Part shown: piece after piece, positions 1-64,000 of the stretch
How positions within the stretch are numbered: position 1 is the first letter of the stretch
Layout: each line of letters begins with the position of its first letter
Source: Pelagibaculum spongiae
GTDB taxonomy: Bacteria; Pseudomonadota; Gammaproteobacteria; Enterobacterales; Pelagibaculaceae
Assembly (NCBI RefSeq): GCF_003097315.1
Contig: NZ_QDDL01000007.1
Location: forward strand, 147,455 to 211,454
Direction: 5' to 3'
DNA length: 64,000 bases
Program-made: the position numbers and the translations under genes
The notes under the pieces: generated by a model
Database searches by the model: none
The model's input: only the letters and a program-made list of their open reading frames with translations
Told to the model about the DNA's origin: nothing

Positions 1-1330
1 AAGTTGTAACCATGCCATCGGCAACACTTGATATAATAATTTCCGGGGGAGTCGTATCAAGAATAATATTTTTAGTGGCATTCGCAGAGCGTGGACCACT
101 CAGAGTCTGGTACCGACCAACAGCTGTGATTTTATTTGCACCTTCTCGCAACTCAATTGTTGCAGAAAACACTTCTCCATCAATAACAGCCTGTTGATCT
201 TCAACGCGAATACTGTCTATATCGCCCACTATACTGCCCGACACAACCACCTGTGTATCACGAGTAACGAAGCCACTAACAGGGCTATCAATTATGATTT
301 GAGCTTCTAATAAAAACTTGTCAGGATCCTCAGGATAATCATCCTGCTCATTTTTGACTCCATCCCCATCTTTATCCTCATCAAATACATCTGGGATTTT
401 ATCCCCATCAATGTCGGGCGGTGTGTCATTAGCATTTTTTTCATCATTACCTAACTGCAATTCCACATCATTGCTAAATCCATCACCATCAATATCATCG
501 TCACTGTTATCTCCAAGACCATCATTATCTAGATCTGAGCTTTCACTACGATCATCAGGAAATACATCTTGATCATTTTCAACCCCATCACCATCACGAT
601 CTTGATCGATTACATCAGGCAGTCCATCTCCATCACTATCAATGGGAGCTTGACTAGCGTCATCTGGATTAGTACCTAACTGCTCTTCAAAGACATTGCT
701 AATACCATCCCCGTCCCGATCCTCATCTATTGCATCAGGCTTAAAATCTCCATCTAAATCAGGTGGCGTAATGTTTTTTTCGTTTGCATCACCACCATGC
801 TGTTCTTCATCGCTATTGCTGTAGCCATCTCCATCTCTATCTAGGTCCGAATTATCACCTACACCATCCCTATCCAGATCACTTTGTTCATCGGGATCAT
901 CAGGAAATGCATCCTCATCATCAGGCGTGCCATCACCATCACGATCTGAGATTGTAGGTACAAGGAACAAAGTGACTTTAAGATCTTTTTCAAGCGTCAA
1001 TTGACACTCAGACAGGTTGGAGCACTCAGGAATAGACCAATGCGAAATAACAAACCCATCCAATAGAGACTGGGTTGTAATTGTCAATTCACTCTTAGCA
1101 TCATATTGGGCACAAAACACCGCAGCAGGTTCTGCAGCAGGTTCTGCAGCAGGTTCTGCAGCAGGTTCTGCAGCAGGTTCTGCAGCAGGTTCACAGTCTT
1201 CACCGAGAGGCGTCACAGTAACTATTACTGGCCGCTCTTCTCCTGGGTAATCCAGAAACACTTCAAGCTTAGATTTACAACCAAGAAGCAGTGAGAAACA
1301 AAGAATTAGGGCAAAATTCCGAAACAGCAT
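1..1330 (-). CDS. Thrombospondin type 3 repeat lipoprotein, 3' end outside window
   Basis: The gene starts at 1330 on the minus strand and runs off the left edge, so only about 443 N-terminal residues are visible. The N-terminus is a lipoprotein signal: MLFRN, a hydrophobic stretch, then the lipobox LLLGC, predicting an acylated Cys18 and outer-membrane anchoring. A Pro-Ala-Ala-Glu repeat (six copies, about residues 46-69) follows. Residues ~125-340 hold many DxDxDG calcium-binding motifs (DRDGDG, DSDGDG, DIDGDG), typical of thrombospondin type 3 repeats. After that comes a beta-rich segment (SPVSGFVTRDTQVVVSGS) resembling a bacterial Ig-like module. It is probably a surface-exposed, calcium-stiffened stalk or adhesin. 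The visible frame is open with no disruption. No partner gene is visible on this side. Confidence 0.8.
   Translation of the reverse strand, partial: MLFRNFALILCFSLLLGCKSKLEVFLDYPGEERPVIVTVTPLGEDCEPAAEPAAEPAAEPAAEPAAEPAAVFCAQYDAKSELTITTQSLLDGFVISHWSIPECSNLSECQLTLEKDLKVTLFLVPTISDRDGDGTPDDEDAFPDDPDEQSDLDRDGVGDNSDLDRDGDGYSNSDEEQHGGDANEKNITPPDLDGDFKPDAIDEDRDGDGISNVFEEQLGTNPDDASQAPIDSDGDGLPDVIDQDRDGDGVENDQDVFPDDRSESSDLDNDGLGDNSDDDIDGDGFSNDVELQLGNDEKNANDTPPDIDGDKIPDVFDEDKDGDGVKNEQDDYPEDPDKFLLEAQIIIDSPVSGFVTRDTQVVVSGSIVGDIDSIRVEDQQAVIDGEVFSATIELREGANKITAVGRYQTLSGPRSANATKNIILDTTPPEIIISSVADGMVTT
1122..1193. repeat. 12-bp tandem repeat, six copies, in lipoprotein gene
   Basis: The unit GCAGCAGGTTCT occurs six times head to tail (the last copy differs at its final base) and encodes Pro-Ala-Ala-Glu on the minus strand. 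The unit is a multiple of three, so copy-number change would alter spacer length without breaking the frame. Confidence 0.9.
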
Positions 1331-1775
1331 AGAAGGCCGCCATCCTTGACTTTTTTGTTATTATTTTCAGAAAAGATTATCACAAAATGTGCACAAGTAA
1401 AATTTTTTTTGCCGAAAAGTCCTCGTTTAGTATTGGTTAAATTTCAACGCTTAGCCATTGATCAAATGATTAGATGGGGATTTCTTATGCTGGGTAGTCG
1501 CCCCATAGCCTGCAGTCAAAATAACCAACACTTAAAAAACTAGAGACAGCTAATTTTTTGCAGCAATTCAGCCGACACTTATCTTGGGTAAATTTCATCA
1601 GGAAAAACCATTAAAAAAATGCTTCTCCCGCATATAAAAAATCAACATTGATAATATTAATGTTTGACAGTAGCTTAATGTTCACCAGCTATTGATTTCA
1701 AGAACGCAACCATTCAACACCATTTAGTATAAAAATGCTTGACAGGTTTTTTTGGTATTTTCCAAATGCTCATTC
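1331..1775. other. Intergenic region with AT-rich promoter-like DNA
   Basis: No convincing gene is visible. The segment separates the leftward lipoprotein gene from the rightward IS relic. It contains the dispersed repeat at 1709-1763 and a TTGACA hexamer inside it. Confidence 0.6.
1709..1763 (+). repeat. Dispersed ~56-bp repeat, copy 1
   Basis: This stretch (ACCATTCAACAC ... GCTTGACAGGTTTTTTTGG ... TATTTTCC) is nearly the same as 63878-63934, with a few substitutions and one inserted base. Both copies contain CTTGACAGG followed by a T tract, which resembles a -35 region. It lies just outside the ISAs1 end, so it is probably not part of that element. Confidence 0.7.
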
Positions 1776-2578
1776 CCAGGGCAAACGCATGAAAAAATGT
1801 TAGAATACAGACGTTTTTAATCTTAGAGTTTAGCTATGCCACCTACTGCTCTCAATTACTTTTCAGATATCGAAGATCCTCGCCAAAAAGGTAAGGTCAC
1901 GCATTCCTTAGATAAAATTCTTTTGATCAGCCTTTGCGGCATTCTATGCGGTGCAGATGACTGGGAAACTATTGAAACATTTGCTGAAAATAAACAAGCA
2001 TGGCTTGGTCAGTTTGTTGATATGAGAGATGGTGTTCCCAGTCACGATCCCCTTGGGAGAGTATTCTCAATAATACGACCAGAGCAATTCACTCAATGTT
2101 TTATTGAATGGGTTCAGAGCTTTATTGAGCAACGCAAAGATGTGGATGAAGAAACATTATCTGTCACTGCACTCGATGGAAAAATAGCTCGAAGAAGCCA
2201 CGACAAAACAAATAGCAAGGGTGCCATGCACATGATGAATGCTTGGTGTTGCGCCAATCAGCTCGTTCTGGAGCAACTGGTGGTAGATAAAAAAACTAAC
2301 GGAATCACCGCATTTCCTGACTTGCTAAAATTGATCGATGCACAGGGCAGTATCATTACTACTGATGCATTAAATTGCCAAAAATATATCACTAAAGCGT
2401 GCATTGAAGCAGGCGCAGATTATTTGCTGGCAGTAAAAGGCAATCATCCTATCTTGCATGAATATGTTTCTTATTATTTTGAAAAAAAAACCTAAAGTTA
2501 CCAGCGTCCCCAAATTGACTTCTTTGAAAGCAATGAAAAGAATCGTAATCGGCATGAAATTACTCTATTTGCATTAAT
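1776..2578 (+). pseudogene. ISAs1-family transposase, 5' fragment
   Basis: An open frame from ATG 1836 gives 219 residues with the N-terminus typical of ISAs1-family transposases (YFSDIEDPRQKGKVTHSL, then LDGKIARRSHD and LAVKGNHP). It stops at TAA 2493, yet the same frame stays transposase-like beyond the stop (RPQIDFFESNEKNRNRHE) to about 2575, where homology ends. An intact family member has about 370 residues, so this copy carries a premature stop and has lost its 3' third. CAGGGCAAACGCATG at 1778 probably belongs to the left inverted repeat. The element should be immobile. Confidence 0.8.
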
Positions 2579-2579
2579 C

Positions 2580-3392
2580 GCCGGCATTATTGTTACGTAA
2601 ACGCTTTGCTGGGCTGCGTTTGAGCGCAGAAGCCTTGGCCTGTTTAAATCCACCAGATTAAGCTGGATTTTCAATAAGGCTAAAATATCATGGCAGTTGA
2701 TGTTGCAAGCTAGCCTAATCAATATTGTGATGCACTATGATTAAGCTGGGTTCTTTGATGCTGGATGATACTGACAAAAAACGGGCTAAAAAAACATCAC
2801 GTATTCCTGGCGCTCATAAAATCAAAGATAAAGCGAGTGGTAATTATATTAATGGCCAGCAATTGGTTTTTTTAGTACTGGTAACCGATACCATTACCGT
2901 GCCGGTTGGGTTTCGATTTTATGTACCCGATCCAAAATTGTCGGCATGGAGAAAACAGAACAAAAAGCTCAAAGATCAGGGTGTCGCTAAGCGCTTAAGG
3001 CCTTGCGCTCCCGCACCTGATTACAAAAAACATCCAACGCTACAAATGCTTGGACTAGAGATGATCCAACAGTTTACCGAGCAATTTCCTAACATCACAA
3101 TAAAAAGTGTATTGGCCAACGCGCTTTATGGTATCAGATCTTTTATGGATCAAGCAGCGGCGATCACGGGCCAAAATCAAGTGGTGAGTCAGCTACGAGC
3201 TAACCAGAAGGTATTAAGCAAAAATTCAAGTGTTTCACTCAGGGACTATTTTTTACGCAGCCAAGGTGTTGAACAACCATGGTGATTCGAGATAGAAAAA
3301 CTGAAAAAGTCACAATGCTGGCAGCAAGATTATATGTAAAAGCACATAAAAACGACGATTTGTTGTGGCTCTAAAATATGAAAGTGAAAGGG
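2580..3392 (+). pseudogene. IS4-like DDE transposase, N-terminal and middle part
   Basis: Reading-frame pieces belong to one DDE transposase. FNKAKISWQLMLQAS (about 2672-2716) continues in another frame as LDDTDKKRAKKTS (first catalytic Asp, near 2761) through VGFRFYVPDPKLSAW to LRANQKVL (3205). After the stop at 3285 the homology goes on as KTEKVTMLAARLYVKAHK and then, after a further shift, RRFVVALKYESE, ending near 3392. At least three frame disruptions make it dead. Its missing C-terminus appears at 6841-7160, where the reading resumes with EYRYLVAKNLSW, so the two parts look like one element split by an insertion. Confidence 0.75.
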
Positions 3393-3794
3393 TTAATAAT
3401 ACCTTAAATTTTATATGGCGCGTGAGTGAGTGAGCAAACCTGTGCATAGCAAAAGCTTATAGCGATTGAGTAGCCAGAATTTTGAAAAAACGTCAAATAT
3501 TATGTAAAGAATTAGGCCTAGAGGACTTAAAATCTTTACAAAATCTCACTCTATTTCAAATCCAGTGGTATTAATTATTATTGAGTGAATGAGGCAGGGC
3601 GAGTGAACTTGCCACCCTTGAGCTAGACGAGTTACTTAATCCACAAGCGCTATATAAAAAGAACCAAATTTATACGCACACTGCGACATCTGTAGAATGG
3701 AACTTACCTTCTGGCATGTAAACAATTCAGTTACAAAGACAATAACCCATTGTGATAATGTGTATTTTGTTACCAGAGCCAAGGAAGGAAAAGT
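3393..3794. other. Non-coding degenerate DNA
   Basis: Short frames are broken everywhere (for example ILKKRQILCKELGLEDLK near 3480-3535, not assignable). I see no intact gene. AAGGAAGGAA at 3781-3790 is the ribosome-binding site of the next relic. Confidence 0.5.
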
Positions 3795-4004
3795 ATGACC
3801 GCTTACTATGTAAATAAAAACAAACAATCAAATGGTGATCATGAGGTTCACACAGGCAGCTGTCAGTTTTTACCTTCTCCAGGAAATCGTGACCATCATA
3901 GGTGAATATTTTAACTGTGCCGATGAGTCAGTGCAGCTAAGACTAAGAATTACTCTAATGTTGATGGCTGCTACTTTTGCTGCCGACCATGCCATAAATC
4001 CTAG
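3795..4004 (+). pseudogene. Relic of a small Cys-rich cassette-type protein
   Basis: ATG 3795 follows a strong Shine-Dalgarno run and opens YYVNKNKQSNGDHEVHTGSC. The coding sense then continues in a second frame (GEYFNCADESV) and a third (NYSNVDGCYFCCRPCHKS, stop TAG 4002). Joined together these give a ~68-residue protein of a recognisable small family (start xYYVNxNxQxNGDHEVH, end GCxxCxxxCH) often found in mobile cassettes. The function is unknown; the Cys cluster suggests metal binding. Two frameshifts indicate decay. Confidence 0.65.
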
Positions 4005-4230
4005 TAAAGGAGGCCAGCATTACCTGTACCAATGAGATTATAAGCAGTGGGCCAATCCCCATCATTTTTCATTCCTTTGTGATGGTACCGAATGGCCTCA
4101 CTAAGAACTGGTCTGAAAGCGCTTTGGAATTCGATTCTATAGCCCCCTCAAGATAAACGATGTTATTTTTCCCGTAAAGTGAAGCCACCCCCGCCAACGA
4201 ATGTCGGTTCCATCGACACATCCAAAAAAC

Positions 4231-4265
4231 ATGTCGAAATTTTTCGAAAAAATCGACACGTCAGA
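4231..4265 (+). repeat. Left copy of a putative att-like repeat flanking the BREX block
   Basis: ATGTCGA, a short variable spacer with TCGA, then AAATCGACACGTC and GA. The same arrangement recurs at 28841-28875. An additional ATCGACAC half-site lies at 4212-4219. Half-sites of the form ATCGACA in both orientations suggest a recombinase core, but this is inference. Confidence 0.45.
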
Positions 4266-4309
4266 TACTACGGTGAAGGTGCATTATTTTGACATTAACC
4301 ATTAAAAAT

Positions 4310-4343
4310 CGCCCTAAGGTGCATTTTTTTGCACCTTAGGGTG
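4310..4343. terminator. Stem-loop, terminator-like
   Basis: A 12-14 bp inverted repeat (GCCCTAAGGTGCA / TGCACCTTAGGGTG) surrounds a T-rich loop. It is strong enough to act as a terminator or as a structured end of an element. No gene ends close by on either strand. Confidence 0.6.
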
Positions 4344-4553
4344 ATTCTCGAACTCGCCCAATCTAACTGGCGCACCAATTTTATCGAGTCCACCAAATAA
4401 AAATTACGGGGTATCTTTTTGCAATGAAAGAATAAGGGCAAACTCCATTCATCACGAAAAACCACTACATACCTATTTGGCTTCTTATCTACTAAAAAAC
4501 AAGCCGAGCTAGCTCAGGCAGTTGTACCTCTTACCGCCCCATGCTTTCTTTTG

Positions 4554-4766
4554 CTAGTCACTGAGCAGATCTTTTGCTGACACCTCTAAGGCACTAGCTA
4601 TTTGATACAGCTTTGTAAGAGTAATGTTCTGATCACCCCTCTCGATATACCCCATGTAACTACGATCGATACCAGCAAGCTCAGCCAAAAGCTCTTGAGA
4701 GATCTTTTTCTCCTTACGAACTTCACGCACCTTTTCGCCAAAAGCAACCAGTTTGGAGTCTTTCAT
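4554..4766 (-). CDS. XRE-family HTH transcriptional regulator
   Basis: A 70-residue protein that is essentially one Cro/C1-type helix-turn-helix: FGEKVREVRKEKKISQELLA (helices 1-2), GIDRSYMGYIERGDQNITL (recognition helix and following turn), then LYQIASALEVSAKDLL. The size and sequence resemble controller (C) proteins of restriction-modification loci, which bind their own promoter. I take ATG 4766 as the start because GGA lies 6-8 nt upstream; an upstream in-frame TTG at 4781 would add five residues. It is divergent from the gene at 4883 with a 116-bp gap, so a shared control region is likely. No restriction enzyme is recognisable next to it. Confidence 0.8.
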   Translation of the reverse strand: MKDSKLVAFGEKVREVRKEKKISQELLAELAGIDRSYMGYIERGDQNITLTKLYQIASALEVSAKDLLSD

Positions 4767-4882
4767 GACAATTCCGCTCAAAAGTCAGAACTATCACCAA
4801 CCAACGCATATATGACCACGGGATATATTGCTCATTTTGATCTAAGCTTACATTTCTCTTTCTGATTTAGGCGAGAAGGTCT

Positions 4883-5338
4883 ATGCCTAGAAAGCAAAAA
4901 ACTGACCCATTAGAAAAAATCCTTAACTATCCAGGTGTCACTCATAAAAAAATTAACCAATGCAAATATCTAATACAGCTTTATACAGATCGATGGTACC
5001 TCTGGCCTCGCACAGGAAGGTTTAAGCACCTCTATAGTGACGACTCAGAATCAGAAGTCTTTTTTTGTAAATTAAATAATTTTTATCATCGCTTCATGAC
5101 CGCGAAGTTCAAACCACCAAAGAACTTTGGTAAAGAATGGCAGACTCATGAAGAGGATTTGATTTTTGATTTGATCAACGAAGATTTTACCATGCAACAA
5201 ATCGCCGATGAGTTAGAGCGCCATACAGCTAGTGTCGCCACACGCCTTGATTCGCTCTTAACAGGACCAGCCTCATTAACAGATTTAACAGACGAAGAAT
5301 TCAACATACCAGTGAAGGATCTTCTTGGGTGGGACTGA
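4883..5338 (+). CDS. Hypothetical protein with C-terminal HTH-like segment
   Basis: A 151-residue protein with a basic N-terminus (MPRKQKTDPLEKIL), an aromatic middle (YTDRWYLWPRTGRFKHLY) and a segment from residue ~97 (TMQQIADELERHTASVATRL) that reads like a helix-turn-helix of the Myb/SANT or resolvase C-terminal kind. I do not recognise the family. An in-frame ATG follows GGCGAGAAGGTCT, a good ribosome-binding site. It faces away from the XRE regulator at 4554-4766 and probably shares its intergenic promoter. A DNA-binding role is inferred from the HTH only. Confidence 0.55.
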   Translation: MPRKQKTDPLEKILNYPGVTHKKINQCKYLIQLYTDRWYLWPRTGRFKHLYSDDSESEVFFCKLNNFYHRFMTAKFKPPKNFGKEWQTHEEDLIFDLINEDFTMQQIADELERHTASVATRLDSLLTGPASLTDLTDEEFNIPVKDLLGWD

Positions 5339-5409
5339 GTTATATGCATTGCCTCATAAAGCTCGTTATGAAAAATGACATTTTAATGCTGCTTTGATGA
5401 TGGCTTGCA

Positions 5410-5655
5410 TTAGAGATCAATCGCTTCTGCAGAACACCCATTTCGCGAATTCAGCTTCTCCAATACGTTGTCTATAAATGAGCGATGAGAGTATATTTTC
5501 GCCATATCTTGACTATTAACAACAGTCGATAAACCATCCTTTCCCATTCTCTGGAGGTAGTATGTATTGCTATCTTCAGTAGTAATTTTGATTATGATCT
5601 TCGGCTGGGTGTTTTTTGACTCCTTTTCTTCCCATCGGTTTATCAGGCTACGCAC
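5410..5655 (-). CDS. Small hypothetical protein
   Basis: An 81-residue frame starting at GTG 5655. It is rich in Lys and Ser/Thr, with a central beta-like stretch (KIIIKITTEDSNTYYLQRM) and a helical tail (SFIDNVLEKLNSRN). There is no family I recognise, no membrane segment and no clear Shine-Dalgarno before the GTG. It lies 21 bp downstream of 5677-5937 on the same strand, so the two may be co-transcribed and translationally coupled. Being a small unknown pair next to a mobile regulator, they could be cargo genes. Confidence 0.4.
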   Translation of the reverse strand: MRSLINRWEEKESKNTQPKIIIKITTEDSNTYYLQRMGKDGLSTVVNSQDMAKIYSHRSFIDNVLEKLNSRNGCSAEAIDL

Positions 5656-5676
5656 TGCTAGAGAATCACTTGCTGC

Positions 5677-5937
5677 CTAGTTCTGTTGCGCTCGATCAGA
5701 AATTTTACATGTGGCTGTCACCGCTTCAAATTCTTTATCTGCATCTTTTTTTCGATGCCCCTCTAAAGCTTTGCAAAAGCTGATTGCCAAGTCTTCTGAA
5801 TCAAGTGCAACACTTGATCGCTCATGGACAAGTCTTCCAGTTACGGACACTGCAAGCTCATCCTTTTCTAAATATCCCCAGGTTTTGAATGACAACTGGC
5901 AACTACCCAGAACTTTGATGTTAATCGACATCTTCAT
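5677..5937 (-). CDS. Small hypothetical protein
   Basis: An 86-residue protein starting at ATG 5937, eight bases after AAGGTG; an upstream TTG at 5943 would add two residues. It has an N-terminal beta-like stretch (INIKVLGSCQLSFKTWGYL) and a charged helix (FCKALEGHRKKDADKEFEAV). I do not recognise it. The antisense frame at 5711-5965 lacks a comparable start and looks like a shadow. It is the first gene of a likely two-gene minus-strand unit with 5410-5655. Confidence 0.45.
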   Translation of the reverse strand: MKMSINIKVLGSCQLSFKTWGYLEKDELAVSVTGRLVHERSSVALDSEDLAISFCKALEGHRKKDADKEFEAVTATCKISDRAQQN

Positions 5938-6840
5938 ACTCAACGCACCTTATTCTTTACATTAGCCCATCCTATCAAACATTAAAAAAACAGTAACAAA
6001 AAAAACCACAACCTACCTAACCTACTGTTTAAAAAAAGAAATAAACTTTAATGAAAAAAAACAAATCATCTAAATGTTTTCAGGGGATGAGCACTCTAAA
6101 GCTTAATTTTAGGAAATTATTATTTTTTAGAAATCCTCTATTAAAGTTTGCACTGTCTTTTTGTTGTAAAAAATATCGGAATAGTTCACGTCAAAATTTT
6201 GAGCCTCTCTTCTTAAAATTAACAGTTCAGATACAATACTAGATTCAGTTCTATCGCCAAAATTGGAATGTTGCGAGCAATCAAAAGGGCAGGACTGACT
6301 TCTTACGCAACACATTTTATATTCAACATATCAACAGGTAAGAAGGGCTTTCTTCTATGCTACGAGCAACGCTAGTTTCTTTCAGCCTTCCGTTGCAGAA
6401 CAGTATGTTTTAGAGAAAATTTTGCGACACAGAGTGAACTTCGAACCAGAACCTTAGGCATAGATGATATCAACGATAACTTTGGTTTGTTTCTCATAAA
6501 TGCTCGAGATTGAATGGGCAGAATTGGGTATTGAAAATCGATGAGAGTAAATTTGAAGGTTTACAAATACGTTCTTTTTTAGACCATAATTAGTGATACA
6601 AAGCAAGTACGCTCAATTATACGGTTTTTAGCTACCAAACACATTGGATAAGAAAATCTTCATTGCTGGTAAAACAACATTAAGAACCACTTTTTTCAAA
6701 AAATTTACATTTATCTAAAGTATCTACCACCCGTTTTTATTTAAAAAATTCTTTACACTGAATGAAACAAAAAAAAGCCTAAAAAATGGAGCTTTTAGCG
6801 ATATTCTTTACAAAACTATCTAAGGTATCTTCTAAAACGG
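5938..6840. other. AT-rich region without a supportable gene
   Basis: Several 60-residue frames occur (for example near 6051-6242 and 6127-6315), but their composition is that of random AT-rich DNA and they lack ribosome-binding sites. The segment ends where the second half of the IS4-like transposase begins at about 6841. Confidence 0.5.
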
Positions 6841-7160
6841 AATATCGTTATTTGGTTGCGAAAAATTTGTCATGGCATCATACAGATATCGCTCAATTGT
6901 ATTCGTTAAGGTGGTTAGTCGAGGTTTTTATTCAGGTCTGGAAGCGCATAATGGCTGGAACAAGCTGAGCAAACGGATCGGAGCGAGGTCTGATCCTGAG
7001 CCTGTGGTGCGAGCATTTATTGGTGCTGCCTACACGAGAATCAAGTCGGTATATGGCGGGTAGAGATTTGGGTAATCAAGAACCAAAACCGTCTTTAGTT
7101 CGTTATGCAAAGCATGCAGTATGATTTGTATGGTTTTCAAAAGAACCTTCTACGTGATAT
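6841..7160 (+). pseudogene. IS4-like DDE transposase, C-terminal part
   Basis: The reading starts with EYRYLVAKNLSW, continues YSLRWLVEVFIQ (the conserved C-terminal block with the last catalytic Glu), then after a frameshift as AHNGWNKLSKR, and after another as RGLILSLWCEHLLVL. This is exactly the part missing from the relic ending at 3392 (ALKYESE). The two halves join almost seamlessly in protein sense, which points to a single transposase gene split by about 3.4 kb of DNA. Multiple frameshifts show it is non-functional. Confidence 0.7.
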
Positions 7161-7329
7161 ATCGAAGGAGATATGAATATATTGAAAATGTAAGTTTCGG
7201 AGGCGAGGTAAGCTGGTCGTTAAAACAAGAAAATTCATTCCTAAAGTTTCACTTGGATAGTGATTAATGTTTTATATGCTGAAAAAAGCTTGGCATCAGA
7301 TCGCAGTGAGAGAACTTTTAATTAAAAAA

Positions 7330-7357
7330 TCCTGATACAAACGACGCTGCATCAGGA
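7330..7357. terminator. Weak stem-loop
   Basis: TCCTGAT (7330-7336) and ATCAGGA (7351-7357) form a 7-bp stem around a 14-nt loop, followed by CTTTAACG. It sits just upstream of the repeat pair at 7370-7467. Without a T tract, the terminator function is uncertain. Confidence 0.35.
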
Positions 7358-7369
7358 TCTTTAACGTTC

Positions 7370-7467
7370 AACTTACTGCCGTCGGGCAATAACAGCAAAT
7401 GCGGTGGGCTTTATGCACACCAAGTACAGCGTTATTTTAACTTACTGCCGTCGGGCAATAACAGCAA
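7370..7467. CRISPR. Two-copy CRISPR-like direct repeat, no cas genes
   Basis: Two identical 29-nt copies (7370-7398 and 7439-7467) begin AACTTACTGCCG and end CAATAACAGCAA, with a 40-nt unique sequence between them. Inside each copy TTACTGCC and GGCAATAA form a near-perfect 8-bp hairpin around GTCG, similar in style to the CTGCC/GGCAG hairpin of type I-F repeats. The 69-bp period differs from the usual 60 of I-F. It may be an orphan mini-array or a duplicated regulatory motif. No cas gene is present in the window. Confidence 0.4.
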
Positions 7468-7892
7468 CAACTTGCTTCATAATTAATTTTCAATAGCTCA
7501 AGCAAAATAATCGCTAACAACCTATTTTCCAATATTATCATTATGACGCAGGAAAATAATATTGAATATAGAGCTTCGAGTCAAGCTTTAACTTTCAATG
7601 ACTTGAGGTGGTATTAATCCTAACGCTGTACTGGGTACTTAATATTTAAAGTAGTGTGAGTGTAGAAATAATTTTAAGATTAACTGCACAAAAATATAAG
7701 CGATTGATCATGTAATATCTGAATTAATTCCAAGCAGCATCTTACTGTATCCCCACTATCCTAACAGTGAGAATCTTTCAGCATTAGAGTATTTGCCAAC
7801 AAAAGTTTCTATTAATGTCATTAGGCGTTTTTTAGTAATTTCAGCAAGATATATCAGCATTATAGATCGCACCATTGTTTATATTGCCGCCA
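7468..7892. other. Intergenic, AT-rich
   Basis: I see no gene, RNA or strong repeat here. It lies between the repeat pair and the 3' end of the interrupted small gene. Confidence 0.5.
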
Positions 7893-8068
7893 CTAGACAG
7901 TACAGTTTTCAATGATGTACTTAACAGCTTTTTTAAAATCCCTGTCTCTTCTTGAATCCCGATAATCCATGTCAGCCACTTCTGCATAGGCTTGAGATAC
8001 TACGGTTACCTCATGCAATAGCAGTGCCGCAGGTATTGTTATTGCCAAAGTTATCAAAACAGCCCTTA

Positions 8069-8940
8069 GAACCTGTTTAGAATCTCTATGCTGTGAGATA
8101 ATTACAATCAAAGTACTTATGTAGCAGCCTTTGATGTCCGAAAGACAGCCTTATCCCAGCGATGTAACCCGTGAAAAATTTGCCTTGATTTCTCCCATAC
8201 TTGAAAGTGCTCGCAAGCAAACAAAACCCCGGCAAATTGATCTTTATGAAGTATTTTGTGCGCTCTTGTATCTTTTGAGAACAGGCTGCCCTTGGCGCTG
8301 TATTCCTCATGACTTTCCAAAATGGCAGTGCATTTATTCCTATTACAAAATTTGGAAAGAACCTGCACAAGATGGTGGCCCAAGCCCTCTTGAGCAGGCT
8401 TTAAAAAAATCAGGTTGGCGAGGAGCGAAAGAAGCAAGGCCGCCAGAAGAAGACTAGCTTTGGCATCATCGACGCACAAAGTGTAAAAAACACTGATACT
8501 GCTGAAGAAAAAGGGTATGACGCTGGCAAAAAAGTATCTGGGATCAAGCGGCATATTCTGGTCGATCATGGCGGTTTACCACATGCAGTTGCCGTGTCTA
8601 CTGCAGACGTTTCAGACAGGGAAGGCGGTTTGTTTTTAATTGAATCTCACCAAGACAATTTATCCGATATAGATAATATTTTGGTTGATGGTGGGTATAC
8701 TGGAAAACCATTTTCTGAAGGTGTTAATTTGCTTATTTCATCCAAGGTTCAAGTGGCAAAAAGATCAGAGTTACACACTTTTAAAGTTATTCCACAACGT
8801 TGGGTAGTGGAGCGATCATTTGCCTGGCTGGAAAAGAACCGAAGGCTATGGAAAAACTGTGAAAGATTGTTAAACAGTAGCTTAAGTTTCATCCACTTAG
8901 CTTTCTTAAGGCTACTGCTTCAGAGATCCTAAACAGGTTC
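8069..8940 (+). mobile_element. IS5-family element (IS427/IS1031-like), 872 bp
   Basis: Terminal inverted repeats GAACCTGTTTAG (left) and CTAAACAGGTTC (right) enclose one transposase gene. The flanks carry a 3-bp target duplication TTA (8066-8068 and 8941-8943), in keeping with the short TNA-type duplications of this group. Excision in silico restores a host reading frame. Confidence 0.88.
8134..8932 (+). CDS. IS5-family transposase, two frames joined by a frameshift
   Basis: The first frame (ATG 8134 to TAG 8455) carries the DUF4096-type N-terminus (LRTGCPWRCIPHDFP). The catalytic part lies in another frame: KKQGRQKKTSFGIIDAQSV, VDGGYTGKPF and WVVERSFAWLEKNRR, giving D, D and E, and ends at 8932. 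The switch falls at a run of seven A residues (8403-8409). Elements of this group often use a programmed frameshift, but the direction needed here (+1 or -2) leaves a simple indel possible. The ends and target duplication are intact, so recent activity is plausible. Confidence 0.75.
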
Positions 8941-8965
8941 TTAGTGTGGTTATGCTGGTTTTCAT

Positions 8966-9526
8966 TATTTACTCCACTTGGGTTGATGTTCGGAGGCGTC
9001 TGAAAGCAAGATGAAGCCAAACCCAAGACTCCACTGTTTTGAACCATCGTATTGCTGTCGCCATCTGAAGTCGCAGCCACCATATGTTCGGCGCTGCACG
9101 GCTCCGCTTTTATTTGAAGAAGTGCTGCTCTTCAATTTTTCTGAGAAAAGAAAGTACACATGCTCTTTCTCAGGTTCATACTCAGGAAAGTCATAATTGA
9201 ACGCGCTTGAAATAAAGTGTCGAGCATCCCAGCGCTTTTTTGTATTCAGCTGGGGAATGATTGGTAACTTTAATCAAGCTTGGATTTGAACAAGAAAATT
9301 TAATGTGCGACTAAATCATGCGCTCGGGGGCATTGGCCGGGTTGCACTTAAGCGTAGAAAATATTTCTAACGATTCAAGAGCAGCATAAATTAACCTTGA
9401 GCCTCGTTATGATGAGTGCTTTAAATTGTTCACAAGCGCATCACAAAAGTCCATAATGCATCTTTCTTGATGCAGTATGATCATTTTTGATTCTCTGGCT
9501 GTTCTTACACAAAAGAAATTTTTCCT
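8966..9526. other. Intergenic region upstream of the BREX operon
   Basis: No supportable gene; the frames near 8965-9196 on both strands look like shadows. The last 150 bp must hold the BREX promoter. I cannot pick a -10/-35 pair with confidence. Confidence 0.5.
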
Positions 9527-9766
9527 ATGATTCGCGTCCTTCTCAAACAGAAGCTTGATGAAAAGTCTTTTAAAGATCGCCGTCGTATAACGCTCAGCGA
9601 AGTCTGTGAAACCACTGGCATTAGCCGAGCTACCTTGAACCGTATTGCTAATGTACCGGGCTATAAAACTAATACCGATATCATCAGTGCTCTCTGTAAG
9701 TATTTTGAATGCATGCCAGGAGACCTGCTCCAGCATCACCCTGAAGAAATTCGGGAGCAGAAATGA
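9527..9766 (+). CDS. BREX-leading HTH regulator (Cro/C1 type)
   Basis: A 79-residue protein that is one helix-turn-helix domain: LSEVCETTGISRATLNRIAN gives the turn and recognition helix, then TDIISALCKYFECMPGDLL. It belongs to the small XRE/HTH_26-like regulators. It is the first gene of the BREX block; its last four bases overlap the brxA start (ATGA at 9763), indicating translational coupling. Regulators at this position usually control BREX expression, so autoregulation of the operon is the probable role. It is far shorter than the WYL-containing BrxR and is not that protein. Confidence 0.75.
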   Translation: MIRVLLKQKLDEKSFKDRRRITLSEVCETTGISRATLNRIANVPGYKTNTDIISALCKYFECMPGDLLQHHPEEIREQK

Positions 9767-10368
9767 AGAACCCCTACCCGACAAACTTCAGTAACGCTTC
9801 ATTATTAATCCCAGAAAGCCGTATTATCGCTGGCCTGCTGTTGCAAGAGCCAACAACAGAAGAGTGGAAACGGCAAGTTTACGATGACAATATTCTGCAA
9901 CTGCGAACATTGAATGGAGCGAAAACGGCTGGAAATCTCATTCGCAGGCGTTTAAACACCATGGATAAAGCGCTATGGAAATTTGTTCATACAGGTAGCA
10001 AGGAACTGGCAACCCAGTCAGTACTAGCCGCCACAGTAAAATTCTCACCTCTTCTGGGAGATTATATTCGTGACGTGTACCAGCGCGAACGAAAGCAGTT
10101 TGCTGAACAGCTTCGCCCGTCATCTTGGAATCAGTTTATAGAAGAATGCCATAACCGTATTCCTGACCTGCCAGTAAGATCAGAGAGTACTCAAGCCAAG
10201 CTCAAGCAGAATGCGTTTCGAATCATGGCCGAGGCAGGAATGATTGATAACACCAGAAACATGACCATTCGCCACCTGAGTCTGGCACCGCAACTCAAGC
10301 GCTATTTAGAAAACAGTGATGAACATTATGTTTTGAGTTGTCTGCTACCTGAGAGAGATCGCGTATGA
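9763..10368 (+). CDS. brxA: BREX protein BrxA
   Basis: A 201-residue protein of the DUF1819 family, the small helical BrxA of type I BREX. Recognisable features are the N-terminal SNASLLIPESRIIAGLLL, the central LIRRRLNTMDKALWKFV and KFSPLLGDYI, and the C-terminal DNTRNMTIRHLSL. Family members bind DNA and are needed for full defence. The length matches the family norm of about 200. The gene overlaps the regulator upstream by four bases and brxB downstream by four (ATGA at 10365), so the three are translated as one coupled unit. Confidence 0.93.
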   Translation: MKNPYPTNFSNASLLIPESRIIAGLLLQEPTTEEWKRQVYDDNILQLRTLNGAKTAGNLIRRRLNTMDKALWKFVHTGSKELATQSVLAATVKFSPLLGDYIRDVYQRERKQFAEQLRPSSWNQFIEECHNRIPDLPVRSESTQAKLKQNAFRIMAEAGMIDNTRNMTIRHLSLAPQLKRYLENSDEHYVLSCLLPERDRV

Positions 10369-10952
10369 ACGAACGACACCGCTTGCAGGAACGCCTGAAC
10401 AACATACTGCCCAAAATTACTGGCGACAGTTTTCTGAAAAGTGAGCGCTTGGGTAATGAAATTCCTTTTTATGCATTCGATTATCCGCCAGAACAAGAAA
10501 GCACTGTCAGAGAATACGTTGAGTTTCTGGAACCTAAACTTAAGAAAAAACTGCCAGATATGACCGTTCTGCACGTCAATCTTCTGCAACTAGCACTCGA
10601 TACACTTAACAGCCGCAAGGGCAATATCTACGACGCTTCCCTTAAAATGCAGACAAGCAAAGGCGACAAGTTTGTATTCAAAGCACTCAGCGCGCCACTA
10701 GAAGCAGGAAAAGTGGCAACTGTACTTGCAGAAAGGGCCAAAGAAGCGAATGCCGGAATGGTACTGATTACCGGTGTAGGCAGTGTTTATCCATTAATTC
10801 GCACGCATCACTTACTACATGCTTTACACGCTAAAATGGGGCAAACGCCACTCATCGTATTTTATCCGGGCAAATATACAGGGCAAGGTCTGAGCCTGTT
10901 TGGCCTACTGCCGGACAAGCCTTATTACCGTGCATTCCGTCTCGTTGATTAA
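10365..10952 (+). CDS. brxB: BREX protein BrxB
   Basis: A 195-residue DUF1788-family protein, the BrxB of type I BREX. Hallmarks are RLNNILPKITGDSFLKSE near the N-terminus and the C-terminal LITGVGSVYPLIRTHHLL followed by PLIVFYPGKYTGQ. The last block resembles a Rossmann-like core shared with BrxB homologues. The biochemical role is not settled in the family; it is required for defence. The start overlaps brxA by four bases. A 31-bp gap containing AAAGGATTATAGA separates it from brxC, so that gene has its own ribosome-binding site. Confidence 0.93.
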   Translation: MNERHRLQERLNNILPKITGDSFLKSERLGNEIPFYAFDYPPEQESTVREYVEFLEPKLKKKLPDMTVLHVNLLQLALDTLNSRKGNIYDASLKMQTSKGDKFVFKALSAPLEAGKVATVLAERAKEANAGMVLITGVGSVYPLIRTHHLLHALHAKMGQTPLIVFYPGKYTGQGLSLFGLLPDKPYYRAFRLVD

Positions 10953-10983
10953 TCGGCTGATTGAAATTTAAAGGATTATAGAA

Positions 10984-13900
10984 GTGAATATTGAAGCGCT
11001 ATTTGAAAAGCCAATCGCCCGTAATATCAACGGGGTAATTAAAGCAGACCAGACTGACAACGAATCCATCTGGCAAGAACTCGATGAGTACGTTATTACC
11101 CGCGAGCTAGACATCCACTTGCGGAAATTTTTCGAAGCATACCTTAACGCCATAGATAACCCGAACGATCCAGCTAGTGCTGGCAAAGTCGGCGTTTGGG
11201 TTTCAGGTTTCTTCGGTTCCGGTAAATCTCATTTCATCAAAATTCTCTCTTACCTGCTGGAAAACCGGAGTATCAACCGCTTTTGCCCGGAATTAAAGCA
11301 GCGGGAAACCCGAACACCTCTTGATTTCTTCAAAGACAAAATCACTGACAATCTGCTGGCTGCCGATCTTGCCCGCGCCGTGAACAGTGAGGCAGAAGTC
11401 ATTCTGTTTAATATCGACAGTCGAGCAGACAACACCGAAGGTCGCGACGCCATTCTGCGGGTATTTCTGAAAGTTTTTAATGAAAAACTGGGTTACAGCC
11501 CAGACCACCCGATTATTGCCCATCTTGAAAGATACCTTGCAAAAAAAGGCAAATTGCTGGATTTCCACAAAGCCTTCCTCAAACACAGTGAGATGGACTG
11601 GTTGGAAAACCGTGACAATTACATTTTCCACAACGACGCCTTAGGTGCGGCTTTGACAGAAGTAACCGGTCAAACGATTACCGATGCACTCAACTGGCTG
11701 GAACGATTTGAAGAAGACTTCAGTGTCTCCGTAGATAACTTCTGTGGCTGGGTAAAAGAATATCTCGAAACAAAACCTAACGACCACAAGATTCTGTTTC
11801 TGGTAGATGAAATAGGTCAGTTCATCGGTCAGGACACGCACCTGATGCTCAACCTACAAACCATCACCGAAAACCTCGGCACAGCCTGTAATGGCCGGGC
11901 TTGGGTAGTAGTGACATCACAAGAAGACATTGACGCCGTAGTCGGTGAAGTGCGCGCATCAAAAGCCAACGATTTCTCAAAAATCCAAGGGCGCTTCAGC
12001 ACTCGTCTGTCACTGTCCAGTGGCAATGTTGATGAAGTAATTCAAAAGCGAATTCTTGGTAAAACCCAGCAAGCCAAAGATTTACTGATTCAGGAGTATC
12101 GCAATAAAGCAGATATCCTGAAAAATCAGCTCAGTTTCACCAACGTCGGCATGACCTTTAAAGCCTTTGCTGATGAAGATGACTTTGTCAGCACCTATCC
12201 CTTTGCGCCTTACCAATTCCAGCTGGTGCAAAAAGTCTTTGAAAGCATCCGAAAAGCAGGTGCAACAGGGCTACATCTGGCTCGTGGTGAACGTTCCATG
12301 TTGAACGCCTTTCAGGGAGCCGCTCAACAACTGGCACGGGAAGGAAAAGAAGTCGGCGTAATGGTACCGCTGCATCGTTTTTACCCATCCATCGAAAGCT
12401 TTCTCGAAGGGGTGGTTAAATCCACTATTGATAATGCAGGCAACAATAGTTCTCTTAAATCTTTTGATGCAGACTTATTAAAAACCCTATTCTTGATTCG
12501 TTATGTAGATGAAATAAAAGGTAATATCGACAACTTGGTTACCCTCTTCATTGACCAAATTGATGCTGACCGACTGGCAATCAAGAAAGAAATCGAAATC
12601 AGCTTGATTCGTCTGGAAGGTGAAACCCTGATCAACCGCAGTGGTGAAAACTACACCTTCCTGACTAACGAAGAACAGGATGTAAACCGTGAGATCAAGG
12701 ACGTTGACCTAGGCCCCGGGGAAGATACCGGTAAGCTCAGTGAAATTCTGTTCAGTGATGTGCTGGAAGACAACCGAAAATATCGACACCCGATTACAGG
12801 TAAAGATTTTGTAGTTAACCGTACCTGCGATGGTATTCCCTACGGTTCGCGGTCTGAAGCAGGACTGGAAATCAAAATAATTTCTTCTTTGGCTGATGAT
12901 TACGACTACTTTGACGAAAGTCGTTGCATCCTCAGCTCCAAAGAAACTCGTGGGCTGATAGTCGTCAAACTGGAAGATGAGCAGCATCTGATGCAAGAGA
13001 TCCGCATCTACCTGCAAACCGAAAAATATATTGGTCGTAAAAACGACGACAGTGCCAGCCTGACTCAAAAGCGCATTTACAGTGATCGCGCTGAAGAAAA
13101 CCGTGAACGCCGCCAGCGCATAGAAACTGGCTTACGCCAACTATGGAACGAAGCGCTGTTCACTATTGACGGTGAAATATGGAGCAATACCAGTGAAACG
13201 CCAAAGATAAGCTTTAACAAAGCACTGGCCTATCTGGTAGATAACACTTTCAACAAACTATCTCTGCTACCCAAGCCTAGTGGCAACCCACAGCAGGAAA
13301 CCCTTGCTGTATTAAGCACCCCTGCCAGCGATAGTTTTGACTTTGAAGGTGGTGAAAGTACTAGCCAAGCACTCGAAGAAGTACGCCGCTACATTGACCT
13401 TTCATCTTCAGCTAGTCGTATGGTCATACTGCACGGGTTAGTAGAAGAAAAATTTGGCACACACCCATACGGCTGGCCTAGTTGGGAAATCATGTTACTG
13501 GTCGCTCGCTTGCTTATGACAGGTGAAATCGCACTCGTGATGGACAATTCCACCTTGACGCCAGATCAGGTGAAAGACGCTATCCAAACACCCAATAAGT
13601 GGCGTCGCATACAAGTCATCAAACGCAAAACCGTGAACAATGCCATTTTGCAGCAGGCACGCAACCTGACTCGTGATGTCTTTGGCAAAATGCCTCCAGA
13701 AGGTGAAGAAGCCATACATACAGATCTGGACAGTTACCTAGATACCTGGAAACGTGAACTGGCTGAATGGAAAGCCATGACCTCAACCGGCAAATATCCC
13801 GGTGAAGAAAGCATCGCCGAGCTACTGGTAATTGTTAACAAACTGCAAGGCTTCACCGACAGTTATGAGCGCATTAGCAAGTTTGTAGATGACAAAGAAG

Positions 13901-14694
13901 ATTGGCTGGAACAGGCAGAAGTGCACAGTGAATTGCATTATTTCTACACCAGCCAGAAGCCTATTTGGGATCGCCTACAAAACACCCTTCAAGATCTGGA
14001 ACCCAACCGCACCGAACTGGAAAAACTGCCAGAGGCTGCCACTGCTTTGAAGAAAATTCGAAGCATTCTCAAAGCAGAATCGCCTTACGACCTACTCAGT
14101 TCGGCAGATAAGCTGATTCAATCAGCCAGTCGTATCAACGTTGAACTAGTGGCAGAAAAGCGCAGCCATGCTTTAAAACGTGTAGACGAACGCATTGCCC
14201 GCGTCAGCAGCGAACTGAATCAGGCGCAAGCCAGCGATGATTTAAAAAACAAGTGTTTGTATCAATTACAACAATTGCACAAGCGCTTGGAACAAATGAC
14301 CAGCATCGCGCATATCTTCCAAGCACAAACTCAAGCTAAAGACCTTCAAGAGCAGGCTATTGATGCAGTTTATGCCGCTATTGAAGAAGCGCAAAAGCAA
14401 GAGCTAAGGCTCGCCGCTCTGCTCAAGGCCAAAGAAAAAGCCAAAGAAGCAGCTGAAAAAGCCAACGCTGCTGGACAAAAGCATGAAACGAAAACAGTTG
14501 CCGAACCAGCACCTCAACCCTACACACCACAGGTAAAGGCAGCACCGAAAAAACGTTGTAAAATTGCTCCCCGCTCACTGACAGGTGGAAAAATTTACTT
14601 GGAAAGTCAGAATGATATAGACAGCTTCATGAGCAAGCTCAGAGAAGAAATGGAACAGTCACTGGCCCGTAACGAACGCATTGAAATTATCTAA
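10984..14694 (+). CDS. brxC: BREX P-loop ATPase BrxC
   Basis: A 1236-residue ATPase, the usual size for BrxC/PglY. Residues 75-83 read GFFGSGKSH, a Walker A loop preceded by GVWVS. A Walker B-like LFLVDEIGQF lies near residue 262. The C-terminal third is strongly helical with coiled-coil composition (KAKEKAKEAAEKANAAG near 1156). I take GTG 10984 as the start, seven bases after AAGGATTATAG. BrxC is the central AAA+-like motor of BREX and works with PglX and PglZ in methylation and phage exclusion. An 18-bp gap leads to the DUF262 gene. Confidence 0.93.
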   Translation: MNIEALFEKPIARNINGVIKADQTDNESIWQELDEYVITRELDIHLRKFFEAYLNAIDNPNDPASAGKVGVWVSGFFGSGKSHFIKILSYLLENRSINRFCPELKQRETRTPLDFFKDKITDNLLAADLARAVNSEAEVILFNIDSRADNTEGRDAILRVFLKVFNEKLGYSPDHPIIAHLERYLAKKGKLLDFHKAFLKHSEMDWLENRDNYIFHNDALGAALTEVTGQTITDALNWLERFEEDFSVSVDNFCGWVKEYLETKPNDHKILFLVDEIGQFIGQDTHLMLNLQTITENLGTACNGRAWVVVTSQEDIDAVVGEVRASKANDFSKIQGRFSTRLSLSSGNVDEVIQKRILGKTQQAKDLLIQEYRNKADILKNQLSFTNVGMTFKAFADEDDFVSTYPFAPYQFQLVQKVFESIRKAGATGLHLARGERSMLNAFQGAAQQLAREGKEVGVMVPLHRFYPSIESFLEGVVKSTIDNAGNNSSLKSFDADLLKTLFLIRYVDEIKGNIDNLVTLFIDQIDADRLAIKKEIEISLIRLEGETLINRSGENYTFLTNEEQDVNREIKDVDLGPGEDTGKLSEILFSDVLEDNRKYRHPITGKDFVVNRTCDGIPYGSRSEAGLEIKIISSLADDYDYFDESRCILSSKETRGLIVVKLEDEQHLMQEIRIYLQTEKYIGRKNDDSASLTQKRIYSDRAEENRERRQRIETGLRQLWNEALFTIDGEIWSNTSETPKISFNKALAYLVDNTFNKLSLLPKPSGNPQQETLAVLSTPASDSFDFEGGESTSQALEEVRRYIDLSSSASRMVILHGLVEEKFGTHPYGWPSWEIMLLVARLLMTGEIALVMDNSTLTPDQVKDAIQTPNKWRRIQVIKRKTVNNAILQQARNLTRDVFGKMPPEGEEAIHTDLDSYLDTWKRELAEWKAMTSTGKYPGEESIAELLVIVNKLQGFTDSYERISKFVDDKEDWLEQAEVHSELHYFYTSQKPIWDRLQNTLQDLEPNRTELEKLPEAATALKKIRSILKAESPYDLLSSADKLIQSASRINVELVAEKRSHALKRVDERIARVSSELNQAQASDDLKNKCLYQLQQLHKRLEQMTSIAHIFQAQTQAKDLQEQAIDAVYAAIEEAQKQELRLAALLKAKEKAKEAAEKANAAGQKHETKTVAEPAPQPYTPQVKAAPKKRCKIAPRSLTGGKIYLESQNDIDSFMSKLREEMEQSLARNERIEII

Positions 14695-14711
14695 GCAGGG
14701 AACGCAACACG

Positions 14712-16454
14712 ATGTATAACAACGGCGGCACAATCAAAGCCCTGCTGGATAAAGTAACGAAACAGGAATATATCCTACCTGCGATTCAGCGTGAGTTTGT
14801 CTGGAAACCAGAGCAAATATGTAAACTATTCGACAGTCTGATGCAGGGTTACCCCTTTGGCACTTTTTTGTTCTGGAAAATTGAGCCTGAGTACCGTAAT
14901 ACCTATCAGTTCTACGATTTTGTCCGTGAATACCACGAACGAGATATGTATCACTGTGAGCAGCTGGAAGAGCTCCCCAACCGTGAGTTAACCGCTGTAC
15001 TGGATGGCCAGCAACGCATAACGGCGCTAAATATCGCTCTGCGTGGCTCCTACGCCTGGAAGATGCCGGGTAAATGGTGGTCCAGTGACGGTGCCTTTCC
15101 TGTGCGTCGCCTTTACCTGAACCTACTAGGTGAAGGGGATGAAGAAAGCGGGTCTGTTTATCAATTCGAATTTCTTTCCCCTGAAAAAGCTGCAGATCAG
15201 CGCAATGACACTGTCTGGTACAAGGTTTCTGACATTCTGAAAATGGAAGATACTTACGAACTCAGCATGTGGATGGCAGATCAGGACTTAAACTCCGACC
15301 AGCAAAAACAAGCTGGCAAGGTTTTGTTTGATCTGCACAAGACTATTCATTCTAAAGATGTCATCAGCTACTACGAAGAAACAGAGCAGGATCTGGCCCG
15401 GGTTTTGAATATCTTTATCCGTATGAACTCCGGTGGCACACCGCTTTCCTACTCTGACCTTCTGCTTTCTGTCGCAGTTTCCCAGTGGCAGGAGCGCAAC
15501 GCCCGGGACGAAATTCACAGCCTTGTGGATGAGATGAAGCAGATTGGCGATGGCTTTAACTTCACCAAAGATTTGGTGTTGAAAGCCGGGTTGATGCTGT
15601 CAGATATCGGCAGCGTCGGTTTCAAAGTCGAGAACTTCAACAAAGAGAACATGCAGAAGCTGGAGCGTAACTGGGATGCCATTCGCCAGACTTTGTTGCT
15701 GGCAACTCGCCTGCTGGCCACCTTTGGTTTTAACTCCCAAAACCTGCGGGCAGACAGTGCCATTCTGCCGGTGGCCTACTATCTCTACCATCGCAATCTG
15801 AACGATGACTATCTCGCCAAAGCCCAGTACAGCGAAGACAGAAATAGCCTGCGCCTTTGGCTGATCCGCAGCATGCTGAAAGCTTCAGGCATCTGGGGCA
15901 GTGGTTTGGATACATTACTGACCTCTCTGCGAGAAATCATCAAACTCGAAGGTGAACATGGTTTCCCGCGAGAAAGCATTGAACGGGATATGATGCGTCG
16001 AGGTAAGTCCCTCAGTTTTTCTGAAGAAGAACTGGACGAACTCACCGAACTAGAGTTTGGCAACAAACGCACCTTTGCGTTGTTGTCGCTAATTTTTCAT
16101 GGCTTCGACTTCAGTCAGCACTTTCATGTCGATCATGTATTCCCAATCAGTCGCTTTGCACCCGGAAGATTGGGCAAAGCCGGTATTGAGCAAGAAAACC
16201 ACGAAAGCTGGAAGCAGATGGCAAACCAATTGCCAAACCTGCAACTGCTGGTGGGCAGTCTAAATAATGAGAAGCGCAGTAAGCTCCCCCATGAGTGGCT
16301 GGCTTACTTCATGCCGGATGAACACGCCCGCATCAGTTATCAACATACCCAGCTGCTGCAAGAGCTACCGGATACCATCATTGAATTTGAAGGCTTTTAC
16401 AGTTGGCGCAAGCAGCAATTGCGAGACCGCATTGCACAGAAGCTTGCCCTTTAA
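14712..16454 (+). CDS. DUF262/HNH protein (GmrSD-like) inside BREX
   Basis: A 580-residue protein. The N-terminal DUF262 domain has YILPAIQREFVWKPEQI (residues 17-33) and the signature DGQQRIT (about 97-103). The C-terminal DUF1524-like HNH nuclease has HVDHVFPISRF (about 472-482), then NQLPNLQLLVGSLNNEKRSK. This is the architecture of GmrSD-type modification-dependent nucleases, where the N domain uses nucleotide hydrolysis and the C domain cuts DNA. It lies 18 bp after brxC and 28 bp before pglX in the same operon. The likely role is a second layer that attacks phages with modified bases that evade PglX-type recognition; its substrate is inference. Nothing looks disrupted. Confidence 0.85.
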   Translation: MYNNGGTIKALLDKVTKQEYILPAIQREFVWKPEQICKLFDSLMQGYPFGTFLFWKIEPEYRNTYQFYDFVREYHERDMYHCEQLEELPNRELTAVLDGQQRITALNIALRGSYAWKMPGKWWSSDGAFPVRRLYLNLLGEGDEESGSVYQFEFLSPEKAADQRNDTVWYKVSDILKMEDTYELSMWMADQDLNSDQQKQAGKVLFDLHKTIHSKDVISYYEETEQDLARVLNIFIRMNSGGTPLSYSDLLLSVAVSQWQERNARDEIHSLVDEMKQIGDGFNFTKDLVLKAGLMLSDIGSVGFKVENFNKENMQKLERNWDAIRQTLLLATRLLATFGFNSQNLRADSAILPVAYYLYHRNLNDDYLAKAQYSEDRNSLRLWLIRSMLKASGIWGSGLDTLLTSLREIIKLEGEHGFPRESIERDMMRRGKSLSFSEEELDELTELEFGNKRTFALLSLIFHGFDFSQHFHVDHVFPISRFAPGRLGKAGIEQENHESWKQMANQLPNLQLLVGSLNNEKRSKLPHEWLAYFMPDEHARISYQHTQLLQELPDTIIEFEGFYSWRKQQLRDRIAQKLAL

Positions 16455-16482
16455 TCTGTAAAGTCAGGAATGTATTAGAGCT

Positions 16483-19400
16483 ATGAACCGCACCCAACTA
16501 AAAGCCTACGCACCAGCCGCACGACGGGATTTCATCACCGCCATCACCAACCGTGCCCGCACGTTGGGTATTACCGAAAAGAACATCGCCGAAGCAAAAG
16601 TAGAAGGCGATGTACTAATGATTGATGGCCGCCCTCATCCAGTGGCGCTGGCACCCCTGCGTAAAAAACTGGTGGAGCGGATCAACCTCAAAGGTTTTGA
16701 TCAGGTGATACAGGCCATGGCCTACACCTGGTTTAACCGCTTTGTGGCGATTCGGTATATGGAGATTCACGGTTATCTGGATCACGGTTATCGGGTACTT
16801 TCACACCCACAAGGCCAGAGCACGCCAGAAATTCTGCAACAGGCCAGCCATGTCGAGCTACCTGGCCTGAACAAAGAACAGGTGATTGACCTGCAACTGG
16901 ACGGCAATAAAGACGCCGAACTCTACCGCATGCTGCTCATCGCCCAGTGCAACGCCTTAAACACCGCCATGCCGTTTCTGTTTGAACGGTTAGACGACGA
17001 AACCGAACTGCTGCTGCCCGATAACCTGCTGCACTCCGACTCGGTGATTCGCCAGCTGGTGAACCGTATTGATGAAAGCAACTGGCAGGAGATCGAAATC
17101 ATCGGTTGGCTCTACCAGTTCTACATCAGCGAGCGCAAAGATGAAGTGATGGGCAAGGTGGTGAGCACCGCCGATATTCCCGCTGCCACCCAGCTGTTTA
17201 CCCCTAACTGGATTGTGAAATATCTGGTGCAAAACAGCATCGGTGCCCAGTGGCTGGCCACCTATCCGGATTCTGATCTGAAAGAGAAGCTGGAATACTA
17301 CATTGAACCCGCCGAGCAAACGGAAAGTGTTCAGCAGCAACTGGCAGCCATTACGCCGGATGAACTCAACCCAGAAGAGCTCACACTGATAGACCCCGCC
17401 TGTGGTTCCGGCCACATTCTGGTGGAAGCCTACGACCTGTTTAAAGAGCTGTATCGGGAGCGGGGTTATCCGCGTCATAAAATCCCTAAACTGATTCTGG
17501 AGAAAAACCTCTTCGGGCTGGATATAGACACTCGCGCCGCACAAATGGCGGGCTTTGCTCTGTTGATGAAAGCCAGAGCGGATAGCCCTCGGGTTCTTAG
17601 CTCCACGCCTAAGCTGAATATTGCTGCGCTGCACGACAGTGGTGAGCTGGATGACCAAACCATTGCTGAAGAGTTGTACCGGGCTGCTGTTCATAGTGAA
17701 AGTGCTGTTGAGAGTGGGCAGTTGGCAGTTGGCAGTGGGCAGTTGTTTGGTGGTGTCGATGAGGGTGTAACGCACTCCAGCGGTTTAGCTGTGAGTGATA
17801 TTCAAGCACTGATTCAGCTGTTTGAAAATGGCACCACCTTTGGTTCCCTGCTCACTGTGCCGGAAGAACTGAAAGCCAAACTGCCACAGCTGGAAACCCT
17901 GCTGGAGCAAGTGTTGGAAAGTGGTAATGCTCTTGCTCAAAGCCATGCTCGGGAAGTGATGGAAGGTTTTCTGAAACCGGCTCAGCTGTTGGCCGCTCAG
18001 TATGATGCAGTGGTGGCTAATCCGCCGTATATGGGCGGTAAAGGCATGAACTCGACTTTGAAGAAGTTTGCTAAAGACTTTTATAAAGATGCTAAAGCCG
18101 ATCTGTTTGCTTGCTTTATTGAACGTGGTTTTACCTTAGCGAAGCCTGAAGGGCATAACGCTATGGTGACTATTCAAAACTGGATGTTTTTGTCTAGCTA
18201 CCAGGTAATGCGAGAATCAATTATAAAGAACAAGCTGTTTTCATCACTGATTCAGATTGGTTATAACAGTTTTCCTGAGTTGAATTCAAAAATTGTACAG
18301 TGTGCTGCTTTTTCGATTAGAAATAACACTATCTCAGAAGCAAAAAGCACATATGTTAATCTTAATTCCGCTCCACAATCTGCGAACAAACATCAGGTGT
18401 TCATCAATAGAGATGAAAGTATTGAGTACACTTTAGATCAAAGTGTTTTGAGAACGATACCCGGCAGCCCTATTGCTTACTGGGTGAGCCAAAACATGCG
18501 AAATTCATTTGCGAGCGGTACGCCATTATCTGAACTGGGGAGTATCGGGAAAGGATTGGATACTGGTGATAATGATTTGTTCCTTCGTTTATGGTGGGAA
18601 GTAAATTCTATTTCTAATAAATGGGTTGCTTGTTTAAAAGGAGGTGACTTTAGGAAGTGGTACGGAAATAACAATTATAAGATTGTGTGGGACAATAACG
18701 GTGAGAGGATTAGAGAGCACAAAGGTTCAAATATTCGTAATGAAAAAAACTATTTTAAGTCAGGTATAGCGTGGTCGAGAATTACTACGCACATACCATC
18801 GTTTAGACGGTTTGAGACTGGTCATATTTTTGAATCAACAAGTCCTTGTGCTTTTGTTGGCGACGAAAACTATATTGTTGGTTTTTTGAATAGCAAGGTG
18901 TGTGTGACTGTTTTAAAAATTCTTTCACCAACAATTGACTTCCAAAGCGGTCATATTTCGTCACTTCCTCTTTTGACGACCTCGTGTGCAGAAGTGATTC
19001 GAGACTCGACTAAAGAAGCTGTTAGGGTTAGCGAAGTAGACTGGAACTCAGAGGAAAGTTCTACAAATTTCCAAACCAACCCACTCATCGCAACCAACGA
19101 CCAACACCCCACCATCCAACAAAGCTACACATACTGGCAAACCCAAAACCAGCAAACCATCACCCAGATGCAGCAGTTGGAAGAGGAAAACAACCGTCTG
19201 TTTATCGATGCCTATGGCCTGCAGGATGAACTGACACCAGACGTACCCATCGAACAAATCACCTTAACGGTCAACCCGCCTTACCGTTATGCCAAAGGCA
19301 AAACAGACGCCGAGTACGAGACCCTGTTTCGCACCGACACCATGCGCGAACTGGTCAGCTACGCCATCGGCTGCATGATGGGGCGCTATTCACTCAGCGC

Positions 19401-20160
19401 ACCCGGCCTGATTTATGCCCATTCGGGAGGTCAGGATTTTCAGGAAGTCTATGACGGAAAAGTTAGCAGTAGTCAGTTATCAGTAGGCAGTGAAGAGCAA
19501 AAGCTTTTAACTGAAAACTGCCCACTGAAAACTGAAAACGTATTCACCCCCGACGAAGACGGCATTATCCCAATAACCGACACCGACTGGTTTGCCGACG
19601 ACGTCTGCAACCGGCTGTTAAAGTTTATTGAAACCGCTTGGCCACGTGAGAAACGAGACGAGAACCTAAGGTTTTTAGCAGAAGGCTTAGGCATAAAATC
19701 CGGCGAAGCTCCGGTAGATGCCCTGCGCCGCTATCTGAGCAAAGACTTCTTTAAAGACCATCTGAAAACCTACAAGAAGCGCCCCATCTACTGGCTGTTC
19801 AGCTCCGGCAAACACAAGGCCTTTGAATGCCTGGTTTACCTGCACCGGTACAATGAGGGTACACTGTCAAGAATGCGTGTAGATTATGTGCAGCCCTTGC
19901 TGGGCAAGTACGAGAGCCGAATCAAGCTGCTGCGAGACAACATCGAAGCCGCCAGTTCTACCGCCGCCCGCAAGAAGATGGAAAAGGAATGTACCCTGCG
20001 CCAGAACCAACAACTGGAACTGCGTAAATACGACGAACAGCTACGCCACTACACCGACCAGCGCATCCCGCTGGATCTGGATGACGGGGTCAAGGTGAAC
20101 TACGACAAGTTCGGCACCCTGCTGGCCAATGTTAATGACGTGACCGGGAAGAAGGCATGA
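16483..20160 (+). CDS. pglX: BREX adenine-specific methyltransferase PglX
   Basis: A 1225-residue type I BREX methyltransferase. Motif I (DPACGSGH, residues 304-311) binds S-adenosylmethionine, and the catalytic NPPY is at 513-516, matching N6-adenine methylases. It modifies host DNA at the BREX site so that self is spared, and is also needed for phage exclusion. The N-terminus (NRTQLKAYAPAARRDFITAI) is typical. Two oddities stand out: a heptanucleotide tandem repeat at 17717-17744 (residues ~412-421), and a palindromic mini-repeat coding about 26 extra residues at 19461-19540 just before FTPDEDG. The region 18100-19060 differs in AT content and codon use from its flanks and covers the probable target-recognition domain, consistent with exchange of specificity. 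Confidence 0.93.
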   Translation: MNRTQLKAYAPAARRDFITAITNRARTLGITEKNIAEAKVEGDVLMIDGRPHPVALAPLRKKLVERINLKGFDQVIQAMAYTWFNRFVAIRYMEIHGYLDHGYRVLSHPQGQSTPEILQQASHVELPGLNKEQVIDLQLDGNKDAELYRMLLIAQCNALNTAMPFLFERLDDETELLLPDNLLHSDSVIRQLVNRIDESNWQEIEIIGWLYQFYISERKDEVMGKVVSTADIPAATQLFTPNWIVKYLVQNSIGAQWLATYPDSDLKEKLEYYIEPAEQTESVQQQLAAITPDELNPEELTLIDPACGSGHILVEAYDLFKELYRERGYPRHKIPKLILEKNLFGLDIDTRAAQMAGFALLMKARADSPRVLSSTPKLNIAALHDSGELDDQTIAEELYRAAVHSESAVESGQLAVGSGQLFGGVDEGVTHSSGLAVSDIQALIQLFENGTTFGSLLTVPEELKAKLPQLETLLEQVLESGNALAQSHAREVMEGFLKPAQLLAAQYDAVVANPPYMGGKGMNSTLKKFAKDFYKDAKADLFACFIERGFTLAKPEGHNAMVTIQNWMFLSSYQVMRESIIKNKLFSSLIQIGYNSFPELNSKIVQCAAFSIRNNTISEAKSTYVNLNSAPQSANKHQVFINRDESIEYTLDQSVLRTIPGSPIAYWVSQNMRNSFASGTPLSELGSIGKGLDTGDNDLFLRLWWEVNSISNKWVACLKGGDFRKWYGNNNYKIVWDNNGERIREHKGSNIRNEKNYFKSGIAWSRITTHIPSFRRFETGHIFESTSPCAFVGDENYIVGFLNSKVCVTVLKILSPTIDFQSGHISSLPLLTTSCAEVIRDSTKEAVRVSEVDWNSEESSTNFQTNPLIATNDQHPTIQQSYTYWQTQNQQTITQMQQLEEENNRLFIDAYGLQDELTPDVPIEQITLTVNPPYRYAKGKTDAEYETLFRTDTMRELVSYAIGCMMGRYSLSAPGLIYAHSGGQDFQEVYDGKVSSSQLSVGSEEQKLLTENCPLKTENVFTPDEDGIIPITDTDWFADDVCNRLLKFIETAWPREKRDENLRFLAEGLGIKSGEAPVDALRRYLSKDFFKDHLKTYKKRPIYWLFSSGKHKAFECLVYLHRYNEGTLSRMRVDYVQPLLGKYESRIKLLRDNIEAASSTAARKKMEKECTLRQNQQLELRKYDEQLRHYTDQRIPLDLDDGVKVNYDKFGTLLANVNDVTGKKA
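17717..17744 (+). repeat. Heptanucleotide tandem repeat in pglX
   Basis: Four tandem copies of GGCAGTT (the third ends in G instead of T). Seven is not a multiple of three, so gain or loss of one unit would shift the frame upstream of the catalytic NPPY motif. It encodes the low-complexity SGQLAVGSGQL. Confidence 0.9.
19475..19533. repeat. Palindromic mini-repeat within pglX
   Basis: Arms at 19475-19491 (AGTTATCAGTAGGCAGT) and 19517-19533 (ACTGCCCACTGAAAACT) are 17-bp inverted repeats with two mismatches. The sequence stays in frame. It shares the CAGT/GGCAGT vocabulary of the heptamer tract at 17717-17744. Confidence 0.8.
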
Positions 20161-21296
20161 GAATAGAGAAGATACATTTACGGGGGTATAAAAGCGCAGC
20201 GGATATTTTGCTGGAGGATGTTTCGCCTTTTGCTGTGTTTGCGGGGCCGAATGGTGCCGGTAAAAGTAATCTGGCGGATGGGTTGGCGTTTTTTGGGCAG
20301 ATCGTGAAGTCAGGTGCAAAACAGGCTATCAGTAAGGCCGGTGGTTTCAAGCAGATTCATTGTTTTAAGCTACCTAAAAAAGCCCGGACAGCCGCATCTC
20401 TCGAACTCATGATCACTCTCAAGAGCAAGACTTACCATTATTTTGTGCGCGTAGACGATATGGACACCAAAGAGCCAAAACTGAAGGAAACCCTATCAGT
20501 CGATGGTCATTTGGTGCTTGATCGTGAAGACGGTTTATTGAAAGTGAAGATGCTGGACACTTACGAGCACAACTCGCAGATCGAGCATGAGCCGTGGCAG
20601 AACATGCCCTATCCATCGGATGTTTCTGCTCTCATGATGAAGAGTGACCTGCCTCTTTATCACTTTATAACCAATATCCGCATCTTCCGTTTTGACCCAC
20701 AGTTAGCGAAGGAACCGGATTCCTCCAGCACACAAACAAATGAACTGGATACTTTTGGTCGTAATGTCGCTTCCATGCTGGGTGAATTGTTGAAAAACAC
20801 CGATGCCAGAGAAGAGATCACCGAGTGGCTGGAACTACTGGTGCCGGGCATGGAGCAGGTCTCTACCCAGAAGCAGAAGCTGGATGGCAGCACAGCGTTG
20901 AAATTTAAGGAGAAAGGAACAGCCGAACCTTTCCCCGCCAACCTCATTTCAGATGGCACTATTTATGCTCTATGTATTATGACCGGAGTGTTGAGCCGTC
21001 AGGGCTCTCTTGGCATGACGTTTATTGAAGAGCCAGAGCGAGGCATTCATCCTCAGGCTATTGCCGAGCTTGTCTCTTTAATGCGTGATAATGCTTCAAC
21101 TGATCAGCCGGTATTTACAACAACTCATAGTGAGTCAGTGGTGCGTAGCAGCAAGATTGATGAGCTGTGGCTGGTTAACAAGGTGAACGGTAAAACCTCA
21201 TTGAAAAATGCAGCGAAAAACAGCGCTGATCTTGACGACCTTAATCTCGATAAAGCTTGGCTGATGAACTTCTTCGATGGAGGTTTGCCGTGGTAA
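20157..21296 (+). CDS. AAA ATPase (OLD/SMC-like), first ATPase of nested pair 1
   Basis: A 379-residue ATPase of the AAA_15/AAA_21 (OLD-like) type. Walker A is GPNGAGKS at residues 30-37, Walker B FIEEPERG at ~289-296, and the switch-histidine block is TTTHSESVV. The start overlaps the pglX stop (ATGA at 20157), and its own end overlaps the next gene by seven bases. Together with the following Toprim-like protein it forms an ATPase-nuclease pair of the kind found in PARIS- and OLD-type defences. In those systems the ATPase senses an invader signal and releases or activates the nuclease. I cannot assign a named system. The transcription unit is BREX. Confidence 0.8.
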   Translation: MRIEKIHLRGYKSAADILLEDVSPFAVFAGPNGAGKSNLADGLAFFGQIVKSGAKQAISKAGGFKQIHCFKLPKKARTAASLELMITLKSKTYHYFVRVDDMDTKEPKLKETLSVDGHLVLDREDGLLKVKMLDTYEHNSQIEHEPWQNMPYPSDVSALMMKSDLPLYHFITNIRIFRFDPQLAKEPDSSSTQTNELDTFGRNVASMLGELLKNTDAREEITEWLELLVPGMEQVSTQKQKLDGSTALKFKEKGTAEPFPANLISDGTIYALCIMTGVLSRQGSLGMTFIEEPERGIHPQAIAELVSLMRDNASTDQPVFTTTHSESVVRSSKIDELWLVNKVNGKTSLKNAAKNSADLDDLNLDKAWLMNFFDGGLPW

Positions 21297-21886
21297 AGGT
21301 CGGGTTTATTGTTGAAGGCTTTACTGAAAAGGTTGTTATTGAATCCGCAGGGTTTCAGAGCTGGACAAGGGAGCAAGGTATTGAGGTAATTCATCCTGTG
21401 GTCAATGCTACTGGAGGCGGTAATCTTCTTCCTCAGAATATCGGCCCGATGGTTCGTCAGCTCTCCATTTCTCAACCTGATCATATTGTTATTCTTACAG
21501 ACCGTGAACGGGAGCCTTCTGTTCAGGCTGTTCGCCAGAGAATCGGAACAAAACACACAAATCTTGTCTTTGTTGCTGTGAAAGCGATTGAAGCCTGGTT
21601 CCTGGCAGATACGGCCGCCATGGGCTTATGGCTGGAGGATGATAACTTTGAAGAACCAGCACCGGAAGCGACGCCAGATTTACCTTGGGATTACCTGAAA
21701 GAACTGGCAAACCGATTTGAAAAGCGCGGTCCTGGATCTAGAAAGCCGAAATTTGCAGAACGTATGGTTCGCAAGCAAAGCAGTGGCGGCTTTGCATTTT
21801 CCATCGCATCCGCCGCACAACATCCAGCCTGCCCAAGCGCCAAAGAATTTCATGATGAACTCATTGCATTAGGAGTCACACCTTGA
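21290..21886 (+). CDS. DUF4276-type Toprim-like protein, partner of pair 1
   Basis: A 198-residue protein. I choose GTG 21290 because GGAGGT lies five bases upstream and this start overlaps the ATPase stop; an ATG at 21257 would require a 40-bp overlap and adds an unconserved tail. The N-terminal FIVEGFTE with its Glu and the ILTDRE segment near residue 70 correspond to the acidic positions of a Toprim fold, and KAIEAWFLAD (~95) is the conserved DUF4276 block. Toprim partners of this kind usually act as nucleases. Its stop overlaps the TTG start of the next ATPase. Function as an effector is inferred from pairing. Confidence 0.75.
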   Translation: MVKVGFIVEGFTEKVVIESAGFQSWTREQGIEVIHPVVNATGGGNLLPQNIGPMVRQLSISQPDHIVILTDREREPSVQAVRQRIGTKHTNLVFVAVKAIEAWFLADTAAMGLWLEDDNFEEPAPEATPDLPWDYLKELANRFEKRGPGSRKPKFAERMVRKQSSGGFAFSIASAAQHPACPSAKEFHDELIALGVTP

Positions 21887-23097
21887 CTGAAATGGAGAGA
21901 ATACAGGCTAGAAAAACTGTAATGCAGCTTAGAGAAATCAAAGTCAGCAATTTCAAGTCGCTAGTAGACTTCAAACTCTCTTTACATGGTTTCAACTGCC
22001 TAATTGGTTTAAACGGCTCAGGTAAATCAACCGTTCTGCAATTTCTGGATTTTCTTGCGCAACAAGTGAAAGGAAATCTGGACAAATGGCTGGAGGAACG
22101 AGACTGGAAAGCCTCAGAAATTAATTGCCAATTAGGAATTCCAGAAAAATATAAAGATGGCACCATGAAAATATCGCGTAAAAAAGTGATCGAATTTTCC
22201 GCTACTTTTTCTTTGCACGATGGAACGCAGCTGACTTGGCAGGCCAGTTTTAATCCTAATGATCTGAAATGCACCTTTGAAAAAATTAGTATGGGTGATG
22301 GCGAGCGATTACTGATTGTTAAAGGTTTAACCTATGCCGTCCTGGGCGGAACCTACCAGCCGATTCGCTTTAATTACCAAGGCTCGATTTTATCTCAATT
22401 GCTAGATAAAGAGCTTTCCGGTGAACTGCAAAAGTTAAAAGATTTTCTACTTGGCTTCAGATCATTGGAATTGCTGGCACCGCAATCTCTGAGGCAAAAA
22501 ACCAAAAGTAGCGAGGGTGGGCTTGGGTTAGGCGGACAGAGATTATCTGCCTTTATTCATGAAATGAGCTCAGAAAAAAAGAAAAAGCTTAGTGACAAAC
22601 TTAAAGGGGCTTATCCCAAGCTTAAAAGCATTGACACAAAAGCACTTCGTTCTGGTGGGAAAGAGCTGAATATTGCAGAGAATTTTGCTGGGCAAAAATT
22701 GCCAACGGAAGCACGCCACATGAACGATGGCATGCTTCGGGTTATGGCCATTCTTGCTCAGTTGATGACTGAACACAGTTTTATGGCATTCGATGAAGTT
22801 GAAAATGGCATTAATCCTGAGTTGATTGAGTACCTTATTGACACTTTGGTGACTGCTGAACAACAAGTATTAGTTACAACACATAGCCCGATGATTCTTA
22901 ACTTTATGGAAGATGAAGTGGCTATGAACAGTGTGCAGTATCTTTATAAAACAAGGGAAGGTTACACCTGCTCCATACCGTTTTTTAGCATTCCATCACT
23001 GAAAGAAAAACTGACGGTAATGGGGCCAGGAGAAGTCTTTATCGACACAGATCTCGGCCAGCTTGGTAATGAGATTGCCTCACTGAAGCAGGAGTAA
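21883..23097 (+). CDS. AAA ATPase (SMC/OLD-like), first ATPase of nested pair 2
   Basis: A 404-residue ATPase unrelated in detail to the one at 20157. Walker A is GLNGSGKS (residues 42-49), Walker B FMAFDEVENGINP near 304-316, followed by LVTTHSPMI. The start is TTG 21883, supported by AGGAG seven bases upstream and a TTGA overlap with the previous stop; ATG 21892 or 21922 are alternatives, the last beginning MQLREIKVSNFKSL. It is followed three bases later by a second Toprim-like gene, so this is another ATPase-effector pair placed between pglX and pglZ. Confidence 0.78.
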   Translation: MTEMERIQARKTVMQLREIKVSNFKSLVDFKLSLHGFNCLIGLNGSGKSTVLQFLDFLAQQVKGNLDKWLEERDWKASEINCQLGIPEKYKDGTMKISRKKVIEFSATFSLHDGTQLTWQASFNPNDLKCTFEKISMGDGERLLIVKGLTYAVLGGTYQPIRFNYQGSILSQLLDKELSGELQKLKDFLLGFRSLELLAPQSLRQKTKSSEGGLGLGGQRLSAFIHEMSSEKKKKLSDKLKGAYPKLKSIDTKALRSGGKELNIAENFAGQKLPTEARHMNDGMLRVMAILAQLMTEHSFMAFDEVENGINPELIEYLIDTLVTAEQQVLVTTHSPMILNFMEDEVAMNSVQYLYKTREGYTCSIPFFSIPSLKEKLTVMGPGEVFIDTDLGQLGNEIASLKQE

Positions 23098-23100
23098 CTG

Positions 23101-23829
23101 ATGTACCTGTTGTTCAGTGGTGAAGGCCCTACCGATATGGGCCAAGGCACAGCTACTAAAGATGTGTGCGAAGGTGAAGAATTTCTACCAGGTCCTATGG
23201 CATGGTTTGTCGATCAGTGGACAGAGCGCAAGCAATATCTATCACATATAGAAAATCAACTTTGTGGTTTTATTCCCAAACCTCAGCTGATAGCTAAAGC
23301 CAAGGCAAGTTCTTCACGGAGATCTTTAGCGTTACGTGGTAAGAAAAACCCCGAACATGAAACACGTTATTACTACAACAATGCCAGAGCCATGGCTCAA
23401 ATCGCCAAAGACGTTTCTACCAACAAACAAGACAGCGTAGTTGCTGTTTTGTTTAGGGACAGTGACGGTACGCAATCGTCAGGGCGTGGCGAGTGGAAAG
23501 CCAAATGGGACTCAATGCTCGATGGTTTTTCCAGAGAGGGCTTTGATAGCGGCGTACCTATGATTCCCAAACCAAAATCTGAAGCCTGGCTGCTCTGTGC
23601 CGTTGGAAATAACTATCAGCATTGCGAGAGTCTCGAAAATGAGTCCGGCAATGATAATGGACAGAATCCTTTGAAAGATCAGCTTGATACTGCTTTAGGA
23701 GAACCCGCCAGCAGGGAATTGTTAGCTGAAAAAGTAAAAAGTGGTGAGATCGACATCAGCCTGATTGTCGATATGCCCAGTCTTGGTTGTTTCAAAGATA
23801 AACTGGATAAAGTATTAGGTACTTTATAA
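23101..23829 (+). CDS. Toprim-like effector, partner of pair 2
   Basis: A 242-residue protein with FSGEGPTD at residues 5-12 and LFRDSDG at about 117-123. The conserved Glu plus Asp-x-Asp arrangement is that of Toprim nucleases. KSEAWLL (~160) matches the EAW block also seen in the DUF4276 protein upstream, suggesting a distant relation. The start at ATG 23101 lies three bases after the ATPase stop. A basic middle part (AKAKASSSRRSLALRGKK) may contact nucleic acid. Its effector role is inferred from pairing with the ATPase. Confidence 0.65.
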   Translation: MYLLFSGEGPTDMGQGTATKDVCEGEEFLPGPMAWFVDQWTERKQYLSHIENQLCGFIPKPQLIAKAKASSSRRSLALRGKKNPEHETRYYYNNARAMAQIAKDVSTNKQDSVVAVLFRDSDGTQSSGRGEWKAKWDSMLDGFSREGFDSGVPMIPKPKSEAWLLCAVGNNYQHCESLENESGNDNGQNPLKDQLDTALGEPASRELLAEKVKSGEIDISLIVDMPSLGCFKDKLDKVLGTL

Positions 23830-23830
23830 T

Positions 23831-23878
23831 CTGCCAGCAATACAATTAGTAATGCCAGTTCAATTCTCAGAGCTGGCA
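23831..23878. promoter_or_regulatory. Inverted repeat upstream of pglZ
   Basis: CTGCCAG and CTGGCAG flank a 33-nt AT-rich loop in the only sizeable gap (65 bp) of the downstream half of the operon. It could be an internal operator, attenuator or mRNA processing site. There is no T tract for a standard terminator. Confidence 0.4.
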
Positions 23879-23894
23879 GTTATGAGAGCGATTT

Positions 23895-26492
23895 ATGCAA
23901 TCCCCTGAAATTCAGGAAAACCTCACCCGACTGTTTCAAGACCATCGTGTTGTATTTTGGCAAGATCCAGATGCAGAGTATTTGGAGTCTATCGGTGACC
24001 TGGTGCCTGATGCTGTTCAACTGATCAACCTGAACACTGAACCTAAGCTGAAAGTAAAAGTGGATCTGGAGCTTGGCTCAGCTGACCAGCGATATCTGAT
24101 TTATGAGCCTTATCATCAACCGGCTCTGGAAGATGACTGGCTGTTAAATATACGTCTCTATGCTGCTCCTTTTGCTGCTGATCGCAGTACACAGCTGTTG
24201 CAACAGTTGGGGTTGGAAAGCATGACATTGCGCGATCACATCAGCTTGCGAAAGAAGTTTTTTGCCAGTAAGGCTCGACTGAACGCTCTGAAAAAACGAG
24301 TTATCGCTAGCGATGAAGTGGTCATGTTGGACCGAAAAATGATGGCGGTTCTGGCAAAATGCGAAACCAATGATCTTCCTTCATTACTGATCTCTCTCTA
24401 TCAAGAGCTTGCCGTTGAAGGTTCTCTGGATAGTGACAGCGTATCTATTACCGAGTTTGCTAAGTTCGGGCTAGAGCAAAGTTTCTGGCAACAGGTTGAA
24501 ACTCTTTTCGGCTATAAGTCCGAGCAGCCTTCGTTAAAGAACCTATTACTGTCTATGCTGGTGACCGACCTGAATTATAGCGTCGGAGCTGTGCCAACTA
24601 GCATGCAAGCTATTCGTCTTCCAGAAACATCTGAAAGCAATGTTGTTGTTTGCCTCGGTCGCTGGCGTGACAGTGCCAGCTATTCACAAACCTATGACCA
24701 GCTCAGTGCAGAAGCTGCAGACATCCTAAAATTACAAGAACAATTGGCCAGTTTTCAGACAGATAAGCTGTTCTCTTGCAGCGGCTTTATGCTGATTGAA
24801 CAGCTCATTGCCAGCCGCTTGCGGGATCAGCTGTTGGCAGAAGCAGATAGCTTGAATGAAATGGTTTATTGCAACCGGGTGAAAGAGCGCCAGAGCAGTT
24901 ACTGGGCATCCAAATTGCTGTCAGACAATGATTATGTGTGCCGTAGTGCTTTTCAACAGGTTTACAAGGCTCTGGAAGTCGCAGCCCGCTTTATGGCATT
25001 GACCGTCAATGATCTGCCCAGCTTTTCTGATCCTACTGAAGGTACTGCCCTTTATCAGCAGCAATTTTTCAAGATTGATCAGTACTATCGCTTGTTTTGC
25101 GAGTCCTGTGGCTATATCAGCGAACAGGGTTGGGATTTGCTTAAGCCTCTCCTTATTGAAGTAGAAGCCCGATACAGCCAGCGTTACCTGACACCTCTCG
25201 CTTTAAGTTGGGGCAAGCTTCTGGAAGATGACTTCCTGAGTAATTGGCGAATTGAAAGCTCTTTGAACCAACAAAATTTCTTTGAAAGAAAAGTGAGTCC
25301 GATTCTCAGCAAGCCTGGTGATCGTCGTGTATTTGTTGTTATCAGCGATGCTTTCCGTTACGAAGCCGCTGAAGAATTGACGCGAGAGTTGAAGGGCAGC
25401 AACCGAGTCAGCGCTGACCTTGAGTCACTGCTGGGGGTTCTTCCCTCTTACACCAAGCTGGGTATGGCGGCATTACTCCCTCACAAATCCATTACCTATA
25501 AAGATAACCGGGTAATGGTAAACGGGAAGCCATCTGCTTCTCTTGAAGACAGAAAACAACTATTGGAAGCTGTTCGCGGTACAGCCATCAAGGCAGAGCA
25601 GTTTATGGCGATGCGCAAGGATGAAGGCCGAGAGTTTGTTCGTCCTTATCAGGTTATCTATATCTACCACAATCAGGTGGATGCCATTGGCGACAGTGCC
25701 AGCACAGAAAGTGGAACCTTTGATGCGGTGCGTAGTTCCATCAGGGACTTATCTGCAATCTGTAACAAAATTATTAACAGCTTGAACGGCTCTCAGGTAT
25801 TTGTGACTGCAGATCATGGCTTCCTCTATCAGGAAAGCGCTCCGGCTGATATCAATAATCATGGTCGTACCGATGCAGCTGATCTGATTGAGAAGAAAAA
25901 GCGTTACGTGATTGGCCATAAGTTAGATCAAAACGATACCGCTTATCTTGGCAAGCTTGCCGATACCTCTGGAGCGGATACCGAGTTAAATTTCTGGTTG
26001 CCGAAAGGGATTGGGCGCTTCCATTTTATTGGTGGTGCTCGCTTTGTTCATGGCGGTGCCATGCCTCAGGAAGTGATTGTACCTTTAATCAATGTACGCC
26101 AGCTCACAGGTAAAAAAGCTAAAGTCGCCGTAAGCCGAACCACGGGGGTGACTGTGATGGGTCAGAACTTCCGAATTAGCACGCTACGCTACCGGTTCCA
26201 GCTAGTTCAAACAGAGACGGTCAGTGAACGTGTCAAACCGTTGACCATAAAGGTCGGCCTTTACGACACGACGTCCGACCCTGAGGCCATCAGTAATATC
26301 GAAATGATTCAGCTTACTAGCACATCGTCAAGCCTTGACGATAAAGTTCAAGACCTTTGGCTGACGCTTGATAACCGTACCTACGATACCCAGAGACGGT
26401 ATGCGTTGGTGATTCAGAATGCTGAGACCGGCATTGAAGAAGCTAGGGTTGATGTAGCGATCAACCTGGCATTCAGTATGGATTTTGACTAA
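23895..26492 (+). CDS. pglZ: BREX phosphatase-like protein PglZ, type A
   Basis: An 865-residue PglZ of the BREX-1 type A family. The N-terminus (LTRLFQDHRVVFWQDPD) is typical. The alkaline-phosphatase-like core has VISDAFRYEAAEEL (Asp485 a candidate metal ligand) and TADHGFLYQ (Asp640, His641). A C-terminal beta-rich region follows (LTIKVGLYDTTSDPEA). PglZ is essential for both methylation and defence in BREX, and family members act on nucleic acids with metal ions. The gene begins 65 bp after the Toprim-like gene and its stop codon overlaps the brxL start by one base. Confidence 0.93.
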   Translation: MQSPEIQENLTRLFQDHRVVFWQDPDAEYLESIGDLVPDAVQLINLNTEPKLKVKVDLELGSADQRYLIYEPYHQPALEDDWLLNIRLYAAPFAADRSTQLLQQLGLESMTLRDHISLRKKFFASKARLNALKKRVIASDEVVMLDRKMMAVLAKCETNDLPSLLISLYQELAVEGSLDSDSVSITEFAKFGLEQSFWQQVETLFGYKSEQPSLKNLLLSMLVTDLNYSVGAVPTSMQAIRLPETSESNVVVCLGRWRDSASYSQTYDQLSAEAADILKLQEQLASFQTDKLFSCSGFMLIEQLIASRLRDQLLAEADSLNEMVYCNRVKERQSSYWASKLLSDNDYVCRSAFQQVYKALEVAARFMALTVNDLPSFSDPTEGTALYQQQFFKIDQYYRLFCESCGYISEQGWDLLKPLLIEVEARYSQRYLTPLALSWGKLLEDDFLSNWRIESSLNQQNFFERKVSPILSKPGDRRVFVVISDAFRYEAAEELTRELKGSNRVSADLESLLGVLPSYTKLGMAALLPHKSITYKDNRVMVNGKPSASLEDRKQLLEAVRGTAIKAEQFMAMRKDEGREFVRPYQVIYIYHNQVDAIGDSASTESGTFDAVRSSIRDLSAICNKIINSLNGSQVFVTADHGFLYQESAPADINNHGRTDAADLIEKKKRYVIGHKLDQNDTAYLGKLADTSGADTELNFWLPKGIGRFHFIGGARFVHGGAMPQEVIVPLINVRQLTGKKAKVAVSRTTGVTVMGQNFRISTLRYRFQLVQTETVSERVKPLTIKVGLYDTTSDPEAISNIEMIQLTSTSSSLDDKVQDLWLTLDNRTYDTQRRYALVIQNAETGIEEARVDVAINLAFSMDFD

Positions 26493-28558
26493 TGATGAGT
26501 GATTCAAACCCAGCCGCCCAAGGTGCCAACATGGATGCTAACGTCGATGACTTGCTGATTGAGCAGTTCAGTGGCCGCATTGTTCGCAAGGATTTGACCA
26601 AGCAATTAAAAGAAGGGGCAAATGTCCCTGTTTATGTGCTTGAGTACCTACTTGGTATGTATTGTTCATCCAATGATGACGAATTGATTCGGGATGGCAT
26701 GGAGAATGTGAAACGTATTCTGGCCGAGAACTATGTTCGCCCCGATGAGGCTGAAAAGATTAAATCACTGATTCGTGAGCGTGGCGCTTATAAAGTGATT
26801 GATAAAGTCAGTGTGCGGCTTAACCAGAGAAAAGATGTTTATGAAGCAACGCTATCTAACCTTGGTATTAAGGATGCGGTGGTTCCTGCAAAGCTAGTTA
26901 AAGAGAATGAAAAGCTTCTAACTGGTGGGATTTGGTGCATTGTCACGGTTCAATATTATTTTGAAGAAGGGCAGAAGATTTCACCATTTTCGGTTCTGAC
27001 ACTGAAGCCAATTCAGATGCCATCTATGGATTTGAATGAACTGTTTAGCGCTCGAGAGCAATTCAGCCAGGAACAGTGGATGGATGTTTTGCTCCGATCC
27101 ATTGGTATGGAACCGGACAACCTGGATGGCCGAGTAAAATGGCATTTGCTCGCTCGTATGATTCCGTTTGTAGAAAACAACTATAACATCTGTGAGCTTG
27201 GCCCAAGAGGCACAGGCAAGAGTCATGTTTACAAAGAGTGCTCGCCCAACAGCTTGCTGGTTTCCGGTGGACAGACGACCGTTGCCAACCTTTTTTACAA
27301 CATGAGTTCCCGCCAAGTTGGCTTAGTGGGAATGTGGGATATTGTTGCTTTCGATGAAGTGGCAGGTATTCGCTTTAAAGACCGTGACGGCGTACAGATC
27401 ATGAAAGATTATATGGCGTCTGGATCGTTTGCTCGCGGCAAAGATTCTATTGAAGCAAAAGCTTCCATGGTGTTTATTGGCAATATCAACCAATCGGTTG
27501 AACAACTTGTTAAAACCAGCCACCTACTGGCCCCTTTCCCTGAAGCTATGATTGATACGGCTTTCTTTGATCGCTTTCATGCTTATATTCCCGGTTGGGA
27601 AATTCCTAAGATGCGACCGGAGTTTTTTACTAACCGCTATGGATTAATCACTGACTACCTTGCTGAGTACATGCGTGAAATGCGCAAACGCAACTTTGCA
27701 GATGCAATAGACCGTTACTTCAAGCTGGGCAATAACCTGAATCAGCGAGATACCATTGCCGTTAGACGAACTACATCAGGATTGTTGAAGCTGCTATATC
27801 CCAATGGCAACTTTGATAAAGATGCTGTTAAAGCCTGCCTGATCTACGCACTGGAATGTCGACGTCGTGTGAAGGAGCAACTGAAGAAGCTTGGTGGTAT
27901 GGAATTTTATGATGTGCATTTCAGCTACATCGATAATGAATCGATGGATGAAACCTTTGTTTCGGTGCTGGAGCAAGGTGGCGGAGCACTTATTCCGGAA
28001 GGGCAATCAAAGCCTGGTTTCGTCTACACCATTGGCCGAGGAACTAGTGGTCTAAATGGTTTGTACCGTCTTGAACTTCAAGTCTCACCCGGTAGTGGCA
28101 AGTTGGCTTTGTCTGGCCTTGGTAGTGATACTTCTGCAAAAGAAACGGTGAAGATAGCCTTTGACTATTTTAAGGCGAACATCGGACGAATCAGTGCTTC
28201 TGCAAAAGTACTCAACTACGATTTCCACCTTCACTTTGTTGAACTGCAAAATACTGGTGCCTGTAAAGAGCTAGGATTGGCTAGCCTTGTTACATTCGCC
28301 TCTGGCTTGCTCAAAAAACCGGTTCAAAACCAGATGGTTGTACTCGGAAATCTTAGCTTAGGTGGCAATGTAAACCCAGTAACTGGTCTTGCAGAAAACC
28401 TGCAGGTGGCTTTTGATGCCGGAGCCAAGCGAGTCGCGTTCCCAGTCAGTAATGCTGCTGATATAGCGACCATTCCTCCAGAGTTGTTTACCAAGTTTCA
28501 GAGCAGTTTTTACGCTGACCCCGTAGACGCCGTGTTTAAAACGCTTGGTGTTGATTAA
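26492..28558 (+). CDS. brxL: BREX Lon-like AAA+ protein BrxL
   Basis: A 688-residue BrxL, near the family length. Walker A is GPRGTGKS (residues 237-244) and the Walker B region IVAFDEVAG (~285-293). The C-terminal part is Lon-protease-like (VVLGNLSLGGNVNPVTGLAEN, DAGAKRVAFP). At the place of the Lon catalytic serine motif the sequence reads NTGACKEL, so peptidase activity looks doubtful; the Lys of DAGAKR is kept. BrxL forms DNA-encircling rings and is needed for phage restriction. It is the last gene of the operon, starting at ATG 26492 with ATG 26495 as an alternative. Confidence 0.93.
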   Translation: MMSDSNPAAQGANMDANVDDLLIEQFSGRIVRKDLTKQLKEGANVPVYVLEYLLGMYCSSNDDELIRDGMENVKRILAENYVRPDEAEKIKSLIRERGAYKVIDKVSVRLNQRKDVYEATLSNLGIKDAVVPAKLVKENEKLLTGGIWCIVTVQYYFEEGQKISPFSVLTLKPIQMPSMDLNELFSAREQFSQEQWMDVLLRSIGMEPDNLDGRVKWHLLARMIPFVENNYNICELGPRGTGKSHVYKECSPNSLLVSGGQTTVANLFYNMSSRQVGLVGMWDIVAFDEVAGIRFKDRDGVQIMKDYMASGSFARGKDSIEAKASMVFIGNINQSVEQLVKTSHLLAPFPEAMIDTAFFDRFHAYIPGWEIPKMRPEFFTNRYGLITDYLAEYMREMRKRNFADAIDRYFKLGNNLNQRDTIAVRRTTSGLLKLLYPNGNFDKDAVKACLIYALECRRRVKEQLKKLGGMEFYDVHFSYIDNESMDETFVSVLEQGGGALIPEGQSKPGFVYTIGRGTSGLNGLYRLELQVSPGSGKLALSGLGSDTSAKETVKIAFDYFKANIGRISASAKVLNYDFHLHFVELQNTGACKELGLASLVTFASGLLKKPVQNQMVVLGNLSLGGNVNPVTGLAENLQVAFDAGAKRVAFPVSNAADIATIPPELFTKFQSSFYADPVDAVFKTLGVD

Positions 28559-28574
28559 AACTCTAAAAGCCCTC

Positions 28575-28599
28575 CCCCTTAGTTGTTCATGCTAAGGGG
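28575..28599 (+). terminator. Stem-loop after brxL
   Basis: CCCCTTAG and CTAAGGGG pair around a nine-base loop 17 bp after the brxL stop. Outer bases (AAGCC / GGCTT) can extend the stem with a bulge. The T tract is poor, so termination may be partial. Confidence 0.6.
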
Positions 28600-29166
28600 C
28601 TTCGCTAATTTACCACTGTGTAACCAGCATTAGCAGCGTGTAGCTTTTAACGGGGCTAGCTGGACTAGCAGCATGTTAAAGCGGAAGCTCTGCGACCTTA
28701 TGATAACTTTTCATACCTGAAGTGCTTAAGCTATTTTGCAAATATGATGCTCAATAAATGCTTTGATGAAACCTTGTCTTGCAGGATTGTTCGCTAACAA
28801 TTGTAAATTATTTAGCTTGGGGCGCAGCTAGCCTAGCAATATGTCGATTGAATCGACATAAAATCGACACGTCCGAATCTGACAGTTTGCTAATTAGCTT
28901 GAGCATAAACGGAGTTTAAAAGTAGAGCTGGTCGACGAAATTAGATTTGCAGCTAGCTTTTTCCTCAATTGATTTGCTTTAAGGATCCTTATCCTTTGCC
29001 ATTACACCCTGCAAAGCTGCTCTCCAATGACTGTACCAAGCCGACCATTACTCGGGGCTTATTGGAGTACTTCTATTGAATCGGGTTACGAGCTGCTGTA
29101 TGCATATAAGCATTTCTATCCAAGGGTTGCATTCGCTCTGATAAGCCCACTTATGCAGGCTTGTCC
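28600..29166. other. Non-coding right flank of the BREX block
   Basis: There is no gene. It contains repeated GCTAGC-type short motifs (28657-28670, 28827-28834), an imperfect inverted pair GCTTTTAAC / GTTAAAGC (28645-28682), and the att-like repeat at 28841-28875. Confidence 0.5.
28841..28875 (+). repeat. Right copy of the putative att-like repeat
   Basis: ATGTCGATTG followed by AATCGACA forms a perfect palindrome (TGTCGATT g AATCGACA, 28842-28858), then AAATCGACACGTC and CGA. The 3' half and the overall spacing match 4231-4265 in the same orientation. The pair encloses about 24.6 kb including all BREX genes. Confidence 0.5.
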
Positions 29167-29811
29167 CTATCTTTTTTCACCCAAAACCTTCAGAGCATCA
29201 TGGGATTTGTAAATGCTAGCAATGGTCCAGCAATCAACCTTAAACTGATCTCCGAACAATGGATTAGTGCAGAAATGATATGGATCCCCACCTTTGGTGA
29301 GCATTATTTGAACTAATTCAGCTTCATTGACTTCTACAGCCAACATTAGAGGAGTATGACCATTAACCGGGCTGGTATGAACTGCATTAGGGTTTGCACC
29401 TCTCTCCAGCAATAGCTTGGAAATCTGCAGGAGTTTTTTGTAGTCGTAACGCTGCTTCTGATTCTCAATATCATTTTTTCTTAACCTGTCCATCCATTCT
29501 TGACTTGTAGGGTCTGATGCAAGCTGCTGAAGATGTTTTTTGATTTCACTATCAGTAGAACCGAACATACTGAAGGAATTTCGACGTACTGTTTCAATCA
29601 AAACCGGGTCATCTGGACGTATTTGCTGGAATGCTTCAAGGCATTGTTTCGTTGTTTTTTTAAGCATACCAATATTCTTTAAGCAGAAGTTCAGTGCAGT
29701 TTGCTCATCGGTGTCCCCGCGCAAGTCAACCTCCGCTCTCATATCAAGCACAGATTCAACAATATCAGGCATGCCTGTTTCAACGGCTTTCAGTAACGGT
29801 GAAAACCTCAA
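29167..29811 (-). CDS. Ankyrin-repeat protein, probably 5'-truncated
   Basis: A 214-residue frame with ankyrin repeats: SPLLKAVETGMPDIVESVLD (residues 4-23) and ANPNAVHTSPVNGHTPLMLA through VQIMLTKGGDP (~137-175). The only start is TTG 29811 with no ribosome-binding site, and the reading begins inside a repeat, so the true N-terminus has probably been lost at the junction with the IS200-like element that starts about 100 bp further on. Ankyrin repeats mediate protein-protein contacts; the target is unknown. Confidence 0.6.
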   Translation of the reverse strand: MRFSPLLKAVETGMPDIVESVLDMRAEVDLRGDTDEQTALNFCLKNIGMLKKTTKQCLEAFQQIRPDDPVLIETVRRNSFSMFGSTDSEIKKHLQQLASDPTSQEWMDRLRKNDIENQKQRYDYKKLLQISKLLLERGANPNAVHTSPVNGHTPLMLAVEVNEAELVQIMLTKGGDPYHFCTNPLFGDQFKVDCWTIASIYKSHDALKVLGEKR

Positions 29812-29916
29812 TTTTATTCAATAATAGCCGAGATTTAATAGGTACAGTATCTGTCACAGAAGTTAACAAAAACGAAATTAGCTGATTGTTTAATCTGTTA
29901 CCCAATAACTCAACAA

Positions 29917-30490
29917 CCACCGGCTAAAGCCGGTGGGTTCGTCTTACGGACTGAAAGTCCGGATACGGGTCCAAGACCCGTTGCTGGCGACTAACATTCC
30001 GTTCGGAAATTATCTGCTACTTTTGGCTCGAAATGATGCTCTAAATATTCCTTTATCATTTCTTCCGTCACATCACCTGAAGTCACACAAAAATAACCCC
30101 TCCCCCAAAAATGCCGACCCCAGTATCTTTTCTTCAAATCAGGAAAACTCTCAAAAAGCTTTGTTGAGCTTCTTCCTTTGATTCGACGCATGATTTCGCT
30201 TGCAGCTATATTGGGTGGCGCAGACACAAAAAGATGGACGTGATCTTTACTAATCACACCCTTCAAAATTTCTATTTCAAAAGCTTGGCAAGTTTCTCTT
30301 ATCAACTCTCTAGCTCTTAAACCTACATCACCTTTGAGTACCTAATAACGATATTTCGTTACAAATACAAAGTGATATTGAATTTTAAACGCAGTATGAC
30401 TTCCGTAGCGATATTCCAAAACACTGCCCACTCAGCCCTTCAAACGAAACGCTAAATTATCATAGCTAAAGCTGACCGGCTAAAGCCGGT
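29917..30490 (-). mobile_element. IS200/IS605-like element 1, decayed
   Basis: The tnpA pseudogene is bracketed by matching hairpins. CCACCGGC TAAA GCCGGTGG is at 29917-29936 and ACCGGC TAAA GCCGGT at 30475-30490. Two more stems, GGACT/AGTCC (29948-29960) and ACGGGT/ACCCGT (29965-29981), follow the first one. Hairpin ends without inverted repeats are the mark of single-strand-transposing IS200-type elements. Confidence 0.75.
29991..30419 (-). pseudogene. tnpA: IS200-type TnpA (Y1 HUH transposase) with an amber stop
   Basis: The frame opens at TTG 30419 (EYRYGSHTAFKIQYHFVFVTKYRY), meets TAG at 30344-30342, and continues in frame to 29991 with SKDHVHLFVSAPP (the HUH motif is His-Val-His), MRRIKGRSSTKLF and RGYFCVTSGDVTEEMIKEYL. 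The catalytic Tyr is expected in the last part. About 142 residues is the family length. One nonsense change (probably CAG to TAG) is the only visible lesion, so this copy died recently or needs suppression. Confidence 0.8.
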
Positions 30491-30519
30491 GGTTTTAACC
30501 TTATCATTGGAGAATAAAT

Positions 30520-31060
30520 AAAACAGGGCAAGCCCTCTCGCCTGTGGCTCGCCTCTTACGGAGCGGGGTATTTTTAGTGCAAACCTGCTAGAAAATCGCC
30601 AACTGATTTTCTTGATGTAAATTTTCGTACTTTTTTCTTTGGTTTTTTTACATATTTGCCAATCATCTGCTCGTCACCGCACTAGCGAAATATCCATCCG
30701 ACCAAAACTCTCCACTCCACAATTAGTTTTTCACTTCTGGGCATCGCTTGAATATTTCTCGTACCGTTATACTTTTCATAAGCCTTACCAGTTTCGTCAC
30801 GCTGTACATGGCACCGATTGCTCTAAAAAATGCACATAATTTCCGTCTGTTCTTATCTCAAGGAATGTAACTTCATATTTCAACTCAATATCAAGGCATA
30901 CGTTTCTTAATTCTTTTTAAATTCGACCATTGAACACAACCCTTTGGTATTTAGCTGTAAAAACAAGATAATATAGGAAAATAGTTACATTATGGCTCTT
31001 ATGAATAAACTCGATCATGGCAAAATATTATACCAAAATCACGCCGCAAGCGGCGGAGAA
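30520..31060 (-). mobile_element. IS200/IS605-like element 2, decayed
   Basis: A second, different Y1 transposase relic. A hairpin CGCCGC AA GCGGCG (31042-31055) lies at its 5' side and a GGGCTTGCCC-type stem with GAGGCGAGCC (about 30523-30566) at its 3' side. The borders are approximate. Confidence 0.6.
30574..31018 (-). pseudogene. tnpA: IS200-type TnpA, degenerate second copy
   Basis: From ATG 31018 the reading is EFIHKSHNVTIFLYYLVF, TAKYQRVVFNGRI, stop, KELRNVCLDIELKYEVTFLE, then a frameshift after QSVP, SVTKLVRLMKSITVREIFK, another stop, LWSGEFWSDGYF, and a last frame GDEQMIGKYVKK to TAA 30574. This is the SHNV-type TnpA of IS200/IS605 elements. Two stops and at least two frameshifts make it dead. 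It is not closely similar to the neighbour at 29991. Confidence 0.75.
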
Positions 31061-32097
31061 TTAAACCCGAAGAGATTAAACAATGGACAGTCACTTTCGT
31101 GAAGCCAATTCTCAAAAGAGCTAACTACATTTACTCCTGAATTAAATAATTTGAATGTTTTAATTTGTTTATTTTCACAAAACGAAGCAAGCACGCACCT
31201 ATGATTTATAACTGTTGCTTTGAAAAAAAACCTGGAAATATTTGCTGTTGCTTTCCCACCTTTTCCTATTGCCACATATAATTTCACATTCGGAAATCGC
31301 GCCTTCCCTGAATAAAATCACAATCTCTTTGATTGAAATAGTCAAAAAACTCATAGCAAAACAATCTCTTCAGAAGTCATGTTCGCACAAACAACAGCGC
31401 CAAACAAACTATTAATGCATTACATGAAAATCAGCAAGCGTTAAAATAAAATAAAATATTAGACAGACTATGTCGGCGTAATACAAAGAGAATTATTAAT
31501 TAAATATCATAACCTTAACATATCACAGGCTTTTTTTAGTCGTTCGCCCTGTATTTCGTTGGCTCGAAAATTGAAGGCTAAAAAACCAGCATCTGATCCA
31601 CACATCTCTAGAAAAAACCAGCTGAAATGAAGGGTTGACTTCACATTAAAGAAACGCCAATTTAAATACCAGAAATGCAACCCAACAGTTAAGAAATGGT
31701 CGCCTGCAACAGCACTTGTGAAATCCACCTGCTTTTACATATAAGCTATATTTTCAAGCAGATTGTTTCCTCCAGATCCAGTAGAATTAATCTATTATGT
31801 TGATCGTTATTTTAAAATAAAATTTGATTTTATTAATGCCTATGATCTATCTCTTAAGTTATCTGAATTCTTAGTTAAAAATAAAAGCAGCATGCAAATG
31901 CAAACATTCCTGCACATGATAATAGTAACATTTAGTTTCAAAACATATTCGATTCACAAGAAATAACTTTACGATTAAAAAATATTGAAATAATTTATGC
32001 TGAAATTTACGCCATCAGTGCATATGTCCCATAAACATGCCACTAGTGAGTAAAAAATTAATCTTAAGACACGAATGTACATACTAGGAGTACAAGA
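31061..32097. other. AT-rich region upstream of the recombinase trio
   Basis: I see no gene with coding character; minus-strand frames at 31039-31287 and 31507-31728 lack ribosome-binding sites and recognisable motifs. It separates the dead IS200 elements from gmtY and must contain the trio promoter. It could also hold one end of that element. Confidence 0.5.
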
Positions 32098-33579
32098 ATG
32101 AAAATAGCTCCAATTGCAAGGAATCATGTTGTTGTTAGGCAAAGAACAGCAGGCAAACATTCTACTGTGATACCTGTTCTTTACTTGGGAACAAGCGCCG
32201 GTTACCACGTAATGTGGGCTCTTGTTGATTATTTTGTCAGATATTCTGCCAACTCTGATGCCTGGAAGAGAAACGTAGCGAGAGCAGTCGGGTTGTTCTA
32301 TGACTATGATAAAGCCAGAAATAGAAAAGTTCATTCGAGTAAAATTCTTCTTAGAGAGTTCGTTCAAGATTTTTGTTTTGGGACCATCGATCCTGAGTCA
32401 CATTTAGACACAACAGGCCTGTACTGGGCACCGTCCGGACTGCGTGTAGCAAAACGAATCAGTGCAGCGCTTGAAAATTTTATAATTTGGCTTGAATTTG
32501 AAAAAGATCAGCACTCAGGATTACTGGATTACATTTCTAAATGCCGCGAAGGTGAGAAGATCACTCTCAGAGAACTTCATGCAGGATATAGTATCGCCAA
32601 ATTTTCGATGCTAGAGCATCTGAAAGACCCAAGAAACATAGCACGAAGATTACTAAGTAAAAAAACAAGATTTGGATATCAATTCGGCGATGATCCTTCC
32701 TCCTCACTAATAGCTGGAAATGATTATAAGTGCTTTCCCACCGAACTAATATCTCCAATCCTTGAGCATGGTTTCATCAAGAATGAGTATGCATCAAACA
32801 TTTTCGAACGTGAAGATATCACAGCAAAAATGATTTTTCTTTTGTTAGTGCACACAGGCCTGAGAAAAGGGGAGCCTCTGCATCTTTGGGTTAGTGACGT
32901 GATTATTCCATTCGATTCGCATTGCAGAGTTACTCTTCGGCACCCTTCCTTTGCACCAACAAAAATAGCAGGAGAACAATACGATAGGCGTACTTATCTG
33001 CTTCAAAGAAAACTAAGACCTCGTAATGACAATTACAATAATAAAAACTACAAAGTAGGCTGGAAGCAGCTCGATGTAGATCGCAAAGAGTTTAGTGCTG
33101 AAGCATTTTGGCTCCATGAGTCATCACAAGCCATATTTGCAAAGCTTTATTCTATATATTTGAATTATTATCGCGCACCTTTACTAGAAAGATACAAAAA
33201 AAACCATGGCACCGATCATCCTTTTTTATTCGTAGCCGCTGGAATAAATAGAACGACCGGTGAAAGCTTCGAAGGTGCTCCACTTTCTTTGGCTGCGCTT
33301 GAAAAAGCATATGACAAAGCTCTAGATCGAACTCAAAAAAAATTAAATATTAAAATACCTCGCGGCAGAAGCTCTAACATGAATCTTCACTGCTTAAGAC
33401 ATCATTATGCAAAAGCAATGATGATGTCTGGTGTTACTGACAAAGTAATTCAAAAATGTCTTCATCATAGAACAATCAATTCACAACAAGCCTACAAAAC
33501 ATTGTCTTCAGAAAAAATTAGAGCGATGCTAAGCGAATTCACGATAACCGCTACGCTACCAGAAAACATTAATATATAG
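32098..33579 (+). CDS. gmtY: Tyrosine recombinase, gamma-mobile-trio GmtY
   Basis: A 493-residue tyrosine recombinase. The catalytic set is visible: Arg256 in HTGLRKGEPLHL, His431 and Arg434 in LHCLRHHY, a later His in CLHHRTIN, and the nucleophile Tyr466 in QQAYKTL. AGGAG stands nine bases before ATG 32098. It is followed directly by a ~1000-residue second recombinase-like gene and a ~230-residue third gene, the order described for gamma-mobile-trio (GMT) elements, a gammaproteobacterial mobile class rich in defence cargo. Three-gene recombinase modules of this kind also occur in Tn554-like elements. Assignment to GMT rests on size, order and motifs. Confidence 0.78.
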   Translation: MKIAPIARNHVVVRQRTAGKHSTVIPVLYLGTSAGYHVMWALVDYFVRYSANSDAWKRNVARAVGLFYDYDKARNRKVHSSKILLREFVQDFCFGTIDPESHLDTTGLYWAPSGLRVAKRISAALENFIIWLEFEKDQHSGLLDYISKCREGEKITLRELHAGYSIAKFSMLEHLKDPRNIARRLLSKKTRFGYQFGDDPSSSLIAGNDYKCFPTELISPILEHGFIKNEYASNIFEREDITAKMIFLLLVHTGLRKGEPLHLWVSDVIIPFDSHCRVTLRHPSFAPTKIAGEQYDRRTYLLQRKLRPRNDNYNNKNYKVGWKQLDVDRKEFSAEAFWLHESSQAIFAKLYSIYLNYYRAPLLERYKKNHGTDHPFLFVAAGINRTTGESFEGAPLSLAALEKAYDKALDRTQKKLNIKIPRGRSSNMNLHCLRHHYAKAMMMSGVTDKVIQKCLHHRTINSQQAYKTLSSEKIRAMLSEFTITATLPENINI

Positions 33580-33588
33580 GTGGATGAT

Positions 33589-36500
33589 ATGGGCGATGAT
33601 TTTAAAATTTCTGGTCTTTTTGGATTTGATCATTCTGTCACTTCTCATACTGAAGGCAGTAAGAACATTCTCAAACTTTTTGTAAGAACACGCAAAAAAA
33701 ACCACTGCACACTTGATTTAAAAAATTATTTTTCCGCAATCCCTTTCTTGGAGAATCTTATTGACAAGAATGCGATTGATATAAATAGCTATTTTTTTTA
33801 CCAAAATTCTTGCGGGAAAAAGATTCCAGTGACAGAATTTTCAAGAGGCTGCCCTAGTGAAATTTTTAATGAGACATTTAATATTTTTAATCATACAAAT
33901 GAATTGGACAACATAAAAACTAAAGGAGGAAGGCGGTCTGCTGACGTTAATTTAGCTTTTGCTTTGCGTGTATTACATATTATTACAGGGATTGATTCAA
34001 TACGGGACTTGGCCTTAGAACAATTCGAGGCTTTCATTACACCGTTGCGGACTGAAAAAAATCGCTGGAAAGATGATATTGATTCACACAGTCAGAAAGC
34101 ATTGCGACAGATTGCGAATTCTGCTGATATTATAAACGACTCTTCTTCTTTTCAAAAGGTCGTAACAGTTCAGCGCTCAGATGCATATGGCAACACAAAA
34201 GATCTGTTCAATGGCGGACTTGATTATATGTCAGAGTGGGTAAAATACTGGAAGAGTTACCTTGAGTTCAAACAACTTTACTCTACAAAAGAATATCGTC
34301 GGGCCTTTAGCAACTTTAAAGATTATTTAGTTGATCAATATCTCGGAGATGATTTCATCGGTCACCCAATGCAGTACTTTTCGTCATATCGCAATGAAAA
34401 TTTTAGAGTTTGGCTGGAAAATTCTGCTAAGAAAAACAAAATCACGGCTCGAACAGTGATCTCTAGCCTTGCATACAATAATGACTTTGCTAACTGGTAC
34501 ATAGCCGAACATCTTTCTGGTAAAAATAGGGGGGATCTTACAACTTCTTATTCTATTATACCGCTGCATAAAATAACTGAGCTTAAAATAAAATATTTAG
34601 GAAGATCCTCATATTCCGCGCCAACTGAATCAGTTAAAGCAGCTCCGCCCCTTTGGATTGTCCAAAGACTGAAAGAGATCCTATCCGAAGATGATTTTGC
34701 TTGGCCAAGACTTAAGTCCTCTGAGTATGACCCTGGTATTTTAGATAAGGCTGGAAATAAAGTGTGGATTCCTGTTATTACCTACTTGTATCTAACAATG
34801 CTAGAAATACCCTTAAGAAAAATTCAAGTGCTAAGGCTAGATTCTGGCGAGGGAGATGAGCACACCTATGTTCCAAAAACAGATAAATGGAAAAAGAATA
34901 ATCATTTCTGTGCAAATTACTGGAAAAACAATCCTGCTGTGAAAGTTGCGAACCGAGGTGTATTACGTAAGAAAAAAATCCCTGGGTCCTTAACTCCATC
35001 GTTAAGCCTTTATATTAACAGTAACAAAACTTCGGATCGGCAAGAAGGTTTCGGTGAGCACTCAGGATATGAAATACCCTGGAAAAATACAAATGTGATC
35101 CAACTATTTCACAGCCTTAGAGCTTGGCAAGAAAAATACAACCCTCAAACTGATCCTGTTCGGTATCGTGACATCCCTGACTCTATTTTCGATGGAAAAC
35201 AGTCGAGTTCAGTATTAAAATCTATACCTGATCGATTTTACCTATTTAGAGCAGGAAAAAAAACCAGAGGAGGTAGCAGACTAATGCCTCCCACTAAACA
35301 GGCACTAGTTCAATTTTGGAATGACTTAATTGAAGAGCTTGAAATACGATTGCATGCGGAGGGGGTTGATGTTCAGCTTGTTTTAACCAGAAATAAGCAA
35401 AGTGGTTATGTTCAGAGTTGTTATTATACGCCGCATTGTCTTCGAGTCGCAGGCTTGACTGCTTTGGCCGAAAAGGGAGTTCCACTCGAGGTGCTGAGTA
35501 AAATAGTCGCAGGGCACAAGAGTATTCTGATGACGTTGTACTATATCAAGCATCATCCGAGCCATATAACCGAAATCCTTAATGAAGCAAGCAAGAAAGT
35601 TGAAGACTCCACACATGAAAGTTACGTAAGCTGGTTAAAAGAAGCATCTTGGGACCAGGTTGCAAAGTATTCAGTATACAATTCAGACGATGCAATCAAT
35701 GCTATTAAATCTACGACTGGGACTTGTATTTCGGGACTATGGGACTCAACAAACTTTGGAGTGTGCCCATACGCAGGAACCCGATGCCACGACGGAGGAG
35801 AAATCATTAATAAAAAGGGCAAGAAGAGTAGCTATACAAGTGTCGATGACAAGAACTGCGTGGTCTGCAGACATTTTATCACCGGTTTGCCATGGTTGAA
35901 CCAGTTATGGGTTCATGCTAACTCATTGATATTGAAATCAGAAAAAAAGGGAGCTGCTTTCCGAAAAGTTGAAAAAGATGTCTATAAACTAAAGTGTCAA
36001 CGTATTGATTTGTTAAATCAGAATAAGACACTGCCTTCTGAATTAACTATAGAGATAAAAAAAACTGATGCTTTAATGGAAAAGGTTTCAAAAGAGTTAG
36101 ATGTAACTTTGAATACCTTGCACGCTACTCATAATCTTATTGAAAAAATAAAGCATGTCCAAACTGAAAGCAATATTGATGATCATAATGAAAACCTGCC
36201 AGCACTCCTTCTAGATAGTAATAGCGATTTCAATACTGACTATATTGAAACTCCAAGCAATTTTGCTTCGTTAGATCTTGTTGTTCAAGCAAGTCGAGTA
36301 TATCACCATGAAAGAAACGAAGACTTTGAGCGAGAGCGTGATCAGTTTATTGATGCAATCCTATTGCATAATAATTATCAGCCTCTCATGCTCATATCTC
36401 TTTCCGAAAAAGAAAAACAGTGCGCTGCCGATGCACTCGCAAAAGTTTTAATAACACAAGTCAATGCCGAAGATCTGAACCTTTTACGTGATGGACGAAT

Positions 36501-36597
36501 AAGCCTTCAAGAATTGGGGGTAGACTCTTCTTTTTCAAAAGTAACTGCCCAGCTATCTTCATCGATAAAAAAAATGAAGGGGATCGGCTGCAACTAA
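33589..36597 (+). CDS. gmtZ: Large integrase-like protein, gamma-mobile-trio GmtZ (VPA1269-like)
   Basis: About 1002 residues. A divergent tyrosine-recombinase core lies in the middle: LEIPLRKIQVL (Arg near 410), HCLRVAGLTAL (~617-627), AGHKSILMTLYYI (~645, the Tyr candidates). The N-terminal 300 residues are unlike common integrases. Downstream there are Cys clusters (FGVCPYAGTRCHDGG, NCVVCRHFITGL) that may bind zinc, then a coiled-coil-rich tail. I prefer ATG 33589 because AGGTGG sits five bases upstream; a GTG at 33580 is the alternative. It follows gmtY nine bases after its stop, so the two are coupled. It is named by match in size and position to GmtZ. Confidence 0.75.
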   Translation: MGDDFKISGLFGFDHSVTSHTEGSKNILKLFVRTRKKNHCTLDLKNYFSAIPFLENLIDKNAIDINSYFFYQNSCGKKIPVTEFSRGCPSEIFNETFNIFNHTNELDNIKTKGGRRSADVNLAFALRVLHIITGIDSIRDLALEQFEAFITPLRTEKNRWKDDIDSHSQKALRQIANSADIINDSSSFQKVVTVQRSDAYGNTKDLFNGGLDYMSEWVKYWKSYLEFKQLYSTKEYRRAFSNFKDYLVDQYLGDDFIGHPMQYFSSYRNENFRVWLENSAKKNKITARTVISSLAYNNDFANWYIAEHLSGKNRGDLTTSYSIIPLHKITELKIKYLGRSSYSAPTESVKAAPPLWIVQRLKEILSEDDFAWPRLKSSEYDPGILDKAGNKVWIPVITYLYLTMLEIPLRKIQVLRLDSGEGDEHTYVPKTDKWKKNNHFCANYWKNNPAVKVANRGVLRKKKIPGSLTPSLSLYINSNKTSDRQEGFGEHSGYEIPWKNTNVIQLFHSLRAWQEKYNPQTDPVRYRDIPDSIFDGKQSSSVLKSIPDRFYLFRAGKKTRGGSRLMPPTKQALVQFWNDLIEELEIRLHAEGVDVQLVLTRNKQSGYVQSCYYTPHCLRVAGLTALAEKGVPLEVLSKIVAGHKSILMTLYYIKHHPSHITEILNEASKKVEDSTHESYVSWLKEASWDQVAKYSVYNSDDAINAIKSTTGTCISGLWDSTNFGVCPYAGTRCHDGGEIINKKGKKSSYTSVDDKNCVVCRHFITGLPWLNQLWVHANSLILKSEKKGAAFRKVEKDVYKLKCQRIDLLNQNKTLPSELTIEIKKTDALMEKVSKELDVTLNTLHATHNLIEKIKHVQTESNIDDHNENLPALLLDSNSDFNTDYIETPSNFASLDLVVQASRVYHHERNEDFERERDQFIDAILLHNNYQPLMLISLSEKEKQCAADALAKVLITQVNAEDLNLLRDGRISLQELGVDSSFSKVTAQLSSSIKKMKGIGCN

Positions 36598-36613
36598 CAG
36601 CTAACTTAATACT

Positions 36614-37312
36614 ATGAAGGAAAAAAACTACTCTACTGAGCTTGAAGTACAAAGTTTGTATGAAGGCCTGCTTCACCAAGCAACAAGGACTGATACAAGA
36701 AAGACACTCAATACAATTCATGATATTTGCAAGAAATTAGTTGCAAACAACTCAACCCCTTCAGTCCCTATTGTTGCAAAGCTTGTCGGGAACCAAGGGA
36801 TAATTATCTCAGTTCGAACAATCTATAACCGACGCGGTGGAAACAACCCTTATCCACGTTTAATTGATGCTTGGGCGCGTTTTTCTGAATTTAAGAGTTC
36901 GAAAGTTTCATCGAATATTGATCTTAGCTTTCAGCTGGTTAATGATAGCGATCTTGTAAAAATATCCGATCCAGTCTTGCGCCACAAAATAATGATTATA
37001 TTCGGCCAGCACAAGTCACTAATAAAAGAAAACAACGCACTTCGCGAAATACAAAAAATGCCTTTGATTTTACCCCCAGGATCAGAGCAGGAAAGGTGTC
37101 AGAACGAACAAAAAAAACCTGCTCTTGAGGCGTACGATACTGAAGTTATTGTGAAATTTTTAAAAGGAAACAATGCCAAGGGTTTATGCTTCGACCAGTA
37201 TGGAGCACTGAATTCAAATAAAGCAATACCTCGACATCAGGTACTCTCTGAGCCAGGATTAAAAGAAGCAATTGAAAAGCTTATTCCGGAAAAGCTATTG
37301 CTTACAGAATGA
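36614..37312 (+). CDS. gmtX: Third trio protein, GmtX-like
   Basis: A 232-residue protein 16 bp after gmtZ with ATG 36614 preceded by a weak AACTATGAAGGA context. The N-terminal half reads like a helix-turn-helix (TPSVPIVAKLV, then ISVRTIYNRRGGNNPYPRLI), and the rest is helical. It takes the third place of the trio, comparable to TnpC of Tn554-like elements, where the small protein assists or orients recombination. GmtX identity is inferred from position and length, since the sequence itself carries no diagnostic motif I know. Confidence 0.65.
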   Translation: MKEKNYSTELEVQSLYEGLLHQATRTDTRKTLNTIHDICKKLVANNSTPSVPIVAKLVGNQGIIISVRTIYNRRGGNNPYPRLIDAWARFSEFKSSKVSSNIDLSFQLVNDSDLVKISDPVLRHKIMIIFGQHKSLIKENNALREIQKMPLILPPGSEQERCQNEQKKPALEAYDTEVIVKFLKGNNAKGLCFDQYGALNSNKAIPRHQVLSEPGLKEAIEKLIPEKLLLTE

Positions 37313-37379
37313 CTTAATTACATTGATCGTATATATAAATAGCTTTTCGGATGCCTAAGGAGTAATTAAAGAGCGTATT

Positions 37380-37669
37380 CGCCCAGAACCTATTTCAAGA
37401 CTCGATCATGTTTGGATACTTCTCATCCCACTTCTCACCAAAAAGCACTAAATTAAGCAACTGTCACCAATCGATAAATCTTCTTTAAATCAGACGTAAC
37501 CGCTTTGTAATCTTTGTATGGCACGAACTTCATTGAACTCCTTGTCATATGGGAGATACAACACTGAACTTGACTTGTACTAGTGTAGTGCATCAACTTC
37601 GAATATATCATAATGGCGAGAATTTCTAGTTCTTTGCTTGTTAGCCCTTTATTTTTGAGGAATACTCTA
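37380..37669 (-). pseudogene. IS256-family transposase remnant
   Basis: The minus strand reads FLKNKGLT (near 37655), VQCCISHMTRSSMKFVPYKDYKAVTSDLKKIY in one frame (37590-37465), and FGEKWDEKYPNMIES in another (near 37435-37390). These are the central and later parts of an IS256 (mutator-type) transposase, whose family reads VQLCIVHMVRNSLKFV and WDEKYP at the same places. The catalytic C-terminus is lost. The IS21 element at 37677 cut into its 5' side. Confidence 0.65.
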
Positions 37670-37758
37670 ATTCAATTGCCTATTCCTGCGATCGTGAACA
37701 CCTATTCTTGCGCAATATGAACACCCATTACCCTAACGCATTCCGCATATTCAAATGT

Positions 37759-38514
37759 CTAGCTCAAGTGTTCATTTTGAGCCAGTTTTTCACCTGCCTT
37801 TTTTCTCATCGATTCTCCCTTCAGGTTCAAGCGGTGAGCGTTGTGCATTAACCGGTCTAAAATCGCATCCGCTATCGTGCTGTCACCGATGCTGTGATAC
37901 CACTCGGTGGTCGGTAATTGGCTAATAACTAACGTGCTGCTGTTTTGGTGGCGGTCATCCATAATCTCCATTAAATCGTTTCTTTGCCCGCCCTGTAACG
38001 GTTCTAACCCCCAATCATCCAATATCAATAACTGATAACGAGCGATTTGCTTGAGTACTTTGGGATAGCTGCCGTCAGCTTTGGCCTGCTCTAATTCACG
38101 CATCATTCGTCTGATTCGGTAATAACGACAGCTATGGCCTTTTTGGCAAGCGGCCTGCGCTAATGCACAAGCCAGCCAAGTTTTTCCGCTGCCGCAAGGC
38201 CCGCTGATTAACAGGTTTTGCTTTTGATCCAGCCATTGCAGTTGAACCAATTCAGCCATCTGGCTTTTATTCAAACCTCGAGAATGCTGGTAATCGATAT
38301 CTTTTAAATGCGCATTCAGCCGTAATTTGGCTTGTCGCAACAACCTTGCATGACGATTGCCATTTCGCCATGAATGCTCTTGGTCCAATAACAGTAACAA
38401 CCGTTCCTCAAAGGCCATTTCCTGATAGGTTGCCGGTTGCTCTTGTTGAGTAATCAAGGCATCGGCCATGCCGCTCATGCGCATTTCTCGGATTAATTCT
38501 AAAGTTCGGTTCAT
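37759..38514 (-). CDS. istB: IS21-family helper ATPase IstB
   Basis: A 251-residue DnaC-like AAA+ ATPase. Walker A is GPCGSGKTWLACAL (residues ~104-117) and Walker B LLILDDWGLEPL (~165-176). IstB bends and marks target DNA and stimulates IstA. The length equals the family standard. It lies 70 bp after istA on the same strand. The start at ATG 38514 is preceded by GAGGAGC, a strong ribosome-binding site. Confidence 0.92.
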   Translation of the reverse strand: MNRTLELIREMRMSGMADALITQQEQPATYQEMAFEERLLLLLDQEHSWRNGNRHARLLRQAKLRLNAHLKDIDYQHSRGLNKSQMAELVQLQWLDQKQNLLISGPCGSGKTWLACALAQAACQKGHSCRYYRIRRMMRELEQAKADGSYPKVLKQIARYQLLILDDWGLEPLQGGQRNDLMEIMDDRHQNSSTLVISQLPTTEWYHSIGDSTIADAILDRLMHNAHRLNLKGESMRKKAGEKLAQNEHLS

Positions 38515-38584
38515 TTGGTGCTCCTCGGGTTGCAGCGTTCTGTTATAGGCCTTTATACCGGATTGCGTGTGTGATTCTGTGGCA

Positions 38585-40129
38585 CTAATGGAAACTGTCA
38601 GGGCCGCGTATATTTAAATGCTGCTGCGGTAATTGGTAATCCAGTTCGTCTTGTTCTGGCAGCTGGTCACGGCAGTTTTTAAGCATCGACCGGAGGTTTT
38701 CCAAGCGATTCAAATGTTTTTTCAATGCCAGCTCACAGCTTTTATCTAATCGATGCGGTGGGTATTTTTTGCCTAAATTCAATACGCCCAGCCAAATTCG
38801 GTAGGCCTGCTCGGGATGCTGTTTTTCAGTAAACCGTTCTTGCATCCATAGCTGAACGTGCGCGCCTAGTTTTAAGGCATTCGCCAGAATCGTCTCTTGA
38901 TTCCAATATTGGTGCTGGCAATGGCGCTCGGGCATATGCATCGCCAAGATGGTTGTCCCCGGCGTTAATTGCCGGGCATGGCTGGCGACCAATTGATTGT
39001 GCAAATACAGTTCAATCAGGTTTTGACCGGCGTGTAATTCCAGCTTTTCACCCACCAAATGATGCGGCACCGAATAGAAGTGTTTTTGATATTGGACGTG
39101 GTAATCCGGGTGAATTTTAACCCGCTTAACATCTCGGTATTGCCATGGGTGAAGCGGCAGTGGTTTTAATTCAGGCTGGTCTAGTTGTTTAAATAATGAG
39201 GCGCGACAGCCCGTTTGTTGCTTGAATGGCCGTTGATTGAAGTCGATTAATAAGTCGCTTATCCGCTGGTTTAATGCGGCCAAACTAAAGAATTGTTGAT
39301 GGCGGAGCCTGGCCAATATCCAGCGCTGTACCATTTGTACCGCGAGCTCTGCTTTGGATTTATCTTTTGGTTTATAAGGCCGAGCAGGCAATACCGCGAC
39401 CTGGTAATGGCTGGCTAACTGCTGGTAACTGACATTTTTATCTGGATCATAGCGACAGGCTTTGGTTACCGCACTTTTTAAATTATCCGGCACCAATAAT
39501 TCGGGTACGCCGCCAAAGAACTCAAACATTTTAACGTGGGCATCTAACCAGTCGGGCAGGCGCTGACTCCAGCTGGCGCAAGCAAAGGTATAGCCTGACG
39601 CCCCGAGCACCGCAACAAAGATTTGTGCCTGCTTAATTTCACCGGTTCTGCCATGAATGATCGGCATGGTCTGGCCAGAGTAATCAATAAAACACTTTTC
39701 ACCGGCTTTATGAATTTGCCGCATGGAGCGCTTTTGAGTGGCGAGCCATTTTTTATAATGCACGCAATATTGAGCGTAACAATAACTACGGTTTGGGTAC
39801 TTCGCATGGTACTCCTCCCACAACAGTTGGCGTGTCATGCCTTTACGCTTGAGCTCATGGTGGACTTCAGGCCAGTCAGGCTGTTCTAGTCGCTTTGAGA
39901 TGGCGGTGTCAGCTTCTGGATAGAAGCAACGAGCGAGTGCCTGATCATCGCTTAATGTTTCAGGTAATGGCCAGCAGAGCGACTGCTGTTGCGCCGTAGC
40001 AAGCAATCCTTGAATGGTTCCAACACTGGCTCGGGTGCAGTGTGAAATTTTACGGATAGACAGCTTGCTTTCAAATCTGAGACGAAGGATTTCCCGTAGA
40101 TATCGCATTTTAATTCTCGACCTTGACAT
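38585..40129 (-). CDS. istA: IS21-family transposase IstA
   Basis: A 514-residue DDE transposase. The N-terminal HTH reads RLRFESKLSIRKISHCTRAS. The rve integrase core has CFIDYSGQTMP (first Asp), LLVPDNLKSAV (second Asp) and YKPKDKSKAELAVQ (Glu). A Mu-type C-terminal domain follows (YQKHFYSVPHHLVGEKL). It cuts and joins the element ends together with IstB. The start at ATG 40129 follows GGAG seven bases upstream. No frame disruption is visible. Confidence 0.93.
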   Translation of the reverse strand: MSRSRIKMRYLREILRLRFESKLSIRKISHCTRASVGTIQGLLATAQQQSLCWPLPETLSDDQALARCFYPEADTAISKRLEQPDWPEVHHELKRKGMTRQLLWEEYHAKYPNRSYCYAQYCVHYKKWLATQKRSMRQIHKAGEKCFIDYSGQTMPIIHGRTGEIKQAQIFVAVLGASGYTFACASWSQRLPDWLDAHVKMFEFFGGVPELLVPDNLKSAVTKACRYDPDKNVSYQQLASHYQVAVLPARPYKPKDKSKAELAVQMVQRWILARLRHQQFFSLAALNQRISDLLIDFNQRPFKQQTGCRASLFKQLDQPELKPLPLHPWQYRDVKRVKIHPDYHVQYQKHFYSVPHHLVGEKLELHAGQNLIELYLHNQLVASHARQLTPGTTILAMHMPERHCQHQYWNQETILANALKLGAHVQLWMQERFTEKQHPEQAYRIWLGVLNLGKKYPPHRLDKSCELALKKHLNRLENLRSMLKNCRDQLPEQDELDYQLPQQHLNIRGPDSFH

Positions 40130-40436
40130 GGCTTTCTCCTGAGTTGGCAGGGAAAGCGTAGCGTTGGGTTAAATATCAATGCATTAGGGTTGTTCTGGCA
40201 ATTTGAACACTGATTCTGGAAATGAGCCAAAAAGTGTTCAAATAAAAACAGAATGGGTGTTCATTTTGAAACAGAATAGGTGTTCAAATAAAAACAGAAT
40301 GACTGTTCAGATTGAGGCAGAATATGCACATTAGAAGTTATTCTTGAAAATGAACACTGCTTCTTGCGATCATGCAAAAGTGTTCACCTTGAGAAAAGAA
40401 TGGAGGTTCATCTTGGACAAGAATATGCAATTCAAT

Positions 40437-40998
40437 CATTCGCTCTAGGTATCTCAATGATTAATGATACCCCCCCCTTCTTTGAAGGAACTAGATTAGA
40501 ACACCAATCATCTCCCCCGTTAATCAAACCTTGCTAATCATAAATCATCAACTCTTCAGCAAATAGATAGTGAATCATGGGGTTTATCTCTAGAAATAAA
40601 ATCAGTAATATCCATAGAGTACGACGGACTAGCGTGAAAAAGAGCAATGCTGGTGTGTACTCACGCTCATAGGGATAGACTGTCAATTAGGCTCTTAGAG
40701 TGTACCACCCCCCCCTTTTTCTCTAAATAAAAAGTATCGTGAAAAATAGTCGTCTACGATAAAATACCCTTGAAAAACAAACTAAATACTTAAATATGGG
40801 AGAAGGGGGGGGATTGGTACTCAAATAAATATTCAAATAAAATATAACACTGACCCTAGTCGAAAAAATGGTAAATGTTCGCTAGGGGTAATACAACATC
40901 ACCTTAAAAGAAGACTTCTCAGTGTCCCCCTTAAAAGCAAGCAAAAAAAGAAGCATGTAGTAACAAGTAGTAACCTAAGTTAGGGGGTTAATCGAACG
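40437..40998. other. Non-coding stretch with three 8-base C/G runs
   Basis: There is no gene. Runs of eight C at 40470-40477 and 40708-40715 and eight G at 40805-40812 stand out against AT-rich DNA. The flanks are alike: ATACCCCCCCCTTCT, then ACCACCCCCCCCTTTT, and (as reverse complement) AATCCCCCCCCTTCT. The stretch ends at the tRNA fragment. Confidence 0.6.
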
Positions 40999-41047
40999 AT
41001 CGCCTCCTAAGCGATAGATACAGGTTCGATCCCTGTCGGGAGTGCCA
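40999..41047 (+). tRNA. tRNA-Arg(CCT), 3' fragment only
   Basis: The anticodon arm is ATCGC CTCCTAA GCGAT with anticodon CCT (41006-41008). The T arm is ACAGG TTCGATC CCTGT. The acceptor 3' strand CGGGAGT, discriminator G and CCA follow. The matching 5' acceptor (ACTCCCG) and a D arm are absent upstream, where TTAGGGGGTTAATCGAACG stands instead. This is what remains at the far end of an element that integrated in a tRNA gene. Confidence 0.8.
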
Positions 41048-41088
41048 GATATAAAAAAAGCGCCGTTTACGGCGCTTTTTTTATATCT
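41047..41088. terminator. Bidirectional intrinsic terminator
   Basis: A perfect inverted repeat with GCGCCG TTTA CGGCGC core flanked by A7 and T7 runs. It can end transcription from the tRNA side and from the DUF411 gene coming the other way. Confidence 0.9.
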
Positions 41089-41098
41089 GTGACCCGTT

Positions 41099-41527
41099 CT
41101 AGTGGCTTTTAAACACTTTAATGCCGCCATCCTGATCAACTGCATAAACATTAAAACCTTCAATGGTTTCGCCAGGCTTAGCCATTCCAGGTGATTGCGC
41201 TGGCATACCCGGCACCGCAAGCCCCTTCACGCCATCAAGCTTCAATACCCGTTTGATATCTGCCGCAGGCACATGCCCTTCTATAAACTTGCCATTGATA
41301 AATGCGGTATGACAAGAAGCTAATCGGCTATCTAACCCGGCTTTCTTTTTGAATGGGTGAACGCTTTGAACATTATGCTCTTTAACTTCAAAACCATTTT
41401 GTTTCAAGTGACTGACCCAGCCACTACAGCAGCCTCAAGTGGGTGATTTGTAAACATCGATCACCGGTGCCGCCATCACAGAAAACGAAGTAAACAACAG
41501 TGCAATTGAAAACAGGATTCGAGACAT
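41099..41527 (-). CDS. DUF411 protein with in-frame UGA at the first active-site Cys (candidate selenoprotein)
   Basis: Read through the UGA at 41437-41435, the gene codes 142 residues: a signal peptide (MSRILFSIALLFTSFS, cut near MAA), VYKSPT-U-GCCSGW, then QNGFEVKEHNV, RLASCHTAFINGKFIEGHVPA and VKGLAVPGMPAQSPGM. This is a complete DUF411 protein, a periplasmic family linked to copper and other metals, where the motif is normally Cys-Gly-Cys-Cys. Residue 31 is UGA. ATG 41527 has GGAG six bases upstream. A 7-bp stem with a GGGTC loop follows the UGA at SECIS distance (41407-41425). The alternative is a simple nonsense mutation, in which case the frame from 41407 would be a remnant. Confidence 0.72.
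41407..41437 (-). promoter_or_regulatory. Putative bacterial SECIS element
   Basis: After UGA come nine bases, then AGTGGCT, loop GGGTC, and AGTCACT, a 7-bp stem containing one G-U pair. The first loop G is at +17 after UGA, close to the arrangement in the E. coli fdhF SECIS, where the loop also contains GGUC. SelB would recognise such a loop. Confidence 0.55.
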
Positions 41528-41685
41528 GACCACTCCAAAACAAGATTTAAAATTGTATTGCAGACAAAAATAAACCCTGCCACTAGGACAGGGTCAAGGA
41601 TTAATTAAATATCTGGCAAGCTTTTGCTATAGCTGAAACTTCTCGGTTTTCAGTTGCAAATTATCAGTTCTTAGCAAAATCGCTA

Positions 41686-43047
41686 CTAGCCCAGAATGCT
41701 GTTAAGGAAAATCGCGAATACCGCTGCCGGTGAAACTATCCGTACCAGCCACAACCATCCATTAAATTGCGTATCACTCATATGACTGAGCTCTTGTCTG
41801 ATAACTTCCCGCTTCATCACCCAGCCAGCAAACAGTGCGATCGCCATACCACCACCCGGCAACAAGATGTTGGCAGTCAACTTATCCAACGCATCGAGGA
41901 TGTTATTGCCAAAGATCATCACATCAGACCAGATGTTGAATGAGAACACCGTCGCCATACCCAGCAACCATACTGCGAAACAGAAGATGAAGGTGGCAAC
42001 CGGACGACTTACATCAAAGCGTTCAATCATCCAGGATACTGCAGGTTCTACCAGTGAAATGGTTGAGCTCAGCGCCGCCATTGCAACCAGCAAGAAGAAC
42101 AAGAAGCCAAAAATTTCACCACCTGCAATCTGACCAAATGCTGCAGGCAGAGAAATAAACATCAAGCCCGGACCTGCAGATGGCTCCATGCCATTGGCAA
42201 ACACGATTGGGAACAATGCCATACCTGCAACCAGTGCAACTAAGGTATCCAGAATCGCTACGGTGACCACCGTACTGCCAATATTGGCATCTTCAGGCAT
42301 GTAAGCACCGTAAGCCATGATGGCACCCATACCCAGACTCAGGGTAAAGAATGCGTGGCCCATGCCAGCCAGAATTGCTTCGCTGGTGATCTTGTCGAAA
42401 TCAACAGTGAACAGGAACTTCAAACCTTCAAGAAAGTAGCCAGTAGTGAAGGCACTGTATGCCAACAAAGCCAACAACAAAATAAACAAGGCAGGCATAA
42501 GGAAACGAACGCTCTTCTCTAGGCCGTCGTGAATACCTTTAGCAATGATATAACCGGTAACTACCATGATGCCGGTGTGGAAAATAGTCAGCTTTTTCCA
42601 GTCACCAATCAGCGCACCGAAATGCTCACCCGCTGCCTCGCCTTGCAAGCTAGGGAACACGCCAGTAGCAGCGTCGATAGTGTAAGACAGAGACCAGCCT
42701 GCGATAACGCTGTAGAAAGACAGGATTAAAAAGCCGGTTAAAACACCAACAACACCAATCAAACCCCATGCTCGAGATGCTTTATTTTCTTTTGCCAAAC
42801 GTAACATGCTGACAATTGGGCTATGTCGCCCATGACGACCTAGAGTAGTTTCCGCGACCATAATCGGTATGCCAACTAGCGCAATACAGATTAGATAAGT
42901 CAGTACGAATGCACCGCCGCCATTAGCGCCAGTCATGTATGGGAATTTCCAGATATTACCCAAACCTACAGCAGAACCTGTTGCAGCCAGGATAAAGGTC
43001 CAACGCGTTGCCCAGGTCTTGGCAACCACTTGGTTTGCACTACTCAT
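41686..43047 (-). CDS. Sodium-dependent SNF-family transporter 1
   Basis: A 453-residue neurotransmitter:sodium symporter (LeuT fold). TM1 holds the unwound sodium-site motif ATGSAVGLGNIWKFPYMTG (residues 21-39), and TM6 GMGHAFFTLSLGMGAIMAYG (~228-247). About 11-12 membrane segments are seen. It imports an amino acid or similar small solute with sodium across the inner membrane; the substrate cannot be read from the sequence. It is a close paralogue of 43276-44628 immediately upstream on the same strand, 228 bp away behind a terminator, so each copy is probably separately controlled. Confidence 0.92.
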   Translation of the reverse strand: MSSANQVVAKTWATRWTFILAATGSAVGLGNIWKFPYMTGANGGGAFVLTYLICIALVGIPIMVAETTLGRHGRHSPIVSMLRLAKENKASRAWGLIGVVGVLTGFLILSFYSVIAGWSLSYTIDAATGVFPSLQGEAAGEHFGALIGDWKKLTIFHTGIMVVTGYIIAKGIHDGLEKSVRFLMPALFILLLALLAYSAFTTGYFLEGLKFLFTVDFDKITSEAILAGMGHAFFTLSLGMGAIMAYGAYMPEDANIGSTVVTVAILDTLVALVAGMALFPIVFANGMEPSAGPGLMFISLPAAFGQIAGGEIFGFLFFLLVAMAALSSTISLVEPAVSWMIERFDVSRPVATFIFCFAVWLLGMATVFSFNIWSDVMIFGNNILDALDKLTANILLPGGGMAIALFAGWVMKREVIRQELSHMSDTQFNGWLWLVRIVSPAAVFAIFLNSILG

Positions 43048-43222
43048 TCAACCACCACTATTACTATTGTTATATATCCCGATAACCATATGGAATTAAT
43101 TTTCCATATAAGTTGCCGCTTTAGTTATCTCGATACTCTGTGCATTTGCACATTTGTTCCAGTATTGCCGGATGAGCTGTAGCTTTTCGAGTCTGTGCAG
43201 TCAGTCACAGAATTGCAAAACA

Positions 43223-43251
43223 AAAAAAGCCAGACCGAAGCCTGGCTTTTA
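43223..43251 (-). terminator. Intrinsic terminator of the upstream transporter
   Basis: On the minus strand AAAAGCCAG GCTTCGGT CTGGCTTTTTTTG forms a GC stem followed by a T run, 25 bp past the stop of the transporter ending at 43276. Confidence 0.85.
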
Positions 43252-43275
43252 AAGGTTTGTTTTTAATTAAAACAA

Positions 43276-44628
43276 TTAAGAAATACTATTCAAAAAAACG
43301 ATAAATACAGCTAATGGCGAAATAATTCTAATCAGCCAACGCCACAGGGTAAACCCGCCATGGCTGAGCGACAGCTCTTTTTCCATGATTTCTTTTTTCA
43401 TTACCCAACCCGCAAAAATTGCAATTGCCATTCCTCCGAGCGGTAACAAAATATTCGCCGTTACATAATCCAACCAATCGAAAATTGTTTTTCCAAAAGG
43501 TTTAATCTCTGACCAAATGTTGAATGAAAATACACTGGCTAAGCCCAACAACCACACCAAAGCGCAAACGATGATAGTTGCCATAGCGCGATTGACCGGG
43601 AAGCGTTCAATAATCCAGGCAACGGCAGGCTCGACCAAAGAAATAGCAGAACTTAATGCTGCAATAGCAACTAATGCAAAAAATAGTGTTCCAAAAATAC
43701 TGCCGCCGGCCATTTGACCAAATGCAGCCGGTAAAGAAATAAACATTAACCCTGGGCCGGATGCTGGCTCCATTCCATTGGCAAAAACAATCGGAAATAA
43801 TGCCATGCCTGCAACCAATGCAATAAAGGTATCAAAAAACGCTACCGTGACAATGGTGCTACCTATTTTGGCATCTTTGGGCATATAAGCACCGTATGCC
43901 ATGATAGCACCCATGCTCAGGCTCAAGGTAAAGAATGCATGGCCCATGCCGGCTAAAATGGCTTCACTAGTGATTTTGCTGAAATCTGGCACAAACAAAA
44001 ACTTAATGCCTTCCATGAAATAACCCGTAGTAAATGCGCTGTAACCCAACAACAGCATTAACAAAACAAATAATGCTGGCATTAGGAACCGAACACTTTT
44101 TTCCAAGCCTTCATGAATACCACGGGCAATAATAAAAGCAGAAAATCCCATAATAATGGTGTGATATAAAATCAATTTTCCTGGGCTAGCAATTAATGCG
44201 CTAAAGTGCTCGCCCGCCGCATCGCCTTGCAGGCTAGGGAAAACACCTGAAACACCGTCAACCATGTATGAAAGTGACCAACCGGCAATAACGCTATAAA
44301 AAGACAGAATTAAAAATCCGCTTAAAACGCCAACAATACCAATAATGCCCCAGTTTTTAGATGCGCCATTTTCTTTGGCCAATTCAAACATCGTCTGAAT
44401 TGGGTTATGACGACCATGACGGCCTAATGCAGTTTCTGCCATCATAATCGGAATACCGACTAGGGCGATACAAATCAGATAGGTGATTACAAACGCACCA
44501 CCACCATTCACTCCGGTCATATAAGGAAACTTCCAAATATTACCCAAGCCTACTGCGGAACCTGTCGCAGCTAAAATAAACGTCCATCGAGTAGCCCACA
44601 CTTTGGGGTTACTATTTGCCTGACTCAT
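43276..44628 (-). CDS. Sodium-dependent SNF-family transporter 2
   Basis: A 450-residue neurotransmitter:sodium symporter, the tandem paralogue of 41686-43047. They share long identical blocks (for example WTFILAATGSAVGLGNIWK and ILAGMGHAFFTLSL) and differ mainly in loops and the tail. The sodium and substrate site motifs are intact. The gene product has about 11-12 membrane helices. A terminator follows at 43223-43251. The duplication suggests split specificity or regulation for related solutes. Confidence 0.92.
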   Translation of the reverse strand: MSQANSNPKVWATRWTFILAATGSAVGLGNIWKFPYMTGVNGGGAFVITYLICIALVGIPIMMAETALGRHGRHNPIQTMFELAKENGASKNWGIIGIVGVLSGFLILSFYSVIAGWSLSYMVDGVSGVFPSLQGDAAGEHFSALIASPGKLILYHTIIMGFSAFIIARGIHEGLEKSVRFLMPALFVLLMLLLGYSAFTTGYFMEGIKFLFVPDFSKITSEAILAGMGHAFFTLSLSMGAIMAYGAYMPKDAKIGSTIVTVAFFDTFIALVAGMALFPIVFANGMEPASGPGLMFISLPAAFGQMAGGSIFGTLFFALVAIAALSSAISLVEPAVAWIIERFPVNRAMATIIVCALVWLLGLASVFSFNIWSEIKPFGKTIFDWLDYVTANILLPLGGMAIAIFAGWVMKKEIMEKELSLSHGGFTLWRWLIRIISPLAVFIVFLNSIS

Positions 44629-45023
44629 AACACACCCTTTTCTAACGCTTCACTCACTTTCTGGCCATCGATTAAAGTTTTATAGATTACGATAACCATA
44701 AAGAATACAACTTCCGCTCAAACTTAGTTTCAGGTTATACAGCCTGCTGGCGGCAACCATGCCCCAGATCAGCTATTGGCATAATTAACCATAAACTTTG
44801 AATGGATATAGCCAGTGCAGATTGAATGGCTGCTTATTGATGAATCGAATATGAATAGCTGGTGGATGACTTGAGAAGTCTGGCCAGACAAGTTTTCGAG
44901 CACAATTTTATGCACCGAAACACTTGGTGGCCAGTTTTGAGCCTTGGAAAGGTTACTATGCGGCAAAGCCATCAGACTTTATAAGCTTGTAATAACCAGT
45001 AATTGAACGGAGCAAGCGCGCCA
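44629..45023. other. Intergenic region, no gene seen
   Basis: Small frames at 44769-45166 on the minus strand lack coding character. The right part should hold the 3' untranslated end of the hydroxylase gene, and the left part the promoter of the transporter starting at 44628. Confidence 0.5.
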
Positions 45024-45743
45024 CTAGCGCTGGTGAATTTCACCATTACTTTTGTAAGAACGGTTAAGCGGCTGCCAATACAAAGTACCCAAGAGCCAGT
45101 CAAATATTGGCAGGGTAATATTAAAATTTGCATGACCCATTTTATCCCTACGATGATGCAATACATGGGTATGGCGCATTTGTTTCCAGCCCGGCACCAT
45201 TAAAAATATTTTTTGCACCCAATGCCCCTGCGGTATGTGATAGCTAAAATGCATTACCTCATAAAACAAATAGCCACTAATTCCAGCAGCCGCGTAAATA
45301 AAACCAACATTACTCGAAAATAGATAATCCAACAATAAAAAACCGGGAATTACCAAGCCAACCAGAAAAGCAATAATTAAATAGCCTGGAAATAATACGA
45401 CCCGCCAATCAGCTACTGATTGATAATCCATTGCGCTTTCCAGAAAGAAACTATGATGATCACCTGTATGCCGCTGATAAAACATCTTACCGATAGATGT
45501 TTTGCGATGCCCTAACCAGCGGTGGGCACAGTATTCAGCAAAATTCACCCCGAGCATGGTTAGCGGGAATGCCAACCACTGCATCCAGCTGCTATCTAAT
45601 ACTTGAGATAAGGCATAAACAATCACTGCTATACCCACCACTGAGACAAACCCCATATGCAGCCAACCGCTATAGCGCTGGCTAATTTGAGTTCGATATT
45701 TACTGCGAAAGGCTTGCATTGCTTCAGCTGACATCTGTGCCAT
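45024..45743 (-). CDS. Fatty acid hydroxylase / sterol desaturase-family protein
   Basis: A 239-residue integral membrane enzyme with the eight-His di-iron pattern: HRWLGH (residues ~73-78), HTGDHH (~91-96), a His in VMHFSYH, and HTHVLHHRRDKMGHANF (~192-208). Four or so membrane helices lie between. The family inserts oxygen into lipids using oxygen and an electron donor; the substrate here is unknown. The start is ATG 45743. It is transcribed away from the LysR gene at 45852 across a 108-bp gap, the usual layout for a LysR-controlled target. Confidence 0.85.
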   Translation of the reverse strand: MAQMSAEAMQAFRSKYRTQISQRYSGWLHMGFVSVVGIAVIVYALSQVLDSSWMQWLAFPLTMLGVNFAEYCAHRWLGHRKTSIGKMFYQRHTGDHHSFFLESAMDYQSVADWRVVLFPGYLIIAFLVGLVIPGFLLLDYLFSSNVGFIYAAAGISGYLFYEVMHFSYHIPQGHWVQKIFLMVPGWKQMRHTHVLHHRRDKMGHANFNITLPIFDWLLGTLYWQPLNRSYKSNGEIHQR

Positions 45744-45851
45744 AACGGGCGCTCTCTGATCAATAATTCACCGAGGCTAAAAGCTGCTTGCAGACAAGGC
45801 CAATCAATAATGCGAATATGCATTATCACTCAGACAAATAATTAGACTGCA

Positions 45852-46826
45852 ATGCACCAACAGATCGTTAAAAGCCAGCGAAATTTGCGCACACTGGATC
45901 TTAATCTGTTACCCATCTTCGATGCTTTGATGCAACAGCAGCATTTGTCGAGAGCTGCCGAACAGCTATCGATGAGCCAACCTGCGGTCAGTAATGCCTT
46001 AAAGCGCTTAAGAGAAAGGTTCAATGACCCGCTGTTTATCAGAACTGCGCAAGGCTTGCGCCCTACTTCACGCGCGATACAACTTCAGCAGCAATTTCAG
46101 CCAGCACTCAATCAAATCCAACAAGCTTGGCAACCAGAAATATTCGAGCCAAAAACCAGCCAACAGAACTTTTACCTAGCAACCAATGCTGCCACTGAGT
46201 ATTTATTAGCGCCCTATCTGATAAGTTGGTTAAGACAGACTGCACCGCATATATCTGTTCACTTGTTACCTGAACAAACCACCGATATTGCAGGAAAATT
46301 AAAACAAGGCCAGTTGGATTTTGTGATTGATTTCATTGCCTACCAACCGTCACAGTTTCAAAAACAGCTATTGGCATATGAAAAATTAACGGTGATTTGT
46401 AGCAAGCAGCACCCACTACTCAAGGGTGAAATTTCAATTGAACAGTTTCAACAATTACCCCAGGTGAGTTTGATTCCAAGACAATCGAATCATCAACATC
46501 AGCAGCTGGGGCTTACGGTCGAACAACAAGGTACCCCATTTCAACAATTAATGGGGCAACAGCTACCAAGCCGCAATTTAAAGGCACATGTCTCAAGCTT
46601 TGTCGCCATTCCAGAAATTGTCTCCAACACCGATTTAATTGCCGTGGTGCCTTTAAAAATTGCCTTACATTACCAAGCTAAGCTGCAGCTAATCGAGATG
46701 CCTTTCGACTACCCAGAAGTGCCTATTTACTTGCAATGGCACAACAATCGCCAGAAAGATGCCGCACATGTTTGGCTGAGAGAATCAATTAAAGCACTAT
46801 CAAAAGAAATAGATAACAATATTTAA
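45852..46826 (+). CDS. LysR-family transcriptional regulator
   Basis: A 324-residue LysR-type regulator. The N-terminal winged HTH reads LDLNLLPIFDALMQQQHL, SRAAEQLSMSQPAVSNALKR and LRERFNDPLFIRTAQGLRPT (residues ~13-72), followed by a periplasmic-binding-like effector domain. It belongs to the NodD/SyrM-like branch by the DPLFIRT signature. It is divergent from the hydroxylase-like gene 45024-45743, which it probably controls along with itself. The effector is unknown. Confidence 0.9.
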   Translation: MHQQIVKSQRNLRTLDLNLLPIFDALMQQQHLSRAAEQLSMSQPAVSNALKRLRERFNDPLFIRTAQGLRPTSRAIQLQQQFQPALNQIQQAWQPEIFEPKTSQQNFYLATNAATEYLLAPYLISWLRQTAPHISVHLLPEQTTDIAGKLKQGQLDFVIDFIAYQPSQFQKQLLAYEKLTVICSKQHPLLKGEISIEQFQQLPQVSLIPRQSNHQHQQLGLTVEQQGTPFQQLMGQQLPSRNLKAHVSSFVAIPEIVSNTDLIAVVPLKIALHYQAKLQLIEMPFDYPEVPIYLQWHNNRQKDAAHVWLRESIKALSKEIDNNI

Positions 46827-46854
46827 AACAATAATTATGTAGCTTGTGAAAATT

Positions 46855-47640
46855 TTAAACTTGCTGCTCAATATTGATTAAATGCAACCCTTTGGGCTTT
46901 GCTCTGGCACTTAACTTATCTGTTTGGTGTTGATCAAGATAGCGTGAGATATCATCTAGGCTGATACGCCCCTTAGCTAATTCATACAGAGTGCCCATTA
47001 AGTAACGCACCATGTATTTTAAAAAACCATTACCAATTATTTTTAAATAATATAATTCATCAGCTAAAGGTGAAAAACTGGCCTGGTGAATATCACAATG
47101 GAAAATCTCTCGAGTACTACTAGTAATACCTTTATCGCGGCTACTAAAATTATAAAAATCATGGCGACCTACAAACAGCTTACAGGCACTGCGTAGCAAT
47201 GCTAAATCATCTGGATTACTAATGGGCAGGTGCATTGCAATATCAGAGGTCGTTACATTATCAATCGGTGAGGTTACAAAGTAATAGTGGTATTCCTTGC
47301 TAATACTCGATTTACTCGGTTGATATTGTTTGGTAGATGGCCGACATGTTAATATTCGAATATCGTCTGGTAATATTGAATTTAGCCCCAATAAAAGTTT
47401 CTCTGGGCTAATGTCTTTCGAAATAGTGAGCTTTGCGATTTGCCCTAACGCATGAACACCACCATCTGTGCGACTAGCCCCTGAAACAGTACAAGGTTGA
47501 TAATGTGTCATTTTTTTTAAGCGACTAAGAATGGTGCCTTCTATTGTTGGCTTTTCTTCATATAGTGTGTCGGTGGACTGAGCCTGCCAGCCAAAATAGG
47601 CGGTGCCCTTGTAGGCGATAGTCACTTGAAAATAATACAT
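46855..47640 (-). CDS. truA: tRNA pseudouridine synthase A
   Basis: A 261-residue TruA family enzyme that converts U38-40 in the anticodon arm of tRNAs to pseudouridine. The catalytic Asp is in GASRTDGGVHALGQ (about residues 53-66), and the fold motif YHYYFVT and C-terminal GNGFLKYMVRYLMGTL are present. I begin at ATG 47640 because YYFQVTIAYKGTAYFGWQ is the family N-terminus; the frame stays open upstream to 47724, and ATG 47676 (after GAGAAAGG) is a possible start. The sequence is rather divergent and Lys/Ser-rich compared with typical TruA. Confidence 0.85.
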   Translation of the reverse strand: MYYFQVTIAYKGTAYFGWQAQSTDTLYEEKPTIEGTILSRLKKMTHYQPCTVSGASRTDGGVHALGQIAKLTISKDISPEKLLLGLNSILPDDIRILTCRPSTKQYQPSKSSISKEYHYYFVTSPIDNVTTSDIAMHLPISNPDDLALLRSACKLFVGRHDFYNFSSRDKGITSSTREIFHCDIHQASFSPLADELYYLKIIGNGFLKYMVRYLMGTLYELAKGRISLDDISRYLDQHQTDKLSARAKPKGLHLINIEQQV

Positions 47641-47823
47641 ACTAATTTCATTTAGGTTGGTTTCTCCCGCTATCATAACCTTTCTCAACCAATACCAGCC
47701 AAAGCTTTTTCTATCGCAACCCAAAAATCTTTAATTTCCACAAATTAGCTGCTCCCGTTAATATTTGGCAACCACTGAAATTAGCTGGAGTGGATACTTG
47801 TTAAAAGTCTTCCTGAATTTATC

Positions 47824-48915
47824 ATGCCTACACCTCGTGCCATCTTGTTCGATCCAAAAGCAAATCCGTTCATACATGCCTGTTCAAGATGCGTTAGACG
47901 TGGGTGGCTATGCGGCGAAGATCCAGCAATTATTCCTGAACTAAGGCAGAACTACGACCACCGCCGCCAATGGATTGTCGACCGATTGGCATTACTAGTC
48001 GAAGCTTTTGCAATTGATGTGGCTGCTTATGCCATCATGTCTAACCACTATCACCTCGTGCTGTATGTTGATGTAGAAAAAGCTCAAAACTGGACCAATG
48101 ACCAGGTTTTGACTCAATACTGCAAAGTGTTCAAAGGCGAGCCATTGGTTCAGAGTTATCTCAACCCAAAATTAAAGCGAACCATGGATTCAGCACAAAT
48201 TAACATGGCGATTAGTTTTGCTGATGTTTATCGCCAGCGATTAATGAGCATTAGCTGGTTTATGCGGGCAATTAACGAGCCATTGGCACGCAAGGCAAAT
48301 AATGAAGATAAGTGTACCGGAAGATTTTGGGAAGGCCGTTTTAAAGCTCAGGCGTTACTTGATCAACAAGCTTTACTTACCTGTATGGCTTATGTCGACT
48401 TAAACCCATTACGTGCCGGAATAGCTGAAACACCAGAAAATTCTGATTACACATCGATTCAGGCTAGAGTGAATCTGGAGCTAACTCACTCAAAAAAGAC
48501 AAAACGATCTAAAACAGCGCCTAAAACTTGTTGCTACCCCAAGTTAAAACCGTTTTTAAATTCAAAGACTAGAAAACCAAAACGAACAGAATGCTTACCT
48601 TTTCAATACAAGGATTATCTGGAATTAGTAGATGCCAGCGCGAGAATGGCGAGATCTGATAAAAAATTTCACATGAATAAAAACTTGCCGCCAATTTTCA
48701 AGCGATTAAAGCTGAAGGTAGATGCGACTGAATGGGCCAGTACCATGAGCGGCCGTGGTGAATCGCTTAGCAAAAAGTTCGCCAGCGCGATTGGCAAATA
48801 TACCGACATTCTGGCATTTAAACGTCGCGCCCGAGCACAGGCCAAAGCTTATCGAAACGAACTCAACCCATTCTACGACCCTTCGCCCCATCAGCAAAAG
48901 CCACCGTCTGATTAA
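47824..48915 (+). CDS. REP-associated (RAYT-like) Y1 transposase
   Basis: A 363-residue HUH single-strand nuclease. The N-terminus ARAILFDPKANPFIHACSRCV, the HUH motif NHYHLVL (residues 78-84), TGRFWEGRFKAQALLDQ and MAYVDLNPLRAGI are those of the RAYT/transposase-17 group. Such proteins are domesticated IS200 relatives that spread REP palindromes. I see no REP-like hairpin within 100 bp on either side, which is unusual for the family. The C-terminal 150 residues are basic and less conserved. Confidence 0.85.
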   Translation: MPTPRAILFDPKANPFIHACSRCVRRGWLCGEDPAIIPELRQNYDHRRQWIVDRLALLVEAFAIDVAAYAIMSNHYHLVLYVDVEKAQNWTNDQVLTQYCKVFKGEPLVQSYLNPKLKRTMDSAQINMAISFADVYRQRLMSISWFMRAINEPLARKANNEDKCTGRFWEGRFKAQALLDQQALLTCMAYVDLNPLRAGIAETPENSDYTSIQARVNLELTHSKKTKRSKTAPKTCCYPKLKPFLNSKTRKPKRTECLPFQYKDYLELVDASARMARSDKKFHMNKNLPPIFKRLKLKVDATEWASTMSGRGESLSKKFASAIGKYTDILAFKRRARAQAKAYRNELNPFYDPSPHQQKPPSD

Positions 48916-49228
48916 ATTCAGTAGCGTAGTTTAACCAAACAACAGAACACCCTGTATCTTCAAAAACGAACTCAATATTTGCCACTACCGCTTGCGTTCA
49001 ATTCAGACCAAACCTTCAAATTTAGCACTTCACAGGCAACCACATAGGGTTTTGTATTTCTTCGACCAAAAAAAACTGCATAAATTAATTTTTGGGTTGC
49101 CATATTATTTACTGTGGGTGGTAACTGTTTGCCGGTTATACTGGTGATCTCCCGACTACAACGGGTTTTATCTATACGGCACGACATGGCAACACAGCGC
49201 TTACACGCTGCTTTATCGGCATTTGAAT
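48916..49228. other. Intergenic, no supportable gene
   Basis: A minus-strand frame at 48972-49187 lacks a ribosome-binding site and recognisable motifs. No repeat or RNA signature is seen. Confidence 0.5.
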
Positions 49229-49687
49229 CTATAACGCTTTAACCAACATGGTATTGCCAGTAATGGCGACAATTTTACATGCACTTTTTTCGCTTATCGA
49301 TTTTGCAGTTTCATCGTCCGCTAAACGCGCTTGCCAATTGATACCAGAATAACGAATGGTGCCGCTAACTGCTGTAATTTCAGCACTGGCTAACACGGTT
49401 AAACCGACCATGTCACTAGAGTTATCTGTTTTATCTTTGGAGTTTTGTAAGGCTTTTAATGGCTTCCATAAAGCAGCTGTGATAACCGCCGTTAACAGCC
49501 CTACCGTTAATATTTCATTTTGCCAACCAGCGACAATACCAAAACTCACTAAAATACCGGTAACCAAGCTCGCAATCGCAAAAAAGAATAACGGGCCACT
49601 TAACCCCATAATACTCAATTCAACAACAAAGCTAATACCGGCAATTAAGTACCAAACGTGGTCAGGGTTTTCTAAAAAATATTGCAT
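49229..49687 (-). CDS. NfeD-family membrane protein
   Basis: A 152-residue protein with two or three N-terminal membrane helices (WYLIAGISFVVELSIMGL, then LFFFAIASLVTGILVSFG) and a C-terminal OB-fold domain (VGLTVLASAEITAVSGTIRY ... MLVKAL). This is the short NfeD (YbbK) type that partners SPFH/stomatin proteins in membrane microdomains. It lies 100 bp after the SPFH gene on the same strand, the canonical pairing. Start ATG 49687. Confidence 0.88.
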   Translation of the reverse strand: MQYFLENPDHVWYLIAGISFVVELSIMGLSGPLFFFAIASLVTGILVSFGIVAGWQNEILTVGLLTAVITAALWKPLKALQNSKDKTDNSSDMVGLTVLASAEITAVSGTIRYSGINWQARLADDETAKSISEKSACKIVAITGNTMLVKAL

Positions 49688-49787
49688 AAAATCTCTTGGA
49701 TAAAAAAGAAATATAGGGCAAGTATATTAGACCAGAATCATTTCAAGATGCGCATGACACCTTGAAGTGATTCGGGTAGATAAAATA

Positions 49788-50765
49788 CTAGCTAGGCAAC
49801 TTCAGACTACTTGACACTGCAATCGCTTGTGCAACCGTATTAGCGATATTGTCACCTGTTTTACCATCGGTTAACACCACGGTACTTTCGCTGGCAATCG
49901 CTTGATGCGCGGTAATTGCGTCTTGCGCCAGCGTTAGTGTTACTGCCGACCGGCCTTGTTCAGTATTCGCCGCCTGTCCGACAACTTCCAATGCATTCGC
50001 ATCGGCTTCTGCAACTAAACGAATTGCTTCTGCTTTACCTGTTGCTTCAAGAATTTGCGACTCTTTGGTCGCTTCTGCTGCAAGCACTTGCTCTGATTTT
50101 GCTGCTTCCGCATCTAGTACTCGTGCTCTTTTTTGACCTTCAGCTTCTGTGATAGCCGCTGTTTTTACGCCTTCTGCAGTTAATATTACTGAGCGTTTCT
50201 CTCGCTCTGCAGTCATTTGTTTTTCCATATCTTCACGGATAGTTTGCGGTGGCGTAATGTCTTTTATTTCATAACGCGTCACCATAACGCCCCAAGGTGC
50301 AGTAGCCTCGGTCATTGAATTCAAAATTTGCGCATTAATTGTATCGCGGTTTTGAAAACATTCATCTAATTCCATTGAACCAATCGCATTACGCATTGAG
50401 GTCATCGCAAGCTGTGTAACTGATATTTTGTAATCGGTTATATTGTTGGTGGCCGCTGCTGCATCGGTTACTTTCATAAACAAGATGCCGTCAATCGCCA
50501 AGGTAACATTGTCTTTGGTGATTGCAGTCTGCGAGGTGATTTCCAGCGACTGCTCTTTTAAATTACGATCGGCAGCAACCGATTGCACGTAAGGAACGAT
50601 GAAATTTAAACCTGCAGACAGCGTTTTACTATATTTACCCAGAGTATAAATAACATAACCTCGGTTTTGCGGTACAAAATAAATGCCTTTTTTAAGCGTA
50701 TATAAAACAACAATTGTTAGCCATAAAATAGGACTAGTAAGAATAGTTTGAGCAATGTTTCCCAT
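49788..50765 (-). CDS. SPFH/stomatin-like membrane scaffold (QmcA type)
   Basis: About 325 residues. An N-terminal membrane anchor (ILWLTIVVLYTL) is followed by the SPFH/PHB domain (FVPQNRGYVIYTLGKYSKTL through ITPPQTIREDMEKQMTAEREK) and a long coiled coil rich in Ala-Glu (VLDAEAAKSEQVLAAEA). I prefer ATG 50765 over the upstream start at 50828, because the anchor begins there and AAGGAAAAG precedes it. Such proteins form oligomers that shape membrane domains and regulate FtsH-type proteolysis. It forms a pair with nfeD. Confidence 0.88.
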   Translation of the reverse strand: MGNIAQTILTSPILWLTIVVLYTLKKGIYFVPQNRGYVIYTLGKYSKTLSAGLNFIVPYVQSVAADRNLKEQSLEITSQTAITKDNVTLAIDGILFMKVTDAAAATNNITDYKISVTQLAMTSMRNAIGSMELDECFQNRDTINAQILNSMTEATAPWGVMVTRYEIKDITPPQTIREDMEKQMTAEREKRSVILTAEGVKTAAITEAEGQKRARVLDAEAAKSEQVLAAEATKESQILEATGKAEAIRLVAEADANALEVVGQAANTEQGRSAVTLTLAQDAITAHQAIASESTVVLTDGKTGDNIANTVAQAIAVSSSLKLPS

Positions 50766-50828
50766 GAAAATCTTTTCCTTATTATTCGAGGTTAGGTCTA
50801 AATTAAATTGAGGATTATTTTGAATCAC

Positions 50829-51153
50829 TCGCTGGTTGACTGTTACGGCAAAGTAAGCGCTTGCTTGTATTATCCCTCATATGAGGTGAAATTTGTCACA
50901 CATTTTGAAGTGATAAACATGAACCGCAAACTCCGCTTGGCCAAGCTTATCCTCACCGCATAGAATCCAAGCTATCGCTCGCTGCTACACATGTCAATTG
51001 ACTGAAACATCATCATTTGCATATTAAAGATACCCAAACAACCAAACACAGGCAACGCATTGTTTTAATGCAAGTTAAGACACCATACAAACAACAATGG
51101 TTTTAGTAAGATTTAGCAATTCCAAATAGAAAATAGCTACACCAAAGGTTTAC
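50829..51153. other. Intergenic, no gene seen
   Basis: It contains only a short palindrome CTTGGCCAAG (50937-50946) and otherwise unremarkable AT-rich DNA. Confidence 0.5.
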
Positions 51154-51756
51154 TCAAGGCCGCTTTCGCTGAACAATCTCGCCAAATAGCGCATATTCAT
51201 TAGCACCCAGTCTGGCAATAGGGTCTACTTTGCTGGCATCGATTTTTAATTGGTCGTTTTCAATCCTGGAAATTTGATCATCTAACCAGATAGATTCAAG
51301 CTGGCAATAGACTATCGACTGGCCTGCAATATCATCAATTCGATAAAGCTCGGCTGCCATGGCAATTTTACTGTTTGCCAATCGCGGCAAACAAAAATCA
51401 GCCATCTCAGCCAGAGCCAACTGCTGTTGCTCGACTTCTGAAACACCATAATCCAACGTGGCTGCCGACTGGTTTAAGTCATCTAGCTGGGAAGCATCTG
51501 CAATATGAATCACACATTTTTTCCGCTGCTGTAAATTAGCTAAGGTATCTTTCGGTGAACCATCGGGCTTGCTACCTATCGAGATCATTAGCAGCGGTGG
51601 ATTTGAAGATACTGCAGTGAAATACGAGAAAGGTGCCAAGTTATAGCTACCGGTTTCATTTTCGGTTAATACCCAAGCAATCGGACGAGGAATCAAACTC
51701 TGAGTAATACAAAAATAAGCTTGTTGGGGTGTCATCGTCGAAAAATCTAGTTTCAT
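51154..51756 (-). CDS. Flavin reductase-like FMN-binding protein
   Basis: A 200-residue protein of the flavin reductase-like domain family. It has PRPIAWVLTENETGSYNLAPFSYF (residues 23-46), PPLLMISIG and KDTLANLQQRKKCVIHI, which form the FMN site in this fold. Family members reduce flavin with NAD(P)H or act as flavin carriers; the partner is unknown. It starts 13 bp after the pbpC stop on the same strand, so it may be co-transcribed with it. Confidence 0.85.
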   Translation of the reverse strand: MKLDFSTMTPQQAYFCITQSLIPRPIAWVLTENETGSYNLAPFSYFTAVSSNPPLLMISIGSKPDGSPKDTLANLQQRKKCVIHIADASQLDDLNQSAATLDYGVSEVEQQQLALAEMADFCLPRLANSKIAMAAELYRIDDIAGQSIVYCQLESIWLDDQISRIENDQLKIDASKVDPIARLGANEYALFGEIVQRKRP

Positions 51757-51769
51757 CTTTTCAGTACCT

Positions 51770-54211
51770 TTAGTATTTATTGGCTAGATCGCTTAGCAAA
51801 ATATTGGTTTGGTCTATTGTGCCATTGGCATCAATCATCAGGATTTGATATTGCCCTGCTTGATTTGGCCACCACTGTAACTGATGAGATGATCGACTAT
51901 TGCCAATTAACTTTCCATTGGCATACCAAAGCAAGGGCAGCTGGCCGCCTCGAGCGGTTAATTTCAAAGCCTGAATTTGCTTATTATGTCTTCGCTGCAC
52001 CAATATTCTGGCGTTATTAGTTGGTTGAGTAATTTTCACATCAGAAAAATGCGGCAATGGCATTTTTTTGCAACTAGGATCCGCCAGAGGAATTCGTCGC
52101 TGTCTCTTTTTATCCGAAGCAATCCATGGCTCGACAGCTAATGGCCAGAGCGTAACTGATTGCGCTTTGGCTTGAATTCTTTGTGCTGCACCACAGTATG
52201 CATCGATTCTTTTACCATTTTCTGGATTAATCCAAAATGATAGTGGATTAGGCAATGCTTGCTGCTGCAATGCCAAGGTCACCGGTGCAGTTTGATCTAA
52301 CAGCCATGCTTGATGCTGTTGCTGACAACTTTCAGCCGATTGATATTGCAGCAAGGTACCCAACGGCCAGCAAATTTTCTGCTGCGAAACACTCTCGGGA
52401 CGAGCCAAATAAGTCGTATTATTTTCAGTTTGATATATTGCTTGCAGGCTTCGAAAACTGGCAAACATTATCGGGGCTGCGGTGAGGCGACCATAATAGC
52501 CCGGCATGGCGCTACCATCTGGCCGACCAACCCAAATAGCAACTGTCGTTGAAGGGGTTGCACCCATCGCCCAAGCATCTCTATAACCGTAACTGGTGCC
52601 TGTTTTCCAGGCTATGTTTTTAAAGTCCTGCACTACCAGCGATGAATCCAAACGATCGGTGGCACTGGCTTGGCGCAATATGTCATAAATGATCCAGCTA
52701 GCACCGCTAGACATTAAATATCGACTGTCACTGAGCGCCTTATCGACTGAAAGATTATTGGCCTGTGGTGATGGAAGTTCATTCAAAACATATTGAATAT
52801 CACGCACCTGACCACCATTAACCAAACCAACATAGCCGCTGGTTAACTGTTCCATAGTTGCGCCTACACCGCCCAGAATTAAAGATAAATTTGGCCGTGC
52901 TTGAACGCCCAGATTATTTTTAGGTAGATGTAAATTAATGCCTGCATTACTTAAGGTTGCAGAAAAATCAGCTGGCCCAATAACCTCTAACAAATTAACT
53001 GCCGGAATATTAAGTGATTGCCGAAGTGCCGCCGAAGCCGATACTGGCCCAGAAAAACCCTGGTTAAAATTCTCTGGTCGATAGCTGCTAATTCTCGGCG
53101 CATCCACCATTAAAGATTGCGAATGAATTAAACCTTGATCAAGCGCTTTTCCATACAAAAAAGGTTTTAACAATGAACCCGGTGAGCGGATTGCTCGCGT
53201 AATATCAACATGCCCTTGCAGTTGCGGGCTGAGGAAATCTGCCGAGCCGATATATGCCAGCGCTTGGCTGGTTTGATTATCAATAACCAACGCTGCAGCC
53301 GAGGTACCTAATGGAAGCTGGGCAATATGATCTTTTAACAGCGCTTCCAATTCTCGCTGCAATTCAATATCAATCGTTGAACGTATTAGCGGTTGTTTCG
53401 GGTATAAATTTTTTAATCGCCTTGATAAATGTGGCGCTAGCATAGGCTGCTTAATATTTAATACGGCAACAATATCCTGACGCGCTTCATCTGCTTTTTG
53501 TTGTGGCCATACTTTATATTGAGCCAATCGTTTTATTAATTTATCTCTAGCGGCTTGCGCTCTAAGTGGATAACGGTCTGGCCGAAGTCGTGATGGTGAC
53601 TGGGGCAAAACGGCTAACAGTGCAGCTTCCGAAGGCAACAACTGATTGGATTTTTTACCAAAATAGCTATAACTAGCTGCTTCAACACCTTCAAGCGTTC
53701 CGCCAAAAGGTGCCAAGTTTAAATACAATTCAAGAATTTGTTTTTTATTTAAGTGCCATTCAAGTTGTAATGCCCTTAAAGATTGTTGGATTTTCCCCAA
53801 AAAAGTATGTGGCACAGGGTCAATCAGCCGAGCAACCTGCATGGTCAGTGTTGAACCTCCCGAAACCACTGTTTGATTACTCAAGTTTTGCCAAGCAGCT
53901 CTTACAACTGAAAAAGGGTTCACCCCGGGATGGTAATAAAACCAACGATCCTCGTAGCCTATCAGTGCCTGAATGTAATCATCTGAAACCTGTTCAAGAC
54001 TAACCGGATAACGCCAAACACCATTAGTGTCGGCAAACGCTCTCAGTGGAATGCCATTTCGATCAACCACCACATGGGCAAAATCGGCAGGCTCGGGCAG
54101 AGGCAAAGGCGCACTGCGATCAATAATCAGTGCCAAACAAATACTGAATAGAAAAAAACCAGCCAAAATAATTGGCAGATGTTTTTGTTTTAACAATTTA
54201 ATAATACTCAA
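51770..54211 (-). CDS. pbpC: Penicillin-binding protein 1C
   Basis: An 813-residue bifunctional-type PBP1C. One membrane anchor (~13-30) is followed by a glycosyltransferase domain (EDRWFYYHPGVNPFSVVRA, GGSTLTMQVARLI) and a transpeptidase domain with SPGSLLKPFLYG (Ser-x-x-Lys), then WKTGTSYGYRDAW, and a C-terminal BiPBP_C domain. It works in the periplasm on peptidoglycan. It follows the alpha-2-macroglobulin gene, the standard pbpC-yfhM pair. The start is TTG 54211, since no ATG fits upstream of the anchor; a terminator hairpin ends eight bases before it, which is unusual. Confidence 0.93.
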   Translation of the reverse strand: MSIIKLLKQKHLPIILAGFFLFSICLALIIDRSAPLPLPEPADFAHVVVDRNGIPLRAFADTNGVWRYPVSLEQVSDDYIQALIGYEDRWFYYHPGVNPFSVVRAAWQNLSNQTVVSGGSTLTMQVARLIDPVPHTFLGKIQQSLRALQLEWHLNKKQILELYLNLAPFGGTLEGVEAASYSYFGKKSNQLLPSEAALLAVLPQSPSRLRPDRYPLRAQAARDKLIKRLAQYKVWPQQKADEARQDIVAVLNIKQPMLAPHLSRRLKNLYPKQPLIRSTIDIELQRELEALLKDHIAQLPLGTSAAALVIDNQTSQALAYIGSADFLSPQLQGHVDITRAIRSPGSLLKPFLYGKALDQGLIHSQSLMVDAPRISSYRPENFNQGFSGPVSASAALRQSLNIPAVNLLEVIGPADFSATLSNAGINLHLPKNNLGVQARPNLSLILGGVGATMEQLTSGYVGLVNGGQVRDIQYVLNELPSPQANNLSVDKALSDSRYLMSSGASWIIYDILRQASATDRLDSSLVVQDFKNIAWKTGTSYGYRDAWAMGATPSTTVAIWVGRPDGSAMPGYYGRLTAAPIMFASFRSLQAIYQTENNTTYLARPESVSQQKICWPLGTLLQYQSAESCQQQHQAWLLDQTAPVTLALQQQALPNPLSFWINPENGKRIDAYCGAAQRIQAKAQSVTLWPLAVEPWIASDKKRQRRIPLADPSCKKMPLPHFSDVKITQPTNNARILVQRRHNKQIQALKLTARGGQLPLLWYANGKLIGNSRSSHQLQWWPNQAGQYQILMIDANGTIDQTNILLSDLANKY

Positions 54212-54218
54212 TTAAAAA

Positions 54219-54242
54219 ACTGGCCAGACAATTCTGGCCAGT
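54219..54242 (-). terminator. Intrinsic terminator between the macroglobulin gene and pbpC
   Basis: ACTGGCCAG and CTGGCCAGT form a perfect 9-bp stem around six bases; on the minus strand six T follow. It lies 23 bp past the macroglobulin stop and touches the pbpC start region. Confidence 0.85.
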
Positions 54243-54264
54243 GATTATTTTTTAACGATTGCAA

Positions 54265-57200
54265 CTACTGACCGAGTATTTCCACGATCTGATCCGATCT
54301 GCCATTAGCTCGAATCTCGGGATGATACATAGATTCAACACTGGCAGCTGGCACTTTATAACGGCCAGGCGTTACCGCACGCGCTAAATAATACAAACGC
54401 GCCTCACGATTGCGCCGGAGATTGACCGCAGCGACATAACGGTCGTCACGATATTCTTCATGCTCGATTGTTGTTGCTTGCTTACGTTCTGAGATTGGTT
54501 TTCCATCAATATTTATCTGCTGCAAACGAATGCTTCCCGATAAATTTTGATTCTCCAATTCCAGACCGGCTGGCAATAAATCGACCACCAGTGCATCCGG
54601 TACTTTATCTTCTGAATTAACCAGCAGTTCTACCACCACTAAATCACCACTACGCAAGAACTCCAATTGGATTGGCTGGCCAGTCTCATCGTAGTATTTA
54701 CGTTCAATGTTAATTTTGTTGGAAAATTGTGGTGGCGATACCGTGCGGTACCCCGATACTTCAAGCCGGGCAAACAACGCCTGCTGTGAACTGAGTAGCA
54801 TGGGTTGTAATAATTGCGGGTATTCAACTGCAGTTCGCTGACTACCGGTGCCGGAAATATTTTGTTGGTTTGCCGCATCTACCTGCAATTGCCAGCTATC
54901 TTCTGCCGATGACTGTAACGAAAGCGCAGCCCTGACCAATGCATATTGCTCCTGAGTCGATAACCAAGAGTCTCCTTTTAGGTCTTCAGCCAATTCAAAG
55001 CTTTGCAACCTGGCTTTAGATACTTGATAACCATCTTCAATCAGCAGAGCAATCATCAGCGCACGATCACGAATTCGGCTGCCATAATCCTGACTCCAAA
55101 AATACTTTCTGGGCTCAACTGTAAACGCTTCTTCAATGGCTAAATCGCCACGCTTTTTATCACCTTGACGAATTAATGCCAAACCGAGTTGAGCCAATGG
55201 CAATGGTGATTGTGCATTTTTGCGGAAGCGATCAAAAAGCCGTCGCATATCACCTAGGCTGGCTTGATTATTTTTCGATAATACATAAGCGGCATAGGCT
55301 CTGGTAGCAAATTTATAATGGTCATTCTCATCAGAATAACGGCTGCGTACCGCACCTAATTTAAGATATTCTTGCACCCGCCCCGCTGCTTTTAGCATCA
55401 TCGATGCGTCCACTGGAAAACCCTGAGACTGGGCTTGCTGGAAAAAATCCAGGGCAAATACGGTTAACCACTGCTCTTCTGGAGAGCGGTCACTCCACAA
55501 TCCAAAGCCACCATTAGATTTTTGTTTTCTTTGCAAACGTTCCATTGCAATTTCCATTGCTTTAGTACGTTTAGCTTGGGAAACCGGCTTAATATTAAAG
55601 CTGGATAATTCCGGACGATTGGCCAACAGCCAAGGCTGAGCACTCGATAACGTCTGCTCCAGACAGCCATATGGATAGTGCAACAGCGACCTTACGTAGC
55701 TGGCAACATCTAAAGCGGCGGCATCTGAAATTAGTAATGACGCTTGCAAACTATCCGGGTCAATATCGGCAGATTCTTCAATCAGCATGCTGATAAACTC
55801 GCCGGGTAATATCTCTTCTTGCTGGACAAAAGTTTCTGCAGGCCACGGTGGTCTAATGGCTATTTTCCAACTTTTTTCGGGCAATGTAATTTGTTCGCCC
55901 TGATACTGAATACCTTCTATCGATAACTGAATCTTTCCCAAACCATTCCACTTATTTGCCTTCATAGGCAACTTGATCGTTTGTTTCTGACGATCATTTA
56001 AACTAACGGTAAAGCTTTGTTTTCCTTTGAACTGCAGCCCTTCGCTAGCAACAAAACTTGCGGTAACGGTTTGGCTAATACCTGAAATATTATTCAAATC
56101 CAGCGCAACCATACTGATATCGCCTTTGGCAATAAATCGCGGCATGGCAATTTGTGCCACCACCGGTGTTGCCACGGTTAAATCTTGTTCGGTGCTACCG
56201 AGCATCTGATCAGAGAAAGCAACCGCCATAAATTTCAATTTCCCTGAGAAATCTGGCAAATCAAAAATAACATTTCCTTTGCCTTTTTCATCCAGCTTTA
56301 CCGGGCCAGAAAATAACGAGACAATTTGTACATCTGAAACGTTGCGTTTACCACCTCTGGCTGGTGCATCGCCACCAAAACGCAATGTGGCATGCTTAGC
56401 AACTGTTGGCTTGATTAGCTGATGATAAATATCACGCGCTTGCACCTGATAAGCTCTTCTGCCAAAAAAATAATCGAGTGGATCAGGCGTTTCAAAATCG
56501 GTTAACGATAAAACCCCATGATCAACTGCTGCAATGGTCACTTGAATATTTTCAGGCGTGACTCCCATTTCAGCGGTCACTGTCACCGGAACATTGAGCT
56601 TTTTATTTGGCATGCTTTTCTGGGGCAAATCCATCGCAATCTGTAATGTTCTAGATTGACGATTTAACGGCAAATGAATCAGTCCCATGCTACGACGGGT
56701 TAATTTCTGTTCAAATTCATCACCAATCGGACGGGTCATTAATACTGAAACATACAAGTCATGGCGATCCCACGAAGCTTCAATCGGGATATCTAAAATC
56801 GTGCCATTTTGGTCCATATCGACCCATTTAAGCCACAATGGTCGGTCTGCTTCAACTTGAACTAAAGCCTGAAATTTTAGAGTTTTTCCATCGGATTTGG
56901 ATGGTAAATACGGCGGCTTAATACTGAGCTGTACTATTTCTCCAACCAGATATGATGGTTTATCTAATGCTAGGGTGATTTTATCTGGACGGGAAGCGTG
57001 ATTCCCTTTGGAGTGCTCTTGCCAGCGCCAATACCATTCACGACCGGCTCGCAACCTTACTTTGGTTAGCAGATTACTGTCTGGGTCTCTTACTTCCAGA
57101 CGATAATCGCCCCACTTTAATGGCAGCGCTAAATTGGCAGGCTTACTACCATCTAAAGTCACCTTTTGGCGTAACACATCATATTCACGATAATTAGCGT

Positions 57201-59166
57201 GGTATTTCCAGCCACTATTTGAATATTCCCAATAGCCTTCGCGATGACGGCGCACCAAAGTAACCTCTACTTCACCGGCAATCATTTGCTGTTTTTCGTT
57301 TAAACGAACCAACTGGAAATCAGTAGTTGTATTCGCTTTTGCGTATTCTTTATTAAAATCAAAGCCACTTCTAACACCAATCATATTGGCTTGAGGCCAA
57401 ATTAAACGGCTCCAGCGTCGGTTGACCGCACGGCCATTTGATTCGTACAAACTACCTTGAAAGGTTAATCTTGCTGGTACTTTTAAGGGAGTTCGCTGAA
57501 TCGGCAGCATTGTGGTGTATCGGCCATCTTGGTCAAGTTCAACATCGGGCAAATTAGTTGAACGAGATCCGTAACCATCGGCATTACCGAAATAATAACC
57601 TTTAAATTGTTCTAAACCGGTTTGTACTGGGCGTTGCAATACTTGTTGCTGGAAACGGTTTCCAGCAGCGGGCGCACCATACAAATAATCACCTTGTACC
57701 GTTAAAAGAAGTTGTTCATTTTCTGACAGCACCTTAGAAGCTTGTTGGCCAGTTTCATTCGCAAACGAATAACTTAACTTCATTCGTTCCGGTAGGAACT
57801 CTTCAACCTTAAATCGATAGACTACCTGCGGCCCACCACCGGGGCGAACCATCGCTAATGACCATTGACCCGTTGCAGCATTGGCAGGAATATCAAATTC
57901 ATATTGGTAATAGCCTTCAGATTCAGCTGAAACACTCAGCGCAACAAACTGACGATTATCTGGCTTAATCACTGACCCGGTTAAAACGGGCTGGGCAATG
58001 AAACGACCGTCATGATCACGTAATAACATACTGAACTGAGCTTTTTCACCTGGGCGATATAAATCCCGTGGTGCATAAATCATCAATTCCTGTTCATTTT
58101 GCTGCCGTTGCCCTAAATCAAAGTCAGATAGTCCTAATGCAGTTGAATCGAGCGCTAGCATGCTCATGCTTTCATTTTGCAGTGCCAAAGCAAGTGCAGG
58201 ACGATTATTGCTATCGCTCGCCTTATAATCAGCAAGAATTATCTGGCCATTATTATCGGTGGTTTGTTGACGTAAAAAACCACCTTGTGAATTCAATAAA
58301 CGAATATCGACACCGGCCAGTGGCGCACCACTAGATAAGGATAATGCCGTAACACTCATTTGGTTTTTATAGCTTCGCGCATGCAAACCAATATCGCTAA
58401 TTACAAATAGTTTGGTCACTGTTTCGGTTGTATAGTCACCAGCTATTTTCATTGCCGCGACATACACACCGGGTATTTTTAATGCTTCTATATCAGAAAT
58501 AGGAATGCTGCGCTCAACCCGGCGATGGGTTTCAGCATCCAATTTAAAGCGCGCGCTATAAACTAGGTCAGTTTGCTTGGGCAGACTCTTTAATAGTTGC
58601 CACTTCCAAGATCTGTTGTAGTTCTGTAGCAAATCCAATAGCGATGATTCTTTCAAACGATGAAAATTTACATCGACTTGATCAACATCCAATGTTGCCA
58701 CCGGTATAAGTCCTTCGCTACCTGGAGATAAAATAATGCCCGCATCAATGAAATTAACGGCCGGTTTTAATCGACGGGTTTTTTGAGTGAAGCTGTCAGC
58801 ATTGGCAAGCTTTTGGCCGCTGGCGGCAGGCAAGCCTGCGGCAACTTTGATTTTGTACTGGGTGTAAGGCTTAGTATTTACCAGGCATAACATTCTGCCG
58901 TCATCTTCTACTGCCCAACTTGACTGGCCATAGATAGGCGAACCGCTCTTCTTACGATCCTTTGAATAGGCTTCAATATACGACGATAGATCCTTGCTCT
59001 GATCGGCAGGTTGGTTGAATGCAAGACAAAGGTAGTTTCTGCCGTCAATCTGACGTTCTGCTAGGTCTGCAATTTTGAAGTCACTCGCTTGCACCTGAAA
59101 GCAAACCAGCATGAGTATCCCGAAAATCAAACGTCTCACTGAGCCACTCCGTGATCTAATTTTCAA
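54265..59166 (-). CDS. Bacterial alpha-2-macroglobulin (YfhM-like)
   Basis: A 1633-residue periplasmic protease inhibitor. It opens with a Sec signal peptide (LIFGILMLVCFQVQA, cut before SDF) and, unlike E. coli YfhM, shows no clear lipobox. The MG domains follow, including YAPRDLYRPGEKAQFSML. The thioester motif YGCLEQT (Cys near residue 1167) traps proteases covalently, and the alpha-helical thioester domain and receptor-like end are present. It guards the cell wall when PBP1C repair occurs after outer-membrane breach. pbpC follows 53 bp later behind a terminator. Start ATG 59166. Confidence 0.93.
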   Translation of the reverse strand: MKIRSRSGSVRRLIFGILMLVCFQVQASDFKIADLAERQIDGRNYLCLAFNQPADQSKDLSSYIEAYSKDRKKSGSPIYGQSSWAVEDDGRMLCLVNTKPYTQYKIKVAAGLPAASGQKLANADSFTQKTRRLKPAVNFIDAGIILSPGSEGLIPVATLDVDQVDVNFHRLKESSLLDLLQNYNRSWKWQLLKSLPKQTDLVYSARFKLDAETHRRVERSIPISDIEALKIPGVYVAAMKIAGDYTTETVTKLFVISDIGLHARSYKNQMSVTALSLSSGAPLAGVDIRLLNSQGGFLRQQTTDNNGQIILADYKASDSNNRPALALALQNESMSMLALDSTALGLSDFDLGQRQQNEQELMIYAPRDLYRPGEKAQFSMLLRDHDGRFIAQPVLTGSVIKPDNRQFVALSVSAESEGYYQYEFDIPANAATGQWSLAMVRPGGGPQVVYRFKVEEFLPERMKLSYSFANETGQQASKVLSENEQLLLTVQGDYLYGAPAAGNRFQQQVLQRPVQTGLEQFKGYYFGNADGYGSRSTNLPDVELDQDGRYTTMLPIQRTPLKVPARLTFQGSLYESNGRAVNRRWSRLIWPQANMIGVRSGFDFNKEYAKANTTTDFQLVRLNEKQQMIAGEVEVTLVRRHREGYWEYSNSGWKYHANYREYDVLRQKVTLDGSKPANLALPLKWGDYRLEVRDPDSNLLTKVRLRAGREWYWRWQEHSKGNHASRPDKITLALDKPSYLVGEIVQLSIKPPYLPSKSDGKTLKFQALVQVEADRPLWLKWVDMDQNGTILDIPIEASWDRHDLYVSVLMTRPIGDEFEQKLTRRSMGLIHLPLNRQSRTLQIAMDLPQKSMPNKKLNVPVTVTAEMGVTPENIQVTIAAVDHGVLSLTDFETPDPLDYFFGRRAYQVQARDIYHQLIKPTVAKHATLRFGGDAPARGGKRNVSDVQIVSLFSGPVKLDEKGKGNVIFDLPDFSGKLKFMAVAFSDQMLGSTEQDLTVATPVVAQIAMPRFIAKGDISMVALDLNNISGISQTVTASFVASEGLQFKGKQSFTVSLNDRQKQTIKLPMKANKWNGLGKIQLSIEGIQYQGEQITLPEKSWKIAIRPPWPAETFVQQEEILPGEFISMLIEESADIDPDSLQASLLISDAAALDVASYVRSLLHYPYGCLEQTLSSAQPWLLANRPELSSFNIKPVSQAKRTKAMEIAMERLQRKQKSNGGFGLWSDRSPEEQWLTVFALDFFQQAQSQGFPVDASMMLKAAGRVQEYLKLGAVRSRYSDENDHYKFATRAYAAYVLSKNNQASLGDMRRLFDRFRKNAQSPLPLAQLGLALIRQGDKKRGDLAIEEAFTVEPRKYFWSQDYGSRIRDRALMIALLIEDGYQVSKARLQSFELAEDLKGDSWLSTQEQYALVRAALSLQSSAEDSWQLQVDAANQQNISGTGSQRTAVEYPQLLQPMLLSSQQALFARLEVSGYRTVSPPQFSNKINIERKYYDETGQPIQLEFLRSGDLVVVELLVNSEDKVPDALVVDLLPAGLELENQNLSGSIRLQQINIDGKPISERKQATTIEHEEYRDDRYVAAVNLRRNREARLYYLARAVTPGRYKVPAASVESMYHPEIRANGRSDQIVEILGQ

Positions 59167-59441
59167 TCAGTGTAACGTGATTAATCAGCATAGATAAATG
59201 ACACAGGGGTGGGTGAAAGCGCCTTTTAAGGACAAATCATTAAAATAGGTCTTTGGGAGTACGATCACTTTCAGATGAGTGCTATCGTTATATGAAACGA
59301 GAATATTTGAAGTTTCAGTCGCTTGGTTGCAATTAGCAGGCAATTAAATAAAGGCCTTTTTCCTTAAGCCAGAACACTATTTTCATCTCGAATTCTGGGT
59401 AAGTTTCTAGCCTAATCTATTTTTCGCTATAACTTTATCAA

Positions 59442-60041
59442 CTAGCTTGCTAGTAAAGACCATGCAATCAACAGCATAACCACACCTATCAAAGCTTCAA
59501 AAACCTTCCAGGCGTTGGGCAAATCAAATATCGGTTTTAATAACCGAGCGCCGTAACCCAAGCTAAAAAAGAACACGAAAGAAGCAGTCATTGCCCCGGT
59601 TGCAAAGAGTAATTTTGCACCTTCATATTGAGTCGAAATAGAGCCCAACAGGACTACTGTATCTAAATACACGTGTGGGTTAAGCCAGGTAAATGCCAGG
59701 CAAACCATCACTGTTTTTGTCGCAGAGCCCACCACTTGATCTTCTGACTTTAACTGGTGAGAAAGCTGTATTGCCGATTTAAAACTCATTAATGCATAAA
59801 CCAATAAAAACAGTGCGCCGCCATAGCGTGCTATCTGCTCGATGGTGGGAAACTGCTTTACCATCAAGCCAAAGCCAGATACGCCTAAAGCAATTAATAT
59901 TGCATCAGAAACCGCACACACCAGACAAATAATAAAAACATGGCGCTTTACCAAGCCATGTTTCAGTACGAATGCATTTTGTGCGCCTATCGCCAGAATC
60001 AGCGATAGGCCAAGAGAAAACCCAGCCAGCCAAGCGGTCAT
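59442..60041 (-). CDS. LysE/ArgO-family amino acid exporter
   Basis: A 199-residue membrane protein with about six helices. The LysE signature LILAIGAQNAFVLKHGL (residues ~15-31) and TWLNPHVYLDTVVLLGS (~116-132) are those of ArgO, the arginine exporter. The next genes form a basic amino acid importer, so the pair could balance internal Arg/Lys. The gene is 198 bp downstream of the permease at 60240 on the same strand and could be part of the same transcript or have its own promoter. Confidence 0.88.
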   Translation of the reverse strand: MTAWLAGFSLGLSLILAIGAQNAFVLKHGLVKRHVFIICLVCAVSDAILIALGVSGFGLMVKQFPTIEQIARYGGALFLLVYALMSFKSAIQLSHQLKSEDQVVGSATKTVMVCLAFTWLNPHVYLDTVVLLGSISTQYEGAKLLFATGAMTASFVFFFSLGYGARLLKPIFDLPNAWKVFEALIGVVMLLIAWSLLAS

Positions 60042-60239
60042 TAAAACATCTCACTACTTATCATTATTAAATCGACTAAAGAAATAAGGAGTGTAGAAAG
60101 AAACACTCTTAATGTAGCTCGTCATCAGCTAAGCAAATATCGACTTGTCAACAACATATCACGCTTCGCCGATGCTCAGGGATGACTTACGAGAGGGCAC
60201 GGAAAGATTGTTTATTTCCACTTTTCTAGTATCGGTTGA

Positions 60240-60944
60240 TTAACTGTCTGACGGCGCAGTACCTTGATATCGATTAAAGCGTTTTTCCAGCACTCGGAAT
60301 AAGAAAATGACAATCGCAGCAATCACTAAGTAGATAACGCCCGCTGCGGTAAAAATTTCAACCGGGGTGTAAGTCCGTGACTGGATGGTTCTTGCCATGC
60401 CGGTTAGGTCTAACAAGGTAATGGTCGATGCCAGCGCTGAGCTTTTCAGCATTAAAATCACTTCGTTACTGTAACCTGGCAAGGAAATTCCAAACATTCT
60501 TGGCAGGGTGATGCGTCGAATCAAGGTCCATCGGCTCATACCGAGCGCTTCTGCCGCTTCAATTTCTCCCGGTGGAATAGCTTGGATTGCACCACGGAAT
60601 AGTTCGGCGGTATAGGCTGCGGTATTCAGGCTAAATGCAATAATGGCACACCAATAAGGCTGCTTTAGCACTGCCCACAAAGAAGATTCTCGAATAATAT
60701 CAAACTGCGCTGATCCGTAATAAATCAGGAAAATTTGAATTAATAACGGCGTGCCGCGGAAAAAATAAATAAACAAATAGGGTACGGTTTGCACACTGCG
60801 ATATTTGGAAATCCGCCCCAGAGCCAATGGCAAGGCCATAACAATGCCGATCAACCCGGAAATAACCACCAATTCAATGGTCAGCCAAGCGCCGTCAAGC
60901 AAGCGCGGGTAATACTTTAAAATAACCTCCCAATCCCAACTCAT
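60240..60944 (-). CDS. Basic amino acid ABC transporter permease (HisM/ArtM-like)
   Basis: A 234-residue polar amino acid permease with five or so membrane helices. The family opening LLDGAWLTIELVVISGL and the EAA loop EIEAAEALGMSRWTLIRRITLP (which contacts the ATPase) are present, along with YLFIYFFRGTPLLIQIFL. It overlaps the start of the partner permease by four bases (ATGA), so the two are coupled. The HisM-like role is assigned by order and by the GTPLLIQ motif. Confidence 0.9.
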   Translation of the reverse strand: MSWDWEVILKYYPRLLDGAWLTIELVVISGLIGIVMALPLALGRISKYRSVQTVPYLFIYFFRGTPLLIQIFLIYYGSAQFDIIRESSLWAVLKQPYWCAIIAFSLNTAAYTAELFRGAIQAIPPGEIEAAEALGMSRWTLIRRITLPRMFGISLPGYSNEVILMLKSSALASTITLLDLTGMARTIQSRTYTPVEIFTAAGVIYLVIAAIVIFLFRVLEKRFNRYQGTAPSDS

Positions 60945-61645
60945 ATCGCTTTATACCTCGCAGCTGGATTGGCTCGATATTCCATATACGCACTGAACGC
61001 ATTAACAATTGCGGTTAATAACAAATAAATGCAAGCAGCGGCTAAATAGAAAGTAAATGGCTCTTTTGTACTGCTAACCGCGGTGGTGGCTTGTCGGATA
61101 ATATCTTGTAGTCCAACCACCGATACCAGCGCGGTGTCTTTGAGCAACACTTGAAACAAATTACCCAAACCTGGCAAGGCGACCCGCCAAACTTGCGGTA
61201 GAATAATTCGAAAAAAGGTTTTAAATGGTGTCATGCCCATTGCTCGTGATGCCTCCCATTGCCCTTGTGGGATAGATAATATCGCCATACGAAATACTTC
61301 GGTGGCATAGGCACCAAAAGCAATCGACAAGGCGGCAACACCGGAAGCAAAAGGATCAATTTCGATATATTCGTCATAGCCAAATAGGCTGGCACCGGCC
61401 ATGACTAAAGATGAACCCCCAAAATAAATGGCAAATACAATCAATAACTCAGGCAAACCACGAACAATGGTGGTGTAAAGGGTGGCCCAAATACGCAGCG
61501 GCGCGTAAGGCGATAGTTTGGATAGCGCACCAAACAAGCCAAAAGCTAGCCCGAATACCAGACTGACCAATGCTAATTTAATGGTGATCCAGGTTCCCGC
61601 CAACAATAAGTGGCCAAAACCCTGCAAATCAAAAACTTCTAGCAC
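60941..61645 (-). CDS. Basic amino acid ABC transporter permease (HisQ/ArtQ-like)
   Basis: A 234-residue permease, partner of 60240-60944. It contains GLPELLIVFAIYFGG and the EAA loop QGQWEASRAMGMTPFKTFFRIILP, with five membrane segments. Its stop overlaps the start of the other permease. A 213-bp gap upstream separates it from the binding-protein gene, perhaps holding a weak promoter or an attenuator that lowers membrane-subunit synthesis relative to the binding protein. Confidence 0.9.
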   Translation of the reverse strand: MLEVFDLQGFGHLLLAGTWITIKLALVSLVFGLAFGLFGALSKLSPYAPLRIWATLYTTIVRGLPELLIVFAIYFGGSSLVMAGASLFGYDEYIEIDPFASGVAALSIAFGAYATEVFRMAILSIPQGQWEASRAMGMTPFKTFFRIILPQVWRVALPGLGNLFQVLLKDTALVSVVGLQDIIRQATTAVSSTKEPFTFYLAAACIYLLLTAIVNAFSAYMEYRANPAARYKAI

Positions 61646-61858
61646 AGCAAGCGGCCCATGTTACGTTCACTGAAGATACCTGAGGTACTTGAAGACGCTG
61701 CAGGCAAATACTTTAGGTTTAACCGATACGCAAATCCGGCGCATTGAACCAATTGAATCCAATTAGAACAATACGCCGGATCTACCAACTATCTAACTCG
61801 CCATCTAACTCACTATCTCGAACACTAAATTACAGGTTAAGCCTGAATTCAGATAGAC

Positions 61859-62626
61859 CTAGTAGATAGAGAACGGAAAATACTTAGCATTAATTTTCTG
61901 GTAAGTACCATTCGCTACAATCGCTTTAATTGCTTTGTTGAAACGCAGCTTTAGTTTTTCTTGATTCTTGCGGATCGCAATACCGATTTTATCTACTTTA
62001 GCGGTTTTGATTGCTTCACCTTTAAACTCAAAATCCTTACCATCGGCAGAATTTACCCAGTCATATGCTGGAAGTTTATCGGAAACCAAACCATCCAATC
62101 GGCCTGCTTGCAGATCTAGGTAAGCTTTGTCTTGAGTGTCATACAGTTTGATACTCACCACACCAGACAGGCTATCTTCCAGATATTGACCGGCGATAGT
62201 CGCACGCTGCGCACCTAATGTTTTGCCTTTTAACGAAGCACGATCAGTGGCAAATGACTTACCTTTAGCTGCAACAAAAGCCAGGCTATTGGTGTAGTAA
62301 GGTGCGGTAAAATCAACCACACGCAACCGCTCTTCAGTGATCGACATAGATGCAACAATCGCATCAAATTTACGACCACGAAGCGCTGGAATCATGCCGT
62401 CCCAATCTTGTTCAACAATGGTGCAATCTGCTTTCATTTCAGCGCATAAGGCTTTAGCGATTTCAACATCAAAACCCGTCAACTCGCCCTTTTCATTTTT
62501 CATATTAAAAGGTGCATACGCGCCTTCAGTAGCAATTTTAATCTTATCGCCTGCAATTGCAGATTGCGCTGACAATACGCTACCGGCAACGATAACAGCA
62601 GCAACAACCAATTTACGAACATCCAT
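61859..62626 (-). CDS. Periplasmic basic amino acid binding protein (LAO/HisJ-like)
   Basis: A 255-residue solute-binding protein. The signal peptide (VVAAVIVAGSVLSAQSAIA) is cut before GDK. Ligand-binding family motifs follow: TEGAYAPFNMKNEKGELTGF, WDGMIPALRGRKFDAIVASM, ITEERLRVVDFTAPYY. It captures lysine, arginine, ornithine or histidine in the periplasm; the exact ligand is not readable. It lies between the ATPase gene (57 bp upstream) and the permeases. Start ATG 62626 with CCGGAGTC upstream. Confidence 0.92.
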   Translation of the reverse strand: MDVRKLVVAAVIVAGSVLSAQSAIAGDKIKIATEGAYAPFNMKNEKGELTGFDVEIAKALCAEMKADCTIVEQDWDGMIPALRGRKFDAIVASMSITEERLRVVDFTAPYYTNSLAFVAAKGKSFATDRASLKGKTLGAQRATIAGQYLEDSLSGVVSIKLYDTQDKAYLDLQAGRLDGLVSDKLPAYDWVNSADGKDFEFKGEAIKTAKVDKIGIAIRKNQEKLKLRFNKAIKAIVANGTYQKINAKYFPFSIY

Positions 62627-62683
62627 ATTTTGACTCCGGTTTATTTTTTATTTGTAATTAATAAATATGAACCAACACTAATT

Positions 62684-63457
62684 TCATCGGTGGCTGGCCA
62701 TAAACTCTTGCACTCTTTGGGATTTTGGATGATTAAATACTTGATCAGGAGGGCCCATTTCTTCTATTTGCCCCTGATGCAAAAAAACCACCTGACTGGA
62801 AATCTCTTTGGCAAAGCGCATTTCGTGAGTCACGATCAACATGGTACGCCCTTCTTCCGCCAGCTCACGCATTACTGCTAGCACTTCATTAACCAATTCA
62901 GGGTCGAGCGCTGAAGTTGGCTCATCAAACAGCAGTACTTGCGGATCCATTGCCAAAGCTCTAGCAATAGCCACTCGCTGTTTTTGACCACCAGAAAGGT
63001 TATCTGGGTAAGCATTGCGCTTATCTGCCAGCCCTACTTTTTTAAGTAGTTGCTCAGCACGAGCGACGGCTTGGTCTTTAGATTGCTTTAGCACCTGAAC
63101 TGGCGCTTCAATGATGTTCTCAAGAATGGTTTTATGCGGCCATAAATTAAAGCTCTGGAACACAAAACCAATTTTAGAGCGCATGCTTTCAAGCTGTTTT
63201 CGATCACTGGCAATCAAATTGCCATCTTTGCCCGGCTTGAGCTTCAGCGCTTCCTGGCCAACAACTATTCGACCTTGGCTTGGGTTCTCAAGCAAATTAA
63301 TACAGCGTAATAAGGTACTTTTTCCTGAACCACTGGAACCCAGAATCGAGATCACATCACCATCATTGGCGGTTAGCGAAATGCCTTTGAGCACTTCCAA
63401 ATTGCCAAACGACTTGTGAATATCATGCAGCTCAAGCGCTATCTTGCCTGTGCTCAT
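62684..63457 (-). CDS. Basic amino acid ABC transporter ATPase (HisP-like)
   Basis: A 257-residue ABC ATPase. Walker A is GSSGSGKST, the signature [15 protein letters not shown], Walker [13 protein letters not shown], and the switch region [13 protein letters not shown] 63457 is preferred since GGAGG precedes it by a few bases; an upstream start at 63523 would add a non-family tail. It powers the importer with the permeases at 60240-61645 and the binding protein at 61859. It is the first gene of the minus-strand operon. Confidence 0.93.
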
Positions 63458-63523
63458 CCAGCCTCCATCGTTATTGTGATGTTTGTTATACCCAAAGTAA
63501 TTTGAGATATAGGAAAGCAGCAA

Positions 63524-64000
63524 GCCAAGCCCCTATCAGCTTACCAGCAGTAAGAATTGGAACAATCAACAGCGGCCAACACGCCTATATCTTCAGATAG
63601 GGCAGGAATAGTGGTTTCTGCACATGTAACGAAACGCATCAAGGATATTACAAGGCAAGGCCTTTTGACTAGACTCTGTAGCAAAAACATCACACGAAAT
63701 CGCATAATACAACATGTCACATTCAATCGACCAATAGATATTTATATCAAAGCAGATGAAAGATCAGGCTTTATTACTCGCCATTACACGAGTTCACTGA
63801 TCTGTCCGCATAAACCATCAACCACTAACAATGGACTTACCAGACTTCAAAGCAATGCTTTTCAAAAATCAGATGTAACCATTCAGCACAATTTAATATA
63901 AAAATCGCTTGACAGGTTTTTTTGATATTTTCCCGAATTTAAGCACCTCTTTCAGAATACCACTTAAACGCCGCATTAAACTGCTATTAACACACCTGAT
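63524..64000. other. Intergenic end of window
   Basis: A plus-strand frame at 63557-63901 (114 residues) has no recognisable motif and no ribosome-binding site, so I do not call it a gene. The promoter of the transporter operon should be near 63480-63560. The dispersed repeat lies at 63878-63934. Confidence 0.5.
63878..63934 (+). repeat. Dispersed ~56-bp repeat, copy 2
   Basis: Nearly identical to 1709-1763 in the same orientation, including CTTGACAGG and the T7 run. No IS is attached here, showing the repeat is not an IS end. Confidence 0.7.

Follow-up and report, generated by a model that had tools for sequence, protein, structure and literature searches.

A DUF411/CopG-like gene of Pelagibaculum with an in-frame UGA at the first cysteine of its motif likely encodes a selenoprotein

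The window analysed here, a stretch of 64,000 nucleotides within contig C7 of the Pelagibaculum spongiae genome (4.99 Mb, 21 contigs, 99.9% complete), contains a DUF411/CopG-like gene on the minus strand (41527-41099). Read from the sequence, its frame consists of 142 codons followed by TAG, with a single in-frame UGA at 41437-41435 (minus strand), which is codon 31 and is flanked as VYKSPT-U-GCC, exactly as the initial annotation had described it. The translation runs MSRILFSIALLFTSFSVMAAPVIDVYKSPT-U-GCCSGWVSHL... to ...KVFKSH. The codons of Gly32, Cys33 and Cys34, which form the rest of the CGCC motif, lie at 41426-41434 (minus strand). By eye, the N-terminal residues 1-20 (41468-41527, minus strand) are signal-peptide-like, and a GGAG five nucleotides before the ATG (41533-41536, minus strand) is a likely ribosome binding site. 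A terminator-like GC hairpin with a T run, also seen by eye and absent from the scan listing, sits 3' of the stop codon (41052-41083, minus strand). Read with Cys in place of U, the protein scores 80.2 bits with the PF04214 (DUF411) profile (cut-off 27), in agreement with the earlier claim that both sides of the UGA are intact DUF411 sequence. ORF calling recovers only a TTG-started frame of 102 residues (41407-41099, minus strand), and this remainder (P0002) is also the sole form of the protein in the protein collection, as had been foreseen. A genome-wide profile search revealed only one DUF411 match in this genome, the UGA-bearing gene.

Upstream of the gene, two adjacent and similar sodium:neurotransmitter symporter (SNF) genes occupy 41686-44628 (minus strand). 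Close to it are an IS21-type IstA/IstB pair (38585-40129 and 37759-38514) and an Integrase_2 protein (33580-36597). In the interval that separates the DUF411 gene's end from the IS21 genes, a stretch at about 40990-41050 resembles, on visual inspection, the 3' portion of a tRNA-Arg(CCU) gene; it occurs once in the window, in which ARAGORN found no tRNA genes, and it may be the edge of a mobile island. The window also carries a BREX-type defence cluster (9763-28558, plus strand) composed of BrxA, BrxB, BrxC, PglX, PglZ and BrxL; additional genes, for ATPase and for candidate defence functions (HEC-05, HEC-01A and PDC-M25A/B models), are located between PglX and PglZ or beside BrxC. No copper genes were found among the nine scanned neighbours of the DUF411 gene.

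The solved relatives of DUF411 are structures of CopG from P. aeruginosa (6WIS/6WJE), a named member of the family of which the initial annotation was unaware. The AlphaFold2 model of the Pelagibaculum protein, computed with Cys for U from 24 sequences, has a pLDDT of 90.6 and a pTM of 0.82. Its comparison with 6wje_C gave an rmsd of 1.2 over 123 columns, a TM score of 0.93 by target, an E-value of 2.1e-15 and an identity of 40%. The modelled fold is thus the thioredoxin-like fold of CopG, and the UGA is at the N-terminal redox position of this glutaredoxin-like fold. In an alignment with 23 homologues (24 rows, the query itself entered with C for U), all homologues have Cys in the column of residue 31, and Cys33 and Cys34 are likewise invariant, as are Met108 (41204-41206, minus strand) and Met115 (41183-41185, minus strand).

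According to the accessible text of PMC7558416, CopG-like proteins are periplasmic, aid copper resistance under anaerobic conditions and hold a tetranuclear copper cluster via a CxCC motif and two Met residues; the oxidation of Cu(I) has been proposed for them. As CxCC holds copper in CopG, the UGA sits in the copper-binding motif, and Met108 and Met115 may, from their invariance in the alignment, correspond to the copper-binding Met residues of CopG. In the part of PMC8456105 seen, CopG is a Cu-thiol oxidoreductase with CutG as its Rhodobacter capsulatus homologue, and the Cys and Met residues of CutG are dispensable for CutO maturation. PA4714, a P. aeruginosa DUF411 protein, responds to copper stress (PMC6444534, in part). 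The Pelagibaculum protein shares with CopG and CutG the DUF411 family, the fold, the CxCC-type motif and the two conserved Met residues. However, CopG and CutG have Cys at the first motif position, whereas the Pelagibaculum gene has UGA there instead of a third Cys codon, and its copper binding is predicted. The claim made here is accordingly that of a Sec variant of DUF411/CopG, rather than of a plain member. A weak match to the Uxx-star glutaredoxin-like (seleno)proteins (NF041212) covers residues 24-57 and spans the UGA, with 17.3 bits (E = 0.0042); the curated cut-off of 66 bits is far higher, and the protein does not belong to that family.

DUF411 is widespread among the relatives of Pelagibaculum. 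It was found in 68 of the 148 nearest genomes (72 places), in 160 of 394 genomes of the order, in 105 of 369 genomes of the class by profile search, and in 194 of 398 genomes of the phylum; the four sets overlap, and each includes the source genome, which is the sole member of its taxonomic family in them. At 118 of 118 homologue loci (104 distinct sequences, some places being entered twice), a Cys codon stands at the position of the UGA within a sense CxCC motif. The proposed search of related genomes for either codon turned up Cys at all of these loci, and no second DUF411 with UGA at the motif among the matches listed in the four sets. SelB exceeds its cut-off in 18 of the 148 nearest genomes, and seven of these 18, the source genome included, have DUF411; in the other six the DUF411 frame has no stop, and among the matches listed no UGA-bearing homologue was found in another Sec-decoding genome. 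Given Cys at all 118 loci and stop-free frames in these six SelB genomes, a conversion to Sec would be special to the Pelagibaculum lineage.

Apart from the Pelagibaculum gene, stops inside DUF411 among the matches listed were limited to G835 (TAA), G900 (TGA and TAA) and a weak fragment in G393 (TGA). We rejected these three as further Sec cases, the stops lying elsewhere and the first motif Cys being a sense codon in each; at the loci in question (L264 in G835, L261 in G900 and L262 for the G393 fragment), the stops are probably ordinary lesions, pre-start sequence or a relic. A scan of genome contigs yielded two DUF411 loci, both of the Cys type. In viral contigs, at least 120 stretches fit the pattern of TGA at the motif, and none of the 120 listed was DUF411.

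Short DUF411 entries were considered as hidden Sec forms and are not counted as evidence either way. A query of 69 residues, a length that excludes full-length proteins, retrieved 198 short DUF411 proteins, 120 of them among the matches listed, where 110 of the 119 new entries lack a C(G/D)CC motif. Among these 110 motif-less entries, 73 start at model positions 40-46, approximately at the first possible start codon past the motif. The most regular group of short entries (marine, P0153 and its kin) has many full-length relatives with 80-99% identity, so the short entries may reflect start calling or fragments; no relatives of P0153 were found in viral contigs. We also considered and dropped the idea that Lys/Arg at position 80 marks Sec forms; it was found in 7 of 116 short entries vs 2 of 233 full-length ones (two motif-less entries dropped, the Pelagibaculum protein or its remainder present in each count), because our own protein was included, the queries favoured Lys and CopG itself has Lys there.

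The source genome carries a complete selenocysteine system, so that the absence of selB or selC, named beforehand as a sign of a plain nonsense mutation, is excluded. The four components all score above their cut-offs: tRNA-Sec (selC) with 64.2 bits (cut-off 47), SelA with 504.2 bits (267.9), SelB with 262.2 bits (242.25) and SelD with 436 bits (125). They form one selC-selA-selB-selD cluster at C1:472,697-477,593, all on the minus strand, within locus L263 (G000:C1:472000-478200). The SelB is of a divergent type and scores like the SelB of G035, G046, G128 and G141. The selD gene has itself an in-frame UGA, at G-U-GCK, a known selenoprotein site; from this, Sec decoding is probably in use in this genome. 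Formate dehydrogenase was rejected as the reason for Sec decoding: no match exceeded the cut-off, and those listed contain no stop. SelD is the sole selenoprotein in some species, as reported in the accessible part of PMC1794560.

A SECIS-like hairpin follows the UGA of the DUF411 gene at +10 to +28 (41407-41425, minus strand), the downstream sequence being GGCUGCUGU-AGUGGCU-GGGUC-AGUCACU. It consists of a 7-bp stem and the loop GGGUC (41414-41418) starting at +17, as first noted; the best constrained form has eight pairs with the loop GGU at +18 and a stability of -8.7 kcal/mol. By the loop and distance criteria of the bSECISearch literature, a bacterial SECIS is a hairpin just after the UGA with a G in its apical loop, and the DUF411 element has both features. 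SECIS elements of the fdhF/SelD type likewise lie right after the UGA, and their apical loops, at +17 to +22, contain G and U. The loop of E. coli K-12 fdhF contains GGUC at +19, which is also present in the DUF411 hairpin, and that of E. coli K-12 fdnG contains GUC at +20; the selD gene of Pelagibaculum has a 6-bp hairpin with the loop AGUU at +21 (-8.6 kcal/mol). However, the fdhF SECIS has a bulged U, which is absent from the DUF411 hairpin, and SelB binding of the latter is predicted.

To judge how often such an element arises by chance, we counted perfect stems of 4-10 pairs with loops of 3-8 nucleotides, a G in the first two loop bases and a loop start at +14 to +28. Hairpins with a G in the loop and no less stable than this one occur after 60 of the window's 13,548 in-frame coding positions, after 2 of its 138 Cys codons and after 12 of its 2,587 TGA trinucleotides. 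They also appear in 94 of 5,000 sequences that encode the same residues with synonymous codons (~2%), and in none of the 104 distinct Cys-type homologue sequences, the best of which reaches -6.8 kcal/mol. With the same loop rule, 1,174 of the 205,108 source-genome positions scanned have a hairpin at least as stable as -8.6 kcal/mol, 45 of them also with GGTC at the loop, a rule chosen post hoc after the sequence had been seen. By contrast, the free fold of 41385-41440 (56 nt) is ordinary (z = -0.83; 35 of 200 shuffled sequences have an equally good fold). No Rfam family reached its gathering score in the window, and the hairpin region gave chance matches only. The perfect-stem score is no measure of SECIS function, because the fdhF and fdnG hairpins, with their interrupted stems, reach only about -2 kcal/mol. 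Altogether, the DUF411 hairpin is SECIS-like, near the usual distance and uncommon by chance.

The UGA-bearing protein is among the more divergent DUF411 members. The nearest full-length proteins listed (P0003-P0005) share 59% identity over 99% of the length, and P0012 shares 60% over 85%. At the 90% level, 44 of 49 columns are kept, and a loss at least this large is seen in 5 of 120 sequences. Among the 38 columns that are at least 95% identical in 119 homologues, 36 are kept, the two departures being Y80K and P98D; CopG of P. aeruginosa also has Lys at the former. The frame has no frameshift, no second stop and no other lesion. The initial annotation had regarded Cys in all close relatives together with other lesions in this copy as the mark of a plain nonsense mutation; the former is indeed observed at the 118 loci, and the latter are lacking.

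Features by which selenoproteins are recognized are present here, among them an in-frame UGA aligned to the redox Cys of homologues and a genome with tRNA-Sec, SelA, SelB and SelD. Since the UGA falls exactly on the first Cys of CGCC in a genome with all four Sec genes, the gene is likely a selenoprotein. Together with the uncommon hairpin, these sequence features support the original suggestion, and we hold with high confidence that the UGA is read as Sec. The main rival is a recent nonsense mutation, in which the UGA would be an ordinary stop in a young pseudogene that yields a 30-residue peptide, and the hairpin would have arisen by chance. The Cys codons at all 118 homologue loci are in line with this, as is the lack of a UGA-bearing relative among the matches listed; DUF411 loci with stops elsewhere do occur (G835 and G900), and a comparable hairpin is met at about 0.4-0.6% of positions and in 1.9% of synonymous recodings. 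Yet such a mutation would have had to strike a motif Cys, in whose codons only 3 of the 49 single-base routes to a stop in this gene lie, and to create UGA in particular. It would also have had to fall at a suitable distance from a hairpin of the proper kind, in a genome that decodes Sec, and to be followed by no further decay of the gene. We therefore consider it unlikely.

An error of a single base in sequencing or assembly, behind which the true gene would be an ordinary Cys form, has in its favour that the sets include one genome of the taxonomic family. However, it would leave unexplained a hairpin whose strength is matched by none of the 104 distinct Cys-type homologues, and it would have to be sought in an assembly that is 99.9% complete in 21 contigs; we regard it as very improbable. 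Least credible, and scarcely to be expected, is some other recoding that involves no selenium and inserts Cys or Trp at the UGA: the frame continues without a stop on either side of the codon, but the genome has its own Sec system, a SECIS-like hairpin follows the UGA, and translation table 11 gives open frames for other genes in the window. As to the Sec reading itself, its main weakness is that it comes from a single genome; further weak points are the ordinary overall fold of the RNA, the ~2% chance in synonymous recodings and the lack of a second UGA homologue among the matches listed. Such a homologue is helpful and not required, being absent for three of nine new selenoprotein families in the accessible part of PMC12013277.

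We propose that the UGA at codon 31 is read as Sec by the organism's own SelA, SelB, SelC and SelD, helped by the hairpin 10-28 nt downstream, to which SelB with Sec-tRNA would bind for the insertion of Sec. The putative signal peptide would then export the protein. In the periplasm, the U-GCC motif, Met108 and Met115 may take over the role that CxCC and the two Met residues play in CopG and hold a Cu4 cluster, in which the selenolate would serve as both copper ligand and redox residue. The conversion of Cys to Sec, a known evolutionary route (PMC1794560, in part), would have taken place within the Pelagibaculum lineage. This fuller picture, a periplasmic U-GCC CopG whose Cu4 cluster is bound by an encoded Sec, as a copper-selenolate redox site evolved from the Cys form, we favour only slightly over its being otherwise.

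A literature search, with most subscription papers outside its coverage, did not find DUF411 and selenoprotein together, and the literature on COG3019, presumably an alias of DUF411, gave no title on selenium. A search for selenocysteine, CopG, copper and UGA returned only work on Haloquadratum transcripts. Likewise, the accessible parts of PMC12013277, PMC2398784 and PMC9312934 contain no DUF411 selenoprotein. Table 1 of PMC13188914 (2026), with 119 families/subfamilies by its authors' count, has no entry for DUF411, PF04214, CopG or UGCC, consistent with the initial impression that a Sec form of DUF411 had not been described. Its copper-handling entries with predicted Sec are the SO_0444 family Cu/Zn efflux transporter (UxC) and the CopZ-like (2Fe-2S) proteins (GxUC, CU), which belong to other families and domains than DUF411. 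Because the Sec form is absent from this selenoprotein table and from the literature found, we see here a likely Sec form of a copper-protein family that is already known, in a gene truncated by annotation to its 102-residue remainder. If true, it would add a selenoprotein family beyond the 119 entries of the table and place Sec at a known four-copper site, at which the effect of selenium for sulfur on copper binding, and likewise on the conversion between Cu(I) and Cu(II), could be tested directly against the solved Cys enzyme.
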